Shown: piece by piece, positions 1 through 64,000 of the stretch
How positions within the stretch are numbered: position 1 is the first letter of the stretch
How the letters are laid out: every line of letters starts with the position of its first letter
Source of the DNA: Agrocybe praecox
Taxonomy: Eukaryota > Basidiomycota > Agaricomycetes > Agaricales > Agrocybaceae
NCBI GenBank assembly: GCA_964017145.1
Contig: OZ024841.1
Location: 3,472,001-3,536,000, forward strand
Direction: 5' to 3'
DNA: 64,000 nt
Made by a program: the position numbers and the translations under genes
Notes under the pieces: generated by a model
What the model saw: only the letters and a program-made list of their open reading frames with translations
Told to the model about the DNA's origin: nothing
Databases searched by the model: none

Positions 1-1578
1 AGATCAACAAGGACATCATTGTACGATGGGAGAGGCTATGTGTGCTGTGGGACACCGATTCATTCCCTAAAATGGCCAGGAATCCGTATCATGCTGAAGG
101 TGTTGGTAAGTGTTATTTTGACGCCCACTATGTCTATTCGGTTGACATTTATACATATCCTTCTAGGTATCACAGAAGCCGAAGTAAAGAAACAACTAGC
201 AGACGAAGAGAAGAAACGGATCGATGCCAGTGGCGTTTCAATCCACAATACCAGTGCATGGTCCTTTATCTCCCTTGCTCTCGACTTGGAGGAAATTCAG
301 TGCGTAATATAACAAACATTTATTTTGAAACCGTGAGTTAACGATTGTATATAGGCATTGACTACGTAAATTATCAAAAGAGGTAGACGCAAAAGCCACG
401 ACACGCAAAGAGGGCGGTTTACTAGAGCAGCGCAACATCCTCCGTAGTCGAATCAGGGCATGGCAGCACCTACTGCCAGTTTACATGCCTGGTATTGTCC
501 AATTTGAGGCCAACCTCGCGGTCCAGATTCACTCTGACAACCCGGAGGACACAATCCTATGGCTTCCATCGTGTGTTCCCTTCTCCAGTCGGGACATGGT
601 GTGTGTGCATGGTTTGGCCAAGATGGAAGAGAAACTGCGCGATGCACAGCTTCAGGATTCGTTGGACAGTTTGTGCCGCACGCTTCGGGTCAAGAGTCAG
701 ATGATTCAATTCAAGAACAAAAATATACGTGGTCAGAGAGGTGGTACCCGATCTCGAACAATGATCGATCGAGTTCATGACAAGGCAAGGGTTTCTGTGG
801 AAAAATATCTGGCTTCAAGAACTGCGAAACTCGCATTGGCTGGAAACGGAGCATGGGAGAAATATTATCGTGTACTCGAAGATTCCGACGTTCGTGGATA
901 TCAGGACCCCGATAAGCTGCATACACGTACTGGTCGTCAAGGGATCTGGGAGGACGAGCAAATACTCCAGCGCGTATCCGACGCACCTCTGACAAATCAA
1001 CCATCTGACTTGGAAAGCAACAACTTCCTTTTGAATGAGGTTTGCGACCGACGAGATGGAACTGGCGAAACTCGACGTACATTGTCGTGGATATGGCTCT
1101 CATCAACTCTGACGGAGTCGGACAATATAAATAACAACAACATTTTGTGTGTTGAATGGAGTAAAAGTCGGGCCAGAGCAACCAGAGCAAAGGAAGAGGT
1201 CCTTTTATTGCAGGAGGAGATGCGACGAATTTTGGAATACTTAAATTGGAAGTCACAATGGTGGACAAGTCGTGTATCCTCTCGAACAGATGTTAAGGGT
1301 GACCTAGCCGAGGGCAACAAAGGGTATGCTCTCTCCCAGGCCGAAATTCAAACAAGTCTTGCAGCTCATTTCAGAAAGCTTTGGGCATCGCCGTTGAACG
1401 ATATTGTCATTCTGACCAAGAAGAGAATGAACCCTTCGGAAATAGCATAGATGCCGAAGAAAATGGAGGTGTTCACGATGACGATGATGACAATGAAGAT
1501 GATGATAACAACGACAACGACAACAGAAGCCTGCTAGAAGGAGGCAATATAGAATTGGACTCGGACAACGAATATTAA
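1..1578 (+). pseudogene. KDZ-family DNA transposase, 3' part, with an in-frame stop
   Basis: This is the C-terminal part of a Kyakuja/Dileera/Zisupton (KDZ) transposase, cut by the left edge. Exon 1 (3-105) ends with NPYHAEG. A GTAAGT...CTAG intron (106-166) joins in phase to GITEAEVKKQLADEE, a typical KDZ segment. A second phase-consistent intron (300-354) leads to the long exon up to 1450. That exon carries LPVYMPG, the LRVKSQMIQFKNKNIRGQR stretch, RRTLSWIW and VEWSKSRARATRAKEEV, all recognisable in this family. Codon 359-361 just after intron 2 is TGA, so the copy is probably dead unless splicing differs; a CGA (Arg) there would fit and be one transition away (inference). The frame closes at 1450, while another frame continues as an Asp/Asn-rich acidic tail to 1578, reached only by a further splice or a frameshift. 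Family assignment is firm; the exact 3' end is not. Confidence 0.8.
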
Positions 1579-2326
1579 CGACGAACATGGCCCTCTGCGT
1601 CGATGTTATTTTTCCGTTTTTGTTTTTATTTTTTTCGTTAGTTATCGTCCTTATATGGCATTAGTTCCCATATTTGGAACAACATATGTAAATCTAGATT
1701 TACATATGATTATCTAATCTTTTTATCCAATCAATAGTACCAAGGCACATGAAATAGACCTGCCGAGATTTTCTGACACGGCCAAACAATGTAATTTTGA
1801 GTAACTATTAATAACGCAGCGGCGTTCTATTTTTGAACATCATCCAAAAACATTCTGTCCAATCCATCCCACCCCCGCCATAAATGATGGCGCTCTCACC
1901 GGAAATGGATGTAAATATATTCATAAAACATGTTTGCGCTTTTTCTGCGCCCCAAATGATGCCCGACGCAGCGCAGAAGCCCAATTACAGCAGCGGGCAC
2001 TTCGGGAACACTGTTTCCGGCATTGTTTATGCATGTTTACCAGTGCCCGCCCTCTATGAGCAGCCCCGGTGTCATGCGTCATATTTGATTGAACATGAAT
2101 GAACCTGAAATTGCATAAGAGATCATTCGTTTATTTTTAAATTTCAATATTTCCTTTTTTGTATTCTCCATTTTAATTTCCCATCACGGCTCTATCGCAA
2201 CATTAAGGCACCAATTCTTCCGAAATCTATTCAGTCTAGGCTAAAGTCATAAAACCGTCGCCATGATCCAAAACAAATTACTCCTTCCTCTCAACGTTCA
2301 TCGTCTTATGCGTTCAAATCTACCAA
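1579..2326. other. No gene seen; 3' flank of the transposase
   Basis: AT-rich sequence with no convincing reading frame. It holds a perfect palindrome at 1683-1708 (separate entry) and may include the 3' UTR or terminal region of the KDZ element. I could not identify a terminal inverted repeat because the other end lies outside the window. Confidence 0.5.
1683..1708. repeat. Perfect 26-bp palindrome
   Basis: CATATGTAAATCT is followed directly by its exact reverse complement with no spacer. It lies about 105 bp beyond the acidic-tail stop of the transposase. It could be a cruciform-forming site, a subterminal transposon motif or chance in AT-rich DNA. Confidence 0.7.
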
Positions 2327-2809
2327 ATGTCTTCCACTTCCCTTGTTTCCTTTGTTCAACAATCCAAGGATGTCGTCAATTCTTCCGGACCTCGAAGAAT
2401 CAATAAAGCGTCAATATATCCATTTATTCAAATTGCCGGAGTTTTTGATGCAAACGAAAATTGCGAATATTGGCTAGCGACACATTATACGGAGGATCAC
2501 ATTTTTCAAGAAAGAGACACCGTCAGTTTTACGTACAGAATTCAGCCGGACGACACATCAAAAATCATTCGCCTCGAGGAAATCGTGCATTATGAACGAG
2601 GAATTATAGTTTTCGCAGTATCGACAACCAGAAGTTCGGCACCAGCATTATTCACAAGGCCACGCATTGCTATTCCACAATCACAAGTGTCCCTCAACAT
2701 CACACAGAAGATAAGATATGCCTACGCTTACATCACACAACGGCACAGCATATTCACCACTTATCTAAATCCGTCACATCCCATCTACTCTATTAAAAGA
2801 CTTCGATAA
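2327..2809 (+). CDS. Possible small gene, 160 aa, unrecognised
   Basis: An ATG-initiated frame of 160 codons with ordinary amino-acid composition, unlike the low-complexity frames that dominate the window. The N-terminal half reads like a small globular protein (IYPFIQIAGVF, EYWLATHYTEDHIF, DTVSFTYRI, IRLEEIVHYERG). The last 30 residues (after VSLNITQ) are less convincing and could be read-through of an intron or the 3' flank. No signal peptide, membrane span or known motif was seen. It lies 750 bp downstream of the KDZ transposase in the same direction, so it might be a passenger of that element, but nothing else supports this. Confidence 0.3.
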   Translation: MSSTSLVSFVQQSKDVVNSSGPRRINKASIYPFIQIAGVFDANENCEYWLATHYTEDHIFQERDTVSFTYRIQPDDTSKIIRLEEIVHYERGIIVFAVSTTRSSAPALFTRPRIAIPQSQVSLNITQKIRYAYAYITQRHSIFTTYLNPSHPIYSIKRLR

Positions 2810-3759
2810 CATCATGCAAAGCCCAGGCCATCAAGCGGCTGTGCAACCATCATTCCAAACACATGATTCGATGTCACATGCCTATCACGAGTCACTATGA
2901 GTCACGGGAACTGATACATCAACAACGCGGCTATGCTGAGGTTACATCCGCCAAATATAGCAATCCATCAGCTGGAAATAGCTCGATTCCTTCCATCCGT
3001 CGATTTCACTAATTGTCAAGTCAACTATGATCAATTGATCATTCAAGAAGATGTGCTTGGTCATTCTTTGCTGCGCATTAGTCAACTTTTTTATTTATTA
3101 CTCATTCTTATTCATTTCTTAGTCATTTCATCGAGCGATGGACAGTTTTCTCCTTCTTTTCCATCGTTTCAACCCATTCCTTTGTCATTCCTGACTCACT
3201 CACTCAGTCAGCCTATTCATTTAACCCCTTATTATTTGTCATTCGTTTCAACCTTACTTGTCATCGATTACTCATGCCTTGCAGGATTTGTAGTATAAAA
3301 GCTAGTTAGATCCTGTAAAGTAGACAAGAAGTACACCCCTATCATAGGACAATTGTACCGATTCAAGCAGCTATTTTTCAGTTCAGTATTCATTCAGTCA
3401 ATTCTCAGTCTCGGCAGTCAATTCTATAGCTTGGAAAACGTTTCAAGCTTCGATTATTCTCTTCTTTTTCGATGTTTGCTCTGATTTCAAAGTGGAACAC
3501 GTTCACTTTGATTTCTACTCTCTTATTCGATCTCAAAATTTTGTCTAGGACAAAAGCTCATCACAAACCTTTAAACCTATTCGATCTTTACACTAACAAA
3601 CCTTTCTTAGGAATGAAGTAACTTTATTCCCACCCCCGAACTCACAGGGAGAGAGTCGTCTTATCTAGGTCTAGCCCACTCTTTTTCTGGATTTTGTTGT
3701 TGGTTGCGTTTTGTGTGATTGTCAAAGCATAAATCACCGACAGAAAAATCGTCTTTCAA
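2810..3759. other. No gene seen; LTR-like or promoter-like stretch
   Basis: No convincing coding frame. From about 2890 the sequence has the feel of a fungal LTR or retrotransposon leader: a TATA-like GTATAAAAG at about 3291-3299, then T/C-rich sequence with repeated TTCAGT/CAGTCAATTC phrases (3379-3425). I found no second copy and no target duplication, so a solo LTR is only a suggestion. Confidence 0.25.
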
Positions 3760-3960
3760 CGGACAATGATGCGAACAATGATGCGAACAACAACAACGAT
3801 GACGATGATGCAACGACGACAACACAAGGGCGACAACCGCGCCGACGAAGACGCCCAGCGACGACGCTACGCCAACGCCAACGCCACGCCAACAACGCCA
3901 CGTCAACGATGACAACACAACGCCAACGCCGACCAATGCAACGCAAATGACGACGACGAT
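3760..3960. repeat. Low-complexity AAC/GAC trinucleotide-type tract
   Basis: Runs of AAC, GAT, GAC and CGCCAACGC words give Asn/Asp/Thr/Arg-rich frames on one strand and Val/Leu/Arg-rich frames on the other. No start, splice context or conserved motif argues for coding. Confidence 0.7.
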
Positions 3961-4089
3961 CAACGCCGGCGAACGAACACGAGGGGATGGGGTTGAGGGC
4001 ACAGGCGTGACGTGGCAAGGCGATGGGGGGCGTTTAGGATGACAAAGGCAGTGGAAAATGGGGAATGGGTACTGCGAGGTAAGTACCCC

Positions 4090-4316
4090 GTCCACGCCGT
4101 CTCCTCACTCACACCGCTGTCCACAGGCTGGCCCCTTCTATTCTGTCTCTCCCAGTTCCATCCCCACCTCCTACCCTGCCCTCTCCCAGCCCTTTCCTCC
4201 ACCCTTCCCTTCCATCTCCTTCCCTCATCCCTCCCCTTCCTCCTCCCATCTCTCTGCCCTCTCCCCTGCCCTCTCCCCTCCTCTTTACATGTTCCCTTCC
4301 CCCCTATTTTCTCCAA
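4090..4316. repeat. Pyrimidine-rich tract
   Basis: Almost pure C/T sequence made of CCCTTCC, CTCTCCC and CCATCTC words. Long open frames here are composition artefacts. It is followed by an AT-rich stretch (4317-4540) with repeated TTATGTTTT words and no gene. Confidence 0.7.
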
Positions 4317-4544
4317 TTAAATAATTATATAAGTATATAAAAAATCATGTATATTATGCATTCAAATTAATGAATTAATTTTATTTCGCTTTTTTATGTT
4401 TTTTTATGCAAATCTTATGTTTTGGTAAATGTTATGTTTTTTTGACATAAGTGACCATGCAAACAACAAGTTTCTACTAAGTTTGACAAGATTAAAGTAT
4501 TGGTTCAAGTCTTCATATGATTCAATCCATGTAACAGTGCTTTA

Positions 4545-4615
4545 ACATGCTCAGAATCAATCAGACAAGCTCAGAAATGTTCAGAATTGCTCAGAATTGC
4601 TCAGAAATTTTGTTG
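4545..4615. repeat. Short tandem repeat based on GCTCAGAATT
   Basis: Five or six imperfect units related to TGCTCAGAATT follow each other, interrupted by AATCAGACA. The block ends immediately before the stop codon side of the N1 NACHT gene (minus strand), so it would lie in that gene's 3' UTR. Confidence 0.65.
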
Positions 4616-4620
4616 TCTGA

Positions 4621-7399
4621 TCAGTTCTGAGCGGAACCTGTGGGGCACTGTAAAGTACTGCAGTCAAGTACTGCATCCCCGAATCGATCAAGGTAAGCAG
4701 TCTTTGCTTGACGTGCCCGACGGCTGAGTTGGGGGAACATCATTGCCATTTTTGCAAAACATCTAGTTCTGCAAAGGTCAACATCATCATCCAACCCAGC
4801 CCCGACTCGATCAAGGTAAGTAGTCATTGCTTGACGTGCCTGCCGGCTGAGTTGGGGGAACATCATTGACATTTTTGTGAAACATCTAGTTCTGCAAAGG
4901 TCAACAAGTATAGGAAACCTGGCTGCCAGTGGAAGTATCCCAAGAATATTGTTAAGCAAATTCCTATATTCCTCGCACTGTGGCTGTTCAAGGTCTCGTA
5001 CAAATAATCCAAGTCTTGATTTCTGGATGGATTGCAATGGAAAGACTTTCCCTCCACATATGTCAAAGACTTTTTCCCCTTCAAATGGGAAGGTTTTTGT
5101 GAATTTTGCGTACGGAATTAAATGGATGGGCTGGGCGCGGCGGGAGTATTTATAAAAAAGAACATGTTTGTTTGACAGGTTGTGTGATGATGTTTGTCTA
5201 TGCCACTTCCAGGGACGTGTCTGTTGTTTTTTCTTATCAATCTGACGTAAGTGAAGGTGTGATTCAGCCTCTCGGTTTGTAAGTGAAGCATCAACCAGAA
5301 AGGTAAGACAATAGACTGCCGCTTTGGATATTATGAGTGATTTTTCCTCATTACTGAGAGGGATCAAGAATGTGCGATGGAGGTTAACCCAATAAAGAGT
5401 GTTTGCTAAACCTAGATGTGAAAATGGCGGAGGAACAGGAGAGCCTGGTACCCGAAGCAGGCATGTAGCAAACACATAATGAGTCTCCCAATGATTGTTG
5501 TATTGGTTATGGAGTTCAAAGATGACCAAGTTGCAAAATGTTTGAGCATGATTTTGATAGGTGCCTGCTGCTAGATGCCCATCTACCTCCTAAAGAAAGA
5601 AAGCCATGTAAAGATCTGGCTTCCCATACAAATCAATATGTAGAAGTTCTTACAAGCTCAAAGGTGATGTCAAACAGGTGGTGAAGAAACATATCTTCCA
5701 CATTATCCCAAACCTGCTGTTGAAAGAGGCTTTTGCAGTAAGATTCCATTGGGAAATTGGTCACAGCAATAAAAAATGCTGCATGACTGGGTTCACACCA
5801 ATCGGATTTAGGAATTTTCAGATGAAAAGGTTTGAGTATAGTGCCACCCTCTGGATACAACAGGCCTCGCGAGCCATTATATCCCTCTAGCAAAAAAATG
5901 TAGTCAGAATGACAGTATAATTTTCTGAGATGATGAAAGTTCTGACCTGAGAATATTTCAATTAATCGAAAAAGATTCCCCGCATGCATGCCTGTTCTGT
6001 TTTTTGCGAAGTCTTTTGACCGATGGACATCAAATAGAAAGTCTCCAAAGGATTTGTGTAGCAGAATTGCCCTCTGATCTTGATATCCACATGTTTGTTC
6101 TCCTGTAACCACCTGTACGATGGCTGTGAGATCGGACAACACAGCCTCTGCTGTCCCGTCCTCGATATTGAGATATAGATCAATGGTCGAGGGATTCATA
6201 GTATTATATAAGGCAAGGAATGCCATTATATCGGCAGAACGCGATGGATCTTCTGTGCTATTCAATAAGTGCATATAAAGAGCATCGAGTTCAGAGAAAG
6301 GTAGATCTTTGAAAGGAGGGCGAAGGCCAAGCACAGCATCCAGACGCTGATGAGGCCGATGACGGGGAGAATTGAGATATCCAATTACTGTCTTTGCATA
6401 CACAAACTGGCCGGAAGACTTGTCCACGAGCTTCTTAGTTTGCTCCTCAGTCGGCCAAGAGGGAGGTATGGAAGCCCTGAATGTGTGTCCTTTACGAAGC
6501 TCCGTAAAACAATAACATAGATAGCGCCTAATATCATCATCCGGACTGTACTCATCCCCAAGGAATATCTTGAACAGCGTCGAGCTCATCTGTGTCCCAC
6601 TAAATGTGTTGGAGATGTTGCTTTCCGGACGGCTCAGCACAAGAATGCGAATTGGTATCGGGGAAATGGTGACGACATGGTGTAGGGTATCCAATATATC
6701 CCGTTGGCTCGCTAGGTCCATGCACTCGTCCAGACCATCCACAACAATCAGCTTGGGTGTGCTTTGCGCATAGCTCGCCAATAGTGGGTCCATAACAAGG
6801 GACGCAAACTGTGTCCGCAAAGACCGCGTAAAAATAAGCGGATCGCACTCGACGAAGTCTGCGACGAGCTTGCGGATACGGGGGTTTCCAGTGCAGATTT
6901 GATACGAAATCGTTGGTACGAGTGATTTCGAGTTATTGCGCGTGGGATCGTTCGCGCCAAAGAAGAAACTGGCGAGCAGGGTTCCCTCCTTGGCGCAGCG
7001 TTCACATACAGTTCTCCCAATCGCAGATTTCCCAGCTCCTGCAGCCCCGGATACCCATGTGATGAATTTATTGCGATTTCGTTCGTCCAATCCTGCTACC
7101 CAATCTACAAGTGCTTGGATGATCGCGACCCTCGTGCCTGGGTGACATTTCGGAGGATCAACGATATGCCCAGAGTCGTGATGAGCATTGGGTGCGGCAG
7201 CGGTAGCCAAACGATCAAATCCACCTGAAAAAGAATATTCCATGTAAAGGATGTTTGCGCTATATGCTAAAGCGTACGTACTATTTCCCCCGGTGTGAAC
7301 ATGGGTCGGGCTGTTATGGATCCCAAATGATCCTCCGTTGATGATGAAGTTCGAGGACGACGCAAAGAAAGATGCAGAGGTGGGTGGTATATCAGACAT
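4621..7399 (-). CDS. NACHT NTPase / NLR-like protein N1, 885 aa
   Basis: STAND-type P-loop NTPase of the fungal NLR class, usually linked to self/non-self recognition and cell-death signalling (family knowledge). Exons are 7399-7282, 7224-5654 and 5589-4621; both introns have GT...AG ends and join in phase. The start ATG gives MSDIPPTSASFFAS, a beginning shared with N2 and N3. Residues 1-40 are short and contain INGGSFGIHN and THVHTGG. The NACHT domain begins near 68, with Walker A GAAGAGKSA at 100-108, Walker B LIVVDGLDEC at 199-208 and ILVLSRPE at 234-241. The third exon encodes a domain without visible WD40, ankyrin or TPR repeats. It ends in a 41-residue segment (CRTRCFTKMSMMFPQLSR...YLDR) that is tandemly duplicated only in this copy. 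Intron 1 is 57 nt without a stop, so its retention would keep the frame. The gene looks intact. Confidence 0.85.
4685..4930 (-). repeat. 123-bp in-frame tandem duplication in the N1 coding sequence
   Basis: Two adjacent units, 4685-4807 and 4808-4930, differ by few substitutions. Each encodes a 41-residue block containing VDLCRTRCF and QLSRxARQA. N2, N3 and N4 have one unit followed by GAGLDD and a stop. In N1 the second unit ends in a different tail (FGDAVLDCSTLQ). Confidence 0.9.
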
Positions 7400-7525
7400 G
7401 ATTGACGTTGAGGGAGGATAAAGAACAGGGTCAAGTAGCAGGTCAAGGGCAGTCGTCGTTCTTCACAGCATCACAGAGCATAGCATCATGGACAACACCC
7501 TTTGCCCAAGTTTAAATATATGCGA

Positions 7526-7654
7526 AGCACGGTATAATTATGTCCCTCACAGCCTCACGGCAAATCACATCACCAACAACGCCCCTTTCCCCAACGTTCA
7601 AAGCACGGTATATTTGACTCCCTCACAGCCGCACAAGCAAATCACATCGTTAAC
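7526..7654 (-). promoter_or_regulatory. N1 upstream region: 75-bp tandem duplication with TATA-like motif
   Basis: GCACGGTATA followed by CCCTCACAGCC and CAAATCACATC occurs twice, starting at 7526 and 7601. The first copy holds TATAATTA (about 7533-7540), some 135 bp upstream of the N1 ATG. A similar TATAATTAG lies 143 and 156 bp upstream of the ATGs of N2 and N3, which suggests a conserved core promoter element. Function is inferred. Confidence 0.45.
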
Positions 7655-7950
7655 ATGATGTTATATTTAGTCGATCTAATCTAATCTAATTAAGTACCAA
7701 GTACGACGTCGAACGGAAGCGCAGGTAAAATATCGAGACAGAATTAATGTTGTCAGCACGACATTAAATGTATCCCATGAAACTGTGAACAGTGGACGTC
7801 AGAAAAGAAAGGTAGATGCAGCATCCGTGTACCCATTTTCATGGGCCAGTAAAGAAAACCACGACCTGCAAGTCCACCTCCGGAAACGCAAAGAAAAGAG
7901 CTTCAAATCTATATATCTTTATTCCATCGCTTCCCCTTCTTGAGCGATCG
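7655..7950. other. No gene seen
   Basis: Intergenic sequence with a short ATCTAATCTAATC repeat near 7675-7690. No frame, repeat copy or RNA gene recognised. Confidence 0.5.
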
Positions 7951-9480
7951 AGTTAATCACATTCGCTGTCACCTTTAAGTTTGAATAAGACAAAGACGAG
8001 CGGCGGGTGGAAGGTGAAAAAAAAGACAGGAGAGAGGAGGGAACGCGTGCGTGAAGTAATTCGAGTATATGATACAGCAATACAAAATGACCAGCACGAG
8101 AGAGACTCTTCGGTGTACGTCGGCCTAAAATCGTTCAACGTTCAGCCTAACGTTTTCCGTTCCTTGGCGAACGCCAGCGAGAGATCTGAGGTTTGATGAC
8201 TCGTAACGGCGACAGGCCGTAAAGGTCAGGAGAAAGATCACGAGAGGCGCCGAAAGACGAAAGGCGAGGAGCACCGAGGGAGAAGGGGAAAGATCGAACC
8301 AAAGCCGATGGGACGGATGGATTGAAGATAGCAGGTAGCGGTCCCATCCGAATATCAACGCAAGACGTCTGTAATTTGAAGCGAGTTTGATGAGTAATAA
8401 AGGCGGCACACCATGGAGGGAGCGAGAAGGCGGGCGAACTTTTCAGCAATCGTTAAACGTTGGCACCTCTATGCATATACAAAGCTTAACGACAGAGATC
8501 CTGCAAGAGAAGAAGGGAAAGAGGGAATAGTACTTGATCCCGCGAGAGACCTGCGTGATTGAATTAAAAAGGAAGGGACGAAGACTAAAAGGCAGCGATG
8601 GGAAGAGAAAACGTTCGCGTGGTCACGAAAGGCGAGTAGGAGGAGGAGAGAGAAAATGAATCGAATCAAACGGAATTGAAGGGAAAGGACATAGGAGAAG
8701 AGAGAGAGCATAAAGGAAGGGATATGACAGACAGAATAAAAGCGCAAAAAAAGGAGCAGGAACGAAATAATGAAGCTGAGAGGCAAGCGCGTAAGAGAGG
8801 CGGAGCCAGGGAAAACAAATGAGAAGGAAGTTGTTGGAGGGGGCTGGGGAGAGAAAACGAGGCATGAAGATAAGGGGCCAGTATGTATTCGGCCGGCCGA
8901 GAGTGATAAATTGAAGGTGCAGTTCGAGTGGGCGGGACGAGAGGAAGGATACCCAGACGATAAAGACGATAGGAGCCAGGTCAAGAGCATGACGACAGAG
9001 GGACGAGCGGACATTGCAATACTGACCAGAGACGGGATGGGAGCGAGAGCAGCAGTAATGTGCAGCAAAAGAGACGATACATACCGACCGCAACTTGCGA
9101 ACGTCCAAAAGACCATTCACGACAGACGGAGCACGAGCAGGGAGAACATGGAACATCCAAAAGGACGATCCGATACACAAAGACGACATAAATAGGGCTT
9201 GAAATCGGCAGCTCATGGATATAATCCTACGACTGCCCCGAAACACGACGAATTGAAAGCACAAATGCCGGAATGTGAGTGAACGATAGAAGGGAAAGAC
9301 AAACACAAAGCATCGGAGGACAAACATCGGAGTTTTGATCCGAACCCTAACCCGACGTGCCGTCGCGTATGTTGATATTCTCGCATCAAGTGAAGAATGA
9401 TCGCAAGGCAAGAATGGGGTCTTTGGGCGAACTGATGGTGACGCGTGACAATCTGTTTCACGAACCACCATCATCACCCT
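7951..9480. repeat. Purine-rich arm with CCCTAACCC core (copy 1)
   Basis: A/G-rich DNA on the plus strand, full of GAGAGAGA, GGAAGG and AAAGAG words. It ends in the core TTTTGATCCGAACCCTAACC at about 9333, followed by CGACGTGC and GTCGCGTATGTT. The same arm-plus-core layout recurs at 13.5-14.4, 18.5-19.6, 24.1-26.1, 30.7-31.5, 36.3-38.0 and 48.5-50.4 kb. Long minus-strand frames here encode only Ser/Leu/Phe/Pro-rich strings and differ between copies, so I do not call genes. Confidence 0.65.
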
Positions 9481-9889
9481 GCGCAGCCCTCGAGCACGCC
9501 CGACTGGGAGCTCGAGAAAGCTTTCTTTTTCATTATTGTCTACTGTCAATTACCTCCTATCACTGTTCTCTTATCTCTTCCCTTGGTACTACACCAAAAC
9601 CGCTGTGCTGAGCCATTGCTAAGCTACGACGTGGCTAGCTGGGGTTAGAAATGGGCTCCATCCATCTCGAGATGGGAGTGTCGCTATTTAAGCTGCGTAT
9701 ATCTTGCGCTATGTGGTGATTCCCTCGCTGACACAGTTGCCCCTCCGGCTTCTCCTGATTAGTATCTTTCCTCCATCCACTGGTTTCCGTAGCGGTAACA
9801 TTGCATGGAAGATAAACAAGGAAGCAGGCTACGGTATGTATTTTAGATGGCATTCTATCAAGCCCTTTACTCACCAATTTTACCCGTAC
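9481..9889. other. No gene seen
   Basis: Mixed-composition sequence between the first core and the minisatellite. Not found elsewhere in the window; no convincing coding frame. Confidence 0.5.
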
Positions 9890-10165
9890 CGCTCCCTCCT
9901 GCTACTCCAACAACCTCTGTGAGCCTCGTATGGCCACATGTGGGTCGCTATTCCTGCTATTCCAGCAACCTCTGCGAGCCGCGTACGGCCACACGTTGTT
10001 CGCTATTCCTGCTATTTCAGCAACCTCTGTGAGCTTCATACAGCCACACGTTGTTCGCTTTTCCGACAACCTCTGTGAGCCGTGTACGGCCACATGTTTG
10101 CTATTCCTGTTATTCCAACAGCCTCTGTGAGCTTTGTAAGCCCACATGTTGATCGCTTTTCTTGC
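9890..10165. repeat. Minisatellite, about five units of 46-55 bp
   Basis: The phrase CAACCTCTGTGAGC recurs at about 9911, 9966, 10021, 10067 and 10117, each followed by a GTA(T/C)GGCCACA-like phrase and CGCTATTCCTGCTATTCC. Units differ by small indels. The repeat-derived open frames on both strands are not genes. Confidence 0.9.
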
Positions 10166-11950
10166 GATTTCGCTATTTGGGCTATCCTACTACCCCTCTG
10201 TTCCTGTTATCATACCACTTACCCCGCCACTCCTGCTGTCCAGTCACCTCAATGTTTCCTTCACCCCACTATTTTCTTACCCTACCACTCCTGCTATCCC
10301 TTACCCTGCCTTTCCTACCGCCTCGCTAATCCTGCTACCCCATTATGCTATATTCCCGCTGTCCGGCGGCTAACGAGTTAGCACGCAATATATGTATTTT
10401 TTCAATAATAATAATATCCAAGCTGTTTTATCATATTAGTGATGATCTGCTGCCATTACCATTTGAGCCCGCATTGCGCCTCCTCCTACGTACATAGCTG
10501 CCCCAATTCCAGGGGTACCAGATAAACATACCAGGACCAGTGCCAATTTTACGAGGTTGGCTCGTTTCTTGCTAAGAGTCCCGGGTCGTGATATGAAAAT
10601 AGCCACAATCCCTTGGTCCATATATAATGAACAATCACGGACCATGTATCCAGCCACCTTTCGAGGCGCACAAATACATCAAACTTGAGCATCGTCTTTC
10701 TAGCCATAGTGGGCAATAAATCCTTTCAATTCTCACAGTTTAAATTTACCAATCCTCTGTTAGGAGGACGAGTCCATATATTGCTTGACCCCCCATTTTA
10801 GTATTTAGATTTTCCGTCTGAGACGCCGGGCCGCTCCCAGATTATATAAGGTTACCTGTTTTGGAAGCCTTGTCACAGCCACAACGGACTTCATGGTTTC
10901 GACAGTGTTTGCTCAATGTCTGGCAAGATTTGACCTGGTCCCGACACGACTGGGATGTTTAAAATACAAAGAAAGATTTTATGGTCAAATTATGGCTAAG
11001 CAATGGCTCCTTTTAAACAAATAATTCTATTTGATTTCGCTTTTAAGTCACTTGATGTACTCTTCGCTTTTGTAGAGGCGGCTCACATTCCCCTCATTGT
11101 TCCATCAAATCTACCACTGTATACCTCTTATTTTCACTTTTCTCACTGTTACAATAGTATTGTCGCTAGGCTCTAAAACCGATATCAAGATCGGCAGCTT
11201 TCCTTTTGGACAATCTGAACCGGCATCTTTTCGGCTTTTTATTTTTGGCACTGATGACCCTCGCACCTTACCTTTCATACTTATATGTTTACATGCAAGC
11301 ATAGATGGGCATACACTTTCCCGCAATTTATTTACTGCAGCTTCAAAGCTCCCACACGATTTTAAGTGGCGCAGCCGTGAGGGACCTCTGCTTCATTGCT
11401 TCTCCCTCTCCATAATTAACAAGGGCATTCTCGAGTAGTAATCAAGTTAATTGCACGCAGCTTACTAGTCATCATGGGAAACGCAATTTTCGGGCCTGAT
11501 TAGAACTTGCCCCAAAATTAAAGCCACCATCATATAGGGTAGATCCCAAAATATCTGAACTGAGCATGTGCGTGCAATTAAGCTGAACATGCTTTTTCTG
11601 GACATCGTGATAAGATAAGCTTTGTCTGTTTAATGACGCTTACCTTTTTCGAACATATTTCAAAGAGTTTCTCAGGATGCAATAAGCATGATCTGTCACT
11701 CCTAAATTTGGGGTATCGAGACTCACTCGCCGCGTCATGACATTCCTAATAAATGGGTGTCGCAGTATCGTCTCGATATAGGAAGTGAAGTTTGCTTCAT
11801 GGGCAGGAGAGACCCAGGCCGGACTAAAACCCAGAACTGGGCTTTCGCCCAAACTCTATCAAGCTAGCTACATATAAATATTTATCTACATTTATTCTGT
11901 GCTTAGCAAATGCGTCCGCAGATGTGACCCCCAAAGATTCGTCGTCTTAA
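10166..11950. other. Single-copy stretch, no confident gene
   Basis: The left part (10166-10370) is C/T-rich with CCACTCCTGCTATCC-like echoes of the minisatellite. A minus-strand frame at 10436-10657 ends in a small-residue, membrane-like run (LVKLALVLVCLSG, GIGAAMYVGGGAM). A plus-strand frame at 11097-11438 starts with a hydrophobic segment. Neither is recognised or supported by a second copy or splice structure, so both are left uncalled. Confidence 0.4.
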
Positions 11951-13470
11951 TTTTGTCCTTCTTCCTCTCCCACGAATGTTTTCCAACTAGTTTCTTCAAG
12001 TTTCGTCCTTAGGAACACTTGTCTTTAAATGGTGATGTAATTGGAGAATCAATGAACAAGAGATTCATTTGAGAAAAGAAAGAGGATCATCCGAATGCGA
12101 ACAGCGGAATATATCGTGTATAACAAGGGATGTACACAGCGGGTGCGTACGCGCGTATGGCTTTTTAGTATGTGTCGTCCGTCGCTTTCTCCACGCTGAT
12201 TTATTTAAAATGCTAGAATCTGCGAGCTTTCTCCCGTCCTTGCCTCCCGCACATCCTCGCCTGCTTTCTCCGTCGCTCAAAGTCTCTTTCTCGTGCACCC
12301 ACTGCCTCTTACTTGTGACTTTCCCATAAATTATTCACTCCCTTGTCTCCCTGTTGGTCATTTTCCGGCATATACGGTCGAAATACGGTGTCAGTCAAAG
12401 TCTTTCTTGCCGTCGTGCACCTCCCATCTCGCCTTCCGTGTCTCAGGCTTTCAGGACCACCTCGAAATCTGAAGTATTGAATAATACAAGTCGAGTTTCT
12501 CCTTAGGCTCTTTGGAAAAGGTTCATTGGAGAAGGAGCGTTGAAACGAATCCAAGAACACACAGAAAACAAACCGAACGGAATCGACTCGAGTGGAAAGA
12601 AATATTGGCGCTGACTTACGCCGGTGTACACACGATGGGAGCACCTGTGTGAGTGAGTTTTGCTCATCGCTCGCTCAGATCATATTCCTCAATTTCTCTG
12701 TCAGTCGCTGGGACTTTCCTTTCCTCGCTCGGAGTTCCAACGACATCACCCGTTCTCTTCTCTCGCTCACTGAATCACCGAACTAATAGCATGTACGATT
12801 GGACAAGAGCGACGGGGAACAGGCGAAAACCTACTCGGAGAACGCTAACTTTGATTAATGTGATGCCTTCGTTTTATCAGGTACATCTTCACTTTCTTTA
12901 GTTCTCCTCTCCTTCAAACTCGCGCCGGAGCCTCTTGGTTTGTTCGCCTCTTTGCCTCTTTCTTTTTGTTCAGTATCTCCCCTTGCTCTTCTTACATTTC
13001 CACCCCTATCCCCACTCCGCGCCACTCGTTATCCATACCATCGTAGGTGGCCTGCCGTTGCATATCACTTCATGTCATCTCGAGTCTCGAGTCTTTTCTC
13101 TCCCTCCTCTCTCCCTCCGTCTTCCGAACTTTCAAATCTAAGATCCCAGCGCGTGTCATCCCTCTCACATTCCCTATTTTCTTTTTATTCGATTCCATAC
13201 ACATCTTTCTGCGTTATTTTCGCTTTCCTCTCTTCTCCCCCTTCTTCCCATTTTCTTTTTTCGTCTGTCTCCTGGGATCCCTCACTCCCTCCCTTCATTC
13301 GTCTCGTTCCATTCCCCTTCCCTTCCTTCTGTCCCGTTCTCTGCTCTCCATTCCCCTCGTTCACGTCTTTTCTTCCGGTACCTCTTATGTTGACCACGAC
13401 ACAAATACGGATACGATACAGGTCTTAGGCCTTATTATCGACATCATCACTCATTCTATTTAGTCTCGTA
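11951..13470. repeat. Pyrimidine-rich arm (copy 1)
   Basis: C/T-rich plus strand carrying two landmarks shared with the other pyrimidine arms: GGGATGTACACAGCGGGTGC with GTCGTCCGTCGCTTTCTCC (about 12129-12195), and a second GTGTACACACGATGGGAG with CGCTCGCTCAGATCA (about 12625-12685). It ends with GGCCTTATTATCGACATCAT (about 13428). No NACHT gene follows this arm, unlike copies 2-4. Confidence 0.6.
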
Positions 13471-14560
13471 CGTACGGACACACTCAAAGCGCACAGCTGT
13501 AAATATCAAAATACCAAAAACATGCCGCTTGTCTAGAGAAAAATGTTTGGAATTAGAACGAACGAGTGAATCAAAAAAACGACGAGCGGAACTTGGACGC
13601 AGAATTCCACACAACGACGACGAGATAAAGCTAAGAGGACGTTGGTTGGGAGGTGTGAGAGAAACGAAGGGCAATGAGGAAATAACGACAAAAAGTGGGA
13701 AGTGGGAATACTGAGAGAAAGAGAGAGAGATGCGTCAAGAGTTTACCAGAGAAGTGACTTATAGACTCGGAGATAGATATAAGTAGCGGGCGTTAAATTC
13801 CGTGAGAGTGGTGTCTGACAGATTATGATACATCGAACACCGAACACCGAACATTATGTGAAGGCTAACAGAACGATGATTGTGAAATGACTTGGGAGCA
13901 AAAGATAGAGTTAGCACAGTTCGACGGAAGTGACACGAAACACGGAGAGGAGATGAACGGAATAAAACAGTTACAAGATACGGCCGGTATAGAGCGGAGA
14001 GAGAAGCAATTGAGGCAGAGGAGAAAGGAAAAAAAGGAGAGCACGATGGGGGATGGAAAAGTCGATAGAGGGGCAGAATGGGACGGGACGAGAAGGCAAT
14101 GGATATAGAAGATGCGTATATGTACAAAAGACGACGACAATGAGAGAGGTAAAAGGAAAATCAGAGAGGTGGAAAAAATTATCGAAGGTGAAACAGAGAC
14201 GGGGGATATGTTTGAACAATTACGGAAGCGAATATAACAGGGGCGATCCGACGCAAAGAAATAACGCGCACCATAGCCGCATGGAATGACTTCACCAAAT
14301 AGCGATGACGACGAATGGAAGATGGAAAGACAGACGTGAGTGAAGGTGAATGATCCGACGGAAAGACATAGGGATTTGATCCGAACCCTAACCCGAAATG
14401 ACATCACGTACGTTCGTATTCGAATTTCGACCATCAGCTTGTCTTTTCCTTCCTTTTTCTCAACTATTTTCTTCGATCTGAATCCTACGCGTCAAGTTGC
14501 TGAATGCGCGAGTCATTGGACGAAATGTATAAAAGCATCGGAGGATGCACATTAAATGAA
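13471..14560. repeat. Purine-rich arm with CCCTAACCC core (copy 2)
   Basis: A/G-rich DNA ending in TTTGATCCGAACCCTAACCC at about 14376, followed by ACATCACGTACGTTCGTAT. A short C/T-rich stretch then leads into the first kinase pseudogene. Confidence 0.65.
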
Positions 14561-14649
14561 ACGAAATGACGCATAACAAAGTGAAACGACCAAGATGGAG
14601 GATATTGCTGAGGAGGACGAAGTAATATGGGAGTGGGATGGTGGTGGCG

Positions 14650-17268
14650 CAGGGAGGACACGCGTATAACGCCATGCCAATACCCCGATACAGAGTTCGC
14701 CGGCGCCTCTAGGCTCATCTTATAGACGCCAACAGCAACGCGCCACCGTTGCTCTTTCTCGGAACCAGTGGAATCACCAGCAGAGCCGGCCAGTACCCAG
14801 CTGCCCATACACGTCGAACCATCCCCAAATCTGGGCCGTATTTGCTCTTGCATACCAGTTTGGAAAGGTCAAGCTCGGTCTAGCGACAGTACCATTAGAA
14901 TGAGGTCTTAAAGGTGTGTTTTCTTACTCCTATCTTTTCCTTTTTCGTGGATGGCCCAAGGCCCGGCGCCCATGCATCATGGGCCATCTTCTTGCATTCA
15001 ACGCTATCATTCACATGTATTACTGCGAATAAATTTTATTCATCCTCTCCGTTTTTTCTATCCTATCTGGACCTCCATTCTCGCGCTTTGTTGGCGCCAG
15101 CATTTGTGGCAGAGGACCCGCAGCATACGTTCGTTTCTACCTTCAAGCAACCATTTTTTTTTCGTTCTCTTTTCTTACGCACCAACCTGCGATGCTTCTT
15201 TTCAAAATTATTTTACTGACTATTATTCCTTCTCCGTGCGCAGACGCCCGAATTGTCCGACTATACGAACCCGACAAATACATCGGTATACTCCTGGAAT
15301 ACGCCTCTTGAGGCGAACTAATCGATCACATCCTCGCGCACCGATACCTGCGCGAAAAATACGCAGCTAAACTCTTCTCCCGAATCGTGGTGTCTGCCTA
15401 CATCCACCAAAAAAGGAATCCTCCATCGCAGAGCGCGGAGCCATCGTTCGGGGGCGATAATGCGTCGTCCAATATCGTTCCGCCGGTTGTTACCATCGCC
15501 GTCGCTGGTTAGACCAGCACCACTGTACCCAGGCCACTCGTAGCTGTTCGACTCAACCAGAATACCTATATAAGAGTTCGCCCTCGTCACTCGCTACTGG
15601 CATCGTCAGCGACCCATTCACATCGCTCCTCACTTTCCCTCCACTTTATATCGTTTCCAAGCGGGCTCGTAATGAACCTCAGCCCGCTACACTACTAAAT
15701 AGGAACATGCAGACATACCATCCAGGTCGAATACGATTCGGAGCCAAAGGAACGAGGAAGGAGACAGTCGGGTGTGGGTAGGCCCAAGGGGTCTACTACT
15801 GCAAGGAAAGAGAAGGAGAAGACCGTCCCTAGCCTGCCTTCAGCACCAGCACTAGTTCCAGGTCCACCAACAGCTTATCGTGTTCCTACGGTTTCAAGTG
15901 CACTATCCCCAACACCAGCACCAGCACCTGGGTCGCTTCCTCCTATCCAGATTCCAGCGACGACGGCTCCGGTTGTTCCTGCCACGCCGTTCCTGCAGTT
16001 TGCGCCGAACAAAACTCAGATACTTCATGAGTTAGTAATGCTCAAGGAGCGGGCCATAAGAGGAGGAAATCGAGCTTTAATATTTTGGTGGCAAAGATGC
16101 TGGGGCCAGCGCGAAAGAGGGTACTGGAAGTCCGAGCATCAGTGCTACGTCAAGTACCGCATCGGAGGCGTCTCAGCCTGATTCGCCTATGGATCCTACG
16201 AATGACGGAGAGAAGAAGGGCAAGACGAAGGTGAAGGAGAAGAGAGAGGAGGAGGGAAAAGGGTACGAGTGGGAGGATGAGCACCCTTCGCGTTATGGGT
16301 GAGCCTCTCAGCAGGTCCATTAAGAGGCGGTCTCAGAACCAGAAGACGCCAATTAGCTCTGTGTATCCCGCGGGCACCACTACCGCCGTACCAGCTACAG
16401 CCGAGAATGCCAACGCGAGTTTGCACCGACCACCAATGCCCACGTCTATGCCATTCCCACCTGGTGCAGCGGCACGCTCGACGTCCATGGATGCAGAGCC
16501 TCGTTGCTCCTCCTGTGCAGATGGTGGTTACCACTCCAACTTCGCGCGTTTCGCGCCCTGGACCTCCCACACCTGTTCGCAGCGAGACGGCTGCTGCTGC
16601 TGTACCCACTATAGCTACCACACCCGTTGCATCTTCCTTGGTTTCTAGGTGCAGGAGTAATGTTGCTATGGGCAGCAGGGACCCCAAACATCAACGACAG
16701 ACGTCGACGTCGTCGAACAGGCTTGGTACCTTTGATGGGCTCAATCCGTCTCCGTCGTGGCAAGCACAGCAACAACAGCAATACCAACAGCATTCTGTCC
16801 CACCTCATCCTTACGTTCAACTGCGTACCCATCACAGTGCGGTGGATCAAACGACAATCATTACAAGGCCACCACGGGTTATGTCCTCCTGGACAGGGGT
16901 CGTTCCCTTTTACCACTGCCTCTGGTTCTGGCGCGGTTGGACCAGCATATGACGATCCATCGCAGGACGTTGAGGATGAAGTGCGGTTCTGCGTCGAGCT
17001 GACGAGGTTGGATAGCTTGTATGATACGTTGAGGCAGTATGTATTCTTTTCTTTCTTTTCTTCGATTTTTCTTTTCCGATTTCTCTTCGTTCTTTTCGAT
17101 CTGCATTTTCTGCTGGTGTCGAGACCGAGTTTTCACATCAACAGTTTGCTCCTTCTTATTTTCTTCTCCCCGTGTTTTCACCTTTTGTCCGGGCCATCAA
17201 TTACATATACATTTATTTTTATTTTTTTCATTTACAGGCTTGTGGACCTTTCGGCTACTCATGCCTAG
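14650..17268 (+). pseudogene. KIN4/SNF1-like Ser/Thr kinase pseudogene K1
   Basis: Degenerate copy of a CAMK-type protein kinase gene. Around 15245-15420 the frame reads ARIVRLYEPDKYIGILLEYAS, then TGA at 15309-15311 where Gly of GGEL is expected, then GELIDHILAHRYLREKYAAK: kinase subdomains IV-VI. Upstream, 14740-14860 matches the N-terminal region of the other copies. Downstream are Pro/Ala-rich linkers (15774-16010, starting MGRPKGSTT, an AT-hook-like GRPKG), a Gln-rich stretch (FDGLNPSPSWQAQQQQQ), VFPFTTASGSGAVGPAYDDP-like C-terminal sequence (frame-broken) and a last exon ending RLVDLSATHA at 17268 behind an intron (about 17039-17237). Several frame changes separate these pieces and the catalytic loop is missing, so the copy cannot make a kinase. 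Confidence 0.75.
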
Positions 17269-18470
17269 ATGGCGAACGAATAGAACATACACCCTTACCA
17301 AGAACCCAGCATCGTCGATAATTGGCCATCTCTTACCCAGGATTTCAAATTTTCATCACCCTCCACAATCATCTCTTTATTGTTGTCGTCGTCACCCTAT
17401 GCACCTATGTCATCCGTCCGTCCATCCATGACCTATAGCCATGCCTACATACACGCTCACTCACACTCGGACCGACATTCGCTTTCATAAACTCCTGCAA
17501 TTTCGAACAGACATGCACCCACAAACTCAACAGTCGACACATCTGTCCTACCTCTATAAAAAAACATATAGAGGCTTGCGTGCGCTGCCACGTCACATTC
17601 AGTTCCGACTCATTCGTAACTTCGGGCTGTCGGTATTCGAGGATGGTGTCGCGGGGATTTAATTGATATACGAAGGAATAGGGATCCGCGAAGAAGATCT
17701 AGCACGTCCTGGTTGGCGGAGGAGGATGGCGGTGGAAAGATGGATATAAAACCGTCGGAGCTAGGAGGGATAATCTGAGGCGGTGGATAGCTGGTGATCG
17801 CAGTCGTGATTGGGGACGAGGGGCGATTTTTTTTTTCTTTTTTCAAATTGCTTTCGCGACGCGCTTGATCTAGGTACTTTTTCGATATCTGGCGCCGGAT
17901 TTCTGTTTTCCAATATCTGTATTTTTCTTTTTTTATGTTTCGTTTCTCTCTTTCTTTCTTCGTCTTTTCATTCCTCTGATAACTTTCTTGTGGACCTTGC
18001 TGTCTGTTCTGTATCACTTTTCTCCTTTTCTTCCTCTCCACCAACAAAAATTATCGTGTCTGTATCGTAGTTCGGACTTTTCCTTTTCCTTTCTTCTCTC
18101 TCGTACATCTGATTTCTTTTTTCTCATGATATCCACCATATATCCGAGCGGAGGGCTCTTATGTTCTGGTTTCTTCTCTTACTCCCGCTTTCCGTCGTCG
18201 GCGTAGGACAAACAATGCCCCATCCGTTCGCCATCGCCATCGTCACCATTATCATTCCAACATGATTCCTCTTTGCGTATAATATACTTACTACCTTTTT
18301 CTACTTCTTTTTTATTTATTTTTACTTTATAACCTAATGGTTAAATAATTGTCTGATTCGGTTTCTTTATAAACTTTTTTTTCACGCGCCACTTCCAAGT
18401 TCCAGCCTTCATTTACCACCTACGCCTCTCCGTCGTCGTTCCTAATTCAATTCAATTCACTCATTCTATT
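17269..18470. other. 3' flank of kinase pseudogene K1
   Basis: Begins with ACCAAGAACCCAGCATCGTC and CATCACCCTCCAC, shared with the sequence after K3 (47891 onward), so it belonged to the kinase gene's 3' region. The right part (17820-18320) is T-rich with short C/T words. No gene seen. Confidence 0.5.
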
Positions 18471-19689
18471 GATCACAGAACCGCCCGAGCAACGTCTTGC
18501 CAATGTCAATCCGCGCCTGCGACATATATACATATTTATTCGAACCAAACTCCAAGTGCACCTTGAGAAACAGAGGAACATTAAGTCTTTGACGCAAATG
18601 ATTATATGACAGCGCGTAGGCCAGCCATATAATGTGAAGGCGGACGAAAGACGACAGGGAACGAGAAGGTTCAAGGCTCATGTACATATGCATGTACGAG
18701 GATCAGGGAGAGCAGTACAGCAAGAGAAGGACGGAAACGAGGAGTATAGCTAGATTCGTTCGCGTGGTCATGAAGACGGGGAAAGGTGGGGACCATAGAA
18801 GCGAGATCAGAGAAGTAATAGCTGATAAATGCTAAATAAGAGATATATAGCGTAGGAGAGTGTCTTTTACATTAGTAAATGGGTACGTATAAAGCGATAT
18901 GTAGAGTGGAACTGCAAAAAAGACACAGCGATGGAGCAAAACAATTGATGCGGATGCGGATGTACAAGAACGAGGACAGGGGAGGAAAGCGAAAAGAACC
19001 TGAGGGAAGTGTGAAAAGGCGCGGCCGAGAGAAGAGATACAAAGAGGCGAGGCGAATGGGAAAGAAAGTATCGAAGAAGAGAAGGAAGACAAATCGCAAG
19101 TAAATTGACAAAGGGTGAAAAAAAGGAGGAGGGTGTTCTGGTGAGCGTGAGCCCATGGGTACCGCAAATGGGAAGGCATTGATCAAGGGGAGCGGAGGAT
19201 ATCATGAGCACGACAGCAGAGCGTTCAAGAGACCGTTAATCAGAGACGGAGTGAGAACGACGAGTGGGGTGAACACAAAAGCAAAGGGCAAACAAGAAAA
19301 ACAGACGAGGCGAGGCGCAGGGAGAACCTAATCTTACGATTTACGTCGTTCGATACATGTTGCAAAGATTGAAGGAATACAGCAAGAGAAGCAAGGAAAA
19401 AATAATTGACACCGCTAAAACATTTGGGTAATTATGAAAGCAGGGAGTAGGGCAAGGAAGACAACACGATGAAATCGGACAGCATTGAACGGCCCTGCGT
19501 CACGGAAGGGAGAGGGAGGGCGGTACGGAAGAGACAATGAATGGATAGGAGCCCAGTCATGCACACGACAGCAGCAGGACGAAGGAAGGGACTAAGCGAA
19601 CATAGGTACGGTCCCGAACGTTTTGATCCGAACCCTAACCCGATATGGCATCGTATATGTTCGTCGTTATTTTGTCTCTTCTTTTCTTC
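18471..19689. repeat. Purine-rich arm with CCCTAACCC core (copy 3)
   Basis: The stretch 18950-19620 is near-identical by eye to 30805-31540 (shared GGATGTACAAGAACGAGGAC and GGCGCGGCCGAGAGAAGAGA type words). The core TTTTGATCCGAACCCTAACC starts at about 19620, followed by GATATGGCATCGTATATGTT. Confidence 0.65.
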
Positions 19690-21334
19690 AACTTGGCATT
19701 ATTGAAAACAGCGTCATGGAATCGAAGGAAACATTGTTTATAGCGGGGGATGTACACACTGAGTGCGTATAGCTTTTTGGTACGTGTCGTCCTTCGCTCT
19801 CTGCTCGCTGATCTGTTACAAATTCTAGAGATGGCAACCCCTTCTCCGTCTTTTCCTCTCTTACTCCTTCCTCTTCCTTCAAAGTTTCTATCTCATGGGC
19901 CCACTTCCGCTTACTGGCGTCCTTTTCCATCAATCATGCATTGACATTCCATTCTCTCCCCGTTGTTCCCTCTTCCCCTACAGTAAACGTCGTGCACCCC
20001 TCATCTCGCCTTCTGTCTCTCGAACTCTCGGCACTGCCGCGACATCTGAAGTACTAAATGATACATGTCTGTATGGCCATTAGAGAAGGCGTTGGAAAGA
20101 TCCGAAGCACGAACATGAAACGAACCGAATTCAAATCGAATGGAAGGAAATATCATTAGTGACTTACGGGGTATACACACTGGGTGTTTATACTGGTGAG
20201 TCTTGGCTGTCGCTCATTCTTATCACATTCCTCGACTGTGCTGTCAGTCACAACCCTCTCCGTTCTTTTCCCTCTGTCTCTGAGCCTCGAGTCCATCGTT
20301 TGTTCCGTCCTTATCTCGCTTGCTCTCCGTCACTCCAAAGCTCTCCGTCCTCTCGTCCCACTGACAAGCTGATAACATGTACAAATTTCCGAGGGCAGTC
20401 GGAAATAGACGAATACACACTCAAAATATACTACCTTGGATTGACGCAATGACTGTGTTATATTAGACACCATTTCTTTGTCCTCGCGCCTCCCTATTCT
20501 AGCCTGTTTTTCTTGGTCTGTTCACTTCTTGGCTTCTCTCTTTCCGTTCTGCCTTGCGCTTTCTTCTCTCTTTCCCACCATTTCCCTCCTATCATCATTT
20601 CACGTCCGTTTTCAACCCCTCATTAACAATTTATCGAAGGTGACCAGTGAACATGCCATTTCCTGCCCCTACATGCCATCCCGTCTCTTTTCTCCCATTT
20701 CTCTCTTTTCTCTACATTCTCTCGCCTTCCGTCACTAGAGCTGTCAAACCCCATATCTCGGCGCGTGTCATTCGTCCCTCCTTTTCTCTTCGCATATTAT
20801 CCCATTACGCACCTATCTTCCCCCATTACGCCCGCTTCCATCTCTTCTCTGTTTGCATCTATTTTCTATTTTCTTTCTCTAAGCTCCTTCCCCTCATTTG
20901 TCTCGTTCCCTTCTCGTTCAAATACTCCTTCTCTCTCTTGATTCATTCAAATCATCTCGCATGCACGCACATACGAAAAACACCAGAATATAAATATCAG
21001 TATTGCAAAAATACGAAAACATGTTTGGATCAATATGTTTGGACTAGAACGAACGGGTGAATGAGAAAATGGCGAACGGAACACGGACGGGGAATGCTAC
21101 GTGACGCGGTGAGGACAATGGGAGAGGAAGCAAAAGTACAGTTAGGAAGGGGACAAAAGGATGCAAAGAAACTTATCAATAGCGAGAAGAAACACACAGT
21201 ATAAAATAAGAAAGGATGCCGTGAGGATGGAAGGATGAAAATAAGAGGTAACATCATGAATCTGCAAATTACCGAGGATCAGTACATAGTGGATGAATGA
21301 TGCACAAATATCATTACAATTACCTTTAGTCATC
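19690..21334. repeat. Pyrimidine-rich arm and N2 3' flank (copy 2)
   Basis: C/T-rich arm with GGGGGATGTACACACTGAGT (about 19745) and GTATACACACTGGGTGTTTA (about 20170); the run 20360-21000 parallels 32240-33000. From 21000 it turns A/G-rich and continues as the 3' flank of N2, including AAGAGGTAACATCATGAATC shared with the N3 flank. No coding seen. Confidence 0.6.
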
Positions 21335-23914
21335 TCATGTGGCAGAGAGACCATCATCCAACCCAGCCCCGACTCGATCAAGGTAAGTAGTTATTGCTCG
21401 GCGTGCCCGACGGCTGAGTTTGGGGAACATCATTGACATTTTTGCAAAACATTTAGTTCTGCAAAGATCGACAAGTATAGGAAACCTGGCTGCCAGTGGA
21501 AGTATCTGAGGAAGATCTTCCAGGAATTCCTTGTATTTGAACCACAACTGCTTGTCTGATTCAAACAGTCCGAGTTTCCATTGTATTGATTCCTGGACGG
21601 ATTGTACCGGGAAGATTTCGCATAGACCTGCATTGATGAGCTTTGCATACAGAACTAAATGGATAGATCGTTGGCTGCGGCTGGAAGAGTATTGACCAAG
21701 AAGAACAAGTTTGTTTGGAAGGTCGTGTGATGATGTTCGCCTATGCCACTTCCAGGGACACATCCATCGCTTTTTCCTATCAATCCAATGTAGTTTGAGG
21801 TGTGATTCAGCTTGTTGGTTTGTATGTGAGGCATCAACCAGAAAGGTAAGACAATGGACTGCCGCTTTAGATGTTATGTGTGATTTTTCCTCGTCACTGA
21901 GAGGGATCAAGAATGTGTCATGGAAGCGAATGAAATAAAAGGCGCTTCCTAGGCCTTTTAATGGAAAATAATTTAGACCTGGGACCCGAAGTTGGTTTAT
22001 AGCAAAGATGTAATGCACCTCCCAATCATTGTTGTATTGATTACGAAGCTCAAAGAGGGCCAAGTTGTAAAATGTTAGAGCATGGTTGTGATAGGTGCCT
22101 ACTGAAAGATGCCCGTCATCCTCCTAAAGAAAAAAAAAAGCGATGTAAATATTTAGCTTCCCATACAAATCAATATGTAGAAATTCTTACAAGATCAAAC
22201 ATGATTCCAAACAGGTTGTTAAGAAACATATCTTCCACATCTTCCCAAACCTGCTGTTGAAAAAGGCTTTTGCAGTAAAGTTTCATGGGGAAATTGGTCG
22301 CAGCAATAAAAAATGCTGCATAACTGGGTTCAAACCAATCAGATTCAGGGATTTTAAGATCAAAAGGTTCAAGCATAGTGTTGTATCCTGCATCAGACGG
22401 GCATCGTGGGCCATTATATCCCTCTAGCAGTACAGTGTAGTCAGAATAATAGCATGTTTTTCTTGCATGATGAAAGTTCTGACCTGAGAATAGCTCAAGT
22501 AATCGAAGAAGATGCCCCGCATGTGTCTCTGCTCGATTTTTTGCAAGGTCCTTTGACCGGTGTGCGTCAAATAGAAAGTCTCCGAAGGACTTGTGAAGCA
22601 GAGTTGCTATTCGATAACCCATCCGTACAACGGCCGTGAGATCGGACAACACAACCTCTGCTTTCCCGTCCTCAAGATTAAGACATACATCAATGGCTGA
22701 GGCAGTCATATCACCATATAAGGCAAGGAATGCCATTATATCCGCAGATAGTGATGAATCTTCTGTGCTATTCAATAAATGCATATAGAGAGCATCGAGC
22801 TGTGCGAAAGGCAGGTCCTTGAAAGGAGGGCGGAGGCCAAGCACAGCATCCAGACGCTGATGAGGCCGATGACGGGGGGAATTGAGATATCCAACTACTG
22901 TCTTCGCATACACAAACTGGCCGGAAGACTTGTACACGAGCTCAGTGATCTGGTCCGTGGGAGGCCAGTGAGGAGGTATGGAATCCTTGAATATATGACC
23001 TTCACAAATCTCAGCAAATTTATCGCAGAGATAGAGCCGAATATCATAATTCGAACTGTAGTCGTCTCCCAGGAATACTTTGAATAGTGTCGAATTCAAC
23101 TTTTGCGAATTAAATGTGGTGGATATGTTGCTCTCCGGACGGCTCAAGACAAGAATGCGAATTGGAAGTGGGGAAATGGTGATGATGTGATGTAAAGATT
23201 CTAATATATCTTGTTGGCTTGCTTTGTCCACGCACTCGTCGAGGCCGTCTAGGACAATTAACTTGGGTGCGGTTTGAGGTGAATTGGTGTAGATTGCATT
23301 TAACGGATCTATGACAAGGGCCGTGAACTGAGTACGCAAAGACTGGGTGGAAATAAGTGGATCACACTCGATAAAGTCACAGACGAGCCTCCGGAAATGG
23401 GAGTTTCGAGCACATATCTGGTACGAAATTGTCGGCACGAGTGATTTTGAGTGGTTCCGTGTGGAATCGCTCGCGCCAAAGAAAAAACTGGCAAGTAGTG
23501 TTCCCTCCTTGGCGCAGCGTTCGCATACGCTTCTCCCAATCGCGGATTTGCCAGCTCCTGCGGCTCCAGTTACCCATGTGATGAATTTATCGCGATTTTG
23601 TTCGTCCAACCCTGCTACCCAGTCCACGAGTGTTTGGATAATTGCGACCCTAGTTCCCGGATGGCATTTTGGAGGATCAACGATGTGCCCCGAGTTGTGC
23701 AGGGCATTGGGTGCGGCAGCTTCAACCAAACGATCAAATCCACCTGAAAATAATATTCCATGTAAAGGATGTATGCGCTATATCGTAAGCCATACGTACT
23801 CTTTTCCCCGGTGTGAACATGGGTCGAACTGCTGTGCATCGTAAATGATCCTCCAGCGACGACGACCTTTGAAGACCCAAAGAAAGATGCAGAGGTTGGT
23901 GGTATATCAGACAT
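21335..23914 (-). CDS. NACHT NTPase / NLR-like protein N2, 818 aa
   Basis: Paralogue of N1. Exons are 23914-23800, 23743-22191 and 22123-21335. The first intron (56 nt, GTACGTATGG...TTTTCAG) is not a multiple of three, so here it must be removed to join THVHTGEK to GGFDRLVEAAAPN. The second (67 nt) has a GTAAGA donor. Walker A GAAGAGKSAIG and Walker B LIVLDGLDEC are intact, as is ILVLSRPE. The C-terminal exon (263 aa) begins EDDGHL, has a divergent middle after LYAKL, then the conserved LPLAARFPILVDLCRTKC and ends GAGLDDG plus LSAT. Compared with N1 it lacks about ten residues in the region 430-460 and has a single C-terminal block. It looks intact; expression is unknown. Confidence 0.85.
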
Positions 23915-24056
23915 GTTCGACAATTGACTTGATGTTGGGGTAGGATAAAGAACAGGATCGAGTAGCAAGCCTTTCGAAGGGCAATCATCGTCCCGGTGAA
24001 TCGCATTGCCGACCACACGTGTGCAATTTCCACGTTTAAATGTGTCCAACGCGTGT

Positions 24057-24065
24057 TATAATTAG
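24057..24065 (-). promoter_or_regulatory. TATA-like element upstream of N2
   Basis: TATAATTAG on the plus strand (CTAATTATA in gene direction), 143 bp before the N2 ATG. It is preserved with its CGCGTG neighbour at N3 and in weaker form at N1. Confidence 0.4.
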
Positions 24066-26300
24066 TCGTTCTAATTTAGTCTATGTAAGTGCGACGTAAA
24101 GACATGTCGTCGGGAATCGCACCCCTCCTTTTACGATATATGTAGCAGCCGCCGCAAAGAAGCCACAGAATACATATTCTCGTCCCCCGCTCCCTCATCG
24201 GAGAGTAATTTATGATGCATAGTATGCGTGTTGAACGTTGATTGATCATAGTTGTAGGGCGCGCCAGTATGGCACCTAAAGGATGTGAAGGAGGACAAAA
24301 ACGATAGATTAGAGGTGCAAGAGTCGAGAGAAGAAACGTGAACTAGATAACAACGAACGAGCACGCTGGGCACAACTCGGCTTCTTAGATGTATATTGTT
24401 AGGCGGATGAGAGGGTCAACACAAGATCACAATGCGCAGGCGCAGGGAGAATTTTAGTTCTTCGATTGGTAATGATTCAAAGTCAATGGTCATATGCACA
24501 TAAAGAGATCGATGAGAGACGTACAACAAGCACGGGGAGATCAAAGATGAGACTAGATTATGCGGATAACGCACAACTAGCTCTCTGATCTGCTTTGTTC
24601 AACCAAGATTCAAATAGACATACGAAGTCAAGGAAAGACGTACTGCAAGAGAAAGAAGATAATGGGAAGTATAATGTGGCTCTTCGCGCGATCACGAGAA
24701 AGGCAGAGAAAAGGTAAGAGAGAAGATGGGAATGATTGGATCGGATAGGGAGAAAGGGAAAGAGAGGGCGTCGTACAGACCAACCAGACCGAAAATAAAT
24801 CGAAGAGAGAGAAAGCAAAAGCGGAATAATGAAGCTATTGCGAGGGCATCATAGCAAAACGTTGACGAAAACAAGCATGTGAATCACTGAAACGTGACCT
24901 GGATCAGAGCGGACGACAAGGGGGAGCCCCCCATGCATTGTCTTGATGAAGGGTGTGCGGGAAAGAAAGAGCATTGTAATGCTAATAGGCATGCAAATGC
25001 ACATCCACGAGGGACCGAGAGAAGGGAACGAAGAATGAGAATAAAAAAGGCGAGCGCTCAAACGTGCAAGTGAGGAGGAGGTGACTAGTAAGGTATTCCG
25101 ATGTCCAAAAATGATAAAACGAACGCAGTGACGGGTGAGCCGGAAGGAATTGAGTAGTTTTAGTAAAATCATAACGCGCACAGCGAGAGGGGCATTCAAA
25201 GAGAGAGAAGAAATGGAGACATAATGGGATTTGATGCCGAGGAAAAGCGGTTGCGTGATGTGGGAGAGGGAGAGACGAAGAGCGGGAGAGTAAAAAAGAA
25301 GCGAATAGAACGAAGGTAGGCAATAGACATAAAAAAGAGGAAGAGACGAAGTGAGGATAGATACATGTGAACATAGATAAGAGGAGCAACCGCAAGGAGA
25401 GTTGTCGGAATCGTACGCTAGAAAACAGTATGCACCAAGTGACGTGTAGACTGGACCACGAATTCGATGTGTTGTTTTGGTGACATTACATCGCTGAGGC
25501 ATGCAGAGGAAAAAAAAGACGCCGTGATGGAGGTGAAAAGAGAAAGGAACGTGAGAAACAGAGAGGCAAAGAGACAAAACACCGATTGGCCAGGAGGAAT
25601 TATTATAAAGTAGTAATTGAAGGGGAGAGACGGCAATCCATGGGAGACAAGTCGACAAAGAGCCATGATGGGCGTGATAAAAACAGCTTGAAGTTTGAGT
25701 CGAAAGAAGCGTACGACCGAAGGGATTTAGTGAGAACTTGTGCGTGCAACATAGACGATACAAACTAAAGGAGGCAGATCAGGAGCATGCAAACACAGAG
25801 GAACGACACGGACGAGCGACACCACAGAGTAAGAGAAGAAAGGACGAATTTCGACGGTAACGCACAGTAAAAGAGAGGGGACACCCCAATCGCAGAGGGG
25901 AATGACGCAGATGAACAACAAATGTTCAAGACACCATTGACCAGAGAATTAAAAAACGTATCGAAATCACCAAACAGCGACGAATAAGACTTAGGGCGGT
26001 GGAAGGACAGACGTAACTGAACGATCCGACGGAGAGATCCGAGTTTTGATCCGAACCCTAACCCGAAATGGCATCACGTACGTTCGTATCCGACCAGAAG
26101 TTTGCCTCATTCTTTCCTTTTCCTCGAGTCTTTTCTTCCATTTGAATCTAACGCGTCAAGTTGCTGAACGAGCGGGTCCTTACAGAATAGTCATGAAAGG
26201 ATCGGAGTGCCCATCAAACGAAACGAAACGACGCATAACGCAGTCAAACGACGAAGGTGGAGGATATTGTTGGACGGAGTAATATGGCAGTGAGACGGTG
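24066..26300. repeat. Purine-rich arm with CCCTAACCC core (copy 4)
   Basis: Starts in the N2 upstream region. A/G-rich from about 24130 and ends in GTTTTGATCCGAACCCTAAC at about 26043, followed by GGCATCACGTACGTTCGTAT. The 200 bp after the core resemble 14400-14650. Minus-strand frames (such as 24849-25763) are Ser/Leu/Cys/His-rich artefacts. Confidence 0.65.
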
Positions 26301-29300
26301 GTGGCACAGGGAGGACACACGTACCGACACAGAGCCCATCAGCACTTCCGAGTTCGTCTAGACGCAAACATCAGAGCGCCACTGTTGCTCTTTCTCCGGA
26401 CCAGCGGGATTACCAACAAAGCCAGCCAGTGACCGCACATCCCAACTCCAATCAGTCGAGCGGGAACCCAAACGCAGGAGCACTTGCCCAGGTACCCATA
26501 CCCGACGTGTACGCGCACCCCGCTGCCATGGCTTATACGGCTGCCCATCCACGCCGTACGATTCCCAAGCTTGAGCCGTATTTGCTCCTGCAGACTAGTT
26601 TGGAAAGGTCTGCATAGTCAGTGAGGAGAATCGAGGTTTTAAATGTATGTTTTCTTACTATCTTTTTCTTTCCTCGTGGATGGCCTTGCACATGGGCCAT
26701 CCTCTTGCGTTTAACGTTATCGTTCCCATTTTTGCTGGGAATAAATATCTTTTAATTTTTTTTGTCGTTTCTATCATATTTAAACCTCTATTTTTGCGTT
26801 TTTTTTTGGCGCCAGCATTCGTGGAAGAGGAGCTGCTGCTGTTGTTCACTCAAAAATACTTATATCTTTTGGCTTCTTTTTTCATTAAGCCCTGACTTGC
26901 GTTTTTCTGCCATCATTTTTTTGCAATTTTATTTATTAACTAATCGTTCTTTTCAGTCGAAGAACATCGCGTATCAGCGACAAATGAGGCAGCAGGTACA
27001 AGTTGATCGAGCTGGCGGATCTGGTGCTCAACAGACGGGTGGCAGCGGCAGGGGAAAGGCGAACATCGCGCCCTCACCCTCCAGAGCGCAGAGCCAACGT
27101 CCAGAGGCGAGGAGCGAGATGTCTTCGTCGTCCAATGCTGTCCCACCGATCGTTACCACCGCCGTCGCAGGTCAAACCATCATCACCGCACCCACGCCCA
27201 CTCGCAGCCGTTCGATCCAACCTACCCCTACGAGAGTTCGCCCTCGTCTCGCTACTGGTGTCGTCAGCGGTCCATTCGTATCGCTCCTCACTTTCCCTCT
27301 ACCTTCTGTCGCTTCCAAGCCAAGGAAGCCCTGGCCAGAAGAAATTTGCCAGCCCTGCTGCGTTGAGTCTGAGCGGAGACGATCCGTTCGCATGCGGTGT
27401 CTGGGCTGCTACTTCCACTTCTAATGCTGGCGTGGCTTCCGACACCCTTTCACCACCTAGCCCCTGGAGATAAAAGCGACAAGAAGAAGGCCGATGGAGC
27501 GTTTGCTCATAATCGAATAGAATTCCGAGCTGAAGTCCACAAGTCCCCGGAAGGTGAAGGAGAGGCATAAACGGATGAGAAGGCCGTGCCTGGCCTGCCT
27601 CCTTCAGCAGCACCAGCACCAGCACCACCGACGGCTTACCGTGCTCCTGCCGCTCCGAGTGCATCGCCCCCAGCACCAGCACCAGCGCCTATCTCGGTTC
27701 CTCCTGTCCAAATACCTGCGACGACCGCTTCAGCTGTTCCTGCTACTCCAGTATCGGCAATTTCCGCCGCAGCAGACGCGAATACTTCATCAGTTTGTAA
27801 TGCCCAAGGAGCGGGCCATAGGAGGAGGAAATCCAGCATCAATATTTCGATGACAAAGACGCCGGGGCCAGGGTGAAAGAGGGCAATGGAAGTCTGAGCA
27901 TCAGCGCTATGCCAAGTACGGCGTCTGGTGCATCGCAGCCTGATTCGTCTTTGGATACTACGACCGACGGAGAGAAGGAAAAGACGGAGGAGGAGAGGAG
28001 GAGAGGAGGAGAAAGGGTACAAGTGGAAGGAACACGCCTACGGTTGTGGTTGAACCTATCAGCAGGTCTATTAGGAGCCGGTCGCAGATCCAAAAGACGC
28101 CAATTAGTTCTGTGTATTCCCAGGGCAGCACTACCGCCGTACCAACTACAGCGAAGAACCCGAACCCCAGTTTACAACCACCACCAATGCTCACGTCTGT
28201 GTCATTCCCACCGGGTGCGGCGACGCATTTGACGTCCATGAATACAGTGCATCGTTGCTCCTCCTGTTCAGGTGGTGGTTACCACTTCAACTTCGAGCGT
28301 TTCGCGCCTTGCACCTCCCACACCTGTTCGCAGTAAGACGGCAGCTGCTGCTGTACCCACTATAGCTACCACACACGTCATTTGCTGCCGGTGTCGAGAC
28401 CGAATTCACGCATCAACGTTTCAACTCCTGGCATCTTCTCAAATTCTTTCTCTTGGGTTCCTCTTTTGTCCGCGCCATCGAACATACAAACTGTTTTTTT
28501 TTTTTTTTTTCGTTCACAGGCGTGTGGACATTCGGTTACTCGTGCCTAGATGGCGAACGAATAGAATATATATCCTTACCAAGAACCCAGCATCGCCAAT
28601 AATGCAAGTCGAAGGGCAAGGAAAGTCTCGCTCCTTACCCCGCTACGCATAGCATGGAGGACTCGGATGTTGACAAAGGTATACCGCAGACGAGCCAGAG
28701 GAACACACCTATTGCGAATAGGAGAGGATACTCTGCTTCGAGCAGCACCATCAACCAGCCTGGCGAGAAGGATGGAAAGGAGCAGTAGAGCCTCGTTCCT
28801 CCTCATGTTCAAGTGGTGGTTACCACTTCGACTTCCAGGAAGGATGCAGTCGCCGTTCCATCTGGTTCAGCACGAAGAAGGAAAACCGTCAGGGTTGACA
28901 GCGACCACCATGATGGGTAGTGCAGCTTCCAACGGTGTCGAGAAGCGCGGATACCACTTCCCCGTCTGGTACATTCTCGACCTCGACGGGCGGGGTGCTG
29001 TGCGGGTTGTTGATGAGGATGCAGTTGTCCGAAGTCGCGTCGGATGTTCCTCCCATATCAGCAGCAGCGTCATTCCATGGTCCCTCAAACACACTGGCAT
29101 TCGATGGCGACCCTCTGCCCTCGACTGGTGGGCTTGTGGTATCTTCTGGCGTCGATCCTATCACGCCTTTCATGTCGCCTGGACAGGGGGTGTTCCCTTT
29201 CACCACTGGCTCTGGCTCTGGCTCTGCCTTTGGTACGGTGGGACTGGCATATGACGATCCATCGTAGGATGCTGGAGATGATGTGCGATTTAGCATCGGG

Positions 29301-29560
29301 CTGACGAGGTTGGATGGACCGGGCGATACGTATTGCTTGGATATAGAAGGTTGACGGGAAATGTGAAGAATGATAAAATTTGTATGATACGTTGGGGCAG
29401 TACTTTTCTTTCTTTTCTTCGATTTTTTCTTCATTCTTTCCGATCCGCGTTTTCTGCTAGTGTCGAGACTGGGCTCGTACATTAGCACCTAGCATCTTCT
29501 TACTTTTGTTTTCTCGTGTTTCCACCTTTTGTCGGGCCATCGAACATACAAACCGATGAG
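26301..29560 (+). pseudogene. KIN4/SNF1-like kinase pseudogene K2, rearranged
   Basis: Second kinase copy. Recognisable pieces are VPIPDVYAHPAAMAYTAAHP and LEPYLLLQTSLERSA (26480-26617, up to the start of the glycine-rich loop), IAYQRQMRQQVQVDRAGGSG with AT-rich intron boundaries (about 26965), the Pro/Ala-rich linker (27586-27790) and a C-terminal segment with TGGLVVSSGVDPI and GVFPFTTGSGSGS (29120-29240). Kinase subdomains II-VI are absent. The terminal-intron phrase GTGTCGAGAC occurs twice (about 28392 and 29460), and the last-exon phrase CTCGTGCCTAGATGG (28540) comes before the C-terminal segment. The copy is therefore a recombination product or two overlapping partial copies. Confidence 0.65.
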
Positions 29561-30289
29561 TCAATCAATGTTCCCCTTTGCACGCTCTCTCTCTAGATAC
29601 ATTCGTCAATTTTAGGAATCAAATATTATTTCGTCCAAGTGGGGAAGAACGAGCACGGAAGGGAGGCGAGAGTGTGTGCACAGTGGGAAACGGAAACGGA
29701 TGGAACAAAGGCAGAAGGGGCGGAGCGGAGAAGGCAAAATAACTGACAACCTCGAAGGAGGAAATAATTGCTGGAATTATACTTGTACATCATTTTCTAT
29801 GTAACATTTTAATGAAAAGCAATAGGGAAACGAGGCACTATATATGGAGAGGAAAAGGTTTGATACGAATGTGGATTTAGATGAACAAATACGAAGAGTT
29901 CGAGGACCAGAGGAGGGTAAAATGTTCGTATGGTGTGGATAGCAAATTCGGCGCATTTTCTTTGTGGAAAGTACATGGTAAAGGTGTGCATACAAAGACT
30001 TTCAAATCCGTATGCTTGATGTGAAAGAGGCCGGAAGAGTAGGAAAATATGAAAGAGGGGAAAGGAAGAGAGAAAAATGACACGAGGAAGGGCGAGTAGT
30101 AAAGTGAGAAAATGTCGTCTGAGGAAGGGGGCACAAAGAATGGAAGGAACTGAGAGGGGAGATAGGAAAAGAGGACGCTGTTTAAGTGTCTGGGTGCGAT
30201 AAACCCAAGGTGGGGATGAGGTCAAGTGGGACGGAAGGAGCGGAGAGAAATGAGGAGGCTAGCAGGAAAGACGAGTCACAGTGACGCCG
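29561..30289. repeat. Purine-rich arm, partial
   Basis: A/G-rich DNA without a core, cut off by the inverted kinase fragment that follows. No gene seen. Confidence 0.5.
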
Positions 30290-30640
30290 AAACAAGAGGG
30301 TGGATGACCAGAGGAGGTTATTCGGGAGGATAGTTCCTTCGAGTTGGGATGTGCGGTTGCTGGCTGGCTTTGTTGATGATCCCGGACAGCTCGTGAGTGG
30401 GAATTATTTGAGGAAGAATATTGGGGTGCAGCGAACGAGGTTGGCCGTTGGGAGTGATAAAGATGGCCCAGCTGATTGTGGATAATCCCTCTGCTGCTGC
30501 TGGCTGTGTGCTGGGTAAGACGATTCGGGCGGGAAGAAACCTATGCAAAGGAAAAATCAATGTTTCATCCACGATGGAACCATTCCATTATCGCGCAGCA
30601 GCAGCAGAACACGCACTACGCACTATGCCTCCCAGCAAAA
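30290..30640 (-). pseudogene. Inverted fragment of the kinase gene N-terminal region
   Basis: Read on the minus strand, the fragment contains GGGCCATCTTTATCA, then CCAACGGC, GCACCCCAA, TTCTTC and ACTCACGAGCTG, then CAACAAAGCCAGCCAGC and CCGCACATCCCAACTC. These follow, in order, the 5' coding region of kinase copy K3 right of its insertion (44825-45060) and the matching part of K2. Its protein reading includes APQYSSSNNSHSR against APQGSSGHSYSR in K3. It is flanked on both sides by purine-rich arm sequence, so it was probably placed by an inversion or a fold-back recombination. It also shows the kinase region without the 6.4-kb insert. Confidence 0.65.
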
Positions 30641-30699
30641 GGTTGCCCCGTAAGGCAGATCGTGCAGAGGACAAGTTCGGGTTTAAAAATTTAAAAATT

Positions 30700-31560
30700 T
30701 AACGTTCAATATTCCCGGTCAACTCGACATAAACGGGGCTTCACGCGCACGTCGACAGCGCATGAAAATAACTGGAGAAAAAGACAACAATAGAGAAAAT
30801 AAATTGATGCGGATGCGAATGTACAAGAACGAGGACCAGGGAGGGAAGCGAAAAGAACCTGAGGGAAGTGCGAAGAGGCGCGGCCGAGAGAAGAGATAAA
30901 AAGAGGCGAGGCAAATGGGAGGGAAATTATCGAAGAAGGGAAGGAAAACAAGTCGCGAGTAAATTGACAAAGGGTGAAAAAAAAGAGGAGGGTATTTTGG
31001 TGAACGTGAGCCCACGGGTACCGCAAATGGGAAGGCATTGATCCAAGTGAGTGAAAGGATATCATGAGCGGGACAACAGCGCGTTCAAGAGACCGTTAAT
31101 CAGAAATGGAGCGAGAACGACGAGTGGGGTGAACACGAAAGCAAAGGGCAGACGAGAAAAACAAGCGAAGCTAGGCGCAGGGAGAACCTAGCCCTACGAT
31201 TTACGCCGTTCGAAGATCCGACGTTATGCAGATCAAAGGAATACAGCAAGAGAAGGAAGGAAAAAAATAATTGACACCGCTAAAACACTTGGGTGATTAT
31301 GAAAGCAGGGAAGAGTAGGGGAAAGGCGACAATGAAATCGGACAGCATTGAACGCCCTGCAACACGGAAGGGAGAGGGATGGCAGTACGGAAGCACAACA
31401 AGTGGATAGGAGCTCAGTCATGCACACGACAGCAAGGGTAAAGATGGAAAAGCGGGGCGAAGGAAGGGACTAAGGTACGATCCCCATGAAAGCACATGAC
31501 GGAGGATATGGATGCGAGCATGGGTACGTCCCGAACGTTTTGATCCGAACCCCAACCCGA
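30700..31560. repeat. Purine-rich arm with core (copy 5)
   Basis: Near-identical by eye to 18900-19650. The core reads TTTTGATCCGAACCCCAACC (about 31537), with one change that turns CCCTAACCC into CCCCAACCC. Confidence 0.65.
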
Positions 31561-33329
31561 TATGGCATCGCGTATGTTCGTCATTATTTTGTTTCTCCTT
31601 CCTCTCCCTCAAATCTTTTCTTCACGTTTCGTCCTTGGCTTTACTGATTTCTGAATTCTACGCGTCCAGTTTCCACACGGAGGTTTTATTGGAAAAAGAA
31701 ATAATCGGAGGACGTACATAATTGAAAACAGCGGAATGAATTTGAACGAAACATTGTTTATAGCGAGGGATGTACGCGCTGGGTGCGTATGGCTTTTTGG
31801 TACGTGTCGTCCTTCGCTCTCTGCACGCTGACCTGTCACAAATTCCGGAGATGGCAACCGCTTCTCCGTCTTTGCTACTCCCTTTCTTGCCTCTTCGTTC
31901 AAAGTTTCTATCTCATGGGCCCACTTCTGCTTACTGGCGTCCTTTTCCACAATCATGCATTGGCATTCCATTCTCTCCCTGTTGTTCTCTCTTCCCCTGC
32001 TGTAACCGTCGTGCACCTCCTATTTGACTTTCCGTCTTTTATACTCGGAATGGAAGGAAATATTCTTAGCGACTTACGGCGTGTACGCACTGGGTGTTTG
32101 TACTGGTGCGTCTTGCCCGTCGCTCGCTCTTATCACATTCCTTTCCTCTCTGTCTCCGAGCTCCGAGTCCCCCGTTTGTTCCGTCCCTTCTTTCGCTCAC
32201 TCTCCGCCTCTCCAAACCTTTTTGTCCTCTTGTACCACTGACGAGCTGATAACATGTACGAATTTTAAAGGGAAATCGGAAATAGACGAATACACACTCA
32301 AAATATGCTACCTCGGATTGACGCAATGGCTGTGTTGTATCAGATACCTTTTCTGTTGTCCTCGCGCCTCCTAAATCTAGCCTATTTCTTTTGGTCCGTT
32401 CACTTCTTCCCCTCTCTCTTTCCATTCTGCCGCGCGCTTTTCTTTCTTTTCCTCACTATTTCCCTCCCATCATCACTTCACGTCCGTTTTCGTCCCCCCG
32501 TTAACAATGTATCGAAGGTGACCGGTTGACCTGCCATTACCTGCCTCTACATGCCATCTTGCCCTTTTTCTAATTTTCTCTCGCCTTCCGTCTCTAGAAC
32601 TCTCAAATCCCAGATCTCAGCATATGTCATTCCTCCCTCCCTCCCTTCCCATTCGCATATTATTCCATTACGCACCTATCCTCCCCTGTTATGTTCGCTT
32701 CCATCTCTTCTCTGCTTGCGTCCATTTTCCATTGTCTTCAGCCCTCTACGCTCCTTGTCTCATTCTCTTTCTCGTATTGTTCCGTTCTCGTTATATTTTC
32801 TCTCTCTCTCTCTCCTCTCCCCTTCTCCTCTGTTTCGGGTCGTTGTTTCTGGTGTTTTATGCGTCAACGACGACGAGACAGACCCCGGTATTTGTACATT
32901 AAATTATCTCGCTCTCATCATTGATATCATCGATTCATGCAAATTATGTCGTATGCACGCACGTACAGAAAACACCGGAATATAAATATCAATATTGCAA
33001 AAATACGAAAACATGTTTTGATGGATATGTTTGGATTGGAACAAACGAGTGAATGAGAAAATGACGAGTAGAACACGGACGGGGAATGCTACATGATGCG
33101 GCGACGACGATAGGAGAGAAAAAGAAAGTACCGTAAGGAAGGTCACGACGTGAAAGGGTGCGGAAAAGGTTATCAATAGAAGGGAGGGAACAAACAGTAT
33201 AAAAACAGAAGGGACAGAGAAAGGATGGGAGAATGAAGGTAAGAGGTAACATCATGAATCTGCATACTGAGTATCAGTAAATATTTGGTGAAAGATGAAC
33301 AAATATGAGTACAATTACCTTTAGTCATC
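31561..33329. repeat. Pyrimidine-rich arm and N3 3' flank (copy 3)
   Basis: Close match to 19690-21334. Landmarks are GGGATGTACGCGCTGGGTGC (about 31768) and GTGTACGCACTGGGTGTTTG (about 32081). It ends with GACAGACCCCGGTATTTGTA (about 32877), ATATAAATATCAATATTGC (about 32981) and the N3 3' flank. Confidence 0.6.
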
Positions 33330-35913
33330 TCATCCGGCACGGAGATCATCATCCAACCCAGCCCCGACTCGATCAAGGTAAGTAGTTATTGCTTGACGTG
33401 CTTGACGGCTGAGTTGGGGGAACATCATTGACATTTTTGCAAAACATTTAGTTCTGCAAAGATCAACAAGTACAGGAAACCTGGCTGCCAGTGGAAGTAT
33501 TTGAGGAAGACCTTTCAGGAATCTCATGTATTTGTACCATGGTGTGTTTGTGTCATATGCTCTGGGTTCCCATTGTGTTGATTCCTGGAGGGATTGCAAT
33601 GGGAAGATGTTTATTGAAAACTCACTGATGAGCTTTGCATACGGAACTAAATGGATATATGGTTGGCCGTGGCTGGAGTATTGACCAGAAAGAACAAGTT
33701 TGTTTGGCAGGTCATGTGGTGATGTTCGCCTATGCCACCTCCAGGGACGTGTATGTTGTTTTTTCCTATCAATCCAATGTAGTTTGAGGTGTGATTCAGC
33801 TTCTTGGTTTGTAAGAGAAGCATCAACCAGAAAGGCAAGACAATGGACTGCTGCTTTTGATATTATGAGTGATTTTTCCTCATCACTGAGAGGGATCAAG
33901 AATGTTTCATGAAACCGAATAAACCAAAAGGCTCCCCCTAGGCCTTTTGATGAAGATGAAAAATGATCCTGACCTGGGACCCGAAGCTGGTTTATAGCAA
34001 GGATGTAATGCACCTCCCAATCATTGCTATATCGGTTATAAAGCTCAAAGAAGGCCAAGTTGCAAAATGTTAGAGCATGATTGTGATAGATGCCTGCTGC
34101 AAGATGCCCATCATTCTCCTAAAGAAAGAAAACCATGTAAAAGTTTAGCTTCCCATACAAATCAATATATAGAAGTTCTTACAAGATGAAACATGGTTCT
34201 AAACAGGCGGTCAAGAAAAATATTTTCCATGCGTTCCCAAACCTGCTGTTGAAAAAGGTTTTTGCAGTAAAACTCCATGGGGAAATTGCTCACAGCAATA
34301 AAAAATGCTGCATAACTGGGTTCAAACCAATCAGATTCAGGGATTTTAAGATCAAAAGGTTCGAGAATAGTGTTGTATCCTGCATCAGATGGGCATCGTG
34401 GGCCATTATATCCCTCTAGCAGTACAACATGGTCAGAATGATAGCATGTTTTTCTGGGATGATGAAAGTTCTGACCTGAGAATATCTCAAGTAATCGAAG
34501 AAGATGCCCTGCATGTATCTCTGCTTGTTTTTTTGCAAAGTCCTTTGACCTGTGTGCATCAAATAAAAAGTCTGCAAATGACTTGTGAAGCAGAACTGCT
34601 CTTTGATACCCAGGGATATGTGGATAATTAACTATTTGTACAATGGCCATGAGATCAGACAGCACAACCTCTGCTGTCCCGTCCTCGAGATTGAGACATA
34701 GATCAATGGTAAAGGGACTGATAGCATCATACAAGGCAAGGAATGCCATTATATCTGCAGAGAGCGACGGATCTTCTGTGTCATTCAATAAATGCGTATA
34801 AAGAGCATCGAGCTCTGCGAAAGGCAGGTCCTTGAAAGGAGGACGGAGGCCAAGCACAGCATCCAGACGCTGATGAGGGCGGTGACGGGGCGAATTCAGG
34901 TATTCAATTACCGTCTTTGCATAGACAAATTGGCCAGAGGACTTTTCGATGAGCCTTTCGATTTGGTCCTTAGTCGGCCAATGGGGAGGTATAGAAGATT
35001 TGAACTTGTGACCTTCGCGAAGCTCTGTAAAACAGTCACGAAGATAGCGCCTAATATCATCATCCGGATCGTACTCATGCCCAAGGAATATCTTGAACAA
35101 CATTGCGTTCATCTGTGTCCCACTAAATGTGTTGGAGATGTTGCTTTCTGGACGACTCAGCACAAGGATGCGAATTGGTATTGGGGAATTGGTGACGACA
35201 TAATGCAACACATCTAATATATCGCGTTGGCTGGGCAGGTCCACGCACTCGTCGAGACCATCCAGGACAATGAGCCTGGGTGCGCTTTCAGGTGAATTGG
35301 CATAATTTGCCAGTAAAGGGTCCATGACAAGCGACATGAACTGTGTCCGCAGAGACCGGGTGAAAATCAGCGGATCGAAGTCGACAAACTCGGATACGAG
35401 CCTGCGTATATGCGGGCTTAAAGCACAGATCTGATACGAAATTGTTGGTACGAGGGATTTCGAGTTATTTCGAGTTGGATCGTTTGCGCCAAAGAAAAAA
35501 CTGGCGAGCAGTGTTCCCTCCTTGGCACAGCGTTCACAAAGACTTCTCCCGATAGCGGATTTCCCAGCTCCTGCGGCTCCGGTTACCCATGTGATGAGTT
35601 TATCGCGATTTTGTTCGTCTAATCCGGCAACCCAGTCCACAAGTGTTTGGATGATTGCGACCCTCGTGCCTGGGTGACATTTCGGAGGATCGACAATGTG
35701 TCCCGAGTCATGCAGGGCATTGGGTGCGGCAGCTTCAACCAAACGATCAAATCCACCTGCAACATAATATTGCTTATAAAAGATGTGTGCGCTATATGGT
35801 AAGGCGTACGTACTCTTTCCCCCGGTGTGAACATTCATCGCCAACGATCCTCCAGTGATGATGACATTTGAAGACGCAAAGAAAGCTGCAGAGGTGGGTG
35901 GTATATCAGACAT
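33330..35913 (-). CDS. NACHT NTPase / NLR-like protein N3, 820 aa
   Basis: Third paralogue. Exons are 35913-35814, 35756-34183 and 34118-33330, all joins in phase. The N-terminal leader is five residues shorter than in N1 (GGSLAMNVHTGG). Walker A GAAGAGKSAIG, Walker B LIVLDGLDECVD and ILVLSRPE are present, and the frame is open throughout. Intron 1 is 57 nt and stop-free as in N1. The C-terminal exon is 263 aa like N2. It begins ENDGHL, diverges after VPYAKLIS, and ends with CRTKCFAKMSMMFPQLSR, YLDRVGAGLDDD and LRAG. It keeps N1's insertion-like PHIPGYQRAVLL region in modified form. I judge it intact. Confidence 0.85.
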
Positions 35914-36068
35914 ATTCGACAATCAACCTGGTGTTGGGGTAGGATAAAGAACAGGGTCAAGTAGCAAGTCCTAGACAAGGGTAATCATCGTCCCTCACAG
36001 CCCCACGGTGAATCGCATTGCCGAGCACACATGCTCTGTTTCCACGGTTAAATTTGTGCAACGCGTGT

Positions 36069-36077
36069 TATAATTAG
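36069..36077 (-). promoter_or_regulatory. TATA-like element upstream of N3
   Basis: TATAATTAG next to AACGCGTGT, 156 bp before the N3 ATG, in the same context as upstream of N2. Confidence 0.4.
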
Positions 36078-38160
36078 TTGTTCTAATTTAGTCTATACAA
36101 TTACATACACATCTCCACCTCCGTCCTTCCATAGAGTCCAGTTTTGTCGATTTATGTGCATATAATATATCTACTTCCACTCCAAAGGCACGTCAATGTC
36201 GAGAATCCTATTACGATGTATTAACCGCAGGGCACAAAGTAATTCATGACGTATATACACGTTGATTGATAATCATTGTAGGGCGCGAGGGGGCCGTACC
36301 AACGGGAGGTATGTTGATTGATAAAGATAGGAGGCCGTTTAAGAGCAATAATGCTGATGCGAGGGGAAATACGAGACTACGAGACGGTTAACACGAGATG
36401 ACAACGCACAAGCGTGGGGAGAATGCAGTTCTTCGATGTATGTCGCTTGACAATCGTTTGACATAGATATATGAAGATCTACAAAGATGGGTAGAGAAAG
36501 TGAGGCGGGGGAGAGAGTGAGCATGAAGAAAAGGGGACAAGACTGAACCACCACGGCTGAGCGGGGGAGAGATGAAACATGGCTGAGAACAAAAGGAACG
36601 AAGAAGATGGAACACAAAGGAAGGAAAATCAGCTCGTTCAACAGTGCCTAGAAAGGAACGTGGAACCGAGCGACAAACACTTGAACTTAAACGCTCGAAG
36701 GGAGGATACAAACATAGGTGATGCGATCCTAACTATGACTGGGCGGGGAGCGAGCAGGAGACGAATGGCAAAAGACAAAAGGGAAAGATAAAGCAAGAGA
36801 GATGAGAGATGAAACATCCATGAGATACGAGACGACGACGACACACATCTAGGTTTCTGATCTGTTTTTCTCAAGGCTCATATACATATATGAATTCAAA
36901 GAGAGAGGCACCGCAAGAGAAGAAAGAAAAGAGACATATGACTCGATTCTTTGTGATCACACGAAGACGTGGACAGGTGAAAAATAGGTAAGATAAAGGA
37001 GGGAAGTGATTGGATTGGCAAGGGTGAAAGTCGATGGGAGGGCATAGACAAGCCAACCAGACCGAACGAAAATGGAACGGACGCATCGAAGATAGAATAA
37101 TGAGAGTGATAAAATGAACGCAGTGATGGGTGAGATGTCAGCAGAATCATAACGCGCACAACGAGAGGGGTAATCGAAGAGAGAGAGTGAATGGAGACAT
37201 AATGGCATTTGATGCTTGGGGGAAAGAAGTTGCGTAGAGGGATAGACGAGAAGATAGAGAAGGAAGCGAACAAATCGAAAGGGAGGGAATGTAAGAGAAA
37301 CAAAGATTAAGGCAGCGAAAAGAGAGATTATGGAGGAGATGGCGATGGAAATAATGAAAGCGGAAGGGACAGAACGAGAATGGATATATATAAGAATAAA
37401 GATGAGAGAGGAAAACGCGAAGGAGAGAAAATGATTGATGAAATCGTACATTAGGAAAAGGGGTAGAAGCATGCAGAGAAAAAAGAGACGCCATGGTGGA
37501 GCAAAAGAATCGGATACGCAAGGATGCAGAGGATAGAATTAGAAAGAAGTGATTGAAGGAAAGAGGCGACAATCCAAGAAGACAAGGATCCAAGATGGGT
37601 GAAGAAAAGAGAAGGGTTTTCGGGAGTCTGAAAGTGATAAAGCGAACGTGCAGTTTAAGTCTACAGGAAGGTACGATTAAAGGAAACGAATGGTAACATA
37701 CACAGACGACACAGACAAGAGGAAGTAGATAAGGAGAGTGACAACACAAAGGAATAATATAGCCGAACGATACTACATAGTCTCGAGATCAATTATTGAA
37801 CGAGAGATGGGGAGAGAGTGAGAACGAGGTGAAGAAAGCACGACAACGCACAGTAAAAGACACTATACACCCCGACCGCAGAGAAGAGTGAAATCACCAA
37901 ACAGCGACGAATATGACGAGTGGACGATGGCTGACATGGACAATCGAAGGACAGACATATGTGGACGGTCCGACGGAAATTTGACACGGGTTTTGATCCG
38001 AACCCTAACCCAATATGGATGACATCACGTACGTTCGTATCCCACATTCCGTTTTTCTCGTTCTTTCTCTTTCCATGACTGTTTTCTTGGATCCTACGCG
38101 TCAAGCAGACGAACGGGCCTGTCATTATGCAAGATTTATGGGAGTGCACATTGAACGAAA
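36078..38160. repeat. Purine-rich arm with core (copy 6)
   Basis: A/G-rich from about 36300, ending in GGTTTTGATCCGAACCCTAA at about 37989, then CCCAATATGG and ACATCACGTACGTTCGTATC. The C/T-rich bit at 38040-38100 and ACGAAACGAAACC (38155) align with the entry to kinase copies K1 and K2. Confidence 0.65.
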
Positions 38161-38413
38161 CGAAACCTGTAACACAACGACGTAAATGGACTCGGAGGGT
38201 ATTGATGGGCGTATGGAGGACAAAGTGACATGGGAGTGAGACGGAGAGAGATGAAAGGAGGACGTGAAAACATACAGAACGATACTGCTATCTATGGAAG
38301 GACGAGGATCGTAAAGCGACAGCGGGGAGCGAAAAACCGGGACCGGGAGGGATTGCCAAGAAAACACGGAACTGATATACGGCAGCCATCATATCGCTTT
38401 CGAGCCCATTGTA

Positions 38414-38428
38414 AGTCTATGTCTGGTC
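38414..38428. repeat. Left 15-bp direct repeat (target duplication) of the 6.4-kb element
   Basis: AGTCTATGTCTGGTC, identical to 44814-44828. Both copies sit in the same reading frame of the kinase pseudogene (codons for SMSG). Confidence 0.8.
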
Positions 38429-38435
38429 TAGGCTC

Positions 38436-38450
38436 GTGACCAGCCGTTAC
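38436..38450 (+). repeat. Left terminal inverted motif
   Basis: GTGACCAGCCGTTAC, seven bases inside the left direct repeat. It matches the right end in opposite orientation with one base inserted and one mismatch. Confidence 0.55.
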
Positions 38451-38613
38451 CTGTCGAACTCCGCTTTGTGCCGAGAGCAGCCGCAAGCATCTCCAAGTAA
38501 CGGCTGGGACGTACGGGGCACTTTTAGTAGGGTCACGGTGTGACGAATAACTTAGTGGAATTTCGATGTAACTACCACGCCTGTACTCTGTGCTAAATAC
38601 CTCTCGCTCTTCA

Positions 38614-41600
38614 TCACTCGTCATCACTGTCTGAAAACCCACTATCATCCTCCTCCCCGTCATCATCTTCGTCTACTAACACACTATCCATGTCCAAAGA
38701 TATGTCAGCCTCATCACAAACCGGAAACAGCGAGTCATCAGGTGTGCCATTTTCGAGACCTAGCAGAACCTGTTCTACTTCGCTGACTGTTTCTCCTTCT
38801 TCTTCTACCTCGGCTTCCTCACTAACACTGTCTGTAATGCTGTCTCCTGCTATAACAAAGGGGTTCGGGTCACTGGTGGGAATGGGTTCATTGTCATGGT
38901 TCAATATGGGACTGGTGAGTGTGGCTTGCTCGGTGGATCTTGTATCTTTATTAACTTCGTCGACTATCACAGCCTTCGTCCTTCGCCGTTGCTGAAGGCG
39001 CAAGAATGCCTCATTATAGTCGGTAAGAGGGTTTTTTGTGCCTGTAACCAAACTCTGAAACCCAGTTACAATGACATCTTTTACAGGCAGGTCGTCGCTA
39101 TCCAGTACTCGACCTTTTTGTAGTCGATATACATTGTGCTCATCTAGGCTCTGCATGAGAGCTGCAATATCCTTTGATAGGTCAGGAGGAGCATGACGGG
39201 TTCCTTGGTCAGATCCGAGTAGGGTATGAAAGTTTTGCGCCAGCTTCCTCAGAACATCAACGCAGGGAGATATTTTGGCTAGCCATTCCCATGATGCGTT
39301 ACTTCCGCGGGCCTTATAGAAGGTCTATAACTTGGTTAGTATATCAACATTGTTGTCATTTTCGTGCGCTAAATACCTTGATCCAGAAATTGAGATGCTC
39401 TTGCGCTAGGTCTACTTCAACCCAACTGTTAGGGTTTCCCGTTGGATTAAGCAGCCAATTGTTGTATATAACTTCTCTGTAGGTAACCTCTGTAAGTAAA
39501 TAGCTTTTTGGATAGAAAATATTCTTACCTGACTTGTGTTGTCCAAATATTCGTGAGATGATGAATCAGATGTAACATCTCGTGCGCATACTTTGTCCTT
39601 CCATTACCTCGAAACTCTAATGCCCAGATTTTGAGAACTAATACCACTCGCCCTGAGTCTCCAGCTTTTACAGCGTCCGTAAACTCGCGGGATATCAGGG
39701 CATCACGCGTAAACAGAATGGCATTTTCGTATACCATGTCGCCTTCACTTGGTTTTACGTCTGGTTGACACTCTGCACGCTTTGTGCGTAGCTCTTCGAC
39801 AACAGAGGAATCTGTAAATTGATCATATATCATTTCAGCATGCTTTACTAAATCATTCCAACTAGAAAATTTATTGGCGTAGTCCTTTAGGGAACCAGTT
39901 TCCGTGACAATGAGGAGGCAGTGGAGTATTCGTGCATATAGCGAAACAAATACTAGATCTCGAGAAACTCGAAATGATGGAGGCGAAGTGAGGGTAATCG
40001 GTAGTCGTCCTAAACGTGTATTATGGAACCAAAGTGATCCTGGATTTCGTGATCCTGAATTAGGTTTGCCCCAGTGAATTTGCAGTAACCCAAGCATGTC
40101 CGCCATCTTTGCGTGAAATAGACCTGGAATCCACGTAGAGCCAAAAAAAGAATTGAAACCACTTTCTTGTCCCGCCCGAATATTTTCAATAGCTCGATAG
40201 CGTGCCAAAGATAACTGGTCTCCTGCAAGGAACCGAAGGCGTTGGAAATCATCAACTGCGGTCTCTTGTCGAATCGCTTCATCAACTTCAATATTGCCTT
40301 TTACTGAGGATTCGTCAATCTTCCATGTCGGTAATGGATGCAGGTTGGTTTGGTGAAGGTCGATTTTTGCTTCTGTGGATGGTTGATGTTTTTCGAGGTC
40401 CTTACGGAAATGCTGAAGTTCTGGGCCTCCGTGGGTTATGACGATGCGAAGAATTGTGAAGATTAAATTTGCCCGAAATGATGTTCCTTCCTGTTGCGTG
40501 TGAAGGATGTCTGATAATTTCAATTTTGGTGCTGTGAGGTAATTGCACTGGAAATCGTCAACACTGAGGTCTTCAATCCTAGCTTTGAATAGCGGGATTA
40601 AAGTTGCGCATGTACCATTTTCCTGAGAATCGTGCCGGCCAATGACTTGCTCTGATCTTCGAAACATCATATTAATGTTATCGTATACAGTAGAATATAG
40701 TCCAGTAGATGCGATAGAGCGTACTAGGTCACGCATTGAATGAGAAAGCTGATGGAGGGTCCCTGTGTAACTGTTTTTCTTCTGATCCTGTAGCGTTTCT
40801 TTCCGGGCGTTCTGGGTGATAATGTTTGTATAGCTTTCAGATATTCCAAGATTTGACAGAACTGAGATGGTTTGACGTTGTGCTCCTGTTGCAAAGAGAT
40901 AGAGACCAATCATTCTTTTGGATAGATTATTTGCGTGGCTGTATTCTCCGAGGCATGCCAAAGCTGTCGATGTTGTGATCTGTTATGAGTTAAATTAGCC
41001 TGAGTAAACTACGAGCTTGAACAAGTTGCAAGACGTACCACTTTTGTTCGTTCTTTTCTTCTTTCTGTATGCTCATGTTCAGCTCTCGGTGAAGTTGAAA
41101 ATGCCTCTAGAATGCGTAGGCTAACAGGTGTCATATCTGAAAGGTCTTTGTGAAGACTTAGCAGATTGAACCCAGTGACCAAGTCTTTATCGATAATACG
41201 GTCGCGGGTTTGAAGAATTTTTGATTTAGTTACTTGCTTTGCTTCATTGGCAACCAATTTCGCTACAAACGCTATTGCCCACGCCGTAACCTTATTGCTG
41301 CTTCGTGATGATGCCCACCATTCGAGGATTTGGGTTATGTCGGTATTGGCAAAGAAATCGTGCCAGCGTATAGTTCCTAACCCATTATCTGGATCAAAGA
41401 TAAATGTAAGGAACTGTCCAAAGCGAACATTCCTGGTCTTCATAATCTGCAAAATTTCTTCAACCGACCTCCTCAATTGCTCTTGTTGCTCCTCCGCCTG
41501 TTCAGCTTGTTTTCTTCTCGCCTTTTCCACAATTTTGGCGTTGCGTTCTTTCTTTGTAGCACCTGTTATAGGGCTAGTATACTGAAGGCCATCACTGGTT

Positions 41601-41818
41601 ATGCCATTCAGAAAGAGACTGTCCTCATCAAATTGGCGACGAGTTGGAGTTGACTCCTGGTAAGAGTCTGAGGCTGAACTATGTTGGATTTGGTGCGGTG
41701 GACTCTCGGGAAAAAGAGCAAGGCGCATTGACTGCTCCAGACTTGGAAGCGGGGCGAGAACATCATCAGATGAGAAATCAATGTCTGTTAATTCAGAATA
41801 TGGTGATGATAGTGGCAT
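38614..41818 (-). CDS. DUF6589-type protein, 1013 aa, candidate recombinase of the element
   Basis: Four exons: 41818-41039, 40979-39529, 39476-39377, 39324-38614; introns are 52-59 nt, GT...AG, phase-consistent. The ATG at 41818 gives MPLSSPYSELTDIDF; the frame extends upstream only with a GTG. Residues 105-150 form an Arg/Lys/Glu-rich helix, likely coiled coil. The body has the hallmarks of the fungal DUF6589 family: TGAQRQTISVL, YDNINMMF (Asp about 360), GRHDSQENGTCATL, IDESSVKGN, AGDQLSLARYR (Asp about 514), FHAKMADMLGLLQIHWG, NPGSLWFHNTRLGR and GRTKYAHEMLHLIHHL (Glu about 727), then NNWLLNPTGNPNSWVEVD and HNVYRLQKGR. The C-terminus is acidic (VDEDDDGEEDDSGFSDSDDE). The family has no established function; spaced Asp, Asp and Glu in conserved motifs would suit an RNase H-fold transposase, which is inference. 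Gene intact. Confidence 0.85.
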
Positions 41819-41948
41819 TGTGGACAAAGCGAGGACAAGGTGCAAATATAAATGTATTGAAAAACAAGTTTGAAGTGACACACTGATGATCGAAAGTCCA
41901 GATCAGTGACCCGCATTCTTCCTCAACCCAACTTCAACCTCTACTCCA
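41819..41948. promoter_or_regulatory. Shared 130-bp divergent promoter region
   Basis: The only sequence between the start codons of the DUF6589 gene (minus) and the helicase gene (plus). It must hold both 5' UTRs and both promoters. ATATAAATGTATT at 41846-41858 could act as a TATA box. Co-regulation of the two products is inferred from this arrangement. Confidence 0.55.
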
Positions 41949-44441
41949 ATGACCCTTCCACGAAAACACGTATCCAAAACTATCAGAAAACTGGCCCGCG
42001 ATCGTGATATTCCAAAGACAAAGGCATGGCAGGGACTGAAGGACAAGGATCTCGAGAATCTCGAAACCAAACTAAAAGAAAGATTTCAGTGGACGCATAC
42101 ACCTCGAGAATTCCAATTAGAAGCCATAAAAGGACAGCTAAAACGCACCGATGTTCTTGTACATGCTGGTACGGGTTCTGGAAAGACCATGATTGCTGCT
42201 GGACCACACGCAATGGTCGATGTCTCAAGAAAAATGGTCACCTTGATGATATCGCCATTGATAGCCCTGCAAGAAGAGCAAGTAAGATGCAAAAACTATC
42301 TGAAATTTTTACAATGCTTACCTCATTCTTCTTTGTACAGGCAAAAACGTTTCAGACCGAGTTTGGATTGTCCGCAGTGGCAATTAATAGTGCACATGAT
42401 GGCTGCACTAACGAAATCATGGCCGTAAGTATTGGAAGCATCAAGCAGCACTGATTCAGACACTAACTATTTTAACGCAGAAAATTTGCCAAGGAGAGTG
42501 GCGCATAGTGCTCGTTTCTCCTGAAATCATCACCTCTCCAAAATTTCGTGACACGATTTTGCTAAACCCTGCAATGAGATCTCGACTATTGTCAGTTATC
42601 ATCGACGAGGCACATGTTGTCTCTCACTGGGGCTCAGACTTCCGCAAGGAGTATGGTCGACTTGGAAATCTGAGATCAATTCTTCCCAGCGGAATACCAT
42701 TCGTAGCCATGTCAGCCACCCTCTCAAGCCGTATCCGCAAAGATGTCCTTTCAAAACTCCAGTTCGGTGGCAAAGACTCGTTCATCAATCTTGACATGGG
42801 TAATGATCGTCCCAATGTTTCGATTGTTGTTCGCGCAATACATAATGCTATGAACACATTTAGCGACCTCGACTTTATCATACCGTCATCAATAACAAAA
42901 GGAGACGACATACCTTTGACATTTATCTACTCAGACAAGATTCACGACGGCGTCGGTATTGAAGGCCGGCTAACCACATTACTGCCAGAATGCCTTCGCA
43001 ATACGGGCCTGATACGACCATATAGTGCCGCCTTCAGCCTGGAGTACCGAGAACAGGTTATGGCCCGTTTTAAAGCGGGTGTTGTGCGAATTTTAATCTG
43101 TACTGACGCAGCTGGAATGGTAAGCCAGTTCTTGAAAACTTGAGATCAGCACGTCCACTTACATCATCACTTATAGGGTTGTAACATATCCAATATCGAC
43201 ATTGTGATACAATGGAAGTTACCATCTTCAGTGTCTTCATTTGTCCAACGAGCCGGACGAGCTGCACGCGATCCAACAAGAACCGGATTAGCTGTGTTAC
43301 TGGTCGAGAAATCGATATACGATGCAAACCTGATGAATCTGGACTTGGCAGAGAAGTCAGACGGAAAGCAAAAAGGAGCTGTGCGAGAATCATCGACATA
43401 CCCTAAGGCTCCCAAAGGATATGCAACACAACACGGTTCACAACGAGGGGCACACCATGGAAAGAGCGACGAGATTGTGATGAAGGCAGAGGTGTGTCTC
43501 GACACTTCATCGAAAGACGAAGGTTTGTACTCTCTGGTACAAACTGGAATCTGTCGACGACAAATTTTGACACAGATCTACGGAAATAACCCCCCTCGTA
43601 AGTTATTATACCAAGTTCTACAATATTTTGGACTCACATTAAACATGGAATAGAGCCAACAGCTTCATGCTGCGACCTGTGTGATCCCTCGCTCCTCAAT
43701 AAAACGCGCCCTGCTGCACCCGAGAGGACATCTAGAAAAGTCGCAGTCAAAACAGGTGTTCTCAACACGGGTGTGAAGACAGCCTTACAATTGTGGCGCC
43801 GGCAGACCTGGAAACGCGATTTCAAGGGCTCTATGCTCCCGCCCTCGGCCATTTTACGAGATGATTTGCTTGAAACATTGTCGTCGGTCGGCCCCATTGA
43901 GAGATTGAACGAACTCGAAAAAGTAACGGGCGAGGAATGGCCATGGTTCGGTCGATATGGAGATTCATTGCTGGACACAATGAAACAATTAAACATTGCC
44001 CCAATGCAGGCAAAGCCGCAGCAAAAACGCGCGGAGAAGAGAGGTGCAGAGGACAACGCAAACAACGACCGCATTGAGGTAAAGAAGAAGAAACCGAATG
44101 TCACAGTACCTGCTGTATCCGCATCAGTCCCGTTGACACCTGTCCATCACGCTGTATCCCAGGCGCCGGCTCCAATGCAACCAACGTTCTCGCGCATGTC
44201 GAGCTCATTGCCATACATGCCGGGTGCTGTGTATCAAAGTCCCTACATTTATTCGAGCCCCAACTGCACTCCATATTCAACCACTACAGCTTTACCCACC
44301 AATATGATGCCTTATTCACCTTACATGCCAGCTCATTACCCTCATTACCACCTACCCCCATATCCTTACTATCAAACACCCTCAAGAAATCCCATACCTT
44401 CGAGTTCTCAGCAACCTTCGTCCGATGGTCCCAGTAAATGA
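41949..44441 (+). CDS. RecQ-like DEAH helicase, 754 aa
   Basis: Superfamily 2 DNA helicase. Exons: 41949-42281, 42341-42424, 42481-43119, 43177-43597, 43654-44441; every join keeps frame. Motifs in order: FQLEAIKGQL (motif 0), GTGSGKT at 74-80 (Walker A), SPLIALQEEQ (Ia), VSPEII, DEAH at 181-184, MSAT to 219 (III), TFIYSDKI (IV), ILICTDAAGMG (V) and QRAGRAARD at 376-384 (VI). CRRQILTQIYG followed by CCDLCD near 498-503 is the RecQ-type zinc-binding site. No RQC or HRDC domain is evident. After a basic patch (RIEVKKKKPN) the last 120 residues are Pro/Tyr/Ser-rich and probably disordered. The divergent DUF6589 partner suggests the helicase acts in the same DNA transaction. No defects seen. Confidence 0.9.
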
Positions 44442-44796
44442 CCACTTCGTCACTGTTTATATCCCTTATAAACCTGTATAGACTACGAAAATTGAGTTTT
44501 TTAATATATATTACATTGCACACTACTTCTAGGAAGGCTTCTCAGTTGCTAATTACATGGATTTTTGGATGTGGAAAGATAGAGGAAAGATTTTGACGAA
44601 AAAAAGTGCGCGCGGAAAACACGAAATTATTCTAAGTTTTTGTCACACTGGGGATCCTCCAAAATCGTCCCCGTAACTCCCAGTCGTTAGGTGGTGATGC
44701 TCCATTTCGTAGTCCGATTGAGTTCCGTTTGATGGCCGTCGGAGCTTAGGAAAACTCTAAACGATGACAAATGACCAAGCTTGCGTAATCACCACC
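44442..44796. other. Right-hand non-coding region of the element
   Basis: Contains the helicase 3' UTR (TTAATATATATTACATT near 44500) and a subterminal region from 44640 with TGTCACACTGGGG. The left end has GGTCACGGTGTGACG at about 38531, an inverted partial match. CCCGTAACTCCCAGTCG at 44670 echoes the terminal motif. Confidence 0.45.
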
Positions 44797-44812
44797 GTAA
44801 CGGACTGGTCGC
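44797..44812 (-). repeat. Right terminal inverted motif
   Basis: GTAACGGACTGGTCGC, one base inside the right direct repeat. Its reverse complement pairs with 38436-38450. Confidence 0.55.
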
Positions 44813-44813
44813 G

Positions 44814-44828
44814 AGTCTATGTCTGGTC
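44814..44828. repeat. Right 15-bp direct repeat of the 6.4-kb element
   Basis: AGTCTATGTCTGGTC. The following CCATCTTTATCA matches the kinase fragment at 30468 (inverted), which shows the unoccupied arrangement. Confidence 0.8.
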
Positions 44829-47800
44829 CATCTTTATCATATCCAACGGCTCACGCAGCACCCCAAGGTTCTTCGGGTCATTCCTACTCACGAACTGGCA
44901 GCGGTGACGACGACAACGCAGGAGGACACACGTAAAATGGCATGCCAATGCCCCCGTCGCAGAGCCCACCAGTGCCTCAAAGCTCTTTTAAACGCCAACA
45001 GCAACTCTTTCTCCGAACCAGCGGGATCACCAACAGAGCCAGCCAGCGACCGCACATGCCCAGGTACCCACACCGGACGTTTACGCGCACCCAGCTGCCC
45101 TAGCTTAAGCGGCTGCTCCTGCATAGTTAGTGGGGAAAGGGGGGATAATGTGGACAGTACTGTCAGGATGCGCAAAATTGAGAGGGAAAGCGAGGTGTGT
45201 TTCTTTACTCCTATCTTTGCCTTTCTTCGTGGATGGCCCATGAGCGCTACCATTCCTACCTTTCACTGCGAATAAATCAATCAATCAATTTTTCAATTCG
45301 TCTTGTTTTTTTAATTCTATTTAAACCTCCATTTGCGCGTTTTGGGTGCCAGAATTCGTGGCAAAGGGGCCGCAACATTCGTTTGCTTGCTACTATAAAA
45401 CAACCGTTCATTCTCGTTCCTTTACCTGCGTTGTTCTGCCATCGTTCTTTGTAATTTTACGGACTTACATTTCTTCTCCATTCACAGGCCCTCAAGCACA
45501 TAAACATCGTCTGACTATACGATGGGATCGAACCCGAAAAATACATCGGTATGCCCCTCGTTTACAATCTTGTTTATTGGCTAACCATTCTTTCTCAGTT
45601 GAAGAGGGTCGCGTATCAACCATAAATGAAGTAGCAGGCACAAGCTGCTCCAGCGGCAATGCGAACGTCGCACCTATACCTTCCAGAGCAGAGCCATCGT
45701 CCGGAGGAGCGAGAGGTCCGCGTCGTCCAATGCCGTCCCACCTATTGGTACTACCGCCGTCGCAAGCCAAATCAGCACCACCGTACCCGCGCCCACTCGC
45801 AGTCGTTCGACCCAACCCACCCCTACGGGAGTTCGCCCTCGTCACTCGCTACTGGCGTCGTCAGCGACCCATTCGTATCGCTCCTTACATTTCTACCGCT
45901 TCCAAGCCGGCTGGTAACAAACCTCAGCCAGGTACACCGCAGAACAAGGCAGGCCCTGGCCAAAAGAAATTTGCCGGCCCTGCTGCGTTAGGTCTGAGCG
46001 GAAACGATCCGTTCGCATGGGTGTCTGCGCTGCTGCTTCCACTTCTAATTCTGTCGTGGCTTCCAACACCCTCTCACCACCTGGCCCCTGGAGATAAAAG
46101 CGACAAGGAAAAGAAAGCCCCAGGTCGAATACGATTTGGAACCGAAGAAAGGAGGAAGGAGGCAGCCGAGTGGGGGTATGCCTGCCTGTCTCCTTGCAGC
46201 AGCAGCACCAGTACCACTGACGGCTTATCGTGCGCCTGCGGTTCCGAGTGCACCAGTACCTGCACCTGCACCAGCGCCTATCTGGGTTCCTCCTGTCCAA
46301 ATCCCTGCGACGACAGCTCCGACAGCTCCTGCTACTCTAGTATCAGCAATTTCCGCCGAAGCAGACTCGAATACTCCCTGAGTTGGTAAAGCCCAAGGAA
46401 CGGGCCACAAGAAGGCGGAATCGAGCATCAATAGGATCGGGTTGGGCAAGATTTTCGGTGGCAAAGATGCTGAGGCCAGCGCGAAGAGACGAAGGAGAGG
46501 AGGAGGAGGAGGAGGAGGAGGAGAGGAGAAAGCGTACAAGTGGGAGGAGGAACACCCATAGCGTTATGGTTGAACCTGTCCGTTAAGAGCCGGCCTCAAC
46601 TAGAAGACACCGATTAGCTCTGTTTATCCAGAGGGCAGTACCACCGCCGTACCAGCTATAGCCAAGAACCCCAACGCCAGTTTATCACCGCCACCAATGC
46701 CCACGTCCATGCCATTCCCACCGGGTGCAGCTGCACGTTCGACGTCCATGAACGCGGAGCCCCGTTGCCCCTCTTACCACTTCAACGTTTCAACTTCGAC
46801 CGTTTCGCGCCCTGCACCTCCCACACCTGTTCGCAGCCAGGCGGGTGCTGCTGCTGTACCTCCCGTTACGTCTTCCTTCGTTTTTAGGATCGAGAACAAC
46901 GTTACTGTGGGCAGCAGGAACCGTGAACGCCAAGGACAGACCTCGACGTCGTCGAACAGGCTCGGTGCTTGCTATGGGTTCGGTTTGTCTTCGTCGTTGC
47001 AAGCACAGCAGCAAAGAATGCCATCCCCCCTCATCCGTAAGCTCAACTGCGTATTCATCATGGTGCAGTGGATTAGATGACGGTTCCGACGAGGCCACCG
47101 GCGGAGGTGCTTGGGAGTATAGGTGTTGGGCCGCACATGGAGAGCGAGTATGGGGTTAGGTGTATTAGGGCGAAGAAGAAGAGGAAGGATGCAGTCATTG
47201 TTCCGTCTGGTTCGGCTGCTGAAGGACACAGAAGGAAACTTAGACGGGCAGGATGCTTTGCGGGTTGTTGATGAGGAGGCAGTTGTCCGAAGTCGCGTAG
47301 GATGTTCCTCCCACATCAGCAGCAGCGTCGTCTCACGGGGCCTCTAACACACTGGTATTCATAACGAACATTCCGTCATCGTTAGCGAGCCTCTGCCCTC
47401 GACGGGTGGGCTGGTAGAATCTTCGACTGTGGATCTTATCGCACCTGTTATGTCGCCTGGATAGGGGGCATTCCCTTTCACCACTGGCTCTGTCTCTGGC
47501 GTGGTCAGACCGACATATGGCGATCCATCGCAGGAGGCCGGAGATGAAGCTTCGAAGTGCGGTTTAGCGTCGAACTGACGAGGTTGGATAGACCGAACAA
47601 TATGTATAGTTTGGATATGGAAGGTTGAAGGGAAAATTGAGGAGTTAAGGCAGTGCGTATTATTTTCTTTCTTTTCTTCGATATTTTTTCTCTTTTCCTT
47701 CTTTTTCCTTCTTCGTTCTTTTCGATCCGCAGTTTCTGCTGGTGTCGAGACTGGGCTCGTACATCAACACCTGCTATCTTCTTAATTTCTTTTTCTCGTG

Positions 47801-47890
47801 TATTTGCTTTTTGTCCAGGCCATCGAACATACAAACTGATCATTTTTTTCTGTTTATAGGCATGCGGGCCTTTCGGCTGCTCGTGCTTAG

Positions 47891-48480
47891 ATGGCGAACA
47901 AATGGAATATATATATCCTTACCAAGAACCCAGCATCGTCAATGCTTGGCCATCTCTTACCCACTATGCCAAATTCTCATCACCCTCCACTATCATCACC
48001 TTATCGTCGTCGTCGTCGTCGTCACCTATCCAGTACCTATTCCCATGCCCAAATGTGCCTACATACACGCACACGCACACTTGCATTCATATTCACAAGC
48101 TCCTGCAGCATCTAACACACGCGCACTCACACCCAACAATCGACATACCTATCTCACCCTCGTGACAAACATATAGGGACTTGCATGCGCTGCCACGTAA
48201 CATTCGTTTGTAACGTCAGACTGTCGGATTCCCTTCATATTCGCGGATGCTGCTTCGTGGATTCAATCGAAGGGCTGGTTTGGAATTGGAATAGGGTTCG
48301 GCAAAGTCTATAGCACGTCCTGGTCCGAATAGGAGGAGGGAAATGAATCTAAATCCGTCGGAGCTAGGAGGGATAGGTGATCTGGGGCGGTAGATGGTTG
48401 GTGATCACAGTTGTGCATCGGGCATCATTGGGGACGACGCGCTTGATCTCGGTACTTTCGATATCTGTGGCCGGATTTCT
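47891..48480. other. 3' flank of kinase pseudogene K3
   Basis: ACCAAGAACCCAGCATCGTC and CATCACCCTCCACTATCATC parallel 17298-17380. A short (CGT)n run (48006-48023) and CACACGCACAC words follow. No gene. Confidence 0.55.
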
Positions 48481-50440
48481 GTTTTTTATTTATTTTATGT
48501 TTCGCTCCTCTTTTTCTTTCTTCGTATTTTCATTCCTCTGATTACTTTCCTTTGAACCTTGCTGTCCGTTTTTTGCTTCTTGTTTCTTCCTTTTTCTCGA
48601 ATAAAATTTATTCGTGTCTGTACTGTAGTTCGGACTTTTTCCTTTCCCTTCTTTCTTTCTTATTGATATCTGCCATACATCCGGGCGGAGAGCTTTCCTT
48701 TTCTGTTTTCTCCTCTTATTTCTCCTTTTTCTGCGTATGATATATAGCGTAGGAATCTCATACATTAATAAATAGATACGTATCGAATGATATGTACAAG
48801 AACGAGGAGGGGGAAGGAAAGCGAAAAGAACTCGAGGGAAGTGTCAAGAGGCGCGGCCGAGAGAAGAGATACAAAGAGGCGAGGCGAATGGGAGGGACAT
48901 TAACGAGGAAAAGAAGGAGGACGGGCCGCGAGTAAAGGGTGACAAACGAAGAGGAGCATGTTCGAGCGAACATGCGCACCGGTACCACAAGTGGGAAGGG
49001 ATTGATCGATGTGAGTGCAAGGATATCATTAGCACGACAGCAGAGTGTTCAAAAAACTGTTGACCACAGACGGAGCGAGAGCGACGAGTAGGGTGAACAC
49101 TGAAAGCAAAGAGAAGGAAAAAAGCGAGGCGGGGCACAGAGAGAATATAGCCCTACGATTTACGTCGTTCGACGATCCCTCGACGTTATGCAGATCAAAT
49201 AAATATAGCAAGATAACGAAGAAAAGGAACTGACGACTATAAAACATTTGGGTGATGATTATAAATCTAGGAAGGCGGGGAAGTGGAAGGGATAAAAGGG
49301 AGAGCACCATATGGAGCAGAGAGACAGAGCGTATAAGGAAAAATTAAAGCGGCAGGAACGGAGCGAAGATAGAAAAAAGAAGGCAAACACTGTGTCGTGG
49401 AAGGAAGAGGGAGGGTAATGATTGGAAAAAAATAAAAAAAGAGAGGCAGAGAGAGAGGCGAGAGGCGGAGGGCAGGGAGGCGGTACGGAAGAGACAATCA
49501 GTAAATAGAGGAGCCCAGTCATGCACATGACGGCAGGCAGATGGGGGGCGCGAACAAAGAACACAACTTGTTCCCATTGACAGACCGGGCGAAAGTCGGA
49601 GGAGGGTGAAAATGAAGGTGAACGGAACATGAAAGCAAGAATTTTGAGGGTAGAAAAACGAACGAGGGGACAAGTGTGACGAAAGGGATGGTAGGAGATT
49701 GATTAAGGTGGGTGGAAGTGACAGCAAGTGTCGGTGAATAGAGATATAAAGGAAAAACGGCGGCAGCTAACAACGCACGCGAAGGAGAGAAGAGGCGTTG
49801 AAAGAGTGAGATGCACATGATGATGGATGATGGATGATGGATGATGGATGGAGACTGAAAAATAGACACTCCGACGCGAATGCAGGAAGAGTAGGAGGAC
49901 GAGGGAGAAAGGAGAGAAAAACTAGAGCAGAAGTACGAAGTGGGGAAGCAAAGAGGCGAAAGGCCGAAAGGCGGAGCGATGGGAGGCGAATGTGAAAGAA
50001 GAAATCACAGAAGAGAAATGGAGAGACTTAGACAAGAGGAAGGGGGGGTATTCCGGTGCTTGACAGTGAGAAACAAAAGATGTGTCTTGGTACCTGTAAG
50101 AACTTGAACGCGTCCGCGTCAGGACTGATTGTACTGATTACCGGAGACGGAACCCGACGCGAGGAACAAACCGACGCGATCCGACGCAAAGTAACGCGTA
50201 CAGGCCTTGACGCGGATGGCGATAACGAATGGTTAATGAAATTGAAAATGGATCTGGAAACCCAACGATCGCCAACGAATTAAATGTAAAAAGGGTGGAC
50301 ATGAGTGAACAAAAGACAAACGCGAATGCACCGAAACGCATTTTGATCCGAACCCTAACCCGACGTCCCATCGCGTATGTTCGTATCCCAACCTTCCTCT
50401 CCGCCGAATGTTTTCTAGACCTTTTCTTCGCGTTTCGCTC
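48481..50440. repeat. Purine-rich arm with core (copy 7)
   Basis: The segment 48790-49260 parallels 18960-19440 and 30810-31300 (AAGAACGAGGA, GGCGCGGCCGAGAGAAGAGA). The core TTTTGATCCGAACCCTAACC starts at 50341, then GACGTCCCATCGCGTATGTT. Minus-strand Ser/Leu/Pro-rich frames here are not genes. Confidence 0.65.
49816..49852. repeat. Microsatellite (GATGGAT)n
   Basis: About five units of a 7-bp word inside the purine-rich arm. Confidence 0.9.
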
Positions 50441-52920
50441 CTAAGAATACTGAATACTAATCTGTGAGCCACACGGGCCGAGCCATTGAAATCACGCGTA
50501 AGATCCCATTGGAGGAAGGAATCACCAGAGGACCTACATGATAGAAATGAGGGATGTACGCACTGGGTCCGTCTATGGTTTTTCGGTACCTGTTTTTTGT
50601 TGCTCTCTGTACCCTGAATGGTTTCAAATGATAGATTTTCCGACCCCTGCGCCGTTCTTGCCTCTCCTTCTCCACGCTCTCCTTCTCCGCTTTCCCCGTC
50701 ACTCAAAGTCGTTCTCTCATCCTCCCACTTCCCTTTGCTTTCTGGTGACTTTTCCTCCAATCAGTTATTGCTTTCTTTCGGTGTTGGTCTCTCTTCCGCT
50801 TACATTAAAATACACGTTCCACGTACGGTGTCAATCGAAGGCTTGGTCGCCGTCATGCACCTCCGTTTCGCCTTGAGTCTCTCAAGCTCTCGGTACCGTC
50901 TCGATATTCGAAGTACTGATTGATTCAAGTCGAGTTTATCTATAGGGTCATCGGAGAAGGGATGTTGAAGGGAATAAGAACTCACAGAAAACGAACCGAA
51001 CGGAATCAAATCGAAACAAATATTTTTAGCTACCTACGGCATGTAGGCACTGGGTGCTTGTACTGGTGCGCCTTGTCCTTCGTTCTCTCTGATTTCATTT
51101 CTCTACTGTGCTGTTACTCATGGGCACTCTGCCTTCAAGTCCGTAATGGACTATTCCTCGTATTGCTCGCTCCGAGTTTCATCGTTTTTTGCCTATTTCT
51201 CTCGCATATTAACAGGTGCGGTGCGCTGCTTTCTCTTTTCGAAACAATGACACCCCTCATTCACATTCTCTCGGTCGCGTTACCGCCCTTGTTCGTGCAT
51301 TAAATTTCACCTCTACCTCTTTACATCCTTACTCTCTTCTATTTTATTTTCCTGCCTCTTCATCAGCATGCATCACTCAGCACCAACCCTCAGTGCTCAG
51401 CTATTATCATCCCACCCATTCTCGCATTTCGCTTTCTCTTCTTATTCTTCTCGCCCCGCTTGCAAGTCTCTTTTCCCTTCCTTGTCTTCCTCATTTATCT
51501 TCTATTTCTTCTTTCCTATTCGACTACGCAGACGCCGATTCCGATACGATCTAGGAGCCAGGAATTATTATTTATTCATTCAATACCGTCTCGTACGTCC
51601 GTCACACGGAAACTCGCGCAGATGCAATATGCTAATATGTGAAATATACAGCGTGTTCGCTGTTTGGATAACTGGACAAGCGAGATTGGATTCGAACAAA
51701 CGAGCGAAAGACTGGCGAAGAACCCGAGCGCGGTGGCACTCGGACGCACGACAACGAACGTTGGCAATTTAACTCTACTTCTCTGTTCAACAATTGACGT
51801 TGACTATTATTCAAGTCGCCTGTATCCTCGATTTACTACTGACGTCGACCAATCCTCCTGTGTGTCGCCTCTACTATCGTCTTTGTTTTTTCTATCTGCT
51901 CTTGCTCTGTCTCCGCTCTAGTCAGCTGTCGTTCTCGAGCTGTTTATTGACTATATTGGCTAAAAATAAAAGTGTAAACAAGACGCGAGACACGGAACAT
52001 ACAGGGTAGATGTGCTGTTGGTTTTGACCACCATGGACAAGATTATCGACGTTCGACTCCTCTTGTTTTTTTTCTACCCGCCTTTTCGGTTAGGTATCGT
52101 ATCATCTATATCATCGCCCATGTTTTTTAACCTGATTTTTCTCCGCCTCAGCTCAGCTCAGCTCCGTCGTCGTTGGATGTCTATCAATTATCTATTCAAT
52201 AACATAAATGCGCCAGCAGAGAGAAGTAATGAGCGAGGCAAGGCACGAACAGGGAACACTGTACATCATGCACGTGAAACAACACGGAATCGAATTAGAG
52301 AAAACATCGTTAGTTGGCAAAGTCTGTATACACTCTGCGCGACTTATCAATATCTGTAACGCCCTCGACGCTAATTTGTGCGTCTCATCTGCCTTCCTCC
52401 TCGTAAGTTGTCTTTTTTTCTCCACTTCTTATTATTTGACTCCCTTTCTTGATTTCCCTCCCTCTCCACAGTATCACCATTTGTTTTCTCCCTCTGCCGA
52501 GCCGAGGACCTAATTGCATGTCCGGATTTGTGGGAGAGATCAGATACAGGTAGATACACCACTATGTCACTCGAGGATGATGCTTTTTGGTTATAAGACA
52601 CTTGTTTCTCGTATTGTCATCTGCTGTTCATCGAATTCTCATGTTCCTCTTGATCTCCTGTTCCCTTCTTCCCATCTCCCTCCCTCCTCTAGTCTACCGC
52701 CCTTCCTTACTCTCTCGTCTCTCTTCCTTCCTGCTCGTCTCTCTTCCTTCCTGCTCGTCTCTCCTCCTTCCTGCTCATCTCTCTTCCTTCCCACTCGTCT
52801 CCGTCCGTTCTTCTCTTCTAATACTATATGTTTCAACGACGATGACCAATGAGACTGGAAATCAGTATATACAATATCCAGGCCTCATTATTCACGCACA
52901 GAAAACGGGTAAATATTAAA
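50441..52920. repeat. Pyrimidine-rich arm (copy 4)
   Basis: Landmarks are GGGATGTACGCACTGGGTCC (about 50549) and CATGTAGGCACTGGGTGCTT (about 51040). It is longer than the other copies because a second C/T-rich segment follows from about 51380. A frame-like segment at 51660-51780 is not supported elsewhere. Confidence 0.6.
52714..52800. repeat. 20-bp tandem repeat, four units
   Basis: CTCGTCTCTCTTCCTTCCTG-type units follow each other with a few substitutions. Confidence 0.9.
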
Positions 52921-53222
52921 ATAAAAATAGTAAAAATATAAAACTATGACGCACGTTTAGATAACAATGTTCGGACTACAGTAAACAAGTGAATGAAAAA
53001 ACGACAAAACGAACACGCCGAATGCCGGTCGACCCAATAATGATGACAGAGGATGACAGGAAGGCAGGGATCAAGTTAAAGGAAGGTTAAAAAGTTGTTA
53101 AAAAAAGCACAAAAGGGCGCGGAAAAAGTTATCAAAGTTATCAATAGTTGGGAAGGAACACAGTACAAAAATAAAATAGATGGAATGATGTACAAATATT
53201 AGCACAATTACCTTCAGTCATC
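52921..53222. other. 3' flank of N4
   Basis: Parallels the N2 and N3 3' flanks (TTATCAATAG, GGAAGGAACA, TTACCTT(C/T)AGTCAT). No gene. Confidence 0.55.
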
Positions 53223-55001
53223 CTATACGGCATGGAGATCATCATCCAGCCCAGCCCCGACTCGATCTAGGTAAGTAGTTATTGCTTGACATGCTTGACG
53301 ACTGAGCTGGGGGAAGATCATTGACATTTTTGCAAAACATTTAGTTCGGCAAAGATCAACAAGTACAGGAAACCTGGCTGCCATTGGAAGTAGTCGAAGA
53401 AGATTTTTCAGAAGTTCCCTGTATTTGAGCAACGACTGCTGGTATGGTTCAAACCGTCCGAGTTTCCATTGTGTCGATTCCTGGATAGATTGCACAGGGA
53501 AGATTTGCCATGGAGTCACGGTGGTGAGCTTTTCATACGGAATTAAATGGACAAATCGCTCTAGGGTGCGTTGGGAAGGGTGTTTACCAGAAAGAACAAG
53601 TTTGTTTGGCAGGTTGTGTGATGATGTTTGCCTATGCCACTTCCAAGGACATGTATGTTGTTTTTTCCTATCAATCCAATGTAGTTTAAGGTGTGATTCA
53701 GCCTCTTGGTTTGTAAGGGAAGCATCAACCAGAAAGGTAAGCAAATAGACCACCACTTTGGATATTATGAGTGATTTTTCCTCGTCACTGAGAGGGATCA
53801 AGAATGTGTCATGGAAGTTAATAAATTGAAAGGTGTGTCCTAGGCCCTTGAATGGAAAATAATCCGGACCTGGGACCTGAAGCTGGTTTATAGCAAAGGT
53901 GTAATGCATCTCCCAATCATTGCTGTATCGGTTATGAAGTTCAAAGAGGGCCAAGTTGCAAAATGTTAGAGCATGGTTGTGATAGGTGCCTGCTGCAAGA
54001 TGCCCGTCCTCTTCCTAAAGAGAGAAAGCCATGTAAAGGTTTAGCTTCCCATACAAATCAATATGTAGACGTTCTTACAAGATCAAACATGGTTTCAAAC
54101 AGGTGGGAAAGAAAGAAATCTTCCAGTTCCTCCCAAACCTGCTGCTGAAAAAGACTTTTGCAGTAAAACTCCATGGGGAAATTGGTCAGAGCAATAAAAA
54201 ATGCTGCATAACTGGGTTCAAACCAATCAGATCCAGGGATTTCCAGATAAAAAGGCTTGAATATAGTGGTACCCTCTGAATACAACAGGCGTTGTGTGCC
54301 ATTATATCCCTCTAGCAATAAAATGTAGTCAGAATGATAGTATACTTTTCTGAGATGATGAAAGTTCTGACCTGAGAATACTTCAATTAATCGAACAAGA
54401 TTCCCTGCGTGCATGTCTGTTCAGTTTTTTGCAAAGTCTTTTGATTGATGGCCATCAAATAGAAAGTCTCCAAAGGACTTGTGTAGCAGAATTGCCTTCT
54501 GATCAACAATTCCAAGTGGTTCTTTTTCTATAACCACCCGTACAATAGCTGTAAGGTGAGACAATACAACCTCTGCTGTCCCATCCTCAAGATTGAGATA
54601 CACATCAATGACTGATGGATTCATCGAACTATATAAGGCAACAAATGCCATTATATCCACAGAGAGGGTTGGATCTTCTGTGCTATTCAATAAGTGCGTA
54701 TAAAGAGCATGGAGTTCAGAGAAAGGCAGGTCTTTGAAAGGAGGGCGGAGGCCAAGCACAGCATCCAGACGCTGATGAGGCCGATGAAAAGGGGAATTGA
54801 GATATCCAATTACTGTTTTTGCATATACAAACTGGCCGGAAGACTTGTCCACGAGCTTCTTGATCTGGTCCTCAGTCGGCCAAGAGGGAGGTATGGAAGC
54901 CCTGAATATGTGTCCTTTTCGAAGCTCCGTAAAACAATAACATAGATATCGCCTAATATCATCGTGCGGACTGTACTCACTCCAAGAAATATCTTGAAAA
55001 G
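53223..55001 (-). pseudogene. NACHT / NLR-like copy N4, truncated and broken
   Basis: Only the 3' two-thirds of the gene remains. The C-terminal exon (54014-53223, 264 aa) and the preceding intron (54078-54015) are normal. It ends with AKMSMIFPQLSRQACQAITT and GAGLDDD. Upstream, codon 54423-54421 is TGA where N1 has AGA (KDFAKNRT in N1). About 560 nt further upstream a single-base loss near 54980 (ACTCACTCCAAG against ACTCATCCCCAAGG in N1) shifts the frame. At 55001 homology stops, where a foldback element begins; Walker A and B regions are not found beyond it. Three independent lesions make a functional product very unlikely. Confidence 0.85.
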
Positions 55002-55051
55002 TATGGTGCGCCGTTTGCACCATAAGTAGCTCCCCCCCCTGATAACTCCGC

Positions 55052-55052
<1 letters not shown>

Positions 55053-55087
<35 letters not shown>
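55053..55087. repeat. 35-nt homopolymeric C run
   Basis: The left arm carries about 35 consecutive C, while the right arm has only 10 G at the matching place (56766-56775). Slippage in vivo or a sequencing error are both possible. Confidence 0.85.
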
Positions 55088-55090
<3 letters not shown>

Positions 55091-55681
55091 AACTCACCAA
55101 TGTTTGTCTGAGCTCTCCCGCGTACCGTAGTCCCTATATAACGATTGTAAAACATGTAGAATAGTAAATAATAAGTTTTAGAGTAAAATCGGGATCAAAA
55201 TCCCCCTATTGGGCGAGCTATTTTAAGAATAATCAAATATGATGAGTTCAGACCACCATTACTTGTTCTGACCTATCCCGTGTACTGTAGGCCCTATATA
55301 ACGATTGTTGAATCTGTATAATAGTAAATAATGAGTTTTAGAGCAGAAATCGGGATCAGAATCCGCCAATTGGGCGAGCTATTTTAGGAATAGACAAATG
55401 TCAATGACTAGAGACCACCATTACTTTTTCTGACCTCTCCCGTGTACTGTAGGCCCTATATAACGATTGTTAAATCCATAGAATAGTAAATAATGAGTTT
55501 AGAACAAAACTCAGTGTCGAAATAGCCCTCCTCGCTGGTTTATTTGAAGAACAGTCTGATCAGATATTCCAGGTCGGTTTCTTTGTTGTAAACTCTCAAA
55601 AAACCGGGTTTTCAAGTATATTTCACTATAAATGGAACAATTGTCAGCTTTTGACGTTATGAAAATATGTAGTATCTTTTT

Positions 55682-55881
55682 NNNNNNNNNNNNNNNNNNN
55701 NNNNNNNNNNNNNNNNNNNNNNNNNNNNNNNNNNNNNNNNNNNNNNNNNNNNNNNNNNNNNNNNNNNNNNNNNNNNNNNNNNNNNNNNNNNNNNNNNNNN
55801 NNNNNNNNNNNNNNNNNNNNNNNNNNNNNNNNNNNNNNNNNNNNNNNNNNNNNNNNNNNNNNNNNNNNNNNNNNNNNNNNN
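55682..55881. other. 200-N assembly gap
   Basis: Exactly 200 N, a placeholder length, lies between the two inverted arms. The true interior length is unknown. Confidence 0.99.
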
Positions 55882-56805
55882 GGGGCGTAAAATAAAGATT
55901 AGTGACTCTCCGCTTCGCAGTGTTGCTATTTTTACATCACAAAGCTATGCGACATCGGGGAGACATGCAATATGTACGGACTTACCTATAATTTCTTCGC
56001 TTTTGAAGACTCGTTTTTGGGGTTACGAAATATTCTATATATGCTATACTACACCATTGGGGTACAACTAGGAGTATAATGAGTGTAAACAGAAAGTAGG
56101 GACATATAGAATCAAAATATCAGTTAAAAACGACATGGAATAAAGTGGTTTTACTCAGAAAAACATGTAAAAGAATGGAGAAGAATTTATTTCTCTCCTT
56201 GGATGTAGATAAAACCTCATTATAGATTAATAACGCCGAAAATCGTTCATTTAGACAGTTTATAACGAGGAAACCGACCTGGAATATCTGATCAGACTGT
56301 TCTTCAAATAAACCAGCGAGGAGGGCTATTTCGACACTGAGTTTTGTTCTAAAACTCATTATTTACTATTCTATGGATTTAACAATCGTTATATAGGGCC
56401 TACAGTACACGGGAGAGGTCAGAAAAAGTAATGGTGGTCTCTAGTCATTGACATTTGTCTATTCCTAAAATAGCTCGCCCAATTGGCGGATTCTGATCCC
56501 GATTTCTGCTCTAAAACTCATTATTTACTATTATACAGATTCAACAATCGTTATATAGGGCCTACAGTACACGGGATAGGTCAGAACAAGTAATGGTGGT
56601 CTGAACTCATCATATTTGATTATTCTTAAAATAGCTCGCCCAATAGGGGGATTTTGATCCCGATTTTTACTCTAAAACTTATTATTTACTATTCTACATG
56701 TTTTACAATCGTTATATAGGGACTACGGTACGCGGGAGAGCTCAGACAAACATTGGTGAGTTATCGGGGGGGGGGAGCTATTTATGGTGCAAACGGCGCA
56801 TCATA

Positions 56806-57000
56806 ACCACCAACGTTGAACGAATTGAATGAAAAAGACAAACACAAATTCACTGAAACATGTTTTTGATCTGAACCCTAACCCGATATCCCATCGCGTA
56901 GGTTCGTATTCCAACCATAAGTTTGTCCTTCCTCTCTGTCGAATGTTTTTTAGACCTTTTCTTCACATTTCGATCTTAAAAATATTGATTTGTGTGCAAC
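56806..57000. repeat. Core motif (copy 8) with short flanks
   Basis: TTTTTGATCTGAACCCTAAC starts at about 56863, followed by CCGATATCCCATCGCGTAGG. Only about 50 bp of purine-rich arm is left on its left side, because the foldback element adjoins. Confidence 0.65.
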
Positions 57001-60000
57001 ACGAATCGAGCTGTTAAACGTACACGTAAGGTCTTATTGGAGGAAGGAACCATCAGAGGACCTACAAGGGATGTACGCACGGTCCGTCTATGGTTTTGCG
57101 GTACATGTCTTGTATCGTTCTCTGTTCGCTGATTGGTTTCAAATGATAGACACTCCAACCCCTGCACCGTCCTGACCTTTATCTCGTCTATCTTTTCCCT
57201 GTTGCTCAAACTTTCGTCTCTTGTGCCCATCTCCTCTTACTCCTGTCTTTTCCGTAAATCATTCACTCCCCTGACCCCCTGCCGGTCGCTCTCCTATGTA
57301 CCGTCCTTTGAGCTCTCAGTATAATTTCTGCAATTGAAAAGCTGAACGGTAAAGTCGAGTTGTTCGAGAAGAGGTGTTGGAAATAATTGGAGGATGCACA
57401 TGAACCGAACCGAACGGAATCGAATACTCTTAGCGACTTACGGTCTGTATTCTGTGGCTTTGTGTACTGGGGGCGTCTTGCTCGTCGACTATGCTGTCAC
57501 TCACTGCTGGTACTCTGTTTTACAGCTCATCCTAGCTTCTCCTCGACTATTCCTTTCTCTCTCTCTTGTTCCCTCCTTTAGCCATCATGGCAGTAGCAAT
57601 CAGAAACAGACTAATACATGCTCGAAGCACACTGACTTGGATTAACGCGATGCTTTTGTTGATTGAACATTTTATATTACCTTCTTCTCAGTCGCGTTAT
57701 CTCCCTTTTTCGCGTGTTTCACATCTTCCTCTTTACTTCCTTTCTTCTTGCTTTCTTTTTCTGCATCTTCCCCTCTTCCTTCCCGTCCTCACTTCAAGTC
57801 AGTCAACATCCCCTCATCAACAATCCATCGAAGGTGGCTTGACCTGACTTGAATTGGGGTCATACAGGAGATATGGATCATTAACATTGTCGATTACATA
57901 TGACTATACAATAATATGCGGCGTGTTCAATGGATAAGGACTAGAAACTATGTAACGAGCGAGAAAATGACGAAGAACCCAAGCGTGCTAACGCTGGCAA
58001 ACGAAACACACGAGCAACAAACACTTAGGAAACGAACAAAGGGACATGGACATACCACAGGAGAATGGACACCACAACGAAGGGAATGGAGGAGGACAAG
58101 AGAAGAAAGTCTGAGGGGGTTACTGGTTAGGGTTGGAGATGGGAGTGATAAAAAAACCGCGGGGAAGGAAGCAAACAACACTATACAGCGAGGGATGTAC
58201 GCACTGGGTGGGTCTATAGTTTTCCGATACGTGTCGTCCGTCGCTCTCTCCGCATTGATTGGTTTCGAATGATAGGTTTGGTGCTCCCTCCCCTGTCCTT
58301 TCCTGTCCTTTTCACGTCTTTCCATCTCCTCCGCATTTCCCGTCGCTCAAAAGTTTGTCTCATGTGCCGACTCCCTCTTACTGATGTCTTTTTTCATTTC
58401 ATCAATCATTCACCTCCTTTCCATGCTGTTCGCTCACCTGCCTACAGTAACATCAAAATACGGTGTCAGTCGAAGACGTAGTAGCCGTCATGCTCTCGTA
58501 TGACGCGCATGAAACAGAACAGAATGTACCAAACAGAATGGAAGGAAATGCTGTTAACGACTTACTGCGCGCACGCAGAGGGAGAATGTGTACCGGTCGC
58601 ATGAGCACTCCTTGTTACTCACTTTTTGTACTTCGTCCTTGTTTCTCCTCCACAATCGACTAGACCCTTCTTATTGGCAAGATCAACCGGAAGCAGGAAA
58701 ATACACGCCGCTGTTCGGGAGGATGGCTTCGTTTCGTCAGAAACCCTTTCTTTTGTTCTAGTTGCCCGTTCCTCTTGGTCTGCCTGCCTATTTCCCTTGC
58801 TCTGTCCATGCTGCATCCCCCTATCCTCTGACCTCTCTACACCACTCGATATCGACATGAACAGTCCATTGAAGGTGACCTACTGTTGTCTATCATCTCG
58901 CTTTTTTCTCTCCTTCCGTCTCTGGAGCTCTCAGATCCCTGATCTTGGCGCAAGTCATCCTTCCCTTTTCGCGCATTATTCCATTACATAACTATCTTTC
59001 CCCGTTATTTTCACTTCCATGTCTTCTCCACTCACTAACTACTGACAGAATCATGCATGAGTTCCTGGTAGTTGCCCAATTAAGGTGATGCATCCACAGC
59101 GGAAATGGCCACAAGGCCCAAAGTCATGTATCAGAGTGACCGACAGTGACTAGAGAGCTGTAGTCATGTGAAAGTTATGTGATTTGGTGCACAGCCATCA
59201 AATATCAAAGTTGTAGAGAAAAATTCAAAAGTTATGCTAAATATTTTTTATTACATAATCATCAACGGTTCAGCCACAAAACACAAAATATCCGCAGAAA
59301 GCCGGATACAAATCAAAATAAAAGATTGAAATATTTATAGCAAGCCAAAAATAAATTCTAAAATCATCAAAAAATGTGTTCTATACCATTTTAGGCTTGA
59401 ACTAACCAAATATGTAAAATTTTCTAAAAATAGTTCGCGCTAAAAATAGACTTATCTGTTATCTAGTCTTATCTTAGTCCCATCTATCATGCATGAAAGG
59501 CCTTTATCTCAAAATCTCAAAGTCCAAAGTCCTCTTGCCTTATTGGGTTGTTTAGGTGCGACATCACTCAATGGCCTTGTGTGTTTTGTATCCTGCATGC
59601 CCCTGCCTGCTGACATCATTATTTATTATTTGTTTGTATTTGAGGCCATATAAACATATGAGTGGAGCCCAAACATGTAAATAGAGGCAAGCAAAAAGTC
59701 ATGTGCACGGATTTTGATCCCATCAAATATAAACACATGACTATCAGGTGATAAGTCACAAACAGTCACAATAAGCCAGCCAGAGGGCTTGATACATGAA
59801 TTTGGGCCACTAGGCCATGGCCACTGTGGATGCATCACCTTAATTGGGCAATTACCAGAACTTGATGCATAAATCTGTCCGCACTGGCTGCTCCACTTGC
59901 ATCCATTTTCCATCCTTTCTGTCCTCTATGTTCCTTCCCCTCACTTGCCTTGTTGTCTTTCTCGTCTTGTTCCTTCTCTCTCTGCTCTCTGCTTCATCTC

Positions 60001-60126
60001 CCTTTCATGCCTTTGCTTCTGGTACCTCTTGCGTCGACGACAACGACACAGACCCCGGTATACATACATTAAATTATCTAGGCCTCATCATCGATATAAT
60101 TGATGATCCGTTCAAATTCTATCCTG
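57001..60126. repeat. Pyrimidine-rich arm (copy 5), partly duplicated and interrupted
   Basis: The paired landmark GATGTACGCACGGTC / GATGTACGCACTGGG occurs at about 57068 and 58194. Degenerate partner landmarks lie at about 57436 and 58562, so the arm is tandemly doubled with a unit near 1.1 kb. A hAT-like MITE splits it at 59026-59897. The end GACAGACCCCGGTATACATA (about 60048) matches the N3-side arm at 32877. No NACHT gene follows. Confidence 0.6.
59033..59890. mobile_element. hAT-like MITE, 858 bp
   Basis: Flanked by CTCCACT at 59026-59032 and 59891-59897; an eighth base is mismatched. Inner terminal repeats share TTGCCCAATTAAGGTGATGC and GATGCATCCACAG in inverted orientation, and outer parts share GACAGA..ATGCAT. 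The right end reads CAGCCAGTGC in inverted orientation, hAT-like. Joining the flanks at one CTCCACT gives CTTCTCCACTTGCATCCATT, which matches the uninterrupted arm near 32712-32735. The interior is AT-rich without a coding frame. Confidence 0.7.
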
Positions 60127-60128
60127 TA

Positions 60129-60357
60129 TGATGTGCCGTTTGAACCATAAATAGGCCCCCCCCCCCCGATAACTCCGCTCCTCCCCCCCGATAACTCACC
60201 AAGACTTTTTCTGACCTCTCCCGTGTACTGTAGTCCCTATATAACAATTTTAAAACCTGTAGAATAGTAAATAATGAGTTTTAGAGCAAAAATCTGCATT
60301 AAAATCCCCCTATTGGGCGAGCTATTTTAAGAATAAACAAATATGATGAGTAGAGAC
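60129..60357. mobile_element. Broken end of a second foldback element
   Basis: Starts after TA (60127-60128) with TGATGTGCCGTTTGAACCAT. It continues with C runs, GATAACTCACCAAGAC, TGTAGTCCCTATATAACAAT and GGGCGAGCTATTTTAAGAAT as in the 55004 element. Homology ends at about 60357, so one arm's outer part only. Confidence 0.75.
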
Positions 60358-60623
60358 CCAGGCGTAGATGCTATATTGATATACAAGTCTTCAGTAACTC
60401 CTGTAAAATGTTTGTTCACAAATGACAGCAATTACCCATGTTGGATAAATAATTCATCCACAGACACCCGTGAACTACAGTGTTTAGAATATGGATAAAT
60501 ACTACTAGAACTTATCTATAACCTTCAATAAATAACACAGACTTATAATAAGATTAGGTCTCTCACTAGAACAATAAATCAATGTGAATTTATCGATCCC
60601 TTGGGTTAACAAATCAATGGTAA
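60358..60623. other. No gene seen; AT-rich spacer
   Basis: AT-rich sequence between the foldback fragment and the LINE tail. It may contain the LINE target site, but the duplication cannot be checked because the element's 5' end is outside the window. Confidence 0.5.
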
Positions 60624-63600
60624 TTTTTTTTTTTTTTTTTTTTGTGGAGCTTGGAATAATATGTGACAGTCAACAAAGTTGTCCTCACGTATAAGCATAT
60701 GCATTACGAAACTTGTCGGCTTCGTTTCTAAGGAAGAGCTCTCCACACCGGGGTAATGCCTTTTGAGAAGTCGGCACACCTTGTAAAGGTAGTGTGGGGC
60801 TCGGAGCGAACCATTGATTACTCAGTGATTCCGTCCAGGCAGACGTGCTCCTATACCCACTAAAACCCTGGTTGAGTTTGATACCCAGTCATCCGGTAGG
60901 TCCCTTTGGTTTTGAAGGACTCCCCACCAGGTTTTCTCTACTAGCTTTACATCAAGGGCTTTTTGTTGGTATCGCCGTCTGTCCGTCATTAGACAATCAA
61001 TTTGCAAGCGCCGATTTATCATTTTTAGCCATTGCGATTGCACTACGTCGTTTGTAGGTAGTTTCTCTCTATCTTCATTATCTCCTATCTTCCGTTTACA
61101 TCTGGTTTTCCATATTAGATGGGCTGATTCTGATATTAGAATTGCATACAGACGGTTTGCTCTGGTAAGTTTCATTTTTTTCAAGGGCCTCCTAGTAAAG
61201 GCTGCCATACCACACCCTAGGATCAGTCCAATGCTGGGTTTTTTCCGGGGTAAGTTTTTTTTCTCCCATATTTCTTTTGCCAACTTCCATATAACTGCTT
61301 GGCCTGATGCTCGGCACTCTGTGAGGATGTGCTCCATGGTTTCCACTGCGTTACATTCTCGGCAAGTTTGACGCACTTCATAGTTCAGTATTTGGCTCCA
61401 GTAGTCGCCAATCTTATACACATTGTGCATTGTCTTCCACAGAAACCCTCGCGCTCTTGTACTAAAGTCTTTTTGCTGTAGGGATTTCCAAATTTGCTTA
61501 TCAGATGGATATTTTCCTGTGAGTTCTTGAACTGCATGCCTTGTCATATCCAAATTTACGTATGTGTTACGTCTAACAGCTACCTCTCTCTTGTGTAGTA
61601 TTCCTCTATACAGAGAGCTTTGTGTCATTCTTGAAAGTCTCGCTCCCTTCAATAGGTCTCGCCGTCCGGGTATGTTTCCATTCTCGATCTGTAGACCTTC
61701 ATGTTGCGCATTCACTTGCAGTCCTATTTGCGCGAATTTTTTACGCCGCCTTCGACTTCTACTGGGGTAAGTAGTTGAAACGATGTACAGCCTGTTCTTG
61801 TTCTCAGCAGTGCCACAATAGTTCTGTACACTACAGGTAAGTCTGTCTTAATCCAGTCACTGTCTTCCTGTTTAGCTAAGTCTGTTGTTACATACTTCAG
61901 GTTTATCTTATGCCCTAGTTTTATTTTTAAATGAATACTTGTATCTGTTTCTTGTAGTTTTTTCAAGAGAGCGCTCGCCTCACAGCCCACGGCCATTACT
62001 CCTGTTCTGTCTGCTTTCAATATTCTATTTTCCGGGTCTCCTTCCGAGTACCATATTGCGGCCGCCGCTTTAGATGTATTGTATCCTTTGTCTTGGCTTA
62101 TTCCGAAGAGGCTTATAGTTTGCATTACAGCTCTTTTGATTTTCCCTCCTTTGGCTGGTTGTACTTCACCAGGAGCAGCAGCCTCTTCAGGCTCTAGGTT
62201 GCTGCCGAAAACACGTATTTCTTCCATGGGTGAGGCCATCTTTTCGGGAAGGGGGTCGAATACTTGCGGTTCAGTGTCCCGGGCTGGCATATTTGCCCTC
62301 CCTTCTTCGGCTGCCTGGTGGTGTTCTTCCTGGTAGAGCGGGATGGGTTTTTGTGGGTCCCATTTTGGTAAGAGGTTATCTAGGATCTTTCTCCCTGCTT
62401 CTTGACATACTCCTGGGTTCGTGCAGCCTGCGGTCCTCATATCTTTGCAATAGGTACACGCACAATTTCGCCTTTTCTTATGGTTCCTGGGTAATTCCCT
62501 TTCTGTATAAGCCATCATTTGCTCTACAGTCTTGATGCCATGGTGTTTTCTCTGGCATTTTGCCCACTTTCTGTTTTCGATGCCTGTCAATATCTTTTTT
62601 GTCCCTCGGTGGTTCCATACCGGCATCATTTTCTGTATTTCTGGTAGGATTTGTGGTGCATTCATTATTACATTGTGTTTTTCACTCATTTTCAACATCT
62701 CACACAAGCTTGTCGGCAAGTTGTCATTTCCTTTTATCTTGGGCTTCCAGCTTTGCAGGAAAGGGTTCATGGGCACCGAGGGGTCAATGCTTTCCAGACT
62801 TTTTGGGACTAGTGATGCCATCAGGTTATCCGCTACCTTAGCCCAGAGTGGCCTGTCTTCGTTTCTTTTTGCGTACCGCTGCAGTTTCATAAGTTGTATG
62901 GCTTCATTCCGTGATTTAATATCTAATACTTTCTTTCCGCCATGGCTTGTGGGTAGACTCATTGTTTCACTGTTTACCATTGCTTTACTCTCTCCCCACA
63001 TAAACTTACTTATTTTCTTTCTGAGGATATCCTCAACCTCTTTAGAGATCCCTTGAACCCGAGCAAGATATTGTGTTAGCCCACCTACTACCATTCCTAT
63101 TACTAGGCGACGGCCATCTTGAGTGGGGTGACTTCTGGACCATATTTCTAGTCGGTTATCAATTTTCTCTAAGATTGGTGTCCATATAGCAACTTGGTCA
63201 ATCTTGTTTCCCACATACGCCCCTAATACACGTACCGGGGTGCCATCTTTTGCGATGTTTATGTCGATGGGTATCTCCCCTCCTTCCTCATTTAGTCTAT
63301 GGTTCTGTATAACTCTTGCGCAGAAATCTGACGTTCCTACCGGTATGATAATGGTCTTTGTCACATTAAATTTCGCACCAGACACTTTACACCAGCGATT
63401 CAGTATCTCTTGTAAATCATCGAATGAGTCACGTTCAGACAGCCAGACGGTTGTGTCGTCCACAAATAATGTTGTTATTAATCGCTCTGCCTCTCCTTCA
63501 ATATGGAAACCTTCAAGAGTCGATTGCCTCAGCATAGAGGCGAGAGACTCGATAGCTAGATTAAAAATAAGACATGATAGGGGGTCCCCTTGTCTTACTC

Positions 63601-64000
63601 CTCTTGTAATTTTATATCCATTGCTGATTTCCCCGTTCAATATAATTACTGTTTTGCTGTTTTGATATAATGTCTGTATAGTCTCCATAAAGTGTTCTGG
63701 GAAGCCAAATTTTTCCAATGTCTTCCAGATAAAGTTGTGTCTTATCTTATCATATGCTTTTTCTTGGTCAAGACATATGATGGCTCCGTTATCTTCATCA
63801 AGTTCGCATTTATTTATCATCAGCTTGATTAGTTCAGTTTGGTCTTCAATGCGTCTACCTTTCATTAGGGCTGCCAACCGTACCCGTCTTTGACGGCTCA
63901 CGGTTACCGTCTTATGGGTTGCCTGCCAACCTGGTTGAACTTGCACAGCATCACAGGACGGCACGGCATCATCAGCAAGGCACCTGTCAGAAGCCGTAAA
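60624..64000 (-). mobile_element. Non-LTR retrotransposon (Tad1/L1-like LINE), 3' part
   Basis: Runs from a 20-nt poly(A) tail (T run at 60624-60643 on the plus strand) through a 3' UTR of about 180 bp and the ORF2-type coding region to the right edge. The order RT, RNase H-like domain, C-terminal CCHC-like zinc motif, poly(A) fits fungal LINEs. Its 5' end and target duplication are not in the window. Confidence 0.85.
60822..64000 (-). pseudogene. LINE ORF2: reverse transcriptase, RNase H-like domain, zinc motif; frameshifted
   Basis: The frame is open from the edge to 61724. RT motifs are CLDQEKAYDKI (motif A Asp), RGVRQGDPLS (B) and TTLFVDDTTVW (C; FVDD at 63466-63455). Then comes a helical linker with a Cys-rich patch (CACTYCKDMRTAGCTNPGVC) and an RNase H-like segment (AAAAIWYSEGDPENR to LRTRTGCTSFQ). 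A shift between 61724 and 61750, next to an AAAAAA run, moves the C-terminal part into another frame (61715-60822). That part has KYPSDKQIWKSL, the QTCRECNAVETMEHILTEC zinc motif and DLPDDWVSNSTRVLVGIGAR. Conserved RT sequence starts abruptly at MKGRRIEDQTEL (about 63865). The residues before it do not resemble an RT N-terminus, so the copy may be 5'-truncated or rearranged. Dead unless the frameshift is a sequencing error. Confidence 0.75.

Follow-up and report, generated by a model that had tools for sequence, protein, structure and literature searches.

The AcademH lineage of Academ DNA transposons was reportedly set out by Kojima in 2020, in Mob DNA 11:15. AcademH is described with target-site duplications of 9 or 10 bp and AcademX with 3 or 4 bp, and this difference is linked to helicase and nuclease (PMC10045372). 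Among fungal Academ copies, 1,568 of 1,938 carried recognisable domains, for example PF00270 and recQ_fam; the helicase domains named there are DEAD/DEAH and recQ_fam, and the copies have often been annotated as host genes (PMC6416283). Further sources report that putative non-autonomous Academ elements are widespread in Marasmius oreades (PMC8290104), that the sources of helicases in fungi include AcademH, KolobokH and Helitron (PMC10799480), and that KolobokH carries RecQ in fungi, Kolobok elements having a 4-bp TTAA duplication and 5'-RR..YY-3' termini (PMC9587614). The term ‘DUF6589’ was not found in the literature searched, and ‘PF20231’ occurred there only in an unrelated optics paper.

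The locus studied here lies in a window of 64,000 nucleotides of Agrocybe praecox DNA (G000:C2:3472001-3536000 in a searched genome of 59.17 Mb in 347 contigs). As originally predicted, it contains two intact divergent genes with open, intron-containing frames, for which we set the splice sites by hand:

38614..41818, minus strand: DUF6589 gene; 1013 aa, 4 exons; introns 41038-40980, 39528-39477, 39376-39325
41949..44441, plus strand: RecQ-like helicase gene; 754 aa, 5 exons; introns 42282-42340, 42425-42480, 43120-43176, 43598-43653
41819..41948, no strand: head-to-head intergenic stretch, 130 bp, from the gene positions

The intergenic stretch is presumed to act as a bidirectional promoter. 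The helicase has the motifs GTGSGKT, DEAH, QRAGRAAR and CCDLC, Pfam found PF00270 and PF00271 in its 754 residues, and a homologue, P0122 (66% identical), matched the RecQ structure 4tmu in the PDB (E 2.7e-27). Compared with the copy on C13, dN/dS was 0.14 for the helicase (dS 1.04, 400 codons), which would be consistent with selection; the corresponding ratio for DUF6589 was 0.09 at a nearly saturated dS of 2.2, and silent sites were saturated in most other copies. The window element looks autonomous.

Relatives of both proteins were found in other genomes, with Agrocybe pediades giving the best listed match to each: 65% for DUF6589 (among the best 120 of at least 344 matches) and 67% for the helicase (among the best 120 of 538). 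At least 41 of those best 120 DUF6589 matches lie on contigs equal in size to contigs of the best 120 helicase matches, a lower bound obtained by matching contigs by size in bp rather than by name; contigs of 5792, 6886 and 7141 bp are among those with an apparent pair. The species agreed in the five cases that were read (Agrocybe pediades 93519, Pluteus cervinus 6886, Hygrophoropsis aurantiaca 5792, Schizophyllum fasciatum 7141 and Leucocoprinus birnbaumii 69323), and the Leucocoprinus pair has the neighbouring tags NP233_g1885 and g1884. A search for relatives in viral contigs gave 100 pattern matches and 0 confirmed cases, and none were found in phage records. The tie between RecQ-like genes of agarics and mobile elements affects gene counts and claims of RecQ expansion.

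We infer that the unit belongs to AcademH, and consider it very probably an AcademH-type cut-and-paste DNA transposon in which DUF6589 is the DDE transposase, a RecQ-type helicase is an accessory and the target is cut with a 9-bp stagger; the assignment rests on duplication length and helicase, with Academ known here by description. Exact 9-bp duplications flanked 24 of the 33 pairs of element ends recovered from the genome, and a second, diverged DUF6589 lineage also has a 9-bp duplication. The helicase has the two Pfam domains and, through P0122, the RecQ match, and a DDD/E transposase is predicted on homologues from the fold and the conserved D, D and E. The 9-bp duplication and the helicase fit AcademH as described in print; AcademH is the most likely assignment, and Kolobok is excluded. 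The original prediction had known of no named superfamily built from this pair; this was probably mistaken, as helicase-bearing AcademH elements with 9- or 10-bp duplications and fungal Academ elements with recQ_fam appear in the publications cited above.

There is a small chance that these elements form a separate, unnamed superfamily of agarics, not descended from Academ, with a hAT/P-like DDE transposase (DUF6589), RecQ, TAG...CTA ends and 9-bp duplications. The absence of ‘DUF6589’ from the literature searched and a comparison with Academ drawn from descriptions speak for this, but in the type of helicase, the length of the duplication and the fungal host these elements agree with fungal Academ and AcademH as published. 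If it were true, many mushroom proteins now labelled ‘unknown’ or taken for host RecQ helicases would belong to one mobile system. A KolobokH element would likewise bring a RecQ helicase in a fungal host (PMC9587614), but for it the same source leads one to expect a 4-bp TTAA duplication and 5'-RR..YY-3' termini, whereas all 24 exact duplications here are 9 bp, none is TTAA, and the tips read TAG...CTA, i.e., TA..TA. Although the RecQ helicase would suit it, KolobokH is thus ruled out by duplication and termini, and we regard it as highly improbable.

The boundaries of the element were placed as follows:

38429..44819, no strand: whole element, 6391 bp, from multi-copy end matches, terminal inverted repeats and the duplications of end pairs
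38420..38428, no strand: left 9-bp target-site duplication, TGTCTGGTC, identical to 44820-44828
44820..44828, no strand: right 9-bp target-site duplication, TGTCTGGTC
38429..38450, plus strand: left terminal inverted repeat, TAGGCTCGTGACCAGCCGTTAC
44797..44819, minus strand: right terminal inverted repeat, TAGACTCGCGACCAGTCCGTTAC in minus-strand reading
38440..38507, no strand: subterminal palindrome, CCAGCCGTTACCTG (38440-38453) and CAAGTAACGGCTGG (38494-38507), 93% complementary
44680..44699, plus strand: inner inverted copy of the right terminal motif, CCAGTCGTTAGGTGGTGATG, read by eye, without a tool score
38414..38419, plus strand: host AGTCTA, a chance match to the element's right tip, also present in the empty site

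The inverted repeats begin with TAG, and the inverted GACCAG(T)CCGTTAC motifs predicted just inside the direct repeats are present. The palindrome may perhaps repeat the terminal motif further inside, as an additional site for the transposase to bind. The original prediction gave the element a 15-bp target duplication, and the 15 bases AGTCTATGTCTGGTC are indeed identical on both sides (38414-38428 and 44814-44828). However, the bases AGTCTA at 44814-44819 form the right tip of the element and are complementary to its TAGACT tip; other copies, inserted at unrelated places, end in this hexamer too, the remaining 23 exact duplications all measure 9 bp, and the hexamer is absent from the corresponding host position at those 23 sites. 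The repeat appears to be 15 bp long because the host AGTCTA to the left of the duplication happens to equal this tip. As the host AGTCTA runs uninterrupted into the target in a paralogous empty site, the duplication is TGTCTGGTC, 9 bp; six of the 15 bases are element tip or host DNA, and a 15-bp duplication, ruled out by these observations, is left with virtually no probability.

That empty site (L041, at C2:3357.3k, ~153 kb upstream) reads GAGCCCATTGTAAGTCTATTTCTGGTCCATC without interruption and holds one copy of the 9-bp target, with 1 mismatch to TGTCTGGTC. The joined flanks of the element align to it identically in 920 of 966 columns (a 95% identical copy). One frame is open across the junction, as predicted, but only briefly (CKSMSGPSLSYPTAHAAPQGSS), with a stop ~20 residues on. 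The flanks had been called a kinase pseudogene; a Pfam scan of four flanking ORFs, which was not exhaustive, found no domain and so gave this name no confirmation. The related fragment reported at 30290-30640 exists, as a 39-bp blastn match (30384-30346) and a weakly similar minus-strand translation, but has diverged too far to be used as an empty site. Several diverged copies of the flanking segment occur in the window (14300-16900, 23990-29220 and 36000-47500), mostly 65-79% identical with short pieces up to 91%; together with L041 they are a local array of segmental duplications. The window also contains an NACHT/NPHP3_N-type ORF at 22170-23729 on the minus strand (PF24883, E 6.4e-26), which resembles fungal NLR proteins.

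Copies were collected by searching the genome with the element, where 40 of 146 candidates were scored, so that the matches of this search are a lower bound. Besides the window copy, many matches cover just the outermost ~137 bp on the left and ~260 bp on the right; left-end matches mostly begin at 38428/38429 and right-end matches mostly end at 44819. The 14-mer TAGRCTCGYGACCA occurs exactly 172 times in the genome and its reversed control 0 times. A script joined left and right ends up to 9 kb apart in the fetched loci, leaving out single ends without a partner within that distance and repeats of the same flanks, and taking in 13 loci (L049-L061) chosen because both ends had already been seen there. 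Besides the 24 exact duplications, one of the 33 pairs, the outer copy at L030, matched in 8 of 9 positions; two of the other eight join ends of different copies (L039 169-3154 and L040 2180-5839), and six have no duplication (L045, L027, L025, L024, L051 and L049). Pairs with exact duplications range from 112 bp to 6584 bp, and base preference across the 24 target sites is weak. One copy is nested inside another and has its own duplication, GGTAACGAC. Two further loci, L033 (6491 bp, duplication AGTCAGTCC) and L034 (6584 bp, TCCAAGGGC), have both genes head to head like the window element and are autonomous-looking candidates.

The pair was thus rightly predicted to be a self-contained mobile element: the unit has defined ends and a 9-bp duplication, shares its ends with non-autonomous copies and was inserted into a formerly empty site. 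Two adjoining host genes inside a chance repeat, a reading for which the intact ORFs and nothing more speak, are ruled out by the multi-copy ends, the duplications, the empty site and the nested insertion.

Some copies deserve separate description. At L029 (G000:C6:688500-694400, C6:690k), two stretches of the window element, 1826 and 990 bp long, recur at 99-100% with the middle missing and a dS of ~0.02; such near identity would point to recent movement or duplication. Its right end lies outside the matched stretch, and a second left end adjoins in inverted orientation. L040 (G000:C1:369500-378000) contains two copies with their own 9-bp duplications, CTTTGATCC and CAAAGTGGT; the two target sites have CCACTTTGATC in common, in opposite orientation and ~200 bp apart. 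L049-L053 are miniature copies of 112-197 bp with little beyond the two ends, and three of these five have an exact 9-bp duplication.

Structures predicted on homologues give DUF6589 an RNase-H core with a helical insertion and conserved D, D and E. Predicted fold and conservation strongly support a DDE (RNase-H-fold) transposase, and its probable identification as the transposase of an element with defined ends is the new part of this work. The proposed catalytic triad of the window protein is D360, D514 and E770. The glutamate was placed by aligning the C-terminal ends with those of Hermes, the P element and RAG1 and counting back from there, with the catalytic residue numbers of these three proteins as reference; E767 of P0001 is also invariant and was rejected, as position favours E810. 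Foldseek alone gave no significant match for the predicted DUF6589 structure, Foldseek against viral models returned nothing significant, and neither did the DUF6589 profile when it was searched against PDB sequences. The PF20231 match covers residues 410-821 and so begins after D360, which suggests why DUF6589 was missed as a transposase. A Pfam family without assigned function and common in mushroom proteomes (at least 344 matches) thereby gains a probable DDE transposase role.

The second DUF6589 lineage, at C12:456k (L031 and L062, G000:C12:450900-462800), is 22% identical over 657 aligned positions and has its helicase tail to tail with DUF6589, versus head to head in the window; divergent and convergent pairs thus both occur in this genome. 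Scanning its flanks outside the genes for 7-11 bp direct repeats adjoining inverted ends gave one place well above the others (17-18 of 20 end bases versus 12 for the next). It delimits an element of 6174 bp with ends TAGTCTCGGATCCAGCCG and TAGTCTCGAATCCAGCCG and duplication GCACTTTCC; in the top-ranked row this place appears with a 7-bp repeat and with ends that are each one base longer, and the 9-bp reading was preferred for its TAG tips. A 38-bp exact inverted repeat lies ~100 bp inside the ends (4318-4355 and 10245-10282 of the joined stretch). As read from sequence, TAGnCTCG...CCAGCCG ends and a 9-bp duplication are common to two deeply diverged DUF6589 elements. Ends were sought at four more DUF6589 loci (C5:2977k, C5:2970k, C8:1605k and C12:363k, the last two over extended stretches) and none were found; at C12:363k there is a right tip resembling TAGTCTCGACACCAGC but no left end to match it.

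In the AcademH-type mechanism that we propose, the DUF6589 transposase would bind the TAG-initiated inverted ends, perhaps together with the subterminal copies, excise the element and insert it into the target through cuts staggered by 9 bases, which host repair would convert into the 9-bp duplication. The RecQ-type helicase, encoded in head-to-head orientation to DUF6589, would travel along as an accessory enzyme and most likely unwind or remodel the ends, the strand-transfer intermediates or the donor gap. We infer cut-and-paste rather than copy-and-paste transposition, and a helicase acting as an unwinding or repair aid. Derivatives with little but the ends also insert with a 9-bp duplication and are therefore presumably mobilised in trans. 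With exact ends and duplication length known, copies can be tested for activity, and the two-gene system makes the role of a helicase in DDE transposition testable.

The transposases of hAT elements (Hermes) and the P element resemble DUF6589 in having an RNase-H core with a helical insertion and a DDE triad, which for DUF6589 is predicted, but identity across the structural alignments is 6-11%. Their target duplication is 8 bp, similar in length to the 9 bp here, and to our knowledge they have no RecQ helicase. KolobokH has a RecQ helicase accessory in fungi like the present element, but a 4-bp TTAA duplication and RR..YY termini in place of 9 bp and TAG..CTA (PMC9587614). AcademH, likened here through published descriptions, is like this element a helicase-encoding fungal DNA transposon with a duplication of 9 or 10 bp (PMC10045372).
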